Of a stretch of 64,000 nucleotides of DNA, positions 1 to 64,000 are shown in pieces. The notes under the pieces were generated by a model that was given only the letters and a program-made list of their open reading frames with translations, was not told where the DNA came from and ran no database searches. The first letter of the stretch is position 1; every line of letters begins with the position of its first letter. The position numbers and the translations under genes were made by a program. Origin of the DNA: Polytrichum commune (taxonomy: Eukaryota; Streptophyta; Polytrichopsida; Polytrichales; Polytrichaceae); NCBI GenBank assembly GCA_950295325.1, contig OX485809.1:8246001-8310000 (forward strand), read 5' to 3'.

Positions 1-563
1 AGTCGGAGTGCTTCCAAATGGCTTAGCCGCAAACGGATTGTTTGCTTGATTAGTTGTTCCAAACGGGTTTGTTGTTGCTCCAAAAGGGTTTGAAGTGGCT
101 GCTGCACCAAAAGGGCTCGGTGTGGACGCCCCAAAGGCTGTGACCAAACAATCATACACTCGATTAGTCTACTCTCCCTCATTTTCCTTGCTTGTAGCCC
201 AATACCTCACAAACTATATCCATCCAAAAGGAAATATATCTTTTCACCGCCTCCTCTACACCAATCTTCCACACTAACTTCTCTTCCAACTTTAGGGTTC
301 GATTCAAACTACTCACACCTCGCTCCACACACTTCAACCCTCCGCCTTAAATAATTGCACTGCCTTCCTACAACGATAATTCCATTCATCGCCTTCCTTC
401 CACTCACTCACCCACAACCCCACAAAACTCCTAACTCAACCTATCCTCACACGGACTATGTTCACTCCATCGATCATCCACATCATTATCAATACGTCAC
501 ACCACTCCCACGCTCAAATGCCATCGGGACAAGGAACCACTTACGGCTGCTCGATCCGAACAT
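1..563 (-). CDS. NUP98-like nucleoporin, 5' end only (two exons, runs off the left edge)
   Basis: This is the N-terminal start of a second FG nucleoporin. Exon 1 is 545-563 (19 coding bases: M-F-G-S-S-S plus one base of the next codon). The donor lies at 543-544, and exon 2 starts at 137 and stays open to base 1. The joined peptide begins MFGSSSPFGAS and continues with closely spaced PFG/NPFG units and an NNPFAAKPFGS stretch, the pattern at the N-terminus of plant NUP98 proteins. The start exon and intron 1 are almost identical to those of the complete gene at 10401-22735, but exon 2 differs after the first ten bases. It reads away from that gene, so the two are divergent. Whether the rest encodes NUP98 alone, a NUP98-NUP96 fusion or a broken copy cannot be seen. 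A functional N-terminus is likely because frame and splice sites are intact. Confidence 0.75.
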
Positions 564-2060
564 TTCAGCCCCACGGATCAACCCGCTCTATTCACAGATT
601 CCTGTCGTCACCACAAACAAACCACGTCAGCTTCAACAAGACTACTCCATCCTTTTGCCCAACTTGCGCAATGGATGTTCACATTTCTCTTCATACATCC
701 AACACTCCAAGGACATAACTTAACGCTACCATAACGCCTTCTCCAATCGCACAGCTAATCCACATAAATCATCAATAACCTAACCCTCCAACGTCCTACC
801 ACCACCCAGGTCATCAACAGGATGTCAGGAACCCCAACGCTGGTTACATCCGAAATACTGTTAATTCGTCGAATGAAACTCAATTTTGATTCCTCGATGT
901 GCCACCCTGCTAAATTATTTCAACCCAGCTTACAAATGTCCACGCCAACTCGTACGCTTCCACAACTGGCAGTGCACAGCTACCCTTCCCGGTGCCGATC
1001 AAAAATGTAAAAACTACCATAAAACTCACTCTGGAATAACAGTAGCCAATCTTCACTCCGCCTACTAACTTCGTTACTTACCTACAGCAACTACACAACT
1101 GACTTCACCCCACGCTACAGCCACTATTAAACTGCAAACCAATCCACAAACGCAGTTCTAGATGCCCTGCGAAATGCACACCAGGATATAGCGACCATTC
1201 AAATATCCCGTCGTTGCTCGCGCTTCAGCGGATCCGCGAAGGCAACAAAGCCTGACACAGCTCAACTAAAGCTAAAACAAGCTTTGGCCCTTTTACTGTC
1301 ACAATACAATAAATTAGGGTTTCCAACAACCGCATCGGCCCCTCTGGCCCGAACACACAACCGATAACTTCACATGCTGCAGATCCCAACCTCCTCTATC
1401 GATAACCCGTACATTCCAGATTGAGGGACGAGAACCTGCACCTACGAACACTCCCGTTGTCTAGACGCTGCCCCCACTCCTGAGATAATTAGGGCAATTG
1501 GGTCACGATGATAAGGATCGCCCGCGCTGTCCGCCAGCCCAATCAACCAAAAAGCCGTATAAACTGCCTAGACCAGATGACAGCTCGACCGACATGGCGC
1601 TCTACCTGGAGCTGCAGGGTGACATTGCCTCACCTAGGGTTTGCCAGCTTCCCGAGGCTCTAGAGACGCATGCTGCCCGCTGGGCGTGTGGGTGATTCCG
1701 GAGATGCGAATTGCGGAGGCTCTTCCAGCTTCAGAGCAGCGTGGGCGAGCAAGAATGTTTGGGAAATAGGTGCAAGTGCGACCGAAGAAGCATAATAAGG
1801 AGGGAGGCAGAGCATCGAATGCAATAGTAGCGTAGTTTTTACATGGGCTGCGTGCTGCGTGCGGCCGACGACTGCCTCCCTGCCTGCCTGCCTGCCTGCC
1901 GACCTTCGTCTCTCTTCTCTCCCTTGCCGAGCCTGCTCTTCAAGTTCGCCGGTAGAAGTCTCACTCCGCAGCCCTGGTTCCCATCTTCGGAGCCTGGGAA
2001 CCCTTGGGAACCTCCCTAAACACACACGTACTTTCTATTGGGAACGGAGTTTGCCCCCCA
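128..2060 (-). repeat. Left arm of a large inverted repeat (NUP98 promoter/leader region)
   Basis: Reverse-complemented, this stretch matches ~8870-10837. By eye the match is almost perfect over ~138-720 (one difference seen in ~220 bases checked), roughly 95% over ~720-1140, and roughly 85-90% from ~1140 to 1650. Beyond that it fades in the GC-richer segment ending near 2060. It holds exon 1, intron 1 and the upstream leader of the left NUP98-like gene. Telo-box-like AAACCCTA motifs are on the minus strand. A (TGCC)n run lies at about 1876-1900. Apparent ORFs here on either strand are non-coding shadows. Confidence 0.9.
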
Positions 2061-5000
2061 CCCAAAGTTTCTTATGCTGAATCACACATTTACTACCCTA
2101 TCATCATAACATTATTCAGATCCATAATAGTGTTATGTGGGACAAACAGTATTTTGTGGAATATTCCCCATGTTCAATCCAAATGTGGGAATATTCTACA
2201 TAATATTGCCAGTCCCACAAAAAATTGTCATGGATTTGAATAATGTTATGATTTACTTATGCTCTAACACATTGTTTGTGAAGCTCATAATCAATCGCTC
2301 ATACAAAGCGGAAGGATTCCCAAAAATTCATCACAACTATTTATCGAAGAAGATGCAATATCATCCATAATATCCAATTTTTGCATGTGAGCTTATTGGT
2401 TATGTATCATGAACAATGTTCTCCCTCTCATTGGTTGTCTAGGTCTATAATGATACGCGTACATAGCAGTTGTGAGGTTACAATCTACCACTCTCTTTCT
2501 ATACCAAGCTAGGGTTTTTGTATGGAGCAGCTAACGTCATTTAGCGTGGGGTGAAGTGAGTTATCATTGCATCTCATGCGCCTACGCAATTCATTCTATG
2601 CCATGTACACCATGCATGTTGTATGATGTTATGTCATTTTCCTCTCAATAACTATTACTCAAAAATAAAATTTCTTAGGGTGACCAAAACCTTTGAACAT
2701 CCAACTCGCTACAAAAATGTCATGTGTTCCAATATAATATTTACAAAGTGCGTATACGATCTCCATAATCTTATATCAATGGTCATAACTTAAGACATAA
2801 TTTGCATCAACATGAGAACATGCCTTCCATCCTACAATTTTCTTAGGTTTACACACAAGTAGTCAAGCACAATTGGCATGACTCCAACAACAACATGTGG
2901 TCTAATGACTCGTGTCTCCAAAGGTCCAATGACGTAGATAACATAACATTACTTAGCCTTTGCAACTAGGTTAATATGTGGGCCTACAATTTGTTTTTTT
3001 CCCTTGGAAATCCCTTAAGATCCGTTTTGGGCCAAATTTGGAGGTTGGAGTTGATGTTGCAGAACAACCTCCATGAGATTTGTTGGCTTGGACATACGTG
3101 TAAGGAGGGCTACCACAATTTCATTCAGAAACAAAACTTCGGTTCTACGCTTAATCATCTTGACAATCTCTTCTTAATTGAAATAACTTCACATTATGGC
3201 CATTGGGTGGAATGGGCTTGAGGCTGCTCTACACTCAACCAAGATTATTTGATGGTAATTATCGAGTATGTTCAGCTTGTTCCCCAAGGCAATCTTTGAT
3301 GCAAATTGCACAAAACATATACTTATGAATATCTCAGTGTGGTGGCATGGAATCAAACTATTCCAATAATTTTGACAACAACATTTTATTTTATTTTTGA
3401 AAAACATGCTACAATATCCTCAATGAAACTTGTGGAGAAATTGTGAATTATATACGCACGGAGGGGTGCACCTAGTTTAGAGAGGGCGTTGCACATGTTT
3501 GGACACTTTAGCACGTTTTGTTGCTTGAAGTGATTTTATATATGTTGCAATTATATTATTGATTAGCCTTCCAACGTGGATTTAGAAGCCAAGCAACATC
3601 TAATTAATTTCTCAGTTTCTTATAATAAATCTAAGCTTCAATATTCATAAAATATTGTGATTTATGTGCTACCCATCTAGATCATGTCCCTTCTTTTGCA
3701 TGTGAGAAAATGTTATTTTATTTTTTATAATGGCATTGCCTAAACCTCGTGACTCAGTAAGAGAACATGGGACCACAATTGACGTGCTACACTCGTACAT
3801 GTAAAATGTCATAGGGCACACTTCCATGTACCAACCAGGTGAGCAAAAGCCATTGAATAACAAAATCCCAACCTCCATCCACATTAAAGTGTGTTTTGTA
3901 TTCATCCAAAGAACAAGATCGGTGGCCAACACGATTATAGGGAGAAGTTGAAATTTGAGAAGGAGGAGTTGACCACCTCTCCACTACAAAATTGGGAATT
4001 GGCCTCGATTTGAACAAGTAAATGTGTATTTGCATACACTTGTCGGTGTCAGTAAACACACACAATGGCAAAATCTTATCTTGAGGTCTTGAATGTTTAT
4101 TGAAGGGATTGATCATCTTAAAACAACAACACCAACAACAACCATCCATAACATTATCTAGAGATGTGAAGTTGTTCTCTTCTAATTTTGATCAACACGT
4201 TTGAGATTCACCTAGATCAACAACATTATTCTATAAAATGAGAGTTGTCGGTGATTCTTCAACGCATAAGAAGGTAAAGTACGTTTTTCATGGTCACTCT
4301 TCTAATCAAGCAACTATATATGAGTGGTGTGTGGATAGGTGTGGAAGTAAAAACAAACGCCAAAACACATGTGTGTTGGATTGGACTACGTGCTCATATC
4401 ATGTTAATCATTCTAGTTTCAATAGTCAACATGATTGGGGATTGGGTAGAGAGGGGGCAAGGCTATACAATCATCTAATGTCCACAAGAATCGCTAAATA
4501 AATTAAACTAAACCAAACTTAGATACACACACACCTACACAATTACTTTGCTATGCAATTTTATTGGTAACTGGCCACTAAAGTGTTTATTCTCGACAGA
4601 GGAGAGTAGTATTGTTCCAATGGCCCTTGGTCCGGTGGGCACCATGCCATTAACATTACGAACATGCACTTTATTCACACCAGCCTTGCACAAGGCCCGA
4701 AGTTTTTATCTATCTATCTATCCACAAAAATCTTCGCATTGATAATGAATAAGGCATTCATGCGAGTTCCAAATACTTATAGACACGATTTGGAATCGGC
4801 AATCATCTTACACTAAATGTATGTTTTGCATGCTAAAAGATGTGGGTGCAGAACTTTCAATGTCCATTTAAGGCATGGTCATCTTAAATTAAAATGAACA
4901 TTTCAGTATGCACCATAAGGACATCATTCATGAATTGTTTAAGTATGCCATGCCTGAATAAGGTAGATGTGCCTAATTCAATAACTTATCTTATTTGGAC

Positions 5001-5786
5001 ATGTATAGTTGAGTGATGTGTGGTTTGGTTTCGCTCTAAGAACATATACCACAAATACATGCGCACCAAAAATAGATTATCATTTGGAAATGCGCTGAAG
5101 TAAAATGAAACCGACTTTTAGTGTTGAAGAAGCCATTTCAAAAGAAGTTTCTAGATTCATATACTCATGTGTGTTACTTAGGACGGGTTCATAACCAAGT
5201 CTGCTTCTAAGAAACTCATGGTCCAAAACACCCCTTGATGGATCATGAGTTGCCATAGGATGTACTCCAATACACTTGAAACATGAATATCACCCTTGAT
5301 GTCAAGGGTATTTGAGCTCCTTAGCACCAATTTGTTTGATTGGCCACTTGTAAGTAAAAACCAACTTCATAACAAAGATGTAGGAATTAAAATCTCTTCA
5401 TCCCAACAAACATACCCAACGGTCGTAAAGTTCAAGCTTTCAAGTTGGGACAACCACTCCATTTATGATATTTAGTGTCACACATATTATTGACGAGAAG
5501 TCTACACCAGATGCATGGAGGTCTCAAAGTGTTACGTATGTTGATTGTCGATGTAATAATGTTTGTCAACATTAGTTTGAAGTGATTTTAACTTTTTCTT
5601 TTTTGTACACATTATACCACTTCACATAGTGCGTGGGGATACTTGAGATAATAGTTTCGTGTTTATTTATGCAACAAAAATACATTCTTCATGATGCCAA
5701 TGGCAAGTGTCATGTGTTTACATTTTAGTGTGAAAGAGGTAGATGTTCTTGAGCATACTAATGCCATGTATCATTTGTGTATAGTA
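2061..5786. other. AT-rich spacer, no gene recognised
   Basis: No protein similarity, splice-consistent exon series or clear transposon ends were found. Short ORFs are isolated and compositionally random. A ~60-base stretch around 4736-4800 resembles 29856-29915, so it is a dispersed repeat of unknown type. Confidence 0.5.
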
Positions 5787-6180
5787 CACTAAATATTGCA
5801 TTTAGTGTCATATGGTATTTTATGTTATTGTGGTGAGTTTTTCTAATGACACTTTTAATGAATAAGATTACAAATATTGTCATCCCAACCTACTTTTCGT
5901 TCATCCAAATGCCAGTTATTGAAACAAAGTTCGGTAAGTTATGCGTCCTAACATTATGTGATGAGATATTGTCATGTCTAATTAAGATTTGGATGAAAAG
6001 TCACTCAATAAGTGATAGTATTTTCCACATTGTAAACCCATAATGCCCAAAAAATTTTCCAAGGAATGACAAATAATGTTAGGTTTACACCTAGTATTGG
6101 TGGCATTTCTCGGCCAGTTTACAATTAGTGTTGAGCAAGACAAAGAGAATCATTGACACTAAATACAATTTTTTTTTGTA
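5787..6180. mobile_element. TA-flanked MITE, family B (decayed right end)
   Basis: It starts after a TA with CACTAAATATTGCATTTAGTG. The body matches the reverse of the elements at 25166-25527 and 42150-42470, including the AGGTTTACAC segment near 6081. The right end near 6180 is degraded into a T-run. TA flanks and CAC...GTG ends suggest a Tc1/mariner-derived MITE. No coding capacity. Confidence 0.65.
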
Positions 6181-6203
6181 TTGGTCAACTTGTAGACTAT
6201 TAT

Positions 6204-6206
<3 letters not shown>

Positions 6207-6245
<39 letters not shown>
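6207..6245. repeat. (AC)n microsatellite
   Basis: Uninterrupted AC dinucleotide run of about 38 bases, followed by a short AT run. The ORF that reads through it as a Thr-His repeat is not a gene. Confidence 0.95.
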
Positions 6246-6249
<4 letters not shown>

Positions 6250-6252
<3 letters not shown>

Positions 6253-7327
6253 CTCATAACACTCTCAAACATACTCATGCGAATATATCATTTAGCAAAG
6301 TTGAATGCCAAGCATCACGAGGTGGCACTAATAATCAAGTTGTTGATCAATAATGTAACTTAACATACACCTCAAAATAGGGTAAGTGACACTTACACAT
6401 GTGACGCTATAAACCATAAACAATGTAGTGAAAGTATGGATTATTGGTTTTGATATGGATTTTGGATAAAAATAAAAGAACATATATGAATTTTAAATAT
6501 TCAAAGTTGGATTTTTTTTCATATGCATCTTCTAGAGGATGTCAAAGTTCATTGATTGGATGATGAATGTCTCTCGTATTGAGTTTGAATGCCATTTTTT
6601 CAAGCATGTTTGGTTCAGCGTGTTACCCAACATGCGAAAGATAGCTCGTACTTACAATGGGTAGTAAAATGTATCTCCTCACTTGTATCTCAATGACCTT
6701 CTACAAGCATCAACTCCACTTTAGAGCATCGTTCTCACTCAAATCAAAGCCAAAACCTAATACGACTTGCACCTATATGTTCTTGACACATAAACGAATT
6801 CTCCACACAAAGTGGGCCAAGGAGTCTACTTGTTAACTTTGATGTGGTGGTCTATAATGCTCGCGTCCACCTTGTGTGTGTGCACTCCTCATCGCATGCC
6901 AAGTTTGTTGTTGTTGTGGCAAGCTAACCTTTCTCTTTCGAAGTGTCTATTCGTGTTCAATGTTTGGTATTTTTGACTAGGATAACGTAATCAATATATT
7001 GATTATGGTACAATTGGTATATTCTACGTTGTCATCCATTTTAAGTACTTGGTAGAGGACTATGTAGTTTAAGCCTTGCTATCCAAGATCACCGGTGAAC
7101 ATAGTGGCATTTCAAAAGCAAGGTGAAGATAGTGACATTTGTTGTTTCCCTCGGTGGGTACATTAGTAAGGTGTAGAGAGTGTTAGGAGGAATTATTGTA
7201 TTAGCCGTATTGCTTTACTATGCCATTAACCATTTGTGTTCATTTAATTTAACACTAGTTCTTGCATAGGCCAAGGAGGTGGACACACGTGTCGATTTGT
7301 TTGAGGTTGCATAGGTGGCAAAGGTTG
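6250..7327. other. AT-rich spacer, nothing recognised
   Basis: No coding exon, RNA gene or complete transposon end was recognised in this interval. Confidence 0.5.
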
Positions 7328-7816
7328 GAGTCACTTCAAACATGAGACTGAGAGCCTGTGACCATTGCACTGCAAGCTATCTCATTGGTGGAAAAAAGTG
7401 GAGCCGGTCCAAGTTCGCTTCACATTACGCTTTAGGGACGAATGGAGTATGTGAATGCAAGATGGATGTAAAGTCTACATGGATTCCTACATGGCATCGA
7501 ACATATCATGTTTCATGGTCACTTGGACTATTTTCAAAAACCATCTCTTGGAGGGTGGCCTAACACAAAACTGGGAGACCGTGGCAATGCTCAACACAAT
7601 TGATTTACTCTATTTTATCATGTGTGAGGACCCACATGAATATAAATGTCTTGAAATAGCATTTGATTGAGGGCCTGGTCACATATGACTTCACACTCCA
7701 CTTGAGGATATGTGACCACCATGATCTTGAAAGTGTCTTGAGACAACTTTTGGACACTTTCTTTGGGCTCTCACAATTTCATGGTCACAACTCTTGGCTC
7801 GTGTGCGAAGTGGCCC
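7328..7816 (+). mobile_element. Tourist-like MITE, family A, copy 1
   Basis: About 490 bp, related along its length to 43902-44400 and 47017-47515. The left terminus is decayed (GTCACTTC for GGCCACTTC), while the right terminus GCGAAGTGGCCC is intact and followed by TAA. Internal landmarks shared with the other copies are a GTGTGAGGACCC segment and a GGACACTTTCTT segment. The short ORFs inside are not genes. Confidence 0.75.
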
Positions 7817-7910
7817 TAAATGTTCTTGTATGGAGAGAAGTTGTTTTTTTCTCATGTATTGTTGTGCCATGTGTATGAACTTCAAGGTTTTTGCATTAAT
7901 CCTTTTTGGC

Positions 7911-8560
7911 GTCCAGAGAGATGTTTGGACAAAATTAGTTGAGATCCTTGCATTTCCAAGTCCAATCAGTTACAAGTTGACATCTTTTAGTTTTTCTTTA
8001 ATAAATCAAGGTATATTAATATGAAATCCTCTAAAATGATGGGTATTCTTTCTTGGAGTCTTAAACTTCAACTGGTTGTTTCTCAAACTCAACCAATCCA
8101 TCTATAACTACACTAAATATACCAATTAGTTAGTGTGAGAAACTAGCAAGGGTGGAAATTTAGTGAAGGTGATACTAAATTCCTTCATGCCATCAACAGT
8201 GTCACCAAAACATCTCACATCTAAGACTAGGAAGCATTGTTTATCTAGGCACTTGGTATGAAAGTATCGGCACTTGGCGTGAAAGTACTAGCACTTGACA
8301 ATATTCACTAAATGTAATTGCACTTGACATTATTTACTGACAAGCATGTGGTGTGCGCTAATCACAAGCACACATTAATTTCTTGAAATTGATGGTACGC
8401 AAGCATAGAATTTAATGTAGTCATGAAATTAAGATTACTTAGTAGCAACTTTAACCTTGAGTAACTTTGAGATTTGACTAAAATATGTGTGACTTGAATT
8501 AACACCACCCTCACTAATTGACACATTTAGTGTAATGGTCAGTTCTCCCTGTTCATTGAT
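7911..8560 (+). mobile_element. CCGG-family MITE interrupted by another MITE
   Basis: Decayed copy of the ~230 bp family best seen at 48502-48731. The left part is 7911-8110 and the right part, beginning ATGGTCAGTTCTCCC, resumes at 8535 after the TA duplication. The family-B MITE at 8111-8532 sits between them. The host sequence rejoins cleanly across the insertion when compared with intact copies. Confidence 0.7.
8111..8532. mobile_element. TA-flanked MITE, family B, nested copy
   Basis: 422 bp flanked by TA on both sides (8109-8110 and 8533-8534). It begins CACTAAATATACC and ends GACACATTTAGTG. The insertion point is clear because the flanks match uninterrupted host copies at 48502-48731 and 53517-53760. 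TA duplication with CAC...GTG ends points to Tc1/mariner-type mobilisation. Confidence 0.75.
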
Positions 8561-8615
8561 CCCTTTTCCTTGTCTCCATAGTTTTGGCCCACCTACCAAT
8601 ATAAGCTTTTAACCC

Positions 8616-8641
8616 ATATATATATATATATATATATATAT
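8616..8641. repeat. (TA)n run, possible TATA region
   Basis: Pure TA repeat of 26 bases lying 33 bases upstream of the ATG at 8674. It may serve as a TATA region for the small ORF or simply be a microsatellite. Confidence 0.7.
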
Positions 8642-8673
8642 CAATCATCATCTAATTGCCGTAACCTACAAAC

Positions 8674-8769
8674 ATGGCTAGGCACATAATAGCGATTTTG
8701 TTATTTGTTTTTTTGGGGATTGCGGTGGCAAGGCAAGTCCGGACCCAGTCGAGTGTGAAGAAAGGGTAA
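8674..8769 (+). CDS. Possible small secreted peptide (31 aa) or first exon of a secreted protein
   Basis: A short ORF of 31 codons starts MARHIIAILLFVF and has a strong hydrophobic core (residues 4-19) ending AVA/RQ, a good signal-peptidase site. After it come only about 12 polar or basic residues, then TAA. The stop overlaps a plausible splice donor (GG/GTAAAA at 8765-8771), so this could be exon 1 of a longer secreted protein whose remaining exons are lost or unseen. A TA run lies just upstream and the right arm of the NUP98 inverted repeat begins about 100 bases downstream, so it may be a gene truncated by that rearrangement. No family recognised. Coding status is uncertain. Confidence 0.4.
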   Translation: MARHIIAILLFVFLGIAVARQVRTQSSVKKG

Positions 8770-8869
8770 AACCCTTGTCCCCCTACTTCGCATTCTCCTA
8801 AGTTAGTACACCATACTAGACCTAGCTGCTACCTAGGACGGTCATGGGAAAACACGTAGGGAGAGAGAC

Positions 8870-10837
8870 TGGGGCGTGTTCCCCAAGGTTCCCAGGCCTC
8901 CCCCCACGCTCCCAAGGATCCCATCGTTCCCATACGATCCCCAAGTTCCCATGGTTATCAGAAGATCCCCCAGGGTTCCCATAGGATCTCCCAAGTTCCC
9001 AAGGTTCCCTGCAGGGACTAGGGATTCCGAGTCGTCTCTCTTCTCTGGCGACATTCGAACTTGAAGAGCAGGCTTGGCAAGGAAGAGAAGGCAGCAGGCA
9101 GTCGTCGGCACCACGCAGCACGCAGCCCATGTAAAAACTACGCTACCATTGCATTCCGTGCTCTGCTTCCCTGCTTACCATGCGTCTTTGTCGCACTTCC
9201 ACGCATGTCCCACACTTTCTTACTCGCCCACGCTCCTCTGTCGCTGGAATAGCCCCCGCAATTCGCTTGTCTTGAGTCGCCCGCACGCCCAGGGGCAGCC
9301 ATGCGTCTCCAGAGCCCCAGGAAGCTAGGTAAACCCTAGGTGAGGCAATGCCTTACTCCAACTTCAGGCAGAGCGCCGTGTCGCCCAAGCCGGGCCATTG
9401 GCTCTTGACAGTTTGTACCTGTTTGTTGATTGCGTGGGCGATCCCTGTTATCATTACCAGATGCCCTAATTATGTTGGGAGTCCTTGGAGTGTCTGGGCA
9501 GAGGGAGTGTTTGTATGTGCAGGTTTTCGTTGCTCAATCTGGGATATATACGGGTTTTCGGATAGAGGAGGTTGTGATCTGCAGCATGTGAAGTTATCGG
9601 TTGTGTGTTCGGGCCAGAGGGGCCGATGCGGTTGTTGGAAACCCTAATTTATTGTATTGCGACAGTGGGAGAGCCAAAGCTTGTTTTAGCTTCAGTTGAG
9701 AGCTGTGTAAGGCTTATGTTGCCTTCGCGGATCCGCTGAAGCGCGAGCAACGACGGGGTATTTGAACGGTCGCTATATCCTGGTGTGCATTTCGCAGGGC
9801 ATCCAGAACTGATTATATGGATTGGTTTGCAGTTTCATAGTGGCTGTAGCGCGGGGTGAAGTCAGTTGTGTAGTTGCTGTAGGCAAGTAACGAAGTTAGT
9901 AGGCTCAGTGAAGATTGGCTACTGTCATTCCAGAATGAGTTTTATGGTAGTTTTTACATTTTTGATCGGCATCGGGAAGGGTAGCTGTGCACTGCCAGTT
10001 GTGGAAGCGTACGAGTTGGCGTGGACATTTGTAAGCTGGGTTGAAATAATTTAGCAGGGTGGCAAATCGAGGAATCAAAATTGAGTTTCATCCGACGAAT
10101 TAACGGTATTTCGAATGTAACCAGCGTTGGGGTTCCTGATATCCTGTTGATGACCTGGGTGGTGGTAGGGCGTTGGAGGGATAGGTTATTAATGACTTAT
10201 GTGGATTAGCTGTGCGATTGGGGAAGGCGTTATGTTAGCGTTAAGTTATGTCCTTGGAGTGTTGGATGTATGAAGAGAAATGTGAACATCCATTGCGCAA
10301 GTTGGGCAAAAGGATGGAGTAGTCTTGTTGAAGCTGACGTGGTTTGTTTGTGGTGACGACAGGAATCTGTGAATAGAGCGGGTTGATCCGTGGGGCTGAA
10401 ATGTTCGGATCGAGCAGCCGTAAGTGGTTCCTTGTCCCGATGGCATTTGAGCATGGGAGTGGTGTGACGTATTGATAATGATGTGGATGATCGATGGAGT
10501 GAACATAGTCCGTGTGAGGATAGGTTGAGTTAGGAGTTTTTGTGGGGTTGTGGGTGAGTGAGTGGAAGGAAGGCGATGAATGGAATTATCGTTGTAGGAA
10601 GGCAGTGCAATTATTTAAGGCGGAGGGTTGAAGTGTGTGGAGCGAGGTGTGAGTAGTTTGAATCGAACCCTAAAGTTGGAAGAAAAGTTAGTGTGGAAGA
10701 TTGGTGTAGAGGAGGCGGTGAAAAGATATATTTCCTTTTGGATGGATATAGTTTGTGAGGTATTGGGCTACAAGCAAGGAAAATGAGGGAGAGTAGACTA
10801 ATCGAGTGTATGATTGTTTGGTCACAGCCTTTGGGGC
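8870..10837 (+). repeat. Right arm of a large inverted repeat (NUP98-NUP96 promoter/leader region)
   Basis: Reverse complement of ~128-2060. The outer part (8880-9010) is a degenerate GTTCCCA-rich minisatellite. The middle is GC-richer and probably holds the promoter. The inner part contains the 5' leader, the 19-base start exon, intron 1 and the first ten bases of exon 2. Homology to the left arm stops at 10837, inside exon 2. Confidence 0.9.
9010..10400 (+). promoter_or_regulatory. Putative promoter and 5' leader of the NUP98-NUP96 gene
   Basis: Upstream of the start codon at 10401, telo-box-like AAACCCTA motifs occur near 9331 and 9643, elements typical of plant housekeeping promoters. 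A possible 5'UTR donor (AG/GTAAACCC) lies at about 9327-9336. The ATG near 9301 is not the start: its equivalent in the left arm is followed by an in-frame stop after three codons, so this segment is leader or intron. The transcription start was not located. Confidence 0.4.
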
Positions 10838-13800
10838 TACTCAGGCACCTACTTTTGGAGCGTCCTCTTCTGCATTCGGTGGTTCCACATCAACCCCTGC
10901 ATTTGGTAATCCATTATTCTCAATAAGGGGGTCTGTTTCAGTTTAGGAGTAGGTGTGTGGTTATGCCGCTCCCTTGCGCACCGGATGTTGGAGAGCTGGA
11001 TATTGTGCAGTCTAGATTTGTTTTGTGATTCTATACATATTCTGTACTGATGGAGCATACATGGTCTATCTGTGTGGGATTGTCTCATCCCTAGATGTTG
11101 GAACTTGTTGCATTACTTTTGGGAGGAGTTTGCAAGAGTTTCATGCTGGTGTAGTTCTTTGTCCATGTATCAGCCCCGAGGAGGTTGTTAGTTCACCTGT
11201 GCTCTTGGAAGTGAAAGAACATCTTTGCTGTCTCTTGCTATGTTGATTTGTCTCCTTTTCAAGTTTTATATATTTTAAAGAAAACTTACAGATATTGTTG
11301 TGCAGGAGCTTTTGGTCAAAAACCTGCATCGCCCTTTGGTAGCTTTGGTTCAACCACACCAGCACAAAATCCATTCGGTTCTCCATCCTTTGGGCAGTCA
11401 CAACCTGCTTTTGGTAGCCAGCCATTTGGGTCCACAACTCCAGCATTTGGGGCACAGTCAGCGCCAGCATTTGGAAGTGCAAACAGTTCACTGTTTAGAA
11501 GCTCATCTTTTGGAGCCTCATCTTCCCCAGCTTTTGGGTCCACCTCTAGTCCTGCATTTGGGTCCACCTCTAGTCCTGCGTTTGGGGCATCAACTCCTGC
11601 ATTTGGGGCATCAGCTCCTGCGTTTGGGGCATCAGCTCCTGCGTTTGGGGCATCAGCTCCTGCGTTTGGGGCATCAGCTCCTGCCTTTGGGGCATCTGCT
11701 CCTGCATTTGGGAGCACGCCTACATTTGGGCAAAGTGCACCTGCATTTGGAGCAAGTTCTACGCCAGCCTTTGGTAGCACCCCTGCTGCATCACCCTTTG
11801 GTACCATCAACTCTGTACCTGTGCATTTTAGGATTGGTCTCCTGTTCATTCCATCTTTACTGTGTCATCTTTGAAGTGAAGGTTGTGGGTTGCTGCTTAT
11901 GACTCAAATCATAGAAATCTTCAAATTGGATGTAATTTAATTTAATTTTTTTATTAATTTTTATTTTATGCACGGAAACACTGCTCATGGCAATGTCCTT
12001 GCTTTGATGTTTGTCGATTCAGTTCGTAATGCTTTGGTTTGAACTTCTGGACCTGTACTGCAATAAGGGTTCTCTTCCTTTCCCTACCTCATGTGAATCA
12101 CCACTTTGGGTGATGAAGGTGTGCTCGACTTCGTCTCCCACACCTGAGAATGGCAGTAGGGTAGGTTCTTGGATCGATTGCCTACCACTCTTTGTGTGTG
12201 CTTAAAAGCCTTGCGATATTCTTGAGTTCTTCAATTTAGCATGATGAGCAGGACACACTTTGTTGTTCCTGGATGCTGTGAAATGCTAATTGTTGTTTAT
12301 GCCCTGATGTGTACAGGAGCCCCTGCAGCAGCAAATACATTTGGGAGTTTTGGAGCTACAACGTTTGGAGGTCAGCAACGGGTAGGGAGCAGGGCAACCC
12401 CATATGCAGTTACCAATGACACAGATGCTGGTGTAGGTGGGCAACCTGGAAAGTTCTTGTGCATCTCTGCTATGCCTGCTTACAAAAACAAAAGTCAAGA
12501 GGAGCTAAGATGGGAAGATTACCAAGCAGGCGATAAAGGTACAAAATTTCCTCTTCAGTTTTGACAAGTCTTGAGGTGTTATTAGAGGTGTATAGGGACT
12601 TGTATAAGTGGTAAGTAAAAGAGTTGTCGGCCATCTTCATTGTCTCTTCTAGTGAAAGCCTCTCTTCAATTTCACTAAATAGTTTTATCGAGGTGATGAT
12701 TGCTCATTTATGACTTTGACATTCATGAGACCTTGATAAAATCCAAGCTCACAGACAAACAGAGTTGTATTACTCTTAGAAGATGAACATGAAGCATGAG
12801 CTCATTCAATTGAATAAGTGTCTGTGTGAGAATGTATTCATCGGTAGGCACAGATTTGAGTGCGTCCATGTTTGATTTCACAGATGATTTGTGTATGGCA
12901 GGTGGTCCAAATTCAGCTAGCCCTCAACCACCAACAACAGGTGGAATTTTTGGCCAGTCTCAACAGACTACAGCATCTTCTACTCCATTTGGAGCGGCCA
13001 CCACCCCATTTGGCCAAGCAGCAACTCCTAATCCATTTGCTGCAAGCTCAACTCCAAACTTGTTTGGGGGTGCAAAACCTACATTTGGCAGCCCCAGTAC
13101 ACCTGCACCTGCATTTGGTGCCACATCTACTGCAGCATTTGGATCCACAGCTTTTGGGTCCAGTGCACCTGCATTTGGAGCTGCAGCAAGTGCTCCTGCA
13201 TTTGGAGCAGGGAGTTCAGCCACAGCCTTTGGGTCAACCCTGCCTGCGTTTGGGCAAAGTTCGGCTTCAGCGTTTGGGGGCGCAACATTTGGATCAACAA
13301 CTCCTTCATTGTTTGGGCAGACAACACCTGCCTTTGGGGCATCATCTCCTGCATTTGGTGCAGCTTCAAGTAGTCCAGCTTTCGGGAGTCAGAGTTCTGC
13401 AGCATTTGGAGGAAGTAGTATATTTGGGAGCACTCAAATGTCAGCTGCAGGGGGTCTATTTTCTACTCCTGCATCCCAGCCTTTTGGTACTACTACTCCT
13501 GTGTTCGGTCAAAGTCAGCCTGCATTTGGGTCGAATTTGTTCAGCAACACAACTACCCCTGGTTCTATTTTTGGGCAAACAAAGCCAGCAGGATTGGCAC
13601 AATCTTCGGTATGTAATGGACATCTTTTGATTGTGTTGCAATTGGTTTTCTTTGGAATTCCGTTTGGGCCATCCATTATCACTTCTGGTCAAATTGGAAG
13701 ATGTTCTGCAATTTGGTCAAACTTTTATTGACCTGCATTCCTGTGGGTGTGAGCTTGGAACTGGTAGGGGTTGTTTTCATTTTTGATGTGTAGCAAGGAA

Positions 13801-16800
13801 TCACATAGTTCTGGTGCCTGCAGCTAGCAATTTTGTCTGACTTAATGCTATTCATGTTTGTGAGTGGTATACATTGCTTAGCTAGGTTTTTGAGAGATTT
13901 TGAGAGTGTTTCTGTATCCTTGATAATTACATGTTTGCGTAAGTTAAAACTTACAAAACAGAACAAATTGGTGGTCAGTAGAGAATGACAGTATTTTGTA
14001 CTTGTCTTCCAGTTAGTTAAGATCACCTTTGATTATTATGTTATGTTAGTGCAAATGTCTAACTCCTTGTTTGCTGTGTTTACATTGGCAGTCTTCTTTG
14101 ACATTTGGTGGTTTTGGATCAACACCAGCTTCTCAACCACCAAGTGCGTTCAACTTTCCCACACAGCAAGGTAAGACTGAAACTGCTGAGACGTGCATCT
14201 ATAACTTACAGATAGCACACTGTACCCTACATAATGCTTAGCAAGTTCCGGAGATCTGTTTTGAGGTCCAACATCCTGTTATGATCTTTTCTTGGCTCTT
14301 GTTTTGCAAACTGGGGACATGCGGGGACATTCATGTTCTAATAGGAATTTTTGTCTATGGTTGTTCTTACAGTGTTTCAGAAGCTTTCTAAACGTACTAT
14401 TTATTCTGAATAGAAGGTTTGATTTATTCACATGTCCTCAATTCTTGTATATGTGCATGTGCAGGAGGGACAAATATTTTTGGGGCGACACCATCTCCAG
14501 CTTTTGGTCAGCAGAATGCACTTGGCCAATCTCAGTATGTGTTCAAATACTCCTGAAGTAGTTACCTTGCTTTTTTTGAGTCAAGATACAGGTCCTAGGG
14601 GATGTAGGGATACAATTTAATGCTTAAAATTCTCATATAAAACTTCTTTTGAGACAGAGCTTAATCGAAATGGTTCAGTCAGAATGTAGACATAAAGACA
14701 CCTAGAAGTTGAACTCTCAGCAGCACATCTTTTCAAATACTACACATCCTGTGTAATTAGATCCTGGATCAGTGTGGAGCCTGTCTTCAGCAAAATTTTC
14801 CCCCTTGTTGAGATTGTTTAATTGAAAATGAACATGTCTTTAATTTGGGAGGTCCAGAATGCCAATAACTGTTCTTGCCTAGCAGCATAAAATCTGGTTT
14901 TGTGAAGTTAAGACTAAACTTAGCAAAGCTTATTTTCTTTTTATGTATGGTTCTTAGAGTCTGTTTTATTGTAGTCATAAAATACTGTTTCTACAGTTCA
15001 AGGCCCTATTGATAAGTTTGATGTCTTGTGCATTTAGGCCTGCACAGAACATGATGGCGGCCACGTCTACTCCAGTGACAAATCCCTTTGGAACTTTACC
15101 TGCTATGCCCCAAATGATGATTGGGCGAAGCGCTGGATCTGGTCCTTCGCTTCAGTATGGAATTTCAAGCATGCCTGTAAGTTGGGAACAATTATATATT
15201 GAGGAACCCAAGATACTTTCAAGCATGAGGAGGGGAGAGTCTAATTAGGCTCCTGCTAAATTGTTGAAACTTGTTCATTTGTTCACTTTGAAGGACTGTC
15301 AGAGTCAAGTGAGTGAGACTTTGAGAGATATTGATGCAGGTATCAGAAAAGCCAGCAGAAGTGCGAGTTAATTCTCTCTTGACACCCCGCTCCATCACCC
15401 AACGATCGAAGGTTCGCATGCATGCACGGCGATATCATCCTAGTAAAGACAGTCCAAAAGTAAGTGCAGTCTTTATGCTATATGAATGATCGGTTTCTCA
15501 CTTGCATCATTGTTCACATTTTAGTCTTCACATTTTGTCCCTTCTGTATATTGTTCTTGCTTTCCCGTTTTGCACAAGAGAGTATGGATTCTTGGGTTTT
15601 CTAGGTTGGGACATCATTTGATGGCTGTTGACATATATAAATATATGTTGTGCTGGTATTGCATTTGTAGATAGCCTTCTTCAGTGATGGTGATGAAGCC
15701 CCCTCAACACCCAAGGCAGATGTGATGTTTGTTCCACGGGAGAATCCCCGTGCATTGTTTATTCGCCAGCCAGATCAGTCTCCTGCTACACCATCAGCAG
15801 TGAAGAGAACCCCGGATATTAGAGAAATTGCTACTCCGGTACATGTGAATGGTATGTGCAGAGTTTGAATGCATATTCTATCCATCATATTAATATGTTA
15901 TAATACATATAGGATTTGAAATGCATTGTGCAGGAAGTACATGAGATCTTGTAGTGACACCATTCCTCTTTCTAATGTATAGGTGTTGATGAAGATAAGG
16001 AGACAGTGGGTGGTGATTCAGTGCCTCTGCCCATTCCAGAAAGTATGCTTCAAACTCTTACTAGTCTTTGTGACAAAGTATTGTATCTGGCCCTATGAAG
16101 GCTTTATTGAAGTAAGGTTGCGATGGATTAGGTGTTCTCTTGAAAAGAGTTTGTTGCTTTACTGGGCCTGATAGTAGGAGGTGTATGTTTCCAGGTCCGG
16201 GAGATAGCTGGAAAGGCCCTGGAATCAGAAGTGAGGCAGTTGCTACTGAGACTGTAACAATAACCCATACTAAGTCCCCAGAAAAACCAGTAGCAAAACA
16301 GGTTCCCAAAGTGAATGGGTTCCGGGAGGAGCACAATCACAGAGGAAATGGATATATTTCTATTACAGGTATGTAAGGGCAATCAAATGGGATGGTTGAT
16401 GACATACTTTGCATTTAATTCTTTATAGTCACGTTCTTCATGTATTTGCCTGCTGCGTAGTAAGAAGGATCATGTCAGCTTTGTCTGTTGACTTTCTGTG
16501 CAATGATTGAAAGTCTCTTCATTTTCTGTGGTAATAGGTCACCGAGCTGGGGAAGCCGCAATTGCCTACGAGCATGGTGCTGATATAGAAGCTTTGATGC
16601 CGAAGTTGCGGCACTCAGATTACTTCACAGAGCCAAAAGTGCAAGAACTTGCTGCAATGGAGCGTGCAGAACCTGGATTTTGTCGAAGAGTGGCTGACTT
16701 TGTGGTTGGGCGCAAGGTGAGGAATTTTTATTGCTGTTGCTTGTACTCTTGCCAACTGTATTTTTACTGCTGTTGTCTGCCTCAAACTATTTCCTATTCA

Positions 16801-19800
16801 AGAATTGCAGACGCCAATCATACCACGATGTCTTCAACTGGATGTTTTGCAGTCAAGGTTTGAAGATAGATTTGTGTTTATTGCAAACATCAAAGTATAT
16901 TGAGATGTATGTGAAAGTGGCTGCATATCTAAAATTTCCGGGTGTTTTTGATTCCTGACCAGCTCTATGGCCAAGTCAAGTTTCTTGGGGAGACTGATGT
17001 TCGTCGACTCGACTTAGAGAGTATTATTCAGTTCAACAAATGCGAGGTTCTTGTCTATATGGATGAAAACAAGAAGCCAGCTATAGGCCAAGGATTGAAC
17101 AAACCAGCAGAAGTTACACTTTTGAATGTTAAGTACATGGACAAGAAAACTGGCCAGTACCATTTAGACGGACCAGAAGTTGAAAGGTTTGAGAAACGGC
17201 TGAAGAAAAAGACCGAGGAACAGGGAGCTGAGTTTATTTCCTATAATGGGCTCAAAGGAGAATGGAAGTTTCGAGTGAAGCACTTCAGTCGATATGGACT
17301 AGATTTTGACTCTGATGAAGAAGATGCTACCGTGAGAAACCAAGAGAAGGCTCTCACATTGGCAGGTCGGTGATTCCAGGGTTTCAAGAATCATGAATCT
17401 CCTCATCATAACATAAACTCATTGACTAACTTGGTTTCTTATATTTGAGTTAGGGGGTGAGGTGGTTTGAAATTAAAAATAGGTCATTAGTAAACAGTTT
17501 GCAGAAGACATGGAAAATTAAATAGTAGGATGTTTGATTTATGTTTCCACAGCAAACTTGAACAGCCTTGTTACACTCACCTGACTGTCATCCACACAGG
17601 TAATAATGACATGGAAGGCGTTGAGCAGGATGCAGAAGACTCCATGTATGATTCACCACAGAAAGTCTTTGACATTACACCAGAATCAGGAGTTGACATG
17701 GATGAAGACACTGATAATGATACTGTTTATGGGACTGCCCGCCAGGCTGCACTTTCACACTCCCTTCCTGCACATCTGCATCTTGACCCTGTGAAAATGC
17801 AACAGATGCGTGCTCTCTTCTTCAATGAAGGTAGTTATGGCCTTTTTGTTTTTATAAAACATGTACCCTGAAGCTAAAAGTGAGTCTAGTAGTATACAGC
17901 AGTGCACAGTTGCAGTCAATTACAATCTTTTGAGATGCATGTGGCAATGAAGTGGTGAACTTGTTTAAGTATCTGGTAGATCCTGGAAATCCTGTCTACC
18001 GTCAGAGGTGTTACTTTTGGCTGGAGAAGTGATTTTCTTTCTGTAGTTTCTGTAGAACATATGATGTTGCAGCTGTAGTCAAGAACATGAACATGCGCTG
18101 TTGGTTTTCCCCAGGTATTTAGGATGATCTCGTGCATAACGTTCTCTCTTTGTAAAAATAAGATGGTAGCTGGGTTGTGATTGGGTTGGCGGGAGGGGGG
18201 CGCTAAAGGATAAATACTTCATTATGGTCATGAATTTGTGTTGGATCTAAGTGCTCTGACTTTCTGGTTTCTTGTTTTGTATTGTTGTTCTCTTTATCCC
18301 CATTAGCAGGTGTCTGTTTTAAATTGTATTAAATCATGTAGACCTGGTCTGTCTACCTCTAGTTGTCAGATCATGACATCTTGCTTGGCACATCTGTCAA
18401 ATAGGTAGACTGAGCTTCTTGGTTTCCAGACTCTTTTAAATGTTGTTTCATCTGAGGTTGAACTCTCTTCCTTGGATTAACAGTTGTGATTTGAAAACCA
18501 GGTGAAGAAGCAGATGATATTGCTCCAGCTGGAGTATATGGCCGCAGGCAATCACGCGCACCAGTTACTCCCTCTGCTCCTGTCAGTTCTAGCAGCCAAT
18601 CGTTTAAAACTCCCAATCAATCTTTCAAAACTCCCAATCAATCATTCAAAACTCCCAATCAATCATTTCAAACTCCACAAAAGGATGCTGCTGGCGATGA
18701 CTCCGAAGGGCGTCCAGCATGGCCCCAACGATCTTCTCCTTGGAAGAGTGGTCCTGCAAAGCAGATGAGAGTCTCCCCTCTTACGTCATGGAAACGATCT
18801 TCTGCCTATTCAGCTCTGGAGGAAGGGCTCTCTGGCCGACAAACACCTCTCTTGGACTTGTCTCCCTCTAGGTTTGTATAATGGACAATGTTACTTCAAG
18901 AACAGGCTTTGGGTGTTTTCTAGATATAGACAGCGGGACCTTCAAGGCTTACTTAATAATGGTTGATTCTCTCTTCTAATTGATTTGAACATTACATTCT
19001 TATTTGTGAATCCTAGTGGTTACTAGGCAGCTATACAATGTGCACGTGTTGTGTCACTCTTGATGTGGTGGAAACTGGATCACACACACAAAAAACTTGT
19101 GTATTTTTGACGAGGTTGCTGAGCTGATGAAATGGTATTGTGTCATAAATTTAGGAGCCTATGGAATGTCTATTCTTTTCTTTCCATCCTTACTAATGGA
19201 GTTCGTTTGTTGCAGATCCCCTCTCTTGGCACTGACAATGACTGGAGAGCACGAGAGATCAGGTGTGAAAGCAGGTGTCAAGAGGCCTCGAGGAAGTAGC
19301 CTCTGGCTGGATGCAACTGAGCGGCCTAGTTCACTTGCTCTTGGTCGCTCTGACCATATTGCAGATGCTGCATTGTTTTTAGGGTGCTCCTTTCGAGTGG
19401 GTTGGGGCCCAAATGGTGTCTTTTTCCATAGTGCCACACGTTCAGGACAGGATGGGACAAATAGAGGATTGTCTTCATGCATTCAGTTTGAAAGGGTTGC
19501 ACTTGATCGGACCGTGCGTGATGATGGAGGTGCTGTTAGAGATGAACTTGTGGAGCTGCAGTTTGTGTCACCACTGTCCCTCCACATGTCAATGAGTCAG
19601 GTATTGTTACCATTCATTTCTTTTCTATGATTATTAGTTTGCAGGCTTTGTTAGACAAGGACTCATAGAAGGCATGTAGAATCTTTTGCCAATTTATAAA
19701 GATTGTACTGAAGAGGTGTTCCTACTCAAATTTGCACTAACGGGAAAGATGGAACTCTAGGTGGTGGACAACCCCCTGCAGGTAGGAGCTGGCAATCTTA

Positions 19801-22735
19801 AGTTACGCACTTTGGTGTGTAGCCCAGTTAATCTACCTAGTTTGTGCATGGAATATGAAGACCTTGTGCAGAAACAGCATGAAGTGGTAGGAGTTGGGGA
19901 GAAGAATCGTGTTGTTCTCCGCCATCAAAGTATGGTCTGGCAGCTGATAAGTGTCCTCTTTTCTGAATCTTCACACATACCAGAAGAAATGGAAGATGAA
20001 GTAGAGGAAGTGTGCGAGATAGCAAAGAGATCATTGGACGGCCCAGATCGGTCAGCAGAGCTTTTTCTTCGAAGAGCAGACTTCAGTAGCTGGCTACAGG
20101 ATAATGTGGGTCACTTGGTGGATGAGGAATTAGGGCAACTCAAGGGCAATAAGTATTTGAAGCAGATATTCACATTCTTGACAGGACGAAAGCTGGATGA
20201 AGCTGTTGAGAAGGCCATAGGCAGCGGAGATGTCCGGCTCTCTACTTTGTTAAGCCAGGCTGGTGGCCCAGTGGACATACGTACTGATATTGCCACTCAG
20301 CTGGAGGTTTGGGCTAGTGAGGATCTGGATCAGTCCCTTATAGAGACAGATCGCACAGCGATATATAAACTTCTTGCAGGTGAGTGTTTGTAAGAACTAT
20401 TTCCACAGTGCCCTGCACCTCATGTTGGGTCAAAGACTAAAATTGTAACCCCGCAAATAACATTTATAGGCAGTGTGTTAGCTTGGGCATGTTGCGTCCA
20501 ATCAATCCACATTAGAGATTCTCATCCGTGATCTACTTGTGGTTCAATGAATTCTGGAATGTGTTGTTCTATTACAGTATGATGAATAGTTGGTGTGCCT
20601 GCAGGTGACCTTGGGAGTGCCCTTGCTGGTCGGAACATCGACTGGAAGCGCTTTCTGGGTCTTGTAATGTGGTACCAACTTGGTCCTGACACAGATGTAC
20701 CCTCCATTGTTGATACATATGAGGAACTTCTGGATCAAAATGAAGCACCAAGACCAATACCTAAGTATGTAGAAGAAGGAGCGACACTGAACAACACCCA
20801 CGTTGACTGCGATATATATGATACAACATACTATCTCATGCTATTACATGCAGAGAAGGGAAAGGATACAATAAATACGATGAAAATGTTATCCTCATCC
20901 TCCTCAACGTTTGATCGGTTGGACCATAGGCTGGCTTGGCATCAACAAGGCCTCCTGCATGCAATTGGGGTTCTGGAAACACAGCAGCTGACTTCGCTGC
21001 ACATGAATTTTGTCAGTCAGCTGTTGTCAGTGGGCCTTTGTCATTGGGCTCTCTATGTTGTTCTGCATATGCCCTGGTCTTCTGAACACCCAGGCCTCCA
21101 CGAAAAGGTATCCTGTGCATCTCAAGTATGCATTTGTGCTCTCTACAGGTATTTTTACGTTGTTGTGGAGTAAAAATTGCATAGATCAAATTTGGGGGTC
21201 CGCAAAGCACTAATATAGAAACTCTATGATGAAACTATTAAGGATGGCTTCGTTTGTGAAGGTTGTGAAAGAGATCTTAAATCAGTACTGTGAGACCTGG
21301 AGCACTTCAGATTCACAGCAAGAGTTTCTGAAAGATGACCTTGGGATTCCATTGGAGTGGCTTCACGAAGCATTGGTAAGTTAAAAAAACAACGCGCATC
21401 TGAAGTTTAGGGAGGAAGTTGATGTTTCTGACATGTTCTATGAGGAGGACGAATCATGCCTAGCATGCAATTTGGTGTCTCTTTTTTAGAAGGTTTTGTG
21501 GAATTTTTTGTAGTCAGTACTCGCATTATATCAACTTTATTAGGGCATTGTTCAGTTTGGTTGTTGTGTAAATATTGGGGTTTTATTCTAGTTCCTCTAG
21601 GTGATGAGTGTTGATAATTGTATGATCAACACTTTCTGATGTTTGGTGGCAGGCACTATATTGGCGTTACTCTCGAAATACCAAGAAGGAACTTGAGCAT
21701 TTGATTAAATGCTGCCAATGGAGGAATGCTCATATCTTGTTTATGACAACAGTAGCTGCTACATTATTCCTCAATTGTAAGCATTCTTTACATTGTTTCT
21801 TGACTGTTTCATGCATTGTGTACAGATTCTTGTGGTATGTGTCTTTCAAGTAAACATTGTAGTCACAGTTTCTCTTTTAACCGGAGTCAACTCCTAGATT
21901 CTCAGAAGAATGACTGGACCTTTTGTGCAGCTGAGCACTCTGAAATCTGGCAATTTGCTAGTCAATTGGATGGTCATTTGACAGAGGTGGAGGACTGGGA
22001 CCTGGGAGCAGGCATCTACATTGACTTTCTAACGTTAAAGAACAGCTTTGTTGACACTTTGGGTCCAATTGAAGAACTGGTATGGTGCCTGATGTCTTCT
22101 GTGATTACTTGCTTGCCTACAATTTTTGTATCTGTGGTGTGGTGTATAGTATTTTCGTCTTTATTCATTTCTTGAGTTGCATCTGTGGTGGCAAAATTAG
22201 GATACCTTTGAGAAGAGGATTGAGTTCTCTGGACTGTTTTTCGAGCGCCTTAAGGAGTCGCAAGCTTTGTGGAAATCAAAATGGCTCAATGACGCCAGGT
22301 ATCACCACTTTCAAGATATTTATTAATTTCAAATTTTCAGAGTTTCCATTTTCTTCTAGCTTTCAACAGTGGGGAATTTCAAGACTTGTGGCTTTTTGGA
22401 GTCAACAATTGCTAACCTGCCAGTTCTCTTCATCATCTCAATATTTGGAATCATGATGTATATTCTACTGCATAGCTTGCTCCAAGTATGGATGTCCTCT
22501 AAAATTTATTTTGTGGAACCTTTTTGTTTGCAGAGTGGCATATTCAAAAATGGCCGATGAGATTGCAGCACTTCTCTTAGCTGAAGCTAAGTCACAGTCT
22601 GTAGACATTGGTGTTCAAATGAGGATGTTTGATACTGTTCTTGATGCACCCATGCCAGAGGATGCTAGGATGTGTCGTGTACAAGGAGCCACCGCAGCCT
22701 TCACGAAGTGGATTACCAAAGAAGTGCCTGCGTGA
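10401..22735 (+). CDS. NUP98-NUP96: Fused NUP98-NUP96 nucleoporin precursor (24 exons, 1899 aa)
   Basis: Nuclear pore precursor that cuts itself into NUP98 (mobile FG nucleoporin) and NUP96 (Y-complex scaffold). Exons: 10401-10419, 10828-10905, 11306-11800, 12317-12538, 12902-13608, 14092-14170, 14465-14534, 15038-15176, 15340-15459, 15671-15851, 15983-16042, 16195-16368, 16538-16716, 16963-17365, 17600-17830, 18502-18871, 19216-19600, 19782-20379, 20605-21107, 21262-21375, 21653-21776, 21931-22079, 22201-22298, 22534-22735. They total 5700 bases in one frame. FG/PAFG repeats fill residues 1-197 and ~272-550. A GLEBS motif (RAE1/GLE2 binding) is at ~198-271, ending [20 protein letters not shown]. 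The autopeptidase (S59) domain is ~785-955 with HF/SRYG at 17281-17298, cutting between F949 and S950. NUP96 starts before [20 protein letters not shown] (~1030) and includes [10 protein letters not shown]. The start is fixed by MFGSSSPFG across intron 1. Exon 18 could also start at 19761, in frame. All introns are GT-AG. Confidence 0.92.
11575..11700 (+). repeat. In-frame 21-bp tandem array in the FG region
   Basis: Six back-to-back 21-bp units inside exon 3, each coding P-A-F-G-A-S-A/T. Units three to five are identical, suggesting recent expansion and likely length variation. It adds FG units without changing frame. Confidence 0.9.
18599..18685 (+). repeat. In-frame 21-bp tandem repeat in the NUP96 N-terminal linker
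   Basis: Four 7-residue units (SFKTPNQ three times, then a diverged SFQTPQK) at about residues 1086-1113 of the fusion. They lie in the disordered linker between the NUP96 N-terminal motif and the folded scaffold. Each unit has a Thr-Pro pair, a possible phosphorylation site (inference). Confidence 0.85.
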
Positions 22736-23879
22736 ACTTTGCTCACAAGCATCTTCTTTGTTTATTTCTGTGATAGGAGGTATTCCAGTGGCCTTGAGTA
22801 GCAACGATGATGTTAAAGTTTGCTCATTCCATGACTTGCTAGAGTACGGCTATAGTTTGCTCATTGTATGGAGGCATTAGCAAAGACTCTTGGTCAAGCC
22901 ATTGTTGCGAGTGATGTGCACGAAGGAATGGATATCGTGTGATAGTAAGAGAGCTCCTGAGTGAAGAAGACGAGTCCACAAAACCCATTTCATTCTGGTA
23001 TTTTGCCTGGCTGTTGGCGGAGTTAGTGACAAAGGCCGTGTTCTATTTTAAAGTAAGTTTGGTATGTATTTACAACCCAAAATAGTGCATTTCACTTGAA
23101 TACTTTGGCCCAAGGCCAAAGTTATCTTTATCAGGAAGGGCCTGTTTTCTTTGCATATGAATTAGATATAGGTTGTTTGGTATTGTGTTTTAACTAGGTT
23201 TACATGATCAGGAATGTAGATTTTAACTCCTGGGCATCATCAACTGCTTTCCAGACCTGTTTCTCATCTTTCCATTTGTTGATTGTGGGACGACATTAGA
23301 TGAATTTGTTAACATATTAAGTTACACAGTCATGATATCAAATCTCAATCATATACTGAGGTTTGTAATAGACATAATCTCAGTGGATGTGTGGACATTC
23401 TTTGCTTTAAAGGTTGAAGTGATTGTGATCTTCTGGAATAGCTTGGTGACTTAATTGTGCTTGTTCTCCAGTGATGAATAGGCTCGTTGGATTGTTTTGG
23501 GAGTGTTATTCTGGATGTCACCAATTGTTGGATAATCCTCACAGATGCAGATTTGATCTTCGACCCAGAGTCCGGGGAGTTCTGTAGAGAAAATGGCTAA
23601 TTGCCGAGCTTTCTGGAGGTGGCTCGGATTTTTCAAATTTTACCGAGAAGTGGGCCTAGAGAGTGCAAAATTTATCGGTTGATAGCCCCCATTTCCTAAT
23701 GTATTTAGGCAATTAGCTGACATTTTTTTTTTCTTTCCATTTATGCAATTTCCGAAACGTCTAAAGTGGGGCCGGATTTATATTTTGGTGGTGGATGTGT
23801 CATTGTCATTGTCATTTTATTTTATTTCAAGTGTTTAGGATTAAATAATGTGGGCATTCACTCTCCATTTTTTTTCGTC
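22736..23879. other. 3' flank of NUP98-NUP96, otherwise empty
   Basis: Contains the 3'UTR of the nucleoporin gene (extent not determined) and AT-rich DNA. No additional gene recognised. Confidence 0.5.
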
Positions 23880-24460
23880 TAAATAACCTCCTTAGCAGGA
23901 GGTGAACCTGGCAAAGCACCACCAAAGGGTCCAAGTATTATCTGGAGGCTAGTTAGTATTGAAAAATCATGAAATTTGCGTATCATTGCCGTTAGTATCA
24001 ATTGCCCCAAATGAACAAGACAATCACTCACACTCATTGTATTAGGAGAATTCAAATAAGAAGAGGGATTAGCATACAAAAACTGGTACGTACTGTCCTC
24101 CTTCCAAAGTGGGATAGTGTCATCAATTATGTCATTACCTCCTCAGCTGGCCCTTCCAAGGGAATTCGCAGCATTGCATCGAGATTCTTACTACCCAACT
24201 TTGGTCTTGATCAAATTCTGCACACTGAAAGCACGCTCACATGTCTTTGTAGATACACATTGCACATGAGCTAACTCTGCAAGAATAAGGAGGTTGGGGT
24301 ACCGTGCTTGCAAAGCATGATTCCAAGTTATCATGCCCAAACAAAAGCCTGAAATTCTTATCCCCCCATTCTGTAGTGCACTGAAGCTTGAAGGCTAAAA
24401 ATTCACGCTTACATGTTGTTTGGTCCACAAGAGGAGGAAGTTTAAAGCTTCCATGTCTCA
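23880..24460 (-). pseudogene. hAT-type transposase C-terminal remnant
   Basis: Read on the minus strand from about 24460 down, frames together give a peptide like the C-terminal dimerisation region of hAT/zinc-finger-BED proteins. It starts in one frame (PLVDQTTCKREFLAFKLQ), shifts frame near 24350, continues as YPNLLILAELAHVQCVSTKTCERAFSVQNLIKTKVG, then meets stops near 24190 and a further segment containing IPLWKED and YLYANPSS-like residues. At least one frameshift and in-frame stops show it is dead. The zinc finger and catalytic parts were not found nearby. Family assignment rests on the CERAFSVQNLIKTK motif. Confidence 0.6.
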
Positions 24461-25163
24461 CTGTAAGTACAATACCTCGCAGTTACACAGAGCAACAACA
24501 ATGAAAACCTCTTGAAGCTATTGTTACTCAACAATCTAGCAATTCTAGAACTCAAAAACTCATAATGCAAACGAAAATGCAAGCTCCACCGTTGCGGAAT
24601 GGAAGTTGTGGCGGGAAGCAAGTAACCCTAAACCACAAGCCAACAAGGCATAGTCTCCAACTATGCATAGTATTGAAAAAAATACTTAAATATATATATA
24701 AATATATATATATTTGGTCGGCTGCCTGATGTGAAAATAAATTTTCAATCGGTAATTTGCCGTGGATACTCTAGGGCAGCTTGCCTTAATGCCGGCATTT
24801 TTTTATATTTTTCTAATCAACCCATTTCCGTAAACCTTGATTTTCTTCCGGAACCCCTTCCTAAACTTTCCAATTGCATTCGGAAATTCTCCAAATCAAC
24901 CGGCTAGCTTGTAACTAACTGCCGGCACTACCTGTTCATTGCTTCGACCTACAAATTCATTGAATGTTTTGCCCAACAGAATTTTGGTTGGTCTGCTCCA
25001 TGGTGGCTTATCAAAGCTGCCCTTATTGTGTGTATTTCAACATGTAGTTGGGAAACCCTTAAATGCCTAACTGTGTCATTTTCGGGATGTAAGGTGATCT
25101 GCAAATTAGCAATACCAACAATTATAGCCATTTGCTGAGTGTCACTGCAAACCTATTCAAAAC
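24461..25163. other. AT-rich intergenic DNA with fragments of CCGG-type repeat
   Basis: No gene seen. The part around 24896-24945 resembles the end of the CCGG MITE family (GTAACTAACTGCCGG). A short AT-rich run occurs near 24690-24712. Confidence 0.4.
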
Positions 25164-25165
25164 TA

Positions 25166-25527
25166 CACTAAATATGACATTTAGTGTCACCAATTTTAAT
25201 TGTCATGCTCAATACTAATTGTAAACCGCGGTATAGTGTCATCAACACTAAAAGTTAACCCAACATTATTTGTTATTCCTTGTAAAACATTGTGGGGGAT
25301 TATAGATTGACAGTGTTGCAATTACTGTCCTTTACCAAGTTATTTTTCAATTGTTCATAACAATATTTCATCACAAGTTGATGACAAGAGAAGCTAGGAT
25401 TTTGAGCATGGGATGAACTCATCCGTCACCCATGACAATATTTGTTTAGTTGTTCTTAAGAAGTGTAATCCAAAAAGTTACTATAGTGACATTAAACACC
25501 ATATGACACTAAATATCATATTTAGTG
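25166..25527. mobile_element. TA-flanked MITE, family B, with clean ends
   Basis: Flanked by TA at 25164-25165 and 25528-25529. Ends are CACTAAATATGACATTTAGTG and, inverted, CACTAAATATGATATTTAGTG, so the terminal repeats are nearly perfect and each is itself a near-palindrome (CACTAAAT...ATTTAGTG). The body matches the reverse of 5787-6180. No coding capacity. Confidence 0.8.
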
Positions 25528-25686
25528 TAGTAAGACCAAACTAATTATAAACTGTGATTTCAGACTTGATCTGTATAATCTATTTAGAAACCAATTCAAC
25601 AGTAGTCACACTAATTTCTAGGTTGAAAGTTTTGTATGAATCTCATTGAAGCCATGCATTCTAAAAGATTGTGATCTAAAAAACTA

Positions 25687-25980
25687 CCCTAAATAGTAGT
25701 GTTGTTACCACCCTACCTTGCTCAACACTAATTTTCAATTCCTTGATAATCGATGTTAGAGATAAATGTGCCACTACCTTCCCCATTGCCACCTCCCTTA
25801 TTATATCCTTTTTTTTATACCCTTACTAACACTCAATTCAAACATGTAACTTCCACATAATACCATAGTTGATATTTAGTGTTTGAGCTTACATTTGATG
25901 ATACTTACTTTCATAGGCTTATTAATAATCAATGTATGCATTTGTATTTAGTGTATCAAACATAAAACTCCTATTTAGTG
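25687..25980. mobile_element. TA-flanked MITE, family B-prime, copy 1
   Basis: About 294 bp flanked by TA (25685-25686, 25981-25982). Its reverse complement matches 30530-30848 over most of its length, including a shared AACATGTAACTT segment and internal TATTTAGTGT motifs. Confidence 0.7.
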
Positions 25981-25987
25981 TAGTGTG

Positions 25988-26880
25988 AGGCACACAAATG
26001 TGCTCAATCAGGAATATGTGAGGTATCTTCTATTTAGAAACATTGTAGTTATACGATGTATCATATTCTAAGACTATTTTTGCTACCGGCTTTAGATTCT
26101 GCAATGAAATGATAGGAAATTGATTTAAAGTCCAAGAAGCCAAAAGGCTTATTGTTCTAAAAATACATCAGGATGGTGTCAAACCAACCATTTCCCTTGG
26201 AGTGGTAGAGTGTGGTAGCCTATGCAAGACAAAAGTTAATATTGACTTGATGGTCCAGTTGAAAGAAAGACTTCCTAACATCACATTCTCAAATAATTTT
26301 TGAAACTTCTCTCTCATGGAATTATATAGGATTGCAACACAAAATGTGCTTCATTTTCAACTGCATTATAAAAGAAAAAGTGACATGTTATCTTTTGAGA
26401 TAAGGATAGTCAACCATGGCCTAGTTTCAATGGCAAGTCTATGATAAGGGTCTAATGATAAGGGTAGGCAACAATGATCTTGTGTTCTAGTGGTGTCAAT
26501 GGTTGCTTCAAGTATGATTCACATTTGGAGTTGAGAAAATCTTTGAGATGCAAGTAATGTAGTTTCTTCTGTGCGAGATGGAAAGAGTTCCACTTTGCAG
26601 TAAGAAAAACCTCCTTGGTATCATCAAATGTGATTTTTGGTGTTGTAGGTTGTCATGAGTTTCCCAATGAGGTAGACCCCATGACGCCTTTCATATGGTT
26701 GTTAATTTGTGCTAGGTGTCAAATCCTCATTAGATAAATATTGAGGTCACTATAGGGCAAGCCTCCTAAGATATGGCAAACACCAATTTTACCGCTTTTA
26801 GCTTAGATTCGGCATCCAAAAATCTTCAAAATCGGCAATATATTAATAGTGGCAAATTGCCTTGAATTTAATAATAATTT
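25988..26880. other. AT-rich intergenic DNA, nothing recognised
   Basis: No exon, RNA gene or transposon terminus was identified here. Confidence 0.45.
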
Positions 26881-26889
26881 TTTTTGACG

Positions 26890-27140
26890 TAAGTTGTAAA
26901 AGTGTCAGTTGTTCGTTCTATTGGGCCCCAACACCATCATTGAACCCAGTCGAAAGAGGAATTTCCATCACAACAGGGCGCTGCTTGGCTTGGAAGATGC
27001 CCTCCAGCGTTAGGTTCATCATTGACTGTCGAAAGTCATTTTTTTCCCATTTCAGAATGCTAAAATCCGACTCAACGCTTGTTGTGTTGGCAAAATCCAT
27101 TTGCCAATCCACCGTGGAACATTTGCAAATGCTCAAAGCA
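26890..27140 (-). pseudogene. Second hAT-type transposase C-terminal remnant
   Basis: On the minus strand a ~70-residue open stretch contains TTSVESDFSILKWEKNDFRQ followed by SMMNLTLEGIFQAKQ, the pattern of the hAT C-terminal dimerisation domain (S-x-ESDFSILxWEKxxxR...LEGIFQAKQ). Upstream coding (27140-27340) is broken by stops. It is a different hAT lineage from the remnant at 23880-24460. Confidence 0.55.
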
Positions 27141-27428
27141 TCCTTCAGATCATCCCATCCCGTTGAAAGAACGTTGTATGATCTTGCATATCAATGGGGA
27201 ACTTGGAGCTGAGTTCCCTCTTGTAAGTCAGACTCTACCTAGTCATCGACGGTATTGTCATAACAAAGAACACCTCCAATGACACGTTTGCGCAGCGTTT
27301 CTGGACAAAACATTCACTCCTTATTTTCGGCATCCATGATACCTTATATTATCTAAATGTGACGTTTAAAATTAAAATGCCACATTTTAGGAGGCCTGCT
27401 ATAGGGTGTTGAGGTCAAGAATGCATTC

Positions 27429-27651
27429 AAAACTCATTCAAGGGTCCGAGATGACCCTAAACTACTAGATAATGGTGAAGGGATACCCAAATCTCAATAA
27501 AGAGGTCGGCGGTTCGATTCCCGGCTGTGAAATCTCCTCTCTACTTGACATAATAACTTGCCAGGTGGTCGAGTGCACCTTGTGCTTTGCCACTAGCCTC
27601 TCAACCTTCTCTCTCTCATAAAAAAAAAAAAAAAAAAAAAACTCATTCAAG
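27429..27651 (+). mobile_element. tRNA-derived SINE with target-site duplication
   Basis: The body is 27443 to about 27637. It has a box-B-like pol III promoter (GGTTCGATTCC at 27510-27520), a weak box A about 40 bases upstream and a 3' A-tail of about 20. The 14-base direct repeat AAAACTCATTCAAG flanks it at 27429-27442 and 27638-27651. At least the 11 bases ACTCATTCAAG are outside the tail, so this is a genuine LINE-mediated insertion. Length about 195 bp. Confidence 0.85.
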
Positions 27652-28111
27652 AAGTGTAGCTTCGTGTTGCTCATTTATGTTGCAACTTTGCCATTACTTT
27701 GGGTTGTTTTCAACAACGAGTTTTGCTTCTTTTCTATGTTTAACTCCAACTATTAGGGTTTTTTTTTCTTTTTTGGTTCATTCACAGAAACTAGGTAACA
27801 TGAATTTTGGAATGTGACGTGAAGCCAGAATGCAGGGTGATTACATTTTAAAGTGTTGAAGTGCAAAGTGTGCCCACAGTGGATGCCTGCCATTGTAGTG
27901 CAGCATGACAACACTCAGATGACAATAACTGAAGCTCAATCCCAGACGGAGCCTGCATGCAATTGGAAGCAATCTTCTTATTTCAGTCTTGGAGTTAACC
28001 GTGTTTGAAGCTAATGCTATTTTCATTGATCTACAGACCTGTAGAGTGTGCAGCGAAACAAACTGAGTCAGGCATCTAAAACTGAAATTTGAGCTTCACT
28101 TGCTGACATCT

Positions 28112-28561
28112 AAGGGCCGCTTTAATTTACACCTAGAGGCTGGGCCAATTCCCCTTGCATGAAATTTCAGTCCCGTGTGGGTTGGAGGCCGGCCTCAACT
28201 AAACATTCTAATAAGATTATAATGGGGGCCAATTTTCCCATATGTAAAGGCCTTAGGGCCAAGAAGCTAGGTCAATTCAATAAATCTGGCATATTTGAGT
28301 TTTTGTTTTTGTTTTTGTTTTTAAATTATTTTTTCTGTTGAAATATGACATTGGCTTTTCGTTTTGGGTGCACCCAATTCAATGACCTCGGATTGTGTCA
28401 GATCCTTCATTTTTTTATTAAAAATTTCATAACACCAAATCGGCCTAGGCTCTAGGTGTAAAGGGGTTGGGGTCGATTTCCACCTTTTGGCCAATCACAA
28501 GTAAGGATTTCAAGCCTTTTACACAAGGTTTTGGCCCAGGTTCTAGGTGTCAAGCGGCCCT
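28112..28561. mobile_element. Tourist-like MITE with GGGCCGCTT termini
   Basis: Ends are GGGCCGCTTTAATTTACACC and the inverted match GGGCCGCTTGACACC, both running into CTAGA..CTGGGCCAA. It is flanked by TAA on both sides. A 3-bp TAA duplication with GGGCC ends fits a PIF/Harbinger MITE of ~450 bp. The interior is AT-rich and non-coding. Confidence 0.75.
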
Positions 28562-28841
28562 AAGTGAATGAATTTTCAAATATCCATTGTCAGAAGATTA
28601 TTTCAAGTTTGCTACTTGGCATTCCATCAATATTGACAAATGCACAAGATGCGATTTGAAATTTCTATTTGAACTCTTAACACATGCCACGACTCAATTT
28701 TGCATGCCTCCCCACATCAAACAATATGAGGTTGAAGAAGCAGATTTTCCACATTGCAAAACTCAGATTCTCATATACATTTGGACTCTACTTCAACTCA
28801 AAGCTCTCATGTTCTTTGTGGATCTTGTTCAATAACCATGG

Positions 28842-29600
28842 TTCACCTAAACGATCTTTTTGCTAGTGTTAGAATAGACTTTAATAAATCTGTTTTTGTG
28901 AAGTTGCATGTTGGTAGTTCTATGAGGGATGTAGCAAATGAGTTGTAGGTGACTTAGAGTCATGTCAGACGAATTAAAAAGAAGAGATTGTCCGATCTTT
29001 CAGCTAGTAGTGGTGGTAAACCACAAGTGCTCACAAATGCACAAAAGAGGTGTATGTGTCAAATTTGCCAAACATGTGCATAGGGAATGCCAAGTTATTG
29101 TAAGTGTTGATACAATGAGAAGGGCCTTGCATGTTGTAGGGCTTAGATCGAAAGTGAAGCAAAAGAAGCCAAAATTGAACTAGAAGCACATCAAGGAGTG
29201 GCTTAGATTTGCAAGACGCCCTGAATATTGGACATTTGTGATTGGGAGTGCATTATCTTCTCGGGTGAGACACATGCAAATTGATTCTCCTCAGATGGTT
29301 GCAGTTGGTGTTGGATTTGTGATGGACAATCTTGCGATTCAAGATAGTTTCAACAAACAATAAAGTTTGATGGTGGTTTGGTGTTGGTGTGGGGTTGCAC
29401 AAAGTTCTAGGGCCCTAGCATCATTGTAGAGTTGAAGGAAGAATGGATAAACATCTAATATTGTGATCCCCTACCCCAACTTGCTATGCTCTTGAATGTG
29501 GACTGTCTGCCCACAACCTCTTTGTTGGCTAGGCGCACCCTCAAGGCCGCTTCTTGTGGGTCCGACGAAGTACTTAGTAAATTTCATCCAAATTGCAATC
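28842..29600 (+). pseudogene. Tc1-like transposase pseudogene
   Basis: Broken frames spell a Tc1-type transposase in order: an HTH segment (KSVFVKLHVGSSMRDVANEL then HVRRIKKKRL), GGKPQVLT, then in another frame SVDTMRRALHVVGLRSKVKQ followed by KKPKLN, then (stop) KHIKEWLRFARRPEYW, then W-E-C-I-I-F-S-G-E-T where a normal Tc1 has DE-T (the catalytic Asp is replaced by Gly), then SSDG.WCW-like residues. Several in-frame stops and at least two frameshifts make it non-functional. Terminal inverted repeats were not found. Tc1-type (as opposed to plant mariner-type) transposases are better known from animals and fungi. Confidence 0.75.
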
Positions 29601-29644
29601 CTCCATGACAATATTTCATTATTGAATTGTAATTTTTAAATTAA

Positions 29645-29830
29645 TTACCCTATATGTGGTTCTAAAGAGAAGAAGTATTACATGACATGATAGGATTACC
29701 ATATAGTATTTAAAATGTAGTATGTGATTAAAAATGGTGCTATATTACATTGAATGTTTTTCAAATTTTTTGCTTGCACAAATAAAGGGTACCCTATATT
29801 AGTTCTCACCCTAATTCTAATATTTTGCTA
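29645..29830 (+). repeat. Direct repeat copy 1 (paired with 30368-30535)
   Basis: AT-rich segment containing GTGCTATATTACAT and TTTTTTGCTTGCACAAA, matched in the same orientation by 30368-30535 at lower identity. Probably part of an unidentified transposon. Confidence 0.6.
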
Positions 29831-30101
29831 GTGAGGTACCCGTAGCAAATTCATTGTAATAATGAATAAGATATTCATACGAACTCCAAAACTTATGAGG
29901 AAAGAGATTACAACCTTGATTTGGATTTTATCCCCCCATCTCTTATTAATCATGTGTTTCATATCCTAGGAGAAGTGGGCTAGTTGGAAAATTAACCATT
30001 CAAGACCCATCTATCTTACCTTACAAGTCTAGATATTTCACTATCTCATAGTTTATGTATATACGTCCGTTGAACCTTCTCCTTTTCTTCTTGTTGTTGT
30101 T

Positions 30102-30117
30102 GGGGGGGGGGGGGGGG
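30102..30117. repeat. Poly-G run of 16
   Basis: Homopolymer in AT-rich surroundings. Similar G/C runs occur at 44732, 51887, 55020 and 60167. Confidence 0.95.
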
Positions 30118-30367
30118 CATTTATTTATTTTATTCTCTTTTTCTAACACCTTAAATTTTTTTTTCTACTTCTACATTGCCCCATTATCTTGCACCCTTTG
30201 GTAGTTTAAACTCAAAATTTTCCATACAAACTTAACCCTACGTTAGTTTAAAAACGCTACTGGATGATATGAGTAGCCATGTACAAATCTTCATCCACAT
30301 CATGTACATCCCAGGTAAAACCCTGTAGAAGAAGGTCTGCACTATCCTAAACACAACACCATGTATG

Positions 30368-30535
30368 CAGTTCTAGTAAAAAAAATGAAATACTACATGA
30401 CATTATAGAGTACCGTATACATGAACAGACAAGGTGCTATATTACATCCAATATTTTTCAACTTTTTTGCTTACACAAACATAGCATACACTGTATATTA
30501 GGTCTCACCATATTCCCAATATTTCACTACACAAA
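30368..30535 (+). repeat. Direct repeat copy 2 (paired with 29645-29830)
   Basis: Shares GGTGCTATATTACAT and the following ~90 bases with copy 1. It ends where the MITE at 30530 begins. Confidence 0.6.
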
Positions 30536-30848
30536 ACATGATATTTAGTGTTTGATACACTAAATACGAACACATACACTAAATATCAATAACCCTATGA
30601 AAGTAAGTAACATTAAATGTAAACTCAAACACTAAATATCAACTATGGTAATACGTGAAAGTTACATGTTTGAATTTAGTGTTAGTAAAGATATAAAAAA
30701 AGAGGATATGATAAAGGAAATGACAGTAGGGAAGGTAGTGGCACATTTATGTCCAACACTAATTGTGAATGAATTGAAAATTAGTGTTGAGCATGGTAGG
30801 GTGGTAACAACACTAAATATAATCAAACACTAAATATGATATTGTGTG
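30530..30848. mobile_element. TA-flanked MITE in the promoter of the zinc-finger gene
   Basis: 319 bp flanked by TA (30528-30529, 30849-30850) with terminal inverted repeats of about 35 bases starting CACA and containing ATGATATTTAGTGTTTGAT. It is inverted relative to 25687-25980. It ends about 217 bases upstream of the ATG at 31066, so it may supply or displace promoter elements. Confidence 0.8.
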
Positions 30849-30859
30849 TAGTGAAGTGG

Positions 30860-31065
30860 CCGGGGTTACAAGGCATTTGCAAATTGGAGAAAGGGAGCAT
30901 GGAAAAAAGGGGTGGGCCCTTATTATCTTGTGAGTGTTTGGAGTGGAGGAGAGGAGGGGAGAGGAGAAGGGAAGGGAAGGGAAGGAGGTTGGTCATCCTT
31001 CGCTCGCCATCGCCGCTTGTGCCTTCACTTGAACACTCGCAACAGAAGCAGAAGCGGCCGTAGCC
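30860..31065 (+). promoter_or_regulatory. Proximal promoter and leader of the zinc-finger gene
   Basis: Contains GTGGGCCC near 30911 (a TGGGCC site-II-type element common in plant housekeeping and plastid-protein genes) and a purine-rich GGGAA/GGAGA tract at about 30945-30990, probably in the 5'UTR. Confidence 0.45.
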
Positions 31066-34038
31066 ATGGACGCGCTCGCGCTCATGGGCGCCACCGTGCC
31101 CTCGGCTGCCAGCATCAATTGGAAGAGCAGCAGGAGCAGCAGCAGGAGCAATGTCGCCTCTGCTGTAACGCCAGTGCGAGTGGTGAGCAGCAGCAGCAGC
31201 AGACAGTCGGAGGAGAAAGCGGGAGGAGGAGTCGCTCACGAGAACAAGGAGCAACAAAGCGACCGACCTGCTCAATCTCGTCCTGTACGTCTTTTTGGGT
31301 TTCTTGCGTGCTTTTTTTTTTTTTTTTTTTCCTTTCTCTTTTCCGATTTCTCCCGTTTTGTAGTTTTGTAGTTTTCGATTTTTCCGAATTTGGAGCTGGA
31401 TATTGAAAGTTCATGGAGTTTCTCCTGTGGTCGCTCCTGTAGGACTAGTCTTTGAATAATTAACACGTTTTTCAAAGGTTTCTGAGCTAATGCCACATGC
31501 TCATCGTACCCATGAAGTAGGCACCGAAAGAAAAGAAGGAAAAAAGAAAGACGACTCCGATGTTGCACCTGCGTGAAGTATAGTGTTGCTCATTTTCGAG
31601 TCGGTATGAATGTGCATGTACTCCTGAAACGGGGTTTACTAGAATTAGAAGGTTCCTGAAGACTCCTGCCACCTTTCGAAGTTGAAGCTGGCGGGCACCT
31701 ATCTCCCAAAGGCTGAAAATTATCTAGTTCATCCGGATACCCCGGTGTAATTTAGAGAGTATGGGAATTTCTTGAGAGTGGAAAGTGATGTAGAGGGTTG
31801 ATTCTCTCTCCTTAACAATGATCAGTCGACATTTGGGCTTTCTGGGTGAGAGGAGGAAGAGAGTGACCGCCCTGCCCAGTGTCTTCCTGTATGTCTTGTT
31901 GCTTTGGTTACTTGTTTTCCTGAGGGGTTAGGTTGGGTTGGATGATTTTGGAATAAATTTCGATTGTGTATGGAGTTGCTCCTATGGTCACTACCGTTAA
32001 ATGATTCTCTCAATTAATTTTGAGCCAATACTGCATGCTCGTCTTGCACATGAAGTCCACATGTATACCTATCCTTGCCCCAACTGATCATTTGGTTGAG
32101 AGCAAGACAACCCTCTCAATTCTTGAGAGTAAGAAATGACATAGGGGGCTGTTGCCTCTCTTACAATAATTATCGGTGAGTGGGCAACAAGGATTTGGAA
32201 ACTTTTAGGGCTTTATGGGCGGGAGGACGAGGAAAGAGTCCATCAATCTCTTCCTGTACGTCTTGTAGCTTTGCCCGATTGCTTGCTTTGTCTGTGTTTT
32301 TTTGCTTGAAGATTCGAATGTTTATGGAGTTGCTATGGTAGTTTCTGTTTGCTTCCTATGGATTGCTTTTTGTTGAGTACGTAACTCCTAATATCTCTAG
32401 ATTTACTATCTGTATAGATTTTAAATTTCTGATATACTTGTTACCTTTATTTGTGAATGCCCTTTGAACGTCGATACTTGCAAGGATATATCTTGTTGGA
32501 AGCTTACTTGCCTGATTTTTCTGTTTTTGTTTTTTGGGAATCGATTTGAATGGTGTATGGAATTGCTATGCTATGGGAGGCAATGAAGGGTGGTTGAATT
32601 ATGGATTGGCATTGTGGTTTAGCAGGAGGCATGGACGTTGCGCAGGCAGATGCTGTGCGGAGTTTGTGGATTAGGGTTGGCACTTGCCACGACAGGAGGA
32701 CCTGCAGATGACCAGGCCGAGGCTTTAGATAAGGATCCAGGTCCTTGCAGGAACTGCCAGGGTGCTGGTGCTGTGCCTTGTATGTTGCCTTCACCTTTTG
32801 CTGACCTTTTCGTGAATTGTTACCATGTGTAGTCCAATTTTATAGTTATTAGTTCTTAGTACGTGAAAGCAAACGAATTGTTATTGCAAAAAGAAATAAA
32901 ATTACAATCAGGACACTGGATCCTCAAGAAAGAGCTTTGGTCAAAGAGGACCTGGCTGGAAAGACTGTACTATGTGTAGTCCAAATTTGGGTGCACGACC
33001 TTTGTTGGGATGTCCTTATCCACCCTCAATCTTTCAAGTTTTAACCAAAACTGCCAAATTTAGGCCCCCTTTACACTAGAGAGGTTGAGAGCTCAAACAA
33101 TGGAGGCTTCTCATCGGCAGAAAGGAGCCTCTTACGCGTGCTTGTTTATTCAAAGCCCCTTTACACTTGGATCTTTCAGCTTTGGAGCTGGAACTCTTAC
33201 TGGGCTTACAACACTTAGATGGTGCCTTGATGGATATCATGTGGAATGAGTACCACAAGCTCTTGGTCATTTTGGACAAGCTCTTGATCAAAATCCTAAG
33301 CTGCCTTATGGATGTACAAGTAGGGTTGTCTTACCAGTCACTCGTAGAATGTGGTCAGCAGTGAGCTCATTTTCGGCACTGACTGAAATTTCTTGTCATG
33401 GGGTCAGGTGATATGTGTGGCGGTACAGGAAAGTGGAAAGCATTGAACAGGAAGCGCCCAAAGGATGTGTATGAGTACACAGAGTGCCCCAACTGCTATG
33501 GTATGGCTTTTCTCTTACGTCTGGTGGTTGGCTAGGCTATAAACCTCTGCATCGTATTTGTCATCAATTGTGGATTCCCCTCATTTAGAATGATCTAGGT
33601 TGAAGAGGAATGGCTTTTGTCAAAGGGTCATCAAAAATTTCTGGCCTTATTGTATCATGGTAGGGGTTTTTGGTCCCTTAAAAGTTTGCAGCTCGTTTGT
33701 GATGGTGGTGTTTGGGTGTATACAATGTAAGTGATGTCTCTTTTGGTTGTAGAATCAATATGTTTTGTTAATTTTTGTTTGTTTGTTTTTTATCCCTTGA
33801 ATCCGTTGAGGGTCAGGTCGAATATTTAGTTGCGAAGTTTGTTGACTGTTGTAGTTTACAGTGACTTGCTATGAAGAATTAATGATGGTGGTTGTTTCTG
33901 GTTGCAGGAAGGGGGAAGCTGGTCTGTCCAATTTGTTTAGGAACAGGGCAAGCTAATAACAAGGGGTTGCTGCGGAGACCCGAATCCAAAGCCTTGTTGG
34001 ATCAAATGTACCATGGGCGCATCTTACCCAGCATGTAG
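31066..34038 (+). CDS. Plastid DnaJ-type zinc-finger protein, PSA2/EDA3-like (4 exons, 198 aa)
   Basis: Probable thylakoid-lumen protein with a DnaJ-like cysteine-rich domain, a family linked to photosystem I assembly and thiol/disulfide chemistry. Exons are 31066-31284, 32626-32779, 33408-33500 and 33908-34038 (597 bases, one frame). Residues 1-73 are Ser/Arg/Ala-rich, as in chloroplast transit peptides. A twin-arginine plus hydrophobic segment ([16 protein letters not shown], 79-94) resembles a Tat lumen signal. Four CxxCxGxG motifs follow: CRNCQGAG (114), CDMCGGTG (125), CPNCYGRG (151) and CPICLGTG (162), enough for two zinc sites. There is no J domain. The tail [24 protein letters not shown] is characteristic of the plant PSA2-like group as I recall it. 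Exon 2 has a tandem acceptor (TTAGCAG), so one Gln may be added. Intron 1 contains decayed copies of the exon 1 end. Assignment to PSA2 rather than a related DnaJ-zinc-finger protein is likely but not certain. Confidence 0.85.
31215..32600 (+). repeat. Decayed tandem repeat of the exon 1/intron 1 junction
   Basis: A ~370-base unit recurs with starts near 31220, 31835 and 32210, plus a weaker trace near 32515. Each of the first three carries a version of TCTCGTCCT/GTACGTCTT, i.e. the end of exon 1 with a usable GT donor (31285, about 31888, about 32256), followed by a TATGGAGTTGCTCC-like segment. Confidence 0.7.
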
Positions 34039-34219
34039 TATGCCGCATCTAGCTCTAGAAATTTTTGTACCTTGTTTTGAACGTCTATATGCATATCAAT
34101 TTTGATCTGTATACTCAACCTTTACATTGTGAGAATTTGCACAAAATGTGCAGCATAATGGTTTATTTTGTCCATAATATTGAAGGATAGAGTTTTAGAG
34201 GAGGAACCTACTGCACTCG

Positions 34220-35270
34220 TTAAATTCATGTGTAATTCAGGAGTGGAGGAGATCCTCCACATTGAGTCTGGAAACTTGTAACCATGATGAATTCTTCTCG
34301 AAAGGTACATAGCAAAATAGTCTACTAAAACTTTGTGAAAACTGTAAATTCTCTGTAATTAGTGTTTCAGGCATGCAATGGAAAGTTGTGCATTGATAAG
34401 CCTGAATCTTGTATCATACATTTTCGTTATAAGTAAGGTGTGTACATTCCAATTGAAACTAGAATCGTGATAATCATTTTTCTCATAGAACATGTTTCTC
34501 ATTCCTTGCAGTCTGTGATAGGTGTGTGTCCTCAGTCAATTTGGGTGTCACTCCTCACCAGAGATTGCTCAAAATTATGTGAAACCTGAATATTAGTAAA
34601 CTCAACTAACAGTATGCAATAATAGTGTGTAGATTTTGGGTCTGAAACTTGTAAGAATGATACTTCTTCTGCAAAGGATTACAGCAAAATAACATATATG
34701 AAGTTTCTGAAACCTTCACACCTTCTCGTGAATGGTTCAGGCATGCAGTGAAAACTTTAACAATGATAAGCCTGACATCATGTATCATACATTTTCATTA
34801 CAAGTAGGATTTATATATTCCCATTAACACTGCAATCATTGTTTTCATTGAAAATCCATCTCAAACCTTTCAGATAGCCTTCTAGACGTTGCTCCAGATT
34901 CAAAGGTAGGTATGTACCGTTTGGAAAACCGCTTGCTGCTATCATTCAATTCGGTTCTCCCCTCACCAGAGCTTGCTCTGTTTTGTGAAAACTAGTATGG
35001 ACTTTCCTCACCCAAGTTGTAAGCATGATGACTTGTTTTCCAAAGGATCACAGCAAATGACATATGTAAACTTTGTGAAAACTGTATACCTATTCTCTTA
35101 TGAATGTTTCAGGCTTGCAGTGGAAACTTGTGCATTAATAAGCCTGACTCATCCCGTATCATACATGTGCGTTACAAGTAGGGTGTATATGGAACATCTT
35201 TCTCCACTCTTCGAGATAGCATCCATAATAATCACCGTTTGAAAATCTCTTTCTGCTCTCATTCACTTTG
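34220..35270. repeat. Three-copy degenerate tandem repeat (~370 bp) between convergent genes
   Basis: Copies near 34260-34500, 34650-34850 and 35020-35190 share in order a CAAAGGATCACAGCAAA segment, AACTTTGTGAAAACTGT, TTCAGGCATGCAGTGGAAA and AAGCCTGA...TATCATACATTTTCG. It fills most of the space between the two stop codons and has no coding signal. The polyadenylation signals of both genes may lie inside it. Confidence 0.75.
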
Positions 35271-35582
35271 GTTCTCTCACCTCACCAGACTTTGCTCTGT
35301 TTTGTACTCCCTAAGCCAAGATCTCCACACTGTTGTTGCTACGGGCACTTGTATGGATTTAGTTTGGGTTAGGGTATACGGTCTAAGGTATAGAGAAGTA
35401 ACACCTGCTTGATAATCTTGGCCCAGGTCTTGTGATATGTTGCTGTATGTCGTACTTCCCAAGATCAATATTCTCAATGTACACAATGCCGGTGTATCTA
35501 CTACATCATCGCGGATGTCTTTTGAGGAGTTTTTTTAAAAATCGTGACCACTAATCTGAAACATTGCTGGTGTTGATCTCTG

Positions 35583-38500
35583 TCACCGGGGGGTCACTTC
35601 AGGCTGCTGGGAGGCCTGGGGCTGTGGGAAGCCACTTGTCCTCAACATTTCCACCACCGCTGTCATCGACGGTCGATCGTTGGGATTCTCTTTGGTGCAA
35701 AGCACGGCCGTCCTCAACACGCGAAGCATCTGCGATTTCTGCAAATCGCTGGTCCCAAGTAGAAGCACAGGGTCCAGTACCGCTTCGCCTAGATTTTCAC
35801 TTTTTTCTTTCACCATCCCCCGCACCCATGCGGCAATGTGCATGGGGTCGCCGAAGCTGGGATCCACCGGCGGCTTCCCCGTCAGAAGCTCCAACAGTAG
35901 GATGCCATACGAGTATACATCAACTTTCGGTGAGAGCATTGTGCCGAATCCAGCCTCTGCAGCACCAAAACCCTAACCATGTCAGAAAGAGAATGCTGCA
36001 TCTGCCACTGACAATAAATGCTTCCAGGATGTGAATTCGAAGAAGCATGTGTTTTTTTGATGAAATCGCACAAACAGTTGGTATGTATCCTTCCCGGGAG
36101 CTGTGTTGCCGCAGGCCACTGACAATCCAGGTCTCCCGGTTTTGTAAGCTTTCGGAGAGATTTTTATGCAAGTGTTCTTGTGATAGAATTGCGCAAACAT
36201 CTAATTTGGTATGTATTCTTACCGGGAGCGATGTATCCGTAGGTTCCTGTAACAACCGCTGAAGATGTCGCAGGTTTGTCCTTCTTCATGTCCATCACCT
36301 TGGCGATACCGAAATCTGAGATGTGCGCCTCCAAGTCATTGTCGAGCAGCACATTACTTGCCTTGATGTCTCGGTGAATAATTGAAGGAATGTAATCATG
36401 GTGAAGGTAATTCAAGCCATGAGCTACACCCTCCGCAATTCGAAGCCTCGTGGGCCAATCCATCACCACCCCTGCCTCCTTGTTATGCAACGCATCATGC
36501 AGGTCACCATTCGAGACATAGTCGTACAAAAGCAAACCAATGTCTCCCCACTTGCAAAACCCCAGCAGTTTCACCAGGTTCCGGTGCTTGGCACTCCCAA
36601 TAGTTTCAATCTCTGTCAAAAAGCTTTTGTAGACACGGTTGTTGGTGTCCAGTCCAACAATCTTTTTCACAACAATGGGAGTGCCTGACATTAAGATGGC
36701 CTTGTACACCGTCCCATAACCACCCTTTCCTATGATGCACTTGTCACTCAGGTTTCCTGTGGCCTCCATGATCTCATCGAAGGAGATTGTGTTCCCCGGG
36801 GAGCTCATAACCTCGATGCTTGGCTGCGAAGTAAGTTTTCTTCGGTTTCTCGGGTAGAACCACCATAACCCTAAGACAGTCCCCACAGCAAGCAAGAATC
36901 CAATGCTACAAAGAGCAATGGCCATCCATACCCACCACTTGAGCTTCTTCCCATCCGATGCAGCTGGGGTTATCGAGGTTGTGTTTACACATAGGTTTTG
37001 GCTTGAATATTGTCTACAGAGGTCTGGATTGCCAGCAAAATCACTTGGAGTGGTGTTCAGAAATTGCACCCATTCGGAAGGGAGGGAACCACTGAGGTTA
37101 TTATATGAGACATTCACACTGGATAAAGATTGCATGTCTCCAAGTGAACTTGGTACAACACCAGAGAGGTTATTGTGCGAGAGGTCAAGCACAACAAGCT
37201 GGTCAAGCTTGCTCAACTCCGAAGGAATTGCTCCAGAGAATTGCCCATAGCTAAGGTTAAGATTTTCCAAAGTTGAAAGTGTGCCAATTTCGGATGGTAT
37301 CGATCCGCCGAACGGGTTATGTGCGAGGTCGAGGAAGAGCATGTTGTTGAATTGCACAAATATGCTTGCTACTATTCCAGTGAAATTGTTGTCATCCAAA
37401 TACATCGTCTGCAGGCGGGTTAGGTTTCCAAGCGCTGAGGACACAGTTCCATTCAAGGAGTTTGAGCTCAAATCCAGTGTAAAGAGCTTCGTGCAGCTGG
37501 AAATCGCTGATGGAACCTGTCCTGTGAATTTGTTCGTTGACAAGTTTAAGAGCTGGAGGTTAGCAAGCTGTGCGAATGGCAGAGGGGAGAGATCTCCCGA
37601 GAGGTGGTTGTCTCCGAGATTTAAGTTGCTGAGGTTACTGTTAGCCCCAAGGTTTTTTGGCAACACACCTCGAAGCTGGTTGCTTGAAAGATCGATCAAG
37701 TTCAATGCCCCTCCCTTGCCAAACCCATCCGGGAGGCTGGTGAATCGGTTGTAAGCAGCTCGAAATCTCGTCAAGGTTACACATGAGGACAAAGACACCG
37801 GTATGGCACCCTCGAACTCGTTGCCTAGGATGTCAAGGAATGTTAACCCTCCGAAATTGCAAAGCCCTTCAGGCAGAGTGCCGTTGAAGGAATTATTCCG
37901 GATGTCAAGATAGGTAAGGTTGCTGAACATGCCAAGCTTAGGGGGTAAAGGCCCGCTCATAAGGTTATCGTAGAAGAAAATTTGTTGCAACGTGGTGATG
38001 TTGGCCACTCCGGTAGGGATTGACCCTGTCAATCTATTAGTGTAAAAAACCATCTCAAATAAGCTCTTGCAGTTCGCAATCTCCACAGGAAGTGGCCCTG
38101 AGAAATTGTTTGTGCCCATTCTGAGGCTTTGCAGCTGTGTCAACTTCCCAATCTCTGGGGCTATCCCTCCGGAGAATTGGTTGTTTGACAAGTAAAAAAT
38201 AGTGAGAAGTGTGCAGTTATAAATCTCTGTGGGGACAGGTCCAGACAGGGAGTTGTTATGCACATCGAAGCGTTGAAGGTTGTATAACTGCCCAAATGAT
38301 TTGGGGATGGGGCCGGTTAGGTTGTTGACATAGATGACAAAGTCTGTCATGTTGGATAAGTTGCCGAGCTCGGGAGGAATCTCTCCAGTGAGCTCGTTCT
38401 GGTATAAGTTGAGGTACACGAGGTTTCGCAGCTTCCCAAGCTCCTTTGGTATGATACCTGAGAGGTGATTGCTGGATAAGATAAGACTCTGTAAGTTGGT

Positions 38501-40175
38501 CAGGTTTCCAAGCTCAGCCGGTATGCTCCCTGTGAAATTGTTGTCTTGGAGTTCCAATGCGCTGAGATTCACTAACTTGCCAAGCTCCTTCGGAATCGTC
38601 CCTCCAAAACCGGACCCATTTCCCAGGTTTTGATAGTAGATAAGAAACGAATCCAGGTTGATTGCATTCCCCAGCGACGGTGGCAAACTGCCGGTCAAGA
38701 AATTGCAATGCATCCAGATTTCGGTGATGGCGGGAAGCTTGGATAGCGCTTCCAAACCTGAAAAACCGAAAACCCAAATACTGACACTCTTCAATCCTCT
38801 GAAATATTATGTCGAAAGGCTACCTAGTTTGCAATTCTGACAGGATCAGTGCTACGACACATCTCTCCAGATGCTTCACAGATGATTTGACATCGGACAA
38901 GAACGATGATGAAAAATGTCCGAAGACTTATATTATCGTTCACGTTTCAAATTTCCATCATCAATCTCGAATCTGAAATTCAGCAAATTCTGGGAGTTTG
39001 AAGTTTTCCGTGGTTCCCACGCGCCGAAACCATTACTGAAGATAATGCTGCTAACTTTCTAGAGACCCTGTGCACTCATCACTCCTAGTGATGAGATTTG
39101 AGTAACCTTCTCACCGAAGGATGGGTGTGGAAGCAACGGAAGTGAAGGAAATTAGCCGTGATAACAATTGCGGCGTATAAACTCAAACTCTACTGGTAAT
39201 TTAGTCTGCCAGAAAGAAAGATATATAGTTCGGCTTAGGTTCTTGCTCTCCGCTAAAGCTTACTCGAATCCTTACCTCATTGATAGAAATTTCTACATCT
39301 GAGAAAAACGTTCAGGTGTCAAACCTCCATCATCAATCTCAAAACCTGGAATTTAGTGGTTCTCACTCGGAAATTCGTAACGGAAGATATCGCTACCTTT
39401 CTATAAACCGTGTGCTTTCACCTTCTCACCGAAGGTTGATGTGTAGAAGCAACTACACCGGAGGAAATTCGCAGTGACACCACAACTTTTTGATTGCAAC
39501 ATATGAAACCTATTGATAATCCAGTCCGCCAGAAAGAAATCAAAGAAAAAACCAATTCTCGCAACCCATCCACATGTTACGGCGATGAAACGGCAAGCAC
39601 GCACCTGCCGTAACGTCCCCCGTGAGGTTGTTGTTGTTGAGGTAGATGTTGACAAGGTTGACATTCTCGAATATCTTCTGCGGCACTTGGCCATTGAGGG
39701 AGTTTGATCCCAAATCAATCTCAGTCAACTTCGTGAGGTTCCCAAGCTCCAAGGGAATGGTCCCCGTGAAAAAATTAAAGGCGAGGTGCAGGAGGGTTAG
39801 GGCGGTGCAATTCCCAAGCTCCCGAGGAATGCTTCCATAAAGGCTGTTTTGAGAAAGACGAAGCTCCTGCAACGACTGCAGCTTCCCTATACTTGCCGAA
39901 AGCTTCCCACTCAGAGACTGACCTTCCAAATTGATCATGCTCACGTAGCCTTGCTTGGTGCACACTATGTTAGTCCAATTGCATGGGGATGTATCTGAGG
40001 CATTCCAATCCTGCACTGCAGAGAGGTTGCCAGTTAACCCCTTCTTGAAATCCAGCAAAGCCAAACCATCCGAGGTCAGTGCGGCAGACACATCGAAGAG
40101 GATGGCAGAAACCATCAGCCAAAGACCGATCTTCATCATTGCCCTCATTTTGGTCCAATCTTCAAGAAAGTTCAA
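35583..40175 (-). CDS. Leucine-rich repeat receptor-like serine/threonine kinase (3 exons, 1159 aa)
   Basis: Cell-surface receptor kinase. Exons on the minus strand are 40175-39605, 38757-36223 and 35956-35583 (3480 bases, one frame, both introns phase 1). After a short N-terminal extension comes a signal peptide (MMKIGLWLMVSAILF, cut near SAA/LTSDG), then the LRRNT domain (LALLDFKKG...SPCNWTNIVC). About 24-27 plant-type LRRs (LxxLxLxxNxLxGxIPxxLGxL) follow to ~residue 760. The transmembrane helix is at ~797-818 with a basic stop (YPRNRRK). The kinase begins with GKGGYGTVYK (~865) and keeps the catalytic Lys (VVKK), HRDIKASN (~985), DFG (~1004) and GTYGYIAPE, which spans the exon 2/3 junction, so it is an active RD kinase. 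Size and order resemble PEPR-like/subfamily XI receptors, but the ligand cannot be inferred. Its 3' end faces the zinc-finger gene at 34038. Confidence 0.92.
35990..36222 (-). repeat. Duplicated exon 2/intron 2 junction inside receptor-kinase intron 2
   Basis: On the minus strand, CATCGCTCCCG/GTAAGAATACATACC (end of exon 2 at 36223) is echoed about 120 bases into the intron by ACACAGCTCCCG/GGAAGGATACATACC (about 36085-36115), with similarity continuing downstream. The second donor has GG for GT. Confidence 0.65.
38930..39540 (-). repeat. Two-copy tandem repeat (~300 bp) in receptor-kinase intron 1
   Basis: Copies at about 38945-39225 and 39310-39540 share CCATCATCAATCTC, ACCTTCTCACCGAAGG, GAAGCAAC, GGAGGAAATT and GTCCGCCAGAAAGAAA-type segments in the same order. 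Identity is moderate, so the duplication is old. Confidence 0.65.
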
Positions 40176-41810
40176 GAAACTTCGAGAAGCTTCCGGCGTT
40201 TCACATGATGATGTGTGTCAAAGATGATGCCCCCAGATGGAAACTTCGATCCATTCTGCGGGAGCCATTCGGTAGGACCACCGCCTCAAACTCGACACAA
40301 AAGCTCGGCAACTGTATCTTGAGCGCTCAATATTATCCATACCGAATTCGGCAGCACCGATTCATCATAACCCGAAACCTATCATCAACATGGTACATAT
40401 TTATCAGCTTCGAGAGAGGCAGGCATGTATCGCCCGGCCATTAATGCAAACCCTACGCAAGATTCCACCTCCAAGCTGCACATTAAGATTCAGAGGCCGC
40501 ACAGCGAGCCAGCTCTGCATCCTCATTACTGAGAGAGAGAGAGCATGCAAGATTTTGCAGAGCAAGAACAAAGCGAGTTTGATGGTGTACCACGTTTGGC
40601 TATCCATTTCTCTCGCTCTATCTATCTATTATGTGATTCGTGTGTCGTTGAAGGACAATCAAACTTCTGACAGACTACAGTTGCTAAAGTAATCCTCTCA
40701 GGCAAAAGCGAACCTTCTTTGGGCCACTGACAATAAAACTGCATCCATATGGTAACCCGAAACCTATAACAGCTCTTGTTCTATTCAGGTTGCTGCTTGA
40801 GGTTGTTGACCAGACATATCAAGATTCAAAGGCTGCACAGGGACCCAGCTCTGCATGCCCATAACTCAACAAAGTTTGTATGTAAGCACCACGGCAAAAT
40901 GGGAGCTGTGTAAGTTGCTCTGGACATGCCTCACATTAAAAAATAAATTGCAAAGAGACTGTCAGGTTTGCCTTCTTTGGGGATACCTTAGCCTAGCAGC
41001 ATCATCAGAGCTTCTCTCACTCTCCCTCCCTCCATCCCTCAATAAGTAAAATTCCCTTAGATTCCGAGCATTCAAGAGCATTGTAGGCCTGATGTGGGCT
41101 GCCTAACTTAGTACCCTGCCAACTAACGAATTGCAGGAGCAACATACCCAGATCATGTCAATCTCTGCAAAAAGCGCAGAGATCAACATGATAACGTTCC
41201 TCGGGTAAAGCCTGCATCATCATGTCTAGCACCTTCTCTATCTCTAGCTCTAGCTCTCGCTCTCTGAGTAGTACGTACGTCAAAACACTCCCAGAATTAG
41301 CTGCCTGCCCACTCATGAATTCCAAATGCAACTTACCCACAATTTTCAGGTGTGCAGAAAGCGCAGAAATTGACATCATTTCCCTTCTTCGGGCATCATA
41401 ACTTAGTCTGCATCTAGTCTGCATCAACATGCCTGGCACCTGCTCTATGTCTCTCTGAAAACACCTTAAGAATCTAAGCATTCAAAGGCATTTGGGGCTG
41501 CTTGCTCAACTGCCAGCTTACAAATTCGAGGAGCAACTTACCCACCATTCTCGATTGTGCTAAAAGCGCAGAAATTGACATGATATGCCTTCTTCGAACA
41601 TCGAGACCTCTCTCTCTCTCTCTCTCTCCACAGTAAGTCAAAATTCCCTCAGAAGTGAATCTGCCAAGCATGCAAGGGCTTTGTCAGCTTCTGCTTCTGC
41701 GCTGCCAACTGATGAAATTCAGACCCAACTTCTTACTACTTATTACACACCATTATCCTGTAACAGTTGATTTAATGATTCTCCTTGTCACAACCAGAGC
41801 TGGAGGGCTG
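40176..41810 (-). promoter_or_regulatory. Upstream region of the receptor kinase, with a decayed tandem repeat
   Basis: Between about 41040 and 41660 a ~190-200 bp unit is repeated three times (landmarks GCAGAAATTGACATSAT near 41160, 41362 and 41570; GAGCAACTTACCCA before each). (TC)n lies at about 41612-41629 and a GAGA run at 40531-40542. The promoter itself was not pinned down. ORFs here are repeat shadows. Confidence 0.55.
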
Positions 41811-42149
41811 GGCCCAGCCGACCAAGAGTAGACTGAGTAAAAGGTTGCCTCCGGGCTCTTTCTGGTGCACCTGGGTCACATACCGCTCTTCAATTGCCGC
41901 ACGTGATTTGACTTGCAAGTCCGCACGGAACAGTTTATTCGACTTTCCTATGATTCTTTGACTCCAGGATCCACGTACAGTCTCGCGGGGTCCCTCTTCG
42001 CGGACCCGAATCTGTTAACTTATCTTACTTTCAGGTGAAATTTCTTAGTTTGTACTCCATGCAACTGTTTAGATTCAGGTCCCACATTAGTAACACAACC
42101 GGTTGGCCAGGGCTACACTGAAGATTGCGATTTGTGTCAAATGGCAATT

Positions 42150-42470
42150 TGACAGTCACTGTCGGTAACTTTTCTATCGACACTTCTTATGAACAAGTTT
42201 ACAGTTTTCTGTCATCCGAACTGGGTATATTTTGCATCTTAACAATTCCATAATTGAAATGTTGTTATGAAGGATTGAAATTTGAATGAAAAATGGCTCA
42301 GTAAGTGACAATTTTTGCAGTATTAGAAATTTGTAATGCCCAAATTGTTTTACCAGAAATGACAAATGATGGTAGGTTTACACTTAGTGTTGGTGACATT
42401 ACATGGACAGTTTACGATTAGTATTGAGCATGACATGTAGAATTGGTGACACTGAATACAATGCTTAGTG
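42150..42470. mobile_element. TA-flanked MITE, family B (left end unclear)
   Basis: The right end CTTAGTG at 42470 is followed by TA. The body matches 5787-6180 in the same orientation (AATGCCCAAA...TTTACC...GAAATGACAAATGATG...AGGTTTACAC). The left end could not be fixed. Confidence 0.6.
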
Positions 42471-42479
42471 TAGACACCC

Positions 42480-43900
42480 TTCACTAGGAGTTGGGTCCCC
42501 ACCAACATTAAGCTTACCCAAGGTGAAAATGTGGTCAATTATATCACAACATGTACGTTTATCTGTAGCTATAATTTGATCATGTAATATTTAGCATTGG
42601 AGACCATGCATTAGTCTAGTTGAACCCACTTGAGATGACTTAATCGCAAATATATGGAAATTGTGTTTTTACTAAGACCCCTTTACTTAATGATGATGGG
42701 CACCCAAAGTAAAGAGGTGGATGTCTAGCCCTGGCCCAACCAATGTTGCTGCATTCTAGTGTTTCGTGGGAACTAGAACTAAACATTGGAATCCGCATTT
42801 GGTTTCTTAGCTTATTACCTAGGTACAACCATCAACTATAGGCTAGAATTTGGGTGATTGACTTCCAAGTCCACAAGGAGCACGTTTTTCATTGACCTAT
42901 GTCAAGTACGGTCCCTACAACCAAATGTGACTTGCAGGTGAAGTATGTATGTAGTAGTATGTACCATGGAATGCTCATGTGGCACATTAAATAAGTTATT
43001 AAGATGCATACTATATTGTTACATGGGATCAACAAAATCCAAACACTTGGATACAAGCACAACCAAATGTTGCATGTCGGAGAATGTTGTGCAATTGGTT
43101 GGAATGCAACATCCACCTCCATTATGGGCCTTACCAATGGCGTAGAAACTATATGACAAAGTGGAACACACAAGTGACAGTGCCTTATGAACTAGTTTGA
43201 AACTAATTGTATTAAAATTTGAAATGAAATCAATTATTTGTAGTTTCTTCACGCACATTTCACTCTCATCTACATTCTTGAGTTCCTCAGGTAAATTTGT
43301 CTGACATATGCTTGCAAAAGAAAAACAATTACAAAACGTGGTGTTGAACCAACCAACATGAGGGTAGAAAGAGCATCTTCACTTGTGTTTGCCAATGCCA
43401 ACATCACCCCTGAATTGTGCAATCTACACAACTAATACTCAATCAAATTTGAAGAAATAAATCATGTCATGCTCTAATGCTCTCCCAAGCTCTTTTGGAG
43501 TTGAGTGAAAAAACCCACAAGAGGCTATTGACATTCAACCACCAACCATTAAGCTCAAGCCAAGCAACCCTCATAGTAGAGCCAAACTACTTTCTTCCAA
43601 GGAGCTCTCATTGTCGAGAGCTCTATCGAGAGTAACAACTTTGTTTACCCAACTACAAGCTGATTTTCTCAAAACAAAAAAAGAAGGAAAGATAAAATAA
43701 TAAAACTATGGACCTAGGCTCTTGCCACGGCATTAAACCACCAAAAATTTAGATGTCCGAATTTGGCAATATATTCCCAAGGGCATCCATTGGCATCATA
43801 AATGTCTTTGATCCAAGCATGTCATTTCCGAAACCAATGGGAGCCCTTAAGAGCATGCCAAAGAGAGGGCTAAAGGAGAAACTAAAATATCCTAAGACAA
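42480..43900. other. Old dispersed transposon sequence, no gene
   Basis: The segment 42870-43100 is related to 56330-56475 and 57350-57420 (shared AAGATGCATAC, TTGCATGTCGGAGAAT), so it derives from an unidentified, ancient repeat family. No open coding domain recognised. Confidence 0.5.
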
Positions 43901-43901
43901 A

Positions 43902-44400
43902 GGGCCACTTCACACACGAGACTGAGAGCCCGTGGCCATTGCACTTCAAGCACTCTCATTGGTGGAAAAGGCGGAGCCGGTCCAAGTTCACTTCACACTA
44001 CGCTTGAGGGATCAACATAGTATGTGGATGCAAGATGGATGTAAAGTTTACATGGATTCCTACATGGCATCAAATGGATCATGTTTCATGGTCACTTGGA
44101 CTATTTTCAAACACCACCTCTTGGAGGTAGGCCTAACATAAAACCGAGAGATCATGGCACTCCGAATGCTCACAACCGTTGATTTATGCTTTTTAATCAT
44201 GTGTGAGGACCCAAATGAATAGAAATTCACTGAAATATCATTTGGTTGAGGGCCCGGTCACATATGACTACACACTACACTTGAGGGTTCGTGACCACCC
44301 TCCATGATTTTGGAAGTGTCTTGGGACGGCCTTTGGACACTTTCTTTTGGGCTCTCACAACTTCATGGTCTCGACTCTTGACTCGTGTGCGAAGTGGCCC
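43902..44400 (+). mobile_element. Tourist-like MITE, family A, copy 2 (best-preserved ends)
   Basis: 499 bp, begins GGGCCACTTCACACACGAG and ends CTCGTGTGCGAAGTGGCCC, a ~19-base near-perfect inverted pair, flanked by AAA on both sides (43899-43901 and 44401-44403). GGGCC ends with a 3-bp duplication fit a PIF/Harbinger MITE. ORFs inside are shadows. Confidence 0.8.
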
Positions 44401-46540
44401 AAAGTGTTGAAAAAATGTGTCTTTCCAGTAGGCTTTCAGGAGTACCCATGTTATTATAATGGTATATTGTAACCCTTGATGCCAAATGCATGATTAAGAT
44501 CTCCAATTGGCACACTTAGAGGCATGCAAGAGGATGGGAGCAATGCTAACAAACAAGACTCGGAGTCTTAAGAAAATGTGACTCCCCAACATGCTTTTAG
44601 GATTAACCTTATGATTGCAAATTTTACCTTTGGTACCAAAGGTGTATTAAACATATCCAATTTTACCTTTGGTACCAGATGTAAAATCAACTAATTCAAA
44701 TGGTACACTTAGAAGCACACAAAATAAGGCCGGGGGGGGGGGGGGGGGGAGCCATGTCAAAAATTAATTTCCAGATCAAAGTTTCAAAAAAGGGTGACTA
44801 CACAACATGCTTTCAAGGTTAACCCAAGCAACTTTTTCCACTCCGGGTACTAGAAATCACTTTGCTACAGTGAAGTGAATTCAGTTAGACACATATGTGA
44901 GGTTTTTGATTCATGAATGGGAGGAGTGGAATTCCAACAATATGGAATTGAGTTTGAGTTTGAAGAGTAGGAGATTTTGATACCTACTAGTAGCATCATA
45001 ATTTGTAACCACAACTAGAGCTCGTAATGTAATTATGTTAATGTGAAGGCAACATCCTTCCTTATGTATTTGTACTTGTATGTGTGATTATATGAGTGAT
45101 CACTATATTCGATAATTTGAGACTTTCTCTTGTCTCAAATTAATATATGGACCACAACAACATGGTCTAATGTTTGGGTCATCCTACCTAAACCATCTTG
45201 ATATGAGTTCTTAATTGGGTTCTTGATATGAACCCCAAGGAGTGCACTGTTCAAGTACTGTATTTATACACGTGGGTGCACAAAAGGGGTATTATTTAAA
45301 ACAAGCATGTACAAAATGTACGTACAAGAGACATATTGCTATTAAGCAAGAAGTAGATATACATGAGGCTATAGAAAAATATATGTAAAGTACGCATTTA
45401 CGCGTTTACGCGTTCAAGTCATACCTAGACCAAAAATCATGTGTTTTTTCATCCACTAAGTAACGACTTTATAACTAAAAATCCATGATTTGATATTATA
45501 CATATAATAGGGCCATATTTTTGCATTTCCAAACATTTGTACACATGTTATATACAATTTCTGTATTTGTTTTTGGACCCTTGTGTATGTATGGAAATGT
45601 ATTTTGAAGCAATGAGATTTGTAAGTATATTGCTTGATTTTAGCAAAAATAAAATGTATACAGGGGTATTTTAATAAGGGGCATGCACGCACGTGATGCT
45701 TGGTTTTAATGAATAGTGCACTCCCTGAGATATGAACACCCGCTTCAAAGTATTTGCATCTTACAACATTCTCCAATATATGTGTGATTTTATCCATGTT
45801 CTTATATTTGTAACTGTCTCAAAATGCCGAAAAAATCCCAAATTAACGAATATAGTGATAGTGGCGTCTTTTTATGTAAGCAATGATGTTCATTTTTGGG
45901 TATGTTCTCTTGTTGAATTGGGTCGGTCCAATCTTTAATGGGTGTAGAAATGGATTGGGTACTTCAAGTGTATAACATTTTAACATTCTTCCTCTTATAT
46001 GTGTGCAAACTAGTTTAAATTGGGTGCACTTTGATGTTTTAGAGGGCTTGTGCAACACTTGCTGGCCTATGACGTTACTAAGAGCTTGAGGTGTATGATA
46101 TGTGCATGTTGATCTTCTCATACATTTGCAAACAAATTCAACTTGGAATCCTCTAAAGGTTACAAGGCCGTGCCATTTTTTTTCCTTTTCTTGTTCCGGT
46201 AGCCATCTTTGGACCACTTATTCATTGACCATTCTATGTGTGGGGCCACTGTTCACCTTATCAAAGGATACATAGCCTTGGATATCTTCCATGTACAATT
46301 AGAAGTGGAAACCCAAATTAACACATGGATTTTGTACATTCGCCAAATGCTCCCTTTAATTCATTTAAATGTATCCACCCTAAACTCTACAAAAAAACCT
46401 TAAGCCTGCCACTTTGGACGCTTTTGAACTCAAGATGGTGGCCAAACCTACTACTTCTTTAAAACAAAACAATAAGGGTTGACTCCAAGAGTTGACTCTA
46501 AGAGTTGGAATTTGTACCTTTAAAACTCAACAGAGGGACA
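44401..46540. repeat. Degenerate satellite-like array, then unassigned AT-rich DNA
   Basis: From 44405 to about 44850, three diverged ~190 bp units share AACATGCTTT(T/C)A(A)GG, TTTGGTACCA and TGG(T/C)ACACTTAGAAGC. Related single units occur at 46940-47016 and 48770-48980, so the array was split by insertions. From 44850 to 46540 no gene or element was recognised. Confidence 0.5.
44732..44749. repeat. Poly-G run of 18
   Basis: Longest G/C homopolymer in the window, inside the degenerate array. Confidence 0.95.
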
Positions 46541-46935
46541 GTAAGGTGGGGGTGGCAATTTCCGTGCGGGTCCTAAAGTCGACCCCTATGTCGGAAGCAC
46601 CTATCTAGATGCTTTTACTTGGGTTTACAAAAGCACCTATCAAGGTGCTTTTACCGTTCACAGCGCTGCCAACATTTCATTGGCTGCCAATGGTCGGTTT
46701 AGGAAATCCACCCTGTGGATATACCACGTACCCTATGTGCGAGTGTTGGTCACTCTACAAGGTTTCCTTTAAAATTTTGTAGGAAATCATAAACATGCTG
46801 GAAAATTTTGATTTTTTCACAGTTGCTCTTGCACCAGCTTTGCGGAGCGCTCGATATTTATAAAAAAAATATAGTTTCAGCATCCCAACTAGGCACATCT
46901 AAAATTTGGACGGAAATTGCCACCCCTACCTTATA
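46540..46935 (+). mobile_element. MITE family D, copy 1
   Basis: About 390 bp with terminal inverted repeats AAGGTRGGGGTGGCAATTTCC at both ends. The interior has two hairpins built on AAGCACCTATCAAGGTGCTTTT-like arms. A second copy lies inverted at 58077-58463. The superfamily is not assigned because no identical target duplication was seen. Confidence 0.75.
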
Positions 46936-47016
46936 AGGTCTCAAAGGTACAATTGAGGAATCCATTTGTACCGTAAGTACCTAAGGTAAATTTGACAAAT
47001 CCAATTGGTATACTTA

Positions 47017-47515
47017 GAGCCACTTCACACACGAGACTGAGAGCCCTTGACCATTGCACTTCAAGCACTCTCATTGATGGAAAAGGCGGGGCCGGTCCAA
47101 GTTCGCTTCACACTACACTTGATGGACCAACGGAGTATGTGAATGCAAGATGGATGTGAAGTCTACATGGATTCTCACATGGCATCAAATGGGTCATGTT
47201 TCATGGTCACTAGGACTATTTTCAAAAACCTGCCTCTTGGAGGTAGGCCTTACACAAAACCGGGAGACCATGGCACTCCGAATGCTCACAACCGTTGATA
47301 TATCTAATTTGTCATGTGTGAGGACCCGCATGAATAGAAATTCATTGAAATAGCATTTGATTGAGGGCTCAGCCACATGTGGCTTCACACTACACTTGAG
47401 GATCCGTGACCACAATACGTGATTTTTGAAGTTTCTTGGGACAGCCTTTGGACACTTTCTTTTGGGCTCTCACAATTTCATGGTCACGGCTCTAGGTTTG
47501 TGTGTGGAGTGCCCC
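47017..47515 (+). mobile_element. Tourist-like MITE, family A, copy 3
   Basis: Same family and orientation as 43902-44400. The ends GAGCCACTTCACACACGAG and GTGTGGAGTGCCCC are slightly decayed. CTTA precedes and follows the element, consistent with a TTA-containing target duplication in the satellite-like unit. Confidence 0.75.
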
Positions 47516-47519
47516 CTTA

Positions 47520-48501
47520 GAAGCTGTCGCAACCCTTGCTAGCCCCCTTAACAATCATGTCAATTTTCATTTCTAGCAAAGGTTACGAGCGCTAACCCTT
47601 CGCATTCCGCCATGCTAATGGTTAGCTCTTCCTACCCCGGACCTTATAGTTCATAGGAGGGAACCAACCCTCCTACTTTACTTTCGGGACTCACCCCTTA
47701 ATCGGTAACCAATTCTTAGATGTGGACTTTCATTCATGGAAGTCCAATCTTATGTTGATTGTCGCGTTGCCGGAGCAGCACTATGACAACCCGAAGCATA
47801 CTAGGCAACTATGGCCTCACATTGGGCCAAAGCCCATGGAGGCCGTGTCGTTCGGCCTCGGGTGGGTGAGGCCACACCACCTCACCCATATAAGCCTCTA
47901 GGACTCTAGGCGGGGCCCCTACCCCACCGTCAAGAAACCTTATGTCTCTCTACCAAGAGTTGGGGCCAAGTAGACATTTTCCCTTAGCCACTGGGCCTAG
48001 AAGCCCCCAGCAGCTTCAGACCATCATAACTTCCTTGTATGATGTCTGATGCTAACAAGCAACCACTCCATCGTCATCTACGCTTCACGTAGATTCCGAT
48101 GAACTCCTCACTTGCCCCATTCGGGCAAGTACTGAGGAAGTTATGCTTGTTTAAACCTTGGAAGTCCCGGGAGTCACTCCCAGGCCACTGCTGTACCAGG
48201 GCGCTGTCCCGGGACAACGGCCCACTCAAATTGCCATAACTCCTAGCTCACACCTCCGATTGAGGTGTTCTTGAGCATTCTAGAATCTACACGCCATAAG
48301 CTACATTAACTCATGGCCTTACCCTCGTGCCTCCTAGTCTCCGTGGGTGGGAGGCGTTCCCAATGCCCAGGGCCCTCACCCACCCTAGGATCACTTGGGC
48401 CCTCTCACCAACAGCGCAACAAGTCCCGGGTGTCACTCCGGGGTCCCCCTTGTGCCCATGGTGTTTCGGGCACTCCTCATGGAGAGGTGCACGACAGAAG
48501 C
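47520..48501. mobile_element. Solo LTR (972 bp) with 5-bp target-site duplication
   Basis: The LTR is 47525-48496. It begins TGTCGCAACCC and ends GTGCACGACA, giving a 5-base TGTCG...CGACA inverted terminal pair. GAAGC flanks it at 47520-47524 and 48497-48501. A TATA-like CATATAAGCC lies near 47887. No second LTR or internal gag/pol is present, so this is a recombined solo LTR, probably of a Ty3/Gypsy element (start sequence typical; superfamily inferred). ORFs inside it are not genes. Confidence 0.85.
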
Positions 48502-48731
48502 AGTGTCCGGGGAGATTTTTGGTGCACAGTCGGTCAAGATCCTAGTGTTTCCAAGTCCAATTGGTTACATGTTCACATCTTCCGGTGTTACTTCCCTCGT
48601 TCGAGGTATATTCTTCCATAGATTCCTCTAGAATGATCGGCAAGTCTCCTGAAGTCTCCAACTTCAACCGGTTGTTTCCCAAACTCAACCGGTTCGTCTG
48701 TAACTAACCACCGGTTCTCCCCGGACAGTGT
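48502..48731 (+). mobile_element. CCGG-family MITE, reference copy
   Basis: About 230 bp, starts AGTGTCCGGGGAGA and ends TCTCCCCGGACAGTG, giving a ~14-base inverted terminal pair. Rich in AACCGGTT-type palindromes. Other copies are at 7911-8560, 50950-51172, 53517-53760 and 60786-61545. Non-coding. Confidence 0.7.
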
Positions 48732-49637
48732 GGTTCAAGGGTTGAAGTTTCAAATAGACGTGACTTCCTAAGCAGCTTTAAGGGTACACTTAAAACAGTA
48801 AACAATGTCTCTATCAAATTGGGAACCATGCCAAAGGTAGTATTTACATATCCCAAATACACACTTAACTTAAATGCCCGCAAGAGGAGACGAGGGGAGG
48901 TCCCAATATATGCCAAAATTCAAACCCCAGGTCAAAGTGTAACTCCTTTGCATGGCTTCAAGATTACCCTTCTAATTACAGTCTAACCTTGATAATGTCA
49001 CCCTTGTTAATGGGACACCTTGATACTGTCACCTAAAAGTTTGAAACCGATTTTCTTAGTGTAAAACTCCCTCGTTATTATCCCTATCACCCTTGTTAAT
49101 GTCACTATTTTTTTCCAAAATCCGTAGTGTAAATGTGATAATATCAAATATGGATGGATTGTATGTGATGGTTGGATGTATGGATTGTATGTGATGGTTG
49201 GATGGACATATTGTAGTAGCCAAAAGGGTCATGAGCCACCCCTGTGATAAATGCAATGTTATTCAAAGGGTCATGAGCCGCCTCTGTGCACCAACCTTGA
49301 ACGGTGCTGTCTATACACGGCACTCAAAGGTGTTGTCTTTGACGGCGCTGCCAAGACTTCTTGGCCTCTATGCACCCCACCTTCCGTCACATGTGTTCAC
49401 CTATGTGTCTTTGAGGGTTTCAGCTTGTGTGAAGTAATTTAGGATGTTAAGTTCTAAGGTTTAGCTGAGCTGGTACAGAGTAGTGTCGACTTAAGCTAAA
49501 TTAGTTCAATTGGTTTGAATGTAGAAATCTCAAGATATGTGGCACGGTCTTCACTGTTTCTATAGTCAATAGTCGCATAGGAGAATCTAGTAAGATCATA
49601 AGTGTTAGCCGCTCATCCTAAGTGGGCATTCAATTAG

Positions 49638-49787
49638 GAACAATCTTCTAGATTAGTTAGTCAAGCTCATAAGTAGAAACAATCTTCTAGGTAGGTTAGT
49701 CAAGCTCATAAGTAGAAACAGTCTTCTAGGTAGGTTAGTCAAGCTCATAAGTAGAAACAGTCTCCTAGGTAGGTTAGTCAAGCTCAT
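49638..49787 (+). repeat. 39-bp tandem repeat inside the pogo-type element
   Basis: About four units with the core TAGGTAGGTTAGTCAAGCTC. Units two to four are nearly identical, so the expansion is recent. Confidence 0.85.
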
Positions 49788-50018
49788 GGTCGAGCTCACT
49801 TGTATATAATGAACCATTGTTCATTTGGAATTTAAATGCACACTTTCTATCATAGGCTTGTGTTTCTTCATGCAGTGCAGGTGTCCTTCGTTGTGTTGTT
49901 GTTGTTGTTGCTACATTGGAAGCTAGTGATTGGCTGGTTTTTTGCTCTTGTAAGCCTTCGTTGGCATTGTTGCATAGCTTTGTGAATTCGGTAGCGTATG
50001 AATTATTAAGGACAAGAT

Positions 50019-50654
50019 TTGGGGAAACTGAATGTTGATCTATTTCAAGCAATGCTATGGTGTGTGGCGGCATGGCATGAATTAGATGATCAAACCATTA
50101 GAAATTGTTGGAGAAAGTCTGCCATATTGCCTGCAGCGTGGAATGCAGATATCAACAATTCTAATGAACGTATGAAGTCCAAAATGGAGGAAGCAGCTTT
50201 GGAATTGGGCAATCTCATCGCCGCATTGAATTTGGGTTTGGATGTTGAAGGCAAGCCTATAGAAAAGCTTAGTCCTTTAGAGTACATAAACATGGAAGGT
50301 GAAGATGATTTTGAGGTGGAATATTCTACTGAGGAGCTTGTGCAATTAGTGCAAGATGGCGAACATGTACTTGATTCCATGGAAGAAGACCCATTGATTG
50401 TTGATAGCAATGATGATGAGTCTAAAGTAGTGAAGCTAAGCGATGCACAAAAATATGCTAAAGATGTTTTGAATTTTATGGCTAGCCAAGGTTCTCAGAT
50501 TTTCAACACTCATGAGTTGTTAGGAATGGAAAACATCCATGACAAACTCATTAGAATTGGTGTTGGACATTTAACATCACTAAAACAATGTGACATTAGA
50601 AGCTTCTTTGTCTCTAGTGAGAGGTCTTTACCTGATCTCAATGACACATTGTGA
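50019..50654 (+). pseudogene. pogo/Tigger transposase, C-terminal part (about 210 aa)
   Basis: An intact open frame reads VDLFQAMLWCVAAWHELDDQ then TIRNCWRKSAILP, the region following the DDE core in pogo/Tigger/CENP-B-type transposases. It is followed by an acidic segment and a C-terminal stretch (SDAQKYAKDVLNFMASQG). No good ATG precedes it (TTG at 50019; first ATG is at 50052) and the HTH and catalytic Asp residues are absent upstream, so it is a truncated remnant. The frame has stayed open for over 600 bases, which suggests recent loss. Confidence 0.7.
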
Positions 50655-50949
50655 TGTGCTCATGTTGTTATTCACAATTTTGAATTATATTTTACATTCA
50701 AAAACATTGAAGTCCTGTGTTTGTTTTTTTTTTTTTTTTTTTTTTACATTGTAGTTTCATTTTGATTTTCTACCTTTTTTTATTTTATAATATCACATTA
50801 TGCACAAATCTTCAAAATGTGACATTATCAAATATGTCACACCTTGTTTATATCACACTTTATGGTGAAACGGATGGTGTGATATTATCAAGGTTAGACT
50901 GTACAACGTGTACCGTGGACACACACCAAAAAGACTGCATGCATGTCCG

Positions 50950-51172
50950 GTTCTATGTGCAGGGAGAACCGGTGGTTAATTAGGTTACCGGTGAACCGGT
51001 TGATGAGTTTGAGAAGAAATAACCACCGGATGAAGTTGAAGACTGTGAGAGAAGTGGCTATCATCATTTTAGAGGAATCTATCAAAGAATATACCCCACT
51101 TTAATAAAGGAAACGCGGAGGATGTAACCCACCGGTTGGACTTGCAAACCCTAGCTAGGATCTCAACCGCTT
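50950..51172 (-). mobile_element. CCGG-family MITE, inverted copy
   Basis: Reverse of 48502-48731, beginning GGGAGAACCGGTGGTTAATTAGG and running through ACCCACCGGTTGGACTTGCAA. It starts ~50 bases after the pogo element. Confidence 0.7.
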
Positions 51173-51202
51173 ATGCCCATGGAAGGCATGTATGTCCGGT
51201 GG

Positions 51203-53114
51203 GTGATTGGAGGGTACATTGTTGTGGAGATATGTTGCCAAAGGTGGCTATCGTAATTAATCTATACATGAGCTAAATCTAACCCCAACTTTTGTGTTGA
51301 AATCTTAGTTTTTAGCAAATGGGCCAATGTGTTTTTGGCTTGGGAATGGCCTTCAAAGGTTGAATAATGTTGTGTTTCCCCTTGCCTTCCGTTCATAGCC
51401 AAATATTTGAGCTTGATGGAATCTTTTTCTTAAAATGCAAACTTCATCACTATGTTACTATCGTCAACCCCACATATGCTAGCACGCAATGAGCACTTTT
51501 AGAAGTATAAGGTACCGAGGCCTTAAAGTAACACCTTCCCTTTCGTGACACCTAATTTCAATCCTTGAGTTGCCAACGAGTGAGTGCAATGGTGCCATCA
51601 AGTAAGTCATTGTTAAAAGCAATTGATCATATGTAGCATTAAGTATGAAATAGAACGCATGTTGGCCATTCGTAATAGTGGTGTAAGGACTCAGCAGGAT
51701 GCAAGAACGCTTTTGAACGAGCGCCAACTTTGGCAATCGGGGATCTATCTACTCAACGAATCGAGGCATTGTAAGAAGTGATCCATAAAAGGGGGACAAC
51801 GCCTTCATTATATAGAAGATCCTCGCCTTGCCTACAACAAAGTTGATTTTGTGCCGATTTTCACTTAGCAATCCAACATCAAATGACCCCCCCCCCCCCT
51901 ATGTAGGTTGCATATGATTTTTTATTTTATTTTTGAAAATTTTATAGATTCTCTAATCTACGAAACTGTTTTGAAATTTTTTCCAAGCTAATTAACCTTC
52001 GTGAAATGGAACAAGTTTCTTAAAGTGTCACTTTAACGCCTCCGTATCTTATGCAGGGAGAGCACGGTTTTCATAACTTGTGAAGCCCAAATAGTCACTG
52101 GGAGCAAGCAAGGGAAATAAGCGAACTCTCGAGGCAAGCTCTTATATATGTGGGACCAAGAAACATGAACACTATGATGCAATTATAAACAAATAAATCG
52201 TGTATGGTGTGGAATTCAATGTGAAATTGATGACTGTAATGAAGGAACTTGGCAACAATGGAATATACGATTGACTTCCGACCTCAACAAATTAAGGGGA
52301 ATGTGGCCATCGATTATTGTATTCTAGGAATTTACTTCATTGCCTTCCATGCAAGGTCCACGAGGAACATTTTCTTCATTGACTTGCATCAAGACGTATC
52401 GTCTCTCCAATTGACTCCTAATATTAGGTAAATTTTATTTTATACCATGGATACAGTCTAGATAATGTTATCAAGGTGTGTAATCGTGTTCATACTCAAT
52501 TGTATGGTTGAGTTCAATTTCTATATTTAGCATTGGATAGGGGCTTTCACCATCTTACGTTCACACTGATATGTATAGTAAATAGCATCCATATGAATAG
52601 TATGAGTAGTGCTTCCTATGAAGAGTGCCAAGGTCATAACTCTACCAAAATTTTCAAATGTCAGCACGTGCTCAAATTTGCACATGTGAATAGCACAGTG
52701 AGCAAATTAAAGCAACCAACAACAGTAAAATTTACATTTAGTTTTCTACCTTGACATTGAGGTGTATGGTCATTAACTATAGGCAAGGAGTTGAGTGATT
52801 CACTTGACAGTGTTCAACGCATTGTAACGCGTTGGTTCCGTTAACTAGAATATGTTAATTATAATATGTGCCGGCCCCCTGAACAAAGTAAGAATATTAC
52901 TTTATTATTCATAAATTCATATTGACACTTGGAAATTTCGGTAGAATTATACTCCTTGCACTATTCACAATAATCATTGTGCATCCCAACACTATTTGTC
53001 CCGTGTTATTCACTTAAGATACTATTCATAGCAACATTATCACTAAAATTACCAGCAATATTCATAATATTCTTACTATTCATACCGACTCAGTTCCTTC
53101 CCATGAAGGCAAGA
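51203..53114 (+). repeat. 1.9 kb direct repeat, copy 1
   Basis: Matches 54348-56254 in the same orientation at roughly 96-97% in sampled stretches. It starts GTGATTGGAGG and ends near GAAGGCAAGATGG. Copy 1 has a 12-base insertion near 51770 (GTAAGAAGTGAT). It contains a short conserved ORF (52249-52431) with no recognised domain. It is preceded by a single minisatellite unit (51174-51202) and followed by the seven-unit array. Confidence 0.85.
51887..51899. repeat. Poly-C run of 13
   Basis: Present at the equivalent point of both 1.9 kb repeat copies (12 C at 55020-55031). Confidence 0.95.
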
Positions 53115-53124
53115 TGGTTGGTGC

Positions 53125-53382
53125 CATGGGCCCATGGAAGGCATGTATGTCGGGTGGGTGTCATGGGCCCATGGAAGGCATGTATGTCCGGTTGGTGTCA
53201 TGGGCCCATGGAAGGCATGTATGTCCGGTTGGTGTCATGGGCCCATGGAAGGCATGTATGTCCGGTGGTGTCATGGGCCCATGGAAGGCATGTATGTCCG
53301 GTTGGTGTCATGGACCCATGGAAGGCATGTATGTCGGATGGGTGTCATGGGCCCATGGAAGGCATGTATGTCCGGTTGGTGT
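53125..53382 (+). repeat. 37-bp palindrome-containing minisatellite (7 units)
   Basis: Unit starts at 53125, 53162, 53199, 53236, 53272, 53309 and 53346. Each has a CCATGGGCCCATGG core (a perfect 14-base palindrome; one unit has GACCC) plus GAAGGCATGTATGTCCGG. The repeats stay open in all forward frames because 37 is not a multiple of three, so the ORFs through it are artefacts. Confidence 0.9.
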
Positions 53383-53516
53383 GAGGCCCATTGACCCGGA
53401 ATGTAGAGTGGCTGTTGATGGAGCCGGCGGTTGGAGGCACATGCCTTTCCATGTGAAGTGGGCACGTGCATCTCCATGTGAAAGGGCTTCCAAATGATCA
53501 CACTTCACCAGTGGTT

Positions 53517-53760
53517 GGAGAGTTTTTTGGTCATAATAGGTTGACATCCTAGTGTTTGCAAGTCCAACCGGTTACATGTTGACGACATCTTCCGGTTTTC
53601 CTTTATTAAAATGGGGTATATTCTTCTATAGATTCCTCCAAGATGACGATCGGTAGTTTTCCTGCAGTCTTCAACTTCGACCGGTGGTTATTTCTTCTCG
53701 AACTCAACCACCGGTTCATTTGTAACTAACTGCCGGTTCTCCCCGATCATTGCACTTCAC
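53517..53760 (+). mobile_element. CCGG-family MITE copy
   Basis: Same orientation as 48502-48731, with CCTAGTGTTTGCAAGTCCAA, ACCGGTGGTTATTTC and CTAACTGCCGGTTCTCCCC segments. With the inverted copy at 50950-51172 it brackets repeat copy 1 and the minisatellite. Confidence 0.7.
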
Positions 53761-54347
53761 TCCAACTTTTTCACAACACTTCACAAAGTAAAAAACTTGA
53801 TGTTTAGATTCCCTACATAATCCATTTCGTCATCATCCAACTCCAAAGGCAACGCCCTCTAGTTTTGGGTTGATTCCCAAGTGTCAAAAATGCTGGCCTG
53901 ATCCATATTCTCCATCAGAAGACCGCGTAATGACACTCACATTGATGCATCCAATGTTTCAAGCCTTTTGTGATCACTCTTCTCCTGATTCTCCACGTTC
54001 ACGTCTAGTTGTGCTTGCCGAGTCGAAATTGCGGGAGTTGTTGGAATTTGGAAGTGTATGCTAGAGTGCCAAGAGTGGAGTCCAACTATGTTTGTATTTG
54101 CGAATTGCAGGCACTATATTTTGTGACATGCAGTTTTGGGAGAAGCCTTCATTGTGAAGGGTGAAAACTTTGCACAACACGTTTTTGTGAAGTGCCCCCC
54201 TCCCCCCAAAAAAGGAAAAACCTTTTTGACAGCCAAAATGGCATTTGACAAGTGTTGAAGACTTCGATATTGAACACTAGGTGGAGGGTTAAAACCACGT
54301 CCCTTGTATTTGCATGTGATGGGGCCCGACTTCATTACGAGTCAAAG
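53761..54347. other. Unassigned sequence between repeat copies
   Basis: The segment has one short ORF (53870-54064) of no recognised family. No transposon ends were seen. Confidence 0.4.
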
Positions 54348-56254
54348 GTGATTGGAGGATACATTGTTGTGGAGATATGTTGCCAAAGGTGGCTATCGTA
54401 ATTAATCTATACATGAGCTAAATCTAACCCCAACTTTTGTGTTGGAATCTTAGTTTTTAGCAGATGGGCCAATGTGTTTTTGGCTTGGGAATGGCCTTCA
54501 AAGGTTGAATAATGTTGTGTTTCCCCTTGCCTTCCGTTCATAGCCAAATATTTGAACTTGATGGAATCTTTTTCTTAAAATGCAAACTTCATCACTATGT
54601 TACTATCGTCGACCCCACACATGCTAGCACACAATGAGCACTTTTAGAAGTATAAGGTACTGAGGCCTTAAAGTAACACCTTCCCTTTGGTGACACCTAA
54701 TTTCAATCCTTGAGTTGTCAACAAGTGAGTGCAATGGTGCCATCAAGTAAGTCATTGCTAAAAGCAATTGATCATATGTAGCATTAAGTATGAAATAGAA
54801 TGCATGTTGGCCATTCATAATAGCGGTGTAAGGACTCAGCAAGATGCAAGAACGCTTTTGAACGAGCGCCAACTTTGGCAACCGGGGATCTATTTACTCA
54901 ACGAATCGAGGCAATCCATAAAAGGGGGACAACACCTTCATTATATAGAAGATCCTCGCCTGACCTGCAACAAAGTTGATTTTGTGCCGATTATCACTTA
55001 GCAATCCAACATCAAATGACCCCCCCCCCCCTATATAGGTTGCATATGATTTCATTTTATTTTTTAAAAATTTCTGAAAATTCTATAGATTCTCTAATCT
55101 ACGGAACTGTTTTGAAATTTTTTCCAAACTAATTAACCTTCGTGAAATGGAACAAGTTTCTTAAAGTGTCACTTTAAGGCCTCCGTATTTTATGCAGGGA
55201 GAGCACAGTTTTCATAACTTGTGAAGCCCAAATAGTCACTGGGAGCAAGCAAGGGAAAAATGCGAACTCTCGAGGCAAGCTCTTCTATATGTGGGACCAA
55301 GAAACATGAACACTATGATGCAATTATAAACAAATAAATCGTGTATGGTGTGGAATTCAATGTGAAATTGATGACTGTAATGAAGGAACTTGGCAACAAT
55401 GGAATATACGATTGACTTCCGACCTCAACAAATTAAGGGGAATGTGGCCATCGATTATTGTATTCTAGGAATTTACTTCATTGCCTTCCATGCAAGGTCC
55501 ACGAGGAACATTTTCTTCATTGACTTGCATCAAGACGTATCGTCTCTCCAATTGACTCCTAATATTAGGTATATTTTATTTTATACCATGGATACAGTCT
55601 AGATAATGTTATCAAGGTGTGTAATCGTGTTCATACTGAATTGTATGGTTGAGTTCAATTTCTATATTTAGCATTGGATAGGGGCTTTCACCATCTTGCG
55701 TTCACACTGATATGTATAGTAAATAGCATCCATATGAATAGTATGAGTAGTGCTTCCTATGAAGAGTGCCAAGGTCATAACTCTACCAAAATTTTCAAAT
55801 GTCAGCACGTGCTCAAATTTGCACATGTGAATAGCACAGTGAGCAAATTAAAGCAACCAACAACAGTAAAATTTACATTTAGTTTTCTACCTTGACATTG
55901 AGGTGCATGGTCATTAACTATAGGCAAGGAGTTGAGTGATTCACTTGACAGTATTCAAGCATTACGCGTTGGTTCCATGACCCTAGAATATGTTAATTAT
56001 AATATGTGCCGGCCCCCTAAACAAAGTAAGAATATTACTTTATTATTCATAAATTCATATTGACACTTGGAAATTTCGGTAGAATTATACTCCTTGCACT
56101 ATTCACAATAATCATTGTGCATCCCAACACTATTTGTCCCGTGTTATTCACTTAAGATACTATTCATAGCAACATTATCACTGAAATTACCAAAAACGTT
56201 CATAATTTTCTTACTATTCATACTGACTCAGTTTCTTCCCATGAAGGCAAAATA
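54348..56254 (+). repeat. 1.9 kb direct repeat, copy 2
   Basis: Second copy of 51203-53114, ending GAAGGCAAAATAG. It lacks the flanking minisatellite. Confidence 0.85.
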
Positions 56255-58076
56255 GTGTAGGCTCATGTCATATGTTAAATTTAGAATGGAACGCAACCAT
56301 GTAGTTGAATAATGTTATGCACTCCCAAGTCCACAAGGAACATTTTCTTCAATGACTTCCATAAGTATAGTCTCCACAACTATATCTTGTGACTTACATG
56401 TGAGCGTTTTTTGTGTTCAATAGCATGGATTGTCATTATGTAACTCTAAAAAATGATACTAAGATGCATACCAGTGTAATGACCCTCCCCACCTGACTTT
56501 AGCTAAGCCTAAAAGTTGGTTCTAAAAACATGGCCTTCACACCATCGAAATTTATCTAGTGCCGAGCCTAGTTGGCAAATGATGTGGCATGGCTTAATTA
56601 GGCCCTTCCCACACGAGAGGCACCGGAAGTTTCACAACTTCCTCCAACGTGGCACCTTGCCCAAGAAAAGTCTCCTTTTCCTCATTTTTCTCCTTATATT
56701 GTGGAACTTCCGGGCACTAGTGCCCGGAAGTTGTGAACTACATTTATTATGCCATGTCACTCTACTTTATTGCCAAGTAGATCCCGAAGCAAGATCCAAA
56801 GCAAAATCCGAAGCTAAAAAGTCATTGTTGCCACTCCCCATACTTCCTCTTATGTGGCAACCACTTGCTCATTTGAACCAATGCTATTCATCCATCTCAT
56901 TGCCGTTCCTCCCGTGTGGTTTGGGCCTTATTTAATAGTGGAGGTTTTAAGCCTCAAGCACCGACCCTCCCATTGGTACCTACTAGACATGAGGCAAGAA
57001 TGTAGGACCTTTAAAAGAGCTGCGTCATGTCCTTGTGATTGGTTGCTTTTGGTCTTAGCTATGAAGGCATGAGGAGCTTCATTAACGAAAACCAATGGTA
57101 AGATAGATGGGTAGTGAGGCATTTGGGGATGGGACAGAAACTATCCAACATTTCATTGCTTGGTAGATAAAACTATGAACATGTGTGAAAGCTACTTAAC
57201 TAAAACCTACTTGAAAATCTTCGGACCAACTTCTTGTAGGGTGCATTGGGAGCTATAACCGAGGGAGCTTTACCCAGGTTTTAGGAAAAACTTTGGTTAT
57301 TTGGTGTAGTGTCGGGTGGAGATGGGGCATAAGTTTTGTGGGGCCAAGAATTCTACACAACTTTGATGCAAGCATTAATATATGCTGCATGTCGGAGAAT
57401 ATTGCACAAATTTGGGTGTAGATTTGGTAGAGAGGAGTTAATTAGAGCAACTTGTAGCAATAGAATGCCACAAATTTGTAGGCACACTCCTAGCATACGA
57501 GTCCTATGCTAACATCCCATGTCAATGGAAGAACAATGCAAATCTATCACCGTGCTATATTTACAAATTTTTCAATTACATATGACAAGTCTCCGATGAT
57601 GTGCGTCAATGTCTAGGACTGATATGCTCGCAGTGGCATATGATGATGCCATGCTACTTTTCAACCTTCCTTAGCATAAACCTAGTCATCAACTAAGGTT
57701 GAAGCATCTATAACTACTAGAATAAAAGAGCTTGCATTTGAGGAAAAATAGTTGGGAATTCTTTTTCTTGGGAAGAGAAACAAGTTCTAAGGAGAATGCC
57801 AAGGGAAAATAAAATGAAAATTAAGAATGTGGAAATTGCTACAAATTTTGAAGTAGTAAAGTCTAGAGTAACACATAGTCGATCCATAGGTTAACACATT
57901 ACCGCTCATCTAAATGCGAATGCTTGGCTACAATTGTTGTCAGAACGCTTATGAGAATAATCATCCACAAGCCGCCACCACATAAACCTTAACCCCATTC
58001 ACATTATGAGCATACATCTCATACATGCTGACATGACATGACCCTAGTGAGCAGTTAAATGGACTTGTTCGACTAA
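56255..58076. other. Old dispersed repeat with a probable insertion, no gene
   Basis: 56255-56474 and 57340-57430 match 42870-43100 in order, so 56475 to about 57340 looks like an insertion into that older repeat. It begins TGTAATGACCC, like an LTR, but no matching end or duplication was found. ORF 56516-56935 has no recognised domain. Confidence 0.45.
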
Positions 58077-58463
58077 GGTAGGGGTGGCTATTTCCGTCCA
58101 AATTTCAAATGTGCCTAGTTGGGATGCTGAAACTATTTTTTAAAAAAAATTTGAGCGCTCCGCAAAGCTGGTGCAAGAGCAACTATGAAAAAATCAAAAA
58201 TTTCCGGCATGTTTATGATTTCCTACAAAATTTTAAAGGAAACCTTGTAGAGTGACCAACACTCGCACATAGGGTACGTGGTATATCCACAGAGTGGATA
58301 TCTAAAACCAACCGATGGCGGCCAATGAAATGTTGGCAGCGCTGTGAACGGAAAAAGCACCTATCAAGGTGCTTTTGTAAACCCAGGTAAAAGCACCTTA
58401 AAAGGTGCTTCCAACATAGGGGTTGACTTTAGGACCCGCACGGAAATTGCCACCCCTACCTTA
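58077..58463 (-). mobile_element. MITE family D, copy 2 (inverted)
   Basis: Reverse complement of 46540-46935 over its whole length with TAAGGTAGGGGTGGC...GCCACCCCTACCTTA ends. Identity is roughly 85-90% by eye. Confidence 0.75.
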
Positions 58464-60380
58464 TGAATGCCTTTGACCTCTAGGGTAGTGACTAGAGTTA
58501 ACCATGAAATAATTTCATGATTGAGTTGTATTGGGAATAGTTTTTGCGAACCGCTTTTTCCTTCAAGTGTATACTATTAGTGGTGTAGAGCCTAGAATGT
58601 TGCTAGGCCAAGCATAGTATAGTACCCAACTATATATACTAGTGTTATGTGGGACCTAGATCTAAAAGCTTTGATTGAAGCATGAACAAATATTGCATGT
58701 CAAATAGTTGTGTGCAATTCTTAGTCTAGATCTCGTGGAAAGAAAAAGTGTAGCAGGAGGCAATTGAAGGCAGTGGATTGAGTGTGACTTTGTGGGCACT
58801 TGCCATTGCACGTGGTTTCATAGCTATAGACATTATATATAGTAGGCAATTCACTTCCAAAACCACACGTAACAATTTTCTCATTGACTCGTACCATAGC
58901 TCTCTAGTAGCTTGGGCACCCTTCTGCCTAATAATTAATTAAAGTGCGAAAGCAAGTAAGGCGGATTCAAAAAGCAAATTAAAATGAGCTAGACATTCAT
59001 CCAAGCCATTTCTATAATTCGTGAATGGTTTTCTTAATTTCATCTGTGGCAGCTACAATTAACCTAAACACTTTCCCTTTAACCAACATTCCTTGCATGA
59101 AAGTTTGTTCTTTACTTGTATGCGAGGGTTTTGCTTGGCAACAATTTTTTCTTTGATTTGATGCTACTTTGTTGGATTCCAATGAATATCACTCGCATTG
59201 TTATGATTTTAGGCACTCTTTGAATGTTATTTCTTTTTCTTTGGACACTCAAATAAAATGAATTTCCCAAAAATTTAGGCACCTCTAAAATTAATAATTT
59301 TCTACCCAAGTTGCTAGAGAGCTACGGTGTCATGTTTAGTCTATGCAACCAACGTTGCTAAGATACACCTAGTGTCTTGTGGATCTTTGAATCTAATAAA
59401 CACTTCAGTATGAGCACAAGCATGGTTTCATGTTGGAGAACATTGTGATGGATGTGGGTGAACCGCAAGTCAACACAATATGTCACTTTTAATTCAAAAG
59501 GTCACACTAACGACTCTATTTGGTGAGTAGGAACCAATGTTGGTCTGGCTGGTATCGCCGTCTCTTAATATTATTTGGGCGTGTGAAATGAGGAATTAAC
59601 AATTTTTGATGCCAATAGGGTATCGATACTTGACATTTTATTTTATTTTCAACACCGTATGGGTCCATATACGATGCAAAATCCTTCATGCCTAGAATCG
59701 CCCTAGTATCAATATGTTGAGGATGTCATTGACCTAAACATTAACTCGGGTATACAAAGATTCTGTCACCTTGACGTACCCAGTAGCCAGTCAAATGTCT
59801 ATCAATATTTGACTGGTATGACAATTTCGATGCCCACAGGTTGATTCTCTAACAATGTCATTGATGTTGATTATTGGTACCATGAGCATTCCCCTCTATA
59901 TACTAGACCAACATTGATAAGAACAAGCCTCCTATGAGTTTAGGAACCCATTCCATCCAAGTAGACCCCATTACACTAATTTGGAGATTCTAAAACCATT
60001 TTGATGCTAAATTGTCTTCAAATACAATATCTCATGATATTGAACATTTCTATACATTCTCATATTCCCAATGGTTATATTTATATATATATATATGCAT
60101 GCCCCAAACCATGGTTTAAATAGAAATATAATATTCTACACGTTTTTCATGTTTTTAATGGTGGAACCCCCCCCCCCCCCCGGAAATCATATCCTTGGAT
60201 GGGTACAAATTCTTGGATGGATGAAAAATGTATAGTATAATCATCCATAAGTGACTTCATCACTCCAAGTCCCAAGTCCCAAGTCAAGACAGAGTCAAAG
60301 GATAAGTATCCCTTTGAAACAATTCTGGATTTATTGTATTCATTTAACCTTTACCAATCAGTTCTCAGTAGATATACAGC
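58464..60380. other. AT-rich intergenic DNA, no gene
   Basis: Fragments at 58640-58740 and 59380-59460 faintly resemble the dispersed repeat at 42870-43100. A short AT-rich run (about 60080-60097) and a poly-C run of 15 (60167-60181) are present. Confidence 0.45.
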
Positions 60381-60382
60381 TA

Positions 60383-60682
60383 CACTTTTGTTTTTGGTCT
60401 AATTAGTGTGGGCCACACTAATTTTCAACCCATGCTCAATTTTTGGTAGAAAATTAGCGCAAGCCATAATAATTGTTTTCCTAGAAAATTAATGTGGGTG
60501 ATTGCTTTCTTTGTGCTATTCTTATCTTACAAGAAATATTCCATGTGTTGGTTGAAAGTCTTCATGAAGACTTAAGGGAAGACTTGGGGTCTTGGACCCT
60601 CGTTAATGCCGCCTTAAATTGGATATATTTGTGTGGTCCACACTAATTTTCCACCAACACTAATAGGATTATATAGTGTGGT
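60383..60682. mobile_element. TA-type MITE, family C, copy 1
   Basis: About 300 bp, inverted relative to 60964-61322, sharing GTGTGGGCCACACTAATTTTC, TTTTCCTAGAAAATTA, GTTGGTTGAAAGTCTTCA and AAGACTT-type segments. The left end follows TA; the right end is slightly decayed. Confidence 0.65.
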
Positions 60683-60785
60683 TAGTATGCACACGAAATA
60701 ATATGATATAGCTTAGTTGATAAAAAAATGATTGTGTCAGTAAACAGTTTAGCATGTAACTCCAAATGGTAACCCCCACTAATCA

Positions 60786-60937
60786 GACAAAAAGAAGTGC
60801 GGTTATAGATTAACCACTTGAGTTTGAGAAATAGTCGACTCAAAATCAAGACTTCAAGAGAACAATTGATCAATTTACAGGAATGAAAAATATTCCTCTA
60901 TTTAGCAAAGAAAAACCAAAAGTTGTCAACATGTAAC
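60786..60937 (-). mobile_element. CCGG-family MITE, truncated copy
   Basis: Carries the TTGAGTTTGAGAAATAG...CAAGACTTCAAGAGAA...CAACATGTAACC part of the family, cut off where the next copy begins. Confidence 0.6.
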
Positions 60938-61545
60938 CAATGAATGGGGAGGCCCAACAACTACACCAAATAGTCCTTTTTAGTGTGGGTGGAAAATGAA
61001 CATGGTAATAATTAGCATGGGCCACAATAATTTTCTATTCAAGGTGGGTCCAAGACCTTGGGTCTGCCTCTAAGTCTTTGTGAAGACTTTCAACCAACAC
61101 CTTTCATAGAAATAAAATAGTCACCTTACATCAAAGGTAATATAAAAACAAATAATTAGCCACATGAATTTTCTAGGAAACAATTATTGTGGCCCACGCT
61201 AATTCTCTAGTAGAATTTTAGCTTGGGTTGAAAATTAATGCCGCTTGCATTAATTCTCATTATGAGAATTAGAATGGGCTCTAGAAAACTGTTGCAGCCC
61301 ACATGGAAAGGATTGTTTAGTGTAGTTACAGATAAACCGTTGAGTTTTGAGAAATAGCCAGCTCAAATTCAAGACTTCAAGAGAATTACTGATTGATTGG
61401 TAGGGATATTTACAAAATACTCCTCTATTTAATAAAATAAATAAAATGAAAGATGTCAACATGTAACTAGTTGGTATTGAAAACACTAGGACCTTGACCG
61501 ATTATGCCCAAAAATCTCCCCGGACACTAAGCACTTTCCCAACCG
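60938..61545 (-). mobile_element. CCGG-family MITE interrupted by a family C MITE
   Basis: The host ends are 60938-60963 and 61323-61545 (to CTCCCCGGACACTAAGCAC). Removing the TA-flanked insert 60964-61322 restores the arrangement seen at 48502-48731. Confidence 0.65.
60964..61322. mobile_element. TA-flanked MITE, family C, nested copy
   Basis: 359 bp flanked by TA (60962-60963, 61323-61324). It begins CACCAAATAGTCC and ends GGATTGTTTAGTG. The insertion site is the same TA used by the family-B MITE at 8111-8532 in another host copy. Confidence 0.7.
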
Positions 61546-63789
61546 CAACTAAGGTTCATATTCTATTCTCTTGGAGTGTGGAGACCCATTCTTGTACACT
61601 TGCATGGATCCCAAGTGAGTCACATTTGGACTAATAGGTAAACTGACCTATTTGGTGGATGCCACCGTCACTGAAGTAATGTAAGGGCCATTTTACACAT
61701 GTGACCAAGGGCCATGGGAGAAAATGATATAGGGTTTTTGTGGTCATGGTCAATGGTTTGAAGACCATGATTAAGAGAAACACACATCATTATTAGAAAG
61801 CCTTGGTTATGGGTAATAGTGTAAAGTGGAGATAAAGTAGTCCCATAATTTACGTTGGTGACAACATCAAAATATTCTTTCATTTGTTTCTTCATGTTAT
61901 TTCATCCTACAAATATGTTAGAATGATCTATAATATTGTGGGGTTTAAGGTTTGCATATGGTTTAGGATTTTAAAGGTAATGTTATTATTTTATTTTAAT
62001 TGAAATTAATTTCTTTTCATATACAGATTGGCTAACATTAGGTTTTCCAAAAATCATTAATCAAATGTAAAATATTTATTTAATGGAAGAAAATTTAAAG
62101 CACGTGTTATTGTTGGTATCCCAACATACTAGACACATTTGACATCATTGATTTTGATGTGATTCTAACAACTCTCTATATATATGTATTCAATTATTTT
62201 ATATAATATAATTATATCATGGTTTGAAATTTAGGGTTTAGAAATCCTCATTTATAAATAGCTTTTTAGTGCTTGTCATGTTTATCCTTTCTCCTCATGT
62301 TTATTGCGCATTCTAAGTGTTTGTAATTTTTATTTGATTGAATAATATTTGTTTAATTTTAGCATAGAATCACATACCGATTATTTTAATTGACATTATC
62401 TTAGTTAACTTTGATGGATATTTGCCTTAACTCTCAAATAAGGTGCTAAAGGATCTATGGTTAGGGTATCAACCAAGAGTGAATATACAATCAATATTCT
62501 AATTTGAGGTGGATATTAACATAAACTCTAGGTGAAGATCTTAAAAGACCTATGGTTAGGGTATCAACCGAGAGTGTGTACCCCAAACGACACTCTGACC
62601 TTTGGCGGATATTAACCTTAACCAAAGATTAAGGTGGTGATGGAAATTAACTCAATGTGATGAAGTTATCAATAAACAGTTCATGTTTTATTTTGTTGTG
62701 TGTTGTGTTGTGTTGTGTTGTGTTGTTTGGTTTGCTTTTGCTTTTGAAACTATGAGAGGTTCAAGATTAAAAGAGATATTTATGAGTAAGTTATGTTAAA
62801 CAGAAAGTTTAGAGATTAAGAGAAATCTAATTTTGATTCAAAGTGAAGAAATGAAAAGAGGTCCAAAACTTCTTCACAGAAAGGAAACTAAATGAGATCC
62901 ATTAGTGATTCAAAGTGAAGATACTAAGAGAGAGATCTAATACTTAAAAGAGATCCTAGAGAGAGACAAATGACTAAGAGATATCTGATTATGATTTAAA
63001 GTTGGGAGACTATGAGATCCAAGAGAGATGAAAGATCTAGAGGGATCCAATAATGCTTAAAAACTAGTAGACTACAAGATATTCAAGAATGATTCTAAGC
63101 TAATTAGTTAAGAAAGATCACTAAGGTACTCTGTCTAAATACTTAGCTCCAAGAATGCAAATGGAGGACCATAATTACTAAAACACAAACCAAAAACTCC
63201 TCAAGGCATAATCTAATAGCCAAAATCAACACTCACACAAACCAAGAGTTACAAACACATATTCTACAAGCCAAGAGCCACAAACCACCAAGATCCTCAA
63301 GAGGATAGAGAAAAAAGGAAGATGAGATTCTGACAAAGGCCTTCTATGAAGTCCCTTGTATTGGTGGGTGGGATAGGAAGTGCTCATGGCCACCCTTATT
63401 AAGACTTCAGGCATGTTAATTATGGGTAGCTAAACATATAGATACAAAGTCAACAACCTGTTAGTCCAAATTTAAGTCGTGACAAAAACAAGAGCCCTTA
63501 GACAAGGAGTAATCTTATACCAAGTGATATTCTTAGAACCACATAAATAGACTCCATTTCACAAAGATAAAAGTCAATTTCCTTGGGCTTTGAGATGAGA
63601 ATACATAGACGTTGCAAAATCAAAGCCGATTGCAAAAACAATTCAATCTCTATATTACGACACTCGATTATATGACACTTGACATTACAACACCTTGACT
63701 GTATAACACATTTCCTATTGACCACATTCTAGTGTTGATTTACCTCCATATCACGATGCTCACAATACAATACAATACAATGCCAACCT

Positions 63790-63822
<33 letters not shown>

Positions 63823-63935
63823 TTTGAGATAGGTCATTTTCTTGAGAAACCTCGATAGTATGACATTTTACGTCAAACCATCATATTATTGAGAATACGA
63901 CATTCAAATATTATAACGCTTTCTTGCGAGACTAA
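61546..63935. other. AT-rich intergenic DNA, no gene
   Basis: Contains a (TTGTG)n run at about 62696-62726, a degenerate purine-rich repeat (GATTCAAAGTGAAGA...AAGAGAGATC) at about 62760-63090 and a 30-base poly-A at 63791-63820. No coding exon recognised. Confidence 0.5.
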
Positions 63936-64000
63936 GGGCCACTTCACACACAAGCCAAGAGCCACGACCATGAAATTGTGAGAGCCCAAAAGAAAGTGTT
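63936..64000 (-). mobile_element. Tourist-like MITE, family A, copy 4 (cut by window edge)
   Basis: Starts GGGCCACTTCACACACAAG after TAA and matches the reversed right end of 43902-44400, including GTGAGAGCCCAAAAGAAAGTG. The rest lies outside the window. Confidence 0.7.

Follow-up and report, generated by a model that had tools for sequence, protein, structure and literature searches.

A stretch of 64,000 nucleotides of the Polytrichum commune genome (the window) contains an intact plant gene which, with a probability of about 0.9, gives rise to one mRNA and one NUP98-NUP96 precursor that cuts itself at an HF/S site, the ancestral fusion having been kept. Plant NUP98-NUP96 fusions are not new, those of a moss and a green alga being already in print. 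The feature that goes beyond the published plant fusions is a NUP98-like gene, standing head-to-head with the fusion gene, with a nearly identical front end. The features of the fusion gene are as follows.

10401..22735, +, NUP98-NUP96 fusion gene, ATG to stop; 24 exons, 1899 aa
10401..10419, +, exon 1, ATG, MFGSSS
10828..10905, +, exon 2, FG repeats
11306..11800, +, exon 3, FG repeats, including a 21-bp tandem array at 11574-11712
12317..12538, +, exon 4, GLEBS (Gle2/Rae1-binding) motif, residues 244-266 (Pfam)
12902..13608, +, exon 5, FG repeats
14092..16368, +, exons 6-12, final FG motifs and linker
14092-14170, 14465-14534, 15038-15176, 15340-15459, +, exons 6-9
15671-15851, 15983-16042, 16195-16368, +, exons 10-12
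16538..16716, +, exon 13, in which the S59 autopeptidase domain begins (Pfam)
16963..17365, +, exon 14, remainder of the S59 domain and HF/S site (residues 948-950); 3' edge uncertain
17366..17599, +, intron 14, 234 bp long in the model adopted
17600..17830, +, exon 15, the first to lie entirely in the NUP96 part; position of its 5' edge uncertain
18502..18871, +, exon 16, N-terminal region of NUP96, containing SFKTPNQ repeats (tandem array at 18597-18676)
19216..19600, +, exon 17, in which the match to Arabidopsis NUP96 begins (residue 1220 on)
19782..22735, +, exons 18-24, NUP96 scaffold domain (Pfam, residues 1432-1712) and C terminus
19782-20379, 20605-21107, 21262-21375, 21653-21776, +, exons 18-21
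21931-22079, 22201-22298, 22534-22735, +, exons 22-24

The rebuilt model has a coding sequence of 5700 nt, the lone stop codon of which is its end. GT-AG borders are found at all 23 introns, and the median intron is 235 bp. Within the frame, Pfam places Nup98_GLEBS at residues 244-266 (E 2.3e-8, 34.4 bits against a cut-off of 27), Nucleoporin2/S59 (PF04096) at residues 808-954 (E 1.5e-43, 148.9 bits against 28.4) and Nup96 (PF12110) at residues 1432-1712 (E 1.4e-73, 248 bits against 25). These E-values exclude chance for all three domains, which stand in canonical order. HFSRYG begins at residue 948 (HFS, 948-950); 60 FG dipeptides precede the cut site and none follows it. The NUP96 domain lies downstream in the same open spliced frame, the continuity of which across the exon 14/15 junction depends on a predicted splice. 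The sequence-only reading had claimed 24 splice-compatible exons in one 1899-codon frame, with exons 13-16 at 16538-18871, and had placed FG repeats, GLEBS, an HF/SRYG autopeptidase site and a NUP96 scaffold within it; the rebuilt model agrees on each of these. Its interpretation as a fused, self-cleaving plant precursor is supported by the same anatomy and by the collinear structure chains described below.

Among solved structures, the NUP96 half is nearest to 9sob_M (634 bits, E 2.8e-189; the next chain scores 198 bits), a chain of the Arabidopsis pore model 9SOB, and by bit scores against structure chains it is closer to plant NUP96 than to that of animals or fungi. The PDB Nup98-Nup96 chains 7f60_C (1817 aa) and 7fik_G (1742 aa), which we take to be animal NUP98-NUP96 precursors, match both halves collinearly and, as here, carry an S59 domain with HFS followed by NUP96. 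In the S59 alignment HFSRYGL stands here and HFSKYGL there, HFS matching the HFS of 7f60_C. The FG repeats differ from those of the animal precursor in being of plant type, with 24 PAFG and 0 GLFG. The S59 domain also matches 8tie_c and 3kep_A of yeast NUP145; yeast Nup145C gives weak matches to the NUP96 half (7tbi_S1, 4xmm_B) and is much more distant. The FG preference of fungi is described as SLFG or GLFG (PMC4283134). In Arabidopsis, the source of the nearest NUP96 sequence (MOS3/SAR3), NUP98 (NUP98a/b) and NUP96 are encoded at different chromosomal places, unlike the fusion here.

In the proposed scheme, the fusion gene would be transcribed and spliced to a single mRNA and translated to a precursor roughly 1899 residues long. 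The S59 autopeptidase domain of this precursor would cut itself at HF/S (F949/S950). The products would be NUP98, a 949-residue FG nucleoporin with GLEBS, and NUP96, a Y-complex scaffold nucleoporin roughly 950 residues long, both presumably located at the pore. The presence of HFS does not amount to proof of cleavage, and autocleavage at this site is predicted from the residues.

The exon 14-to-15 splice is likewise predicted. Around intron 14, 19 of 120 GT/AG pairs leave the whole frame open; an open splice there is therefore not rare, the exact junction is uncertain, and the open frame is weak evidence by itself. This slightly lowers confidence in the fusion and slightly raises it in two abutting genes, in which NUP98 would end in intron 14, NUP96 would have its own promoter and the fused appearance would come from a spliceable frame. 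Several properties of the intron fit such an arrangement. Its donor and acceptor are each the fourth weakest of 23 (leave-one-out matrices from the gene's own sites), and read-through from exon 14 reaches a stop after two codons, so that part or even the whole of the mRNA population could encode NUP98 only. ATTAAA is present at 17472 and 17517, and an ATG at 17530, in frame and upstream of exon 15, makes an independent start of NUP96 possible. Two separate genes are nevertheless very improbable, as exons 14 and 15 are just 234 bp apart, exon 14 places the self-cutting site 25 residues ahead of the junction, where a fused precursor requires it, and one moss and one green alga have fused genes on record in the review literature (PMC8685260). 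AATAAA is absent from introns 14 and 15, which says little because it is also absent from the first 665 bases past the stop codon. A further route, compatible with the self-cut precursor and operating beside it, is possible though rather unlikely: splicing of intron 14 would yield the precursor, and its retention would yield NUP98 alone with a short tail. The early stop and the low matrix ranks of both splice sites favour it, and NUP98-only mRNAs exist in humans. However, the donor matches CAG/GTAAGT at 7/9 positions and by that measure is not weak, and early stops are common in this gene, with introns 12 and 20 also stopping after two codons.

The fusion is most likely the ancestral arrangement retained in this lineage, as had been proposed from the sequence alone, and flowering plants would later have resolved it into separate genes. 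This view is drawn from the literature. A 2021 review describes the fusion in Physcomitrella patens and Chlamydomonas reinhardtii (PMC8685260), and the autopeptidase domain is reported to persist at the N-terminal end of NUP96 in Arabidopsis and rice (PMC2674657), species for which three S59 genes each are described (PMC1560137, PMC2674657). An autopeptidase domain on NUP96 is expected if the separate genes derive from a fused ancestor. Trypanosoma brucei Nup158, which combines FG and NUP96-type alpha-solenoid scaffold parts in one protein as here, fits an old fusion; it is said to be devoid of catalytic residues and to remain uncleaved (PMC4758718), whereas HFS is present in the protein described here. 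Secondary re-formation of the fusion from separate plant genes, in favour of which no observation was found, is extremely improbable, given the HFS site where it is expected, the fusions reported for moss and green alga and the S59 domain on NUP96 of Arabidopsis and rice. The label 'Nup98-Nup96' in papers on barley and Apios was considered as a sign of fused genes and rejected, since it appears there as an annotation name.

A second NUP98-like gene, missed in the sequence-only reading, is found at 563-1 on the reverse strand. It runs head-to-head with the fusion gene, with 9838 bp between the two start codons, and exits the window. Together, its 5' region and that of the fusion gene make up an inverted repeat of 1.75 kb.

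545..563, -, second NUP98-like gene, exon 1, with the same sequence as that of the fusion gene
1..137, -, second NUP98-like gene, exon 2, a different FG sequence that runs off the window
9089..10837, +, right arm of the inverted repeat, running from the 5' flank of the fusion gene through exon 1 and intron 1 to the 10th base of exon 2
128..1885, -, left arm of the inverted repeat, running from the 5' flank of the second NUP98-like gene through exon 1 and intron 1 to the 10th base of exon 2

Identity between the arms is 74-88% distally, climbs to 99.5-100% in exon 1 and intron 1 (99.5% in both halves of the intron) and collapses 10 bases into exon 2, where 11/13 and then 8/19 aligned bases are identical; the identical first exons thus precede differing FG exons. 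A recent whole-gene duplication was rejected as the origin of the left copy, as exon 2 diverges after 10 bases while intron 1 is 99.5% identical. Judging from this identity profile, the near-identical 5' ends are probably due to recent gene conversion, an assembly fault in the inverted repeat being a lesser possibility. With the fusion gene masked, the only tblastn and blastn hits across the window that were taken as related were to the FG exon at the left end (weak, with a best E of 0.70) and to exon 1, which matched exactly. Rfam at gathering thresholds and ARAGORN gave no matches, and of the pattern matches for S59-domain relatives in genome_contigs (23) and viral_contigs (21) none was confirmed. 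P. patens, known here by description, is reported to have NUP98 and NUP96 in one unit and a second NUP98, which lies on a separate chromosome there (PMC8685260) and is a head-to-head neighbour here. It is conceivable, if distinctly unlikely, that the locus is an intermediate of the NUP98/NUP96 split, in which recurrent conversion through the inverted repeat would homogenise the promoter, exon 1 and intron 1. The two genes would then share expression even as their FG domains drift apart, and the separate genes seen in flowering plants could follow if either half were lost.

With its apparently intact self-cutting site, the fused plant gene displays the arrangement that probably gave rise to separate NUP98 and NUP96 genes, and paired production and autocleavage could be put to the test in this plant. 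The inverted neighbour, its 5' end homogenised, suggests a way in which additional NUP98 dosage could have left the fusion free to split.

The NUP98-NUP96 fusion gene of Polytrichum commune (10401-22735, + strand) was rebuilt from the sequence as 24 exons in one open frame of 1899 residues with a single terminal stop. All of its introns (23/23) have GT-AG borders, and the GC content is 0.483 in its exons, 0.383 in its introns and 0.411 in the whole window. This model reproduces what the sequence-only reading gave for both ends of the gene, the number of exons, the frame length and the extent of exons 13-16, and the fused frame noticed there is confirmed by the rebuilt open frame and by three Pfam domains, which stand in the canonical order in the fusion protein:

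residues 244-266: GLEBS
residues 808-954: Nup98-96 autopeptidase S59
residues 1432-1712: Nup96 domain

FG dipeptides are confined to the part N-terminal to the HF/S cut (60, with 0 after it); the repeat type PAFG occurs 24 times and GLFG 0 times, and a plant preference for PFG, PAFG or xFG is described in the available text of PMC4283134. The cut site, HFSRYGL, aligns to HFSKYGL in Nup98-Nup96 chains. PMC1560137, in the excerpted text, assigns catalysis to H879 and S881 of the HisPheSer motif; here the motif is found at residues 948-950, and cleavage at HF/S would leave a predicted N-terminal half of 949 residues and a C-terminal half of 950. With the NUP96 half as query, chain 9sob_M scored 634 bits and the next chain 198; 9SOB is an Arabidopsis pore model, according to the excerpted PMC12626886. 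The whole protein as query gave two matching stretches each in 7fik_G and 7f60_C, and in half-by-half queries the halves fell in the same order along both chains. The best match to 9sob_M and these collinear stretches identify the predicted gene as a plant member of the NUP98-NUP96 type.

The boundary between the two halves involves one predicted intron:

17366-17599 (+): intron 14, 234 bp

It begins 25 residues past the cut site, inside the acidic tail, and translation read through into it meets a stop after two codons. Scored with leave-one-out matrices, its donor and acceptor each rank fourth from the bottom among the 23, and the donor agrees with the general consensus at 7/9 positions. An open whole frame was kept by 19 of the 120 GT/AG pairs tried around this intron, with proteins of 1863 to 1933 residues and HFS at 948 in every one; among them, donor 17370 with acceptor 17553 also scores fairly well. 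With so many pairs keeping the frame, the position predicted for the exon 14/15 junction is tentative, and a splice across intron 14 that stays open is, taken alone, weak evidence for fusion. AATAAA is absent from introns 14 and 15 and likewise from the 665 bases 3' of the stop codon, ATTAAA has two copies in intron 14 and a single one in intron 15, and an in-frame ATG lies at 17530, upstream of exon 15. Given the read-through stop, the splice scores, ATTAAA and this ATG, an additional NUP98-only mRNA beside the predicted fused one is possible. That NUP98 and NUP96 are two wholly separate genes here is unlikely; fusion is argued from the domains, from how they are ordered and spaced, and from published relatives, and these support the earlier reading as a fused precursor.

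The gene is a further example of an already published state, with known plant examples. In the excerpted text of PMC1560137, S59 genes number three in Arabidopsis and three in rice, and Arabidopsis NUP96 and NUP98 lie at different places; the autopeptidase domain sits at the N-terminal end of the NUP96 proteins listed in the available part of PMC2674657, and trypanosome Nup158 is described in that of PMC4758718 as a single FG/alpha-solenoid protein without the catalytic residues. The same fusion is reported for Physcomitrella patens and Chlamydomonas reinhardtii in a 2021 review (PMC8685260). Taken together, these sources lead us to favour an ancestral fusion, the separate flowering-plant genes being derived and each retaining a copy of the autopeptidase domain. 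PMC2951903, in the portion available, scores Nup96-98 as one unit and leaves the fusion unsettled.

Other features of the window include a direct repeat of ~1.9 kb (51202-53118 and 54347-56256, 95.8% identity), a minisatellite-like array at 53116-53394 with overlapping pieces 93-96% identical, and ~500-bp repeats at 7325-7824, 43901-44408 and 47014-47515, which are 83-88% alike and perhaps pieces of mobile elements. A 214-codon open frame at 50010-50651 (+) has no Pfam match at E 0.01; judged by eye from a motif, it resembles the end of a DDE transposase. A leucine-rich-repeat receptor kinase gene with LRR and Pkinase domains occupies at least three open stretches at 35586-40217 (-), and a small cysteine-rich protein may be encoded by two candidate exons spotted by eye at 33398-33502 and 33916-34035 (+).

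Two NUP98-like genes have their 5' ends in an inverted repeat; they are nearly identical through exon 1 and intron 1, then diverge abruptly within exon 2. The arms of the repeat, 128-1885 (-) and 9089-10837 (+), share 1617 identities in 1769 columns (91.4%) across a spacer of 7203 bp (GC 0.38). Within the left arm, 563-545 (-) is an exact copy of exon 1, followed by intron 1 and then by exon 2 of the head-to-head neighbour. With gaps excluded, identity in successive stretches of 9089-10288 is 84.0, 73.6, 88.3, 93.9, 97.0 and 95.0%, reaching 100% in 10289-10400 and in exon 1 and 99.5 and 99.5% in intron 1. Exon 2 of the neighbour shares its first 10 bases with the fusion gene and then encodes different FG repeats with no stop before the window edge; identical aligned bases fall from 11/13 to 8/19, and the divergent exon matches the fusion-gene FG domain weakly (E 0.70).

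An intron more similar between the copies than the following coding exon is unlike the outcome of selection on protein. Strong constraint on a regulatory intron may account for the near-identical intron 1, and an assembly fault may account for the near-identical arms; because the intron is more alike than the next coding exon, gene conversion would explain the pattern better, as would capture of a block made up of promoter, exon 1 and intron 1. The second NUP98 of P. patens sits on another chromosome, as stated in the excerpted PMC8685260, and in the literature on plant nucleoporin paralogs Nup98 did not appear together with head-to-head in any of the 10 papers listed out of 60 matches. What this locus contributes beyond the known fusion is the inverted NUP98-like neighbour with its apparently homogenised 5' end.
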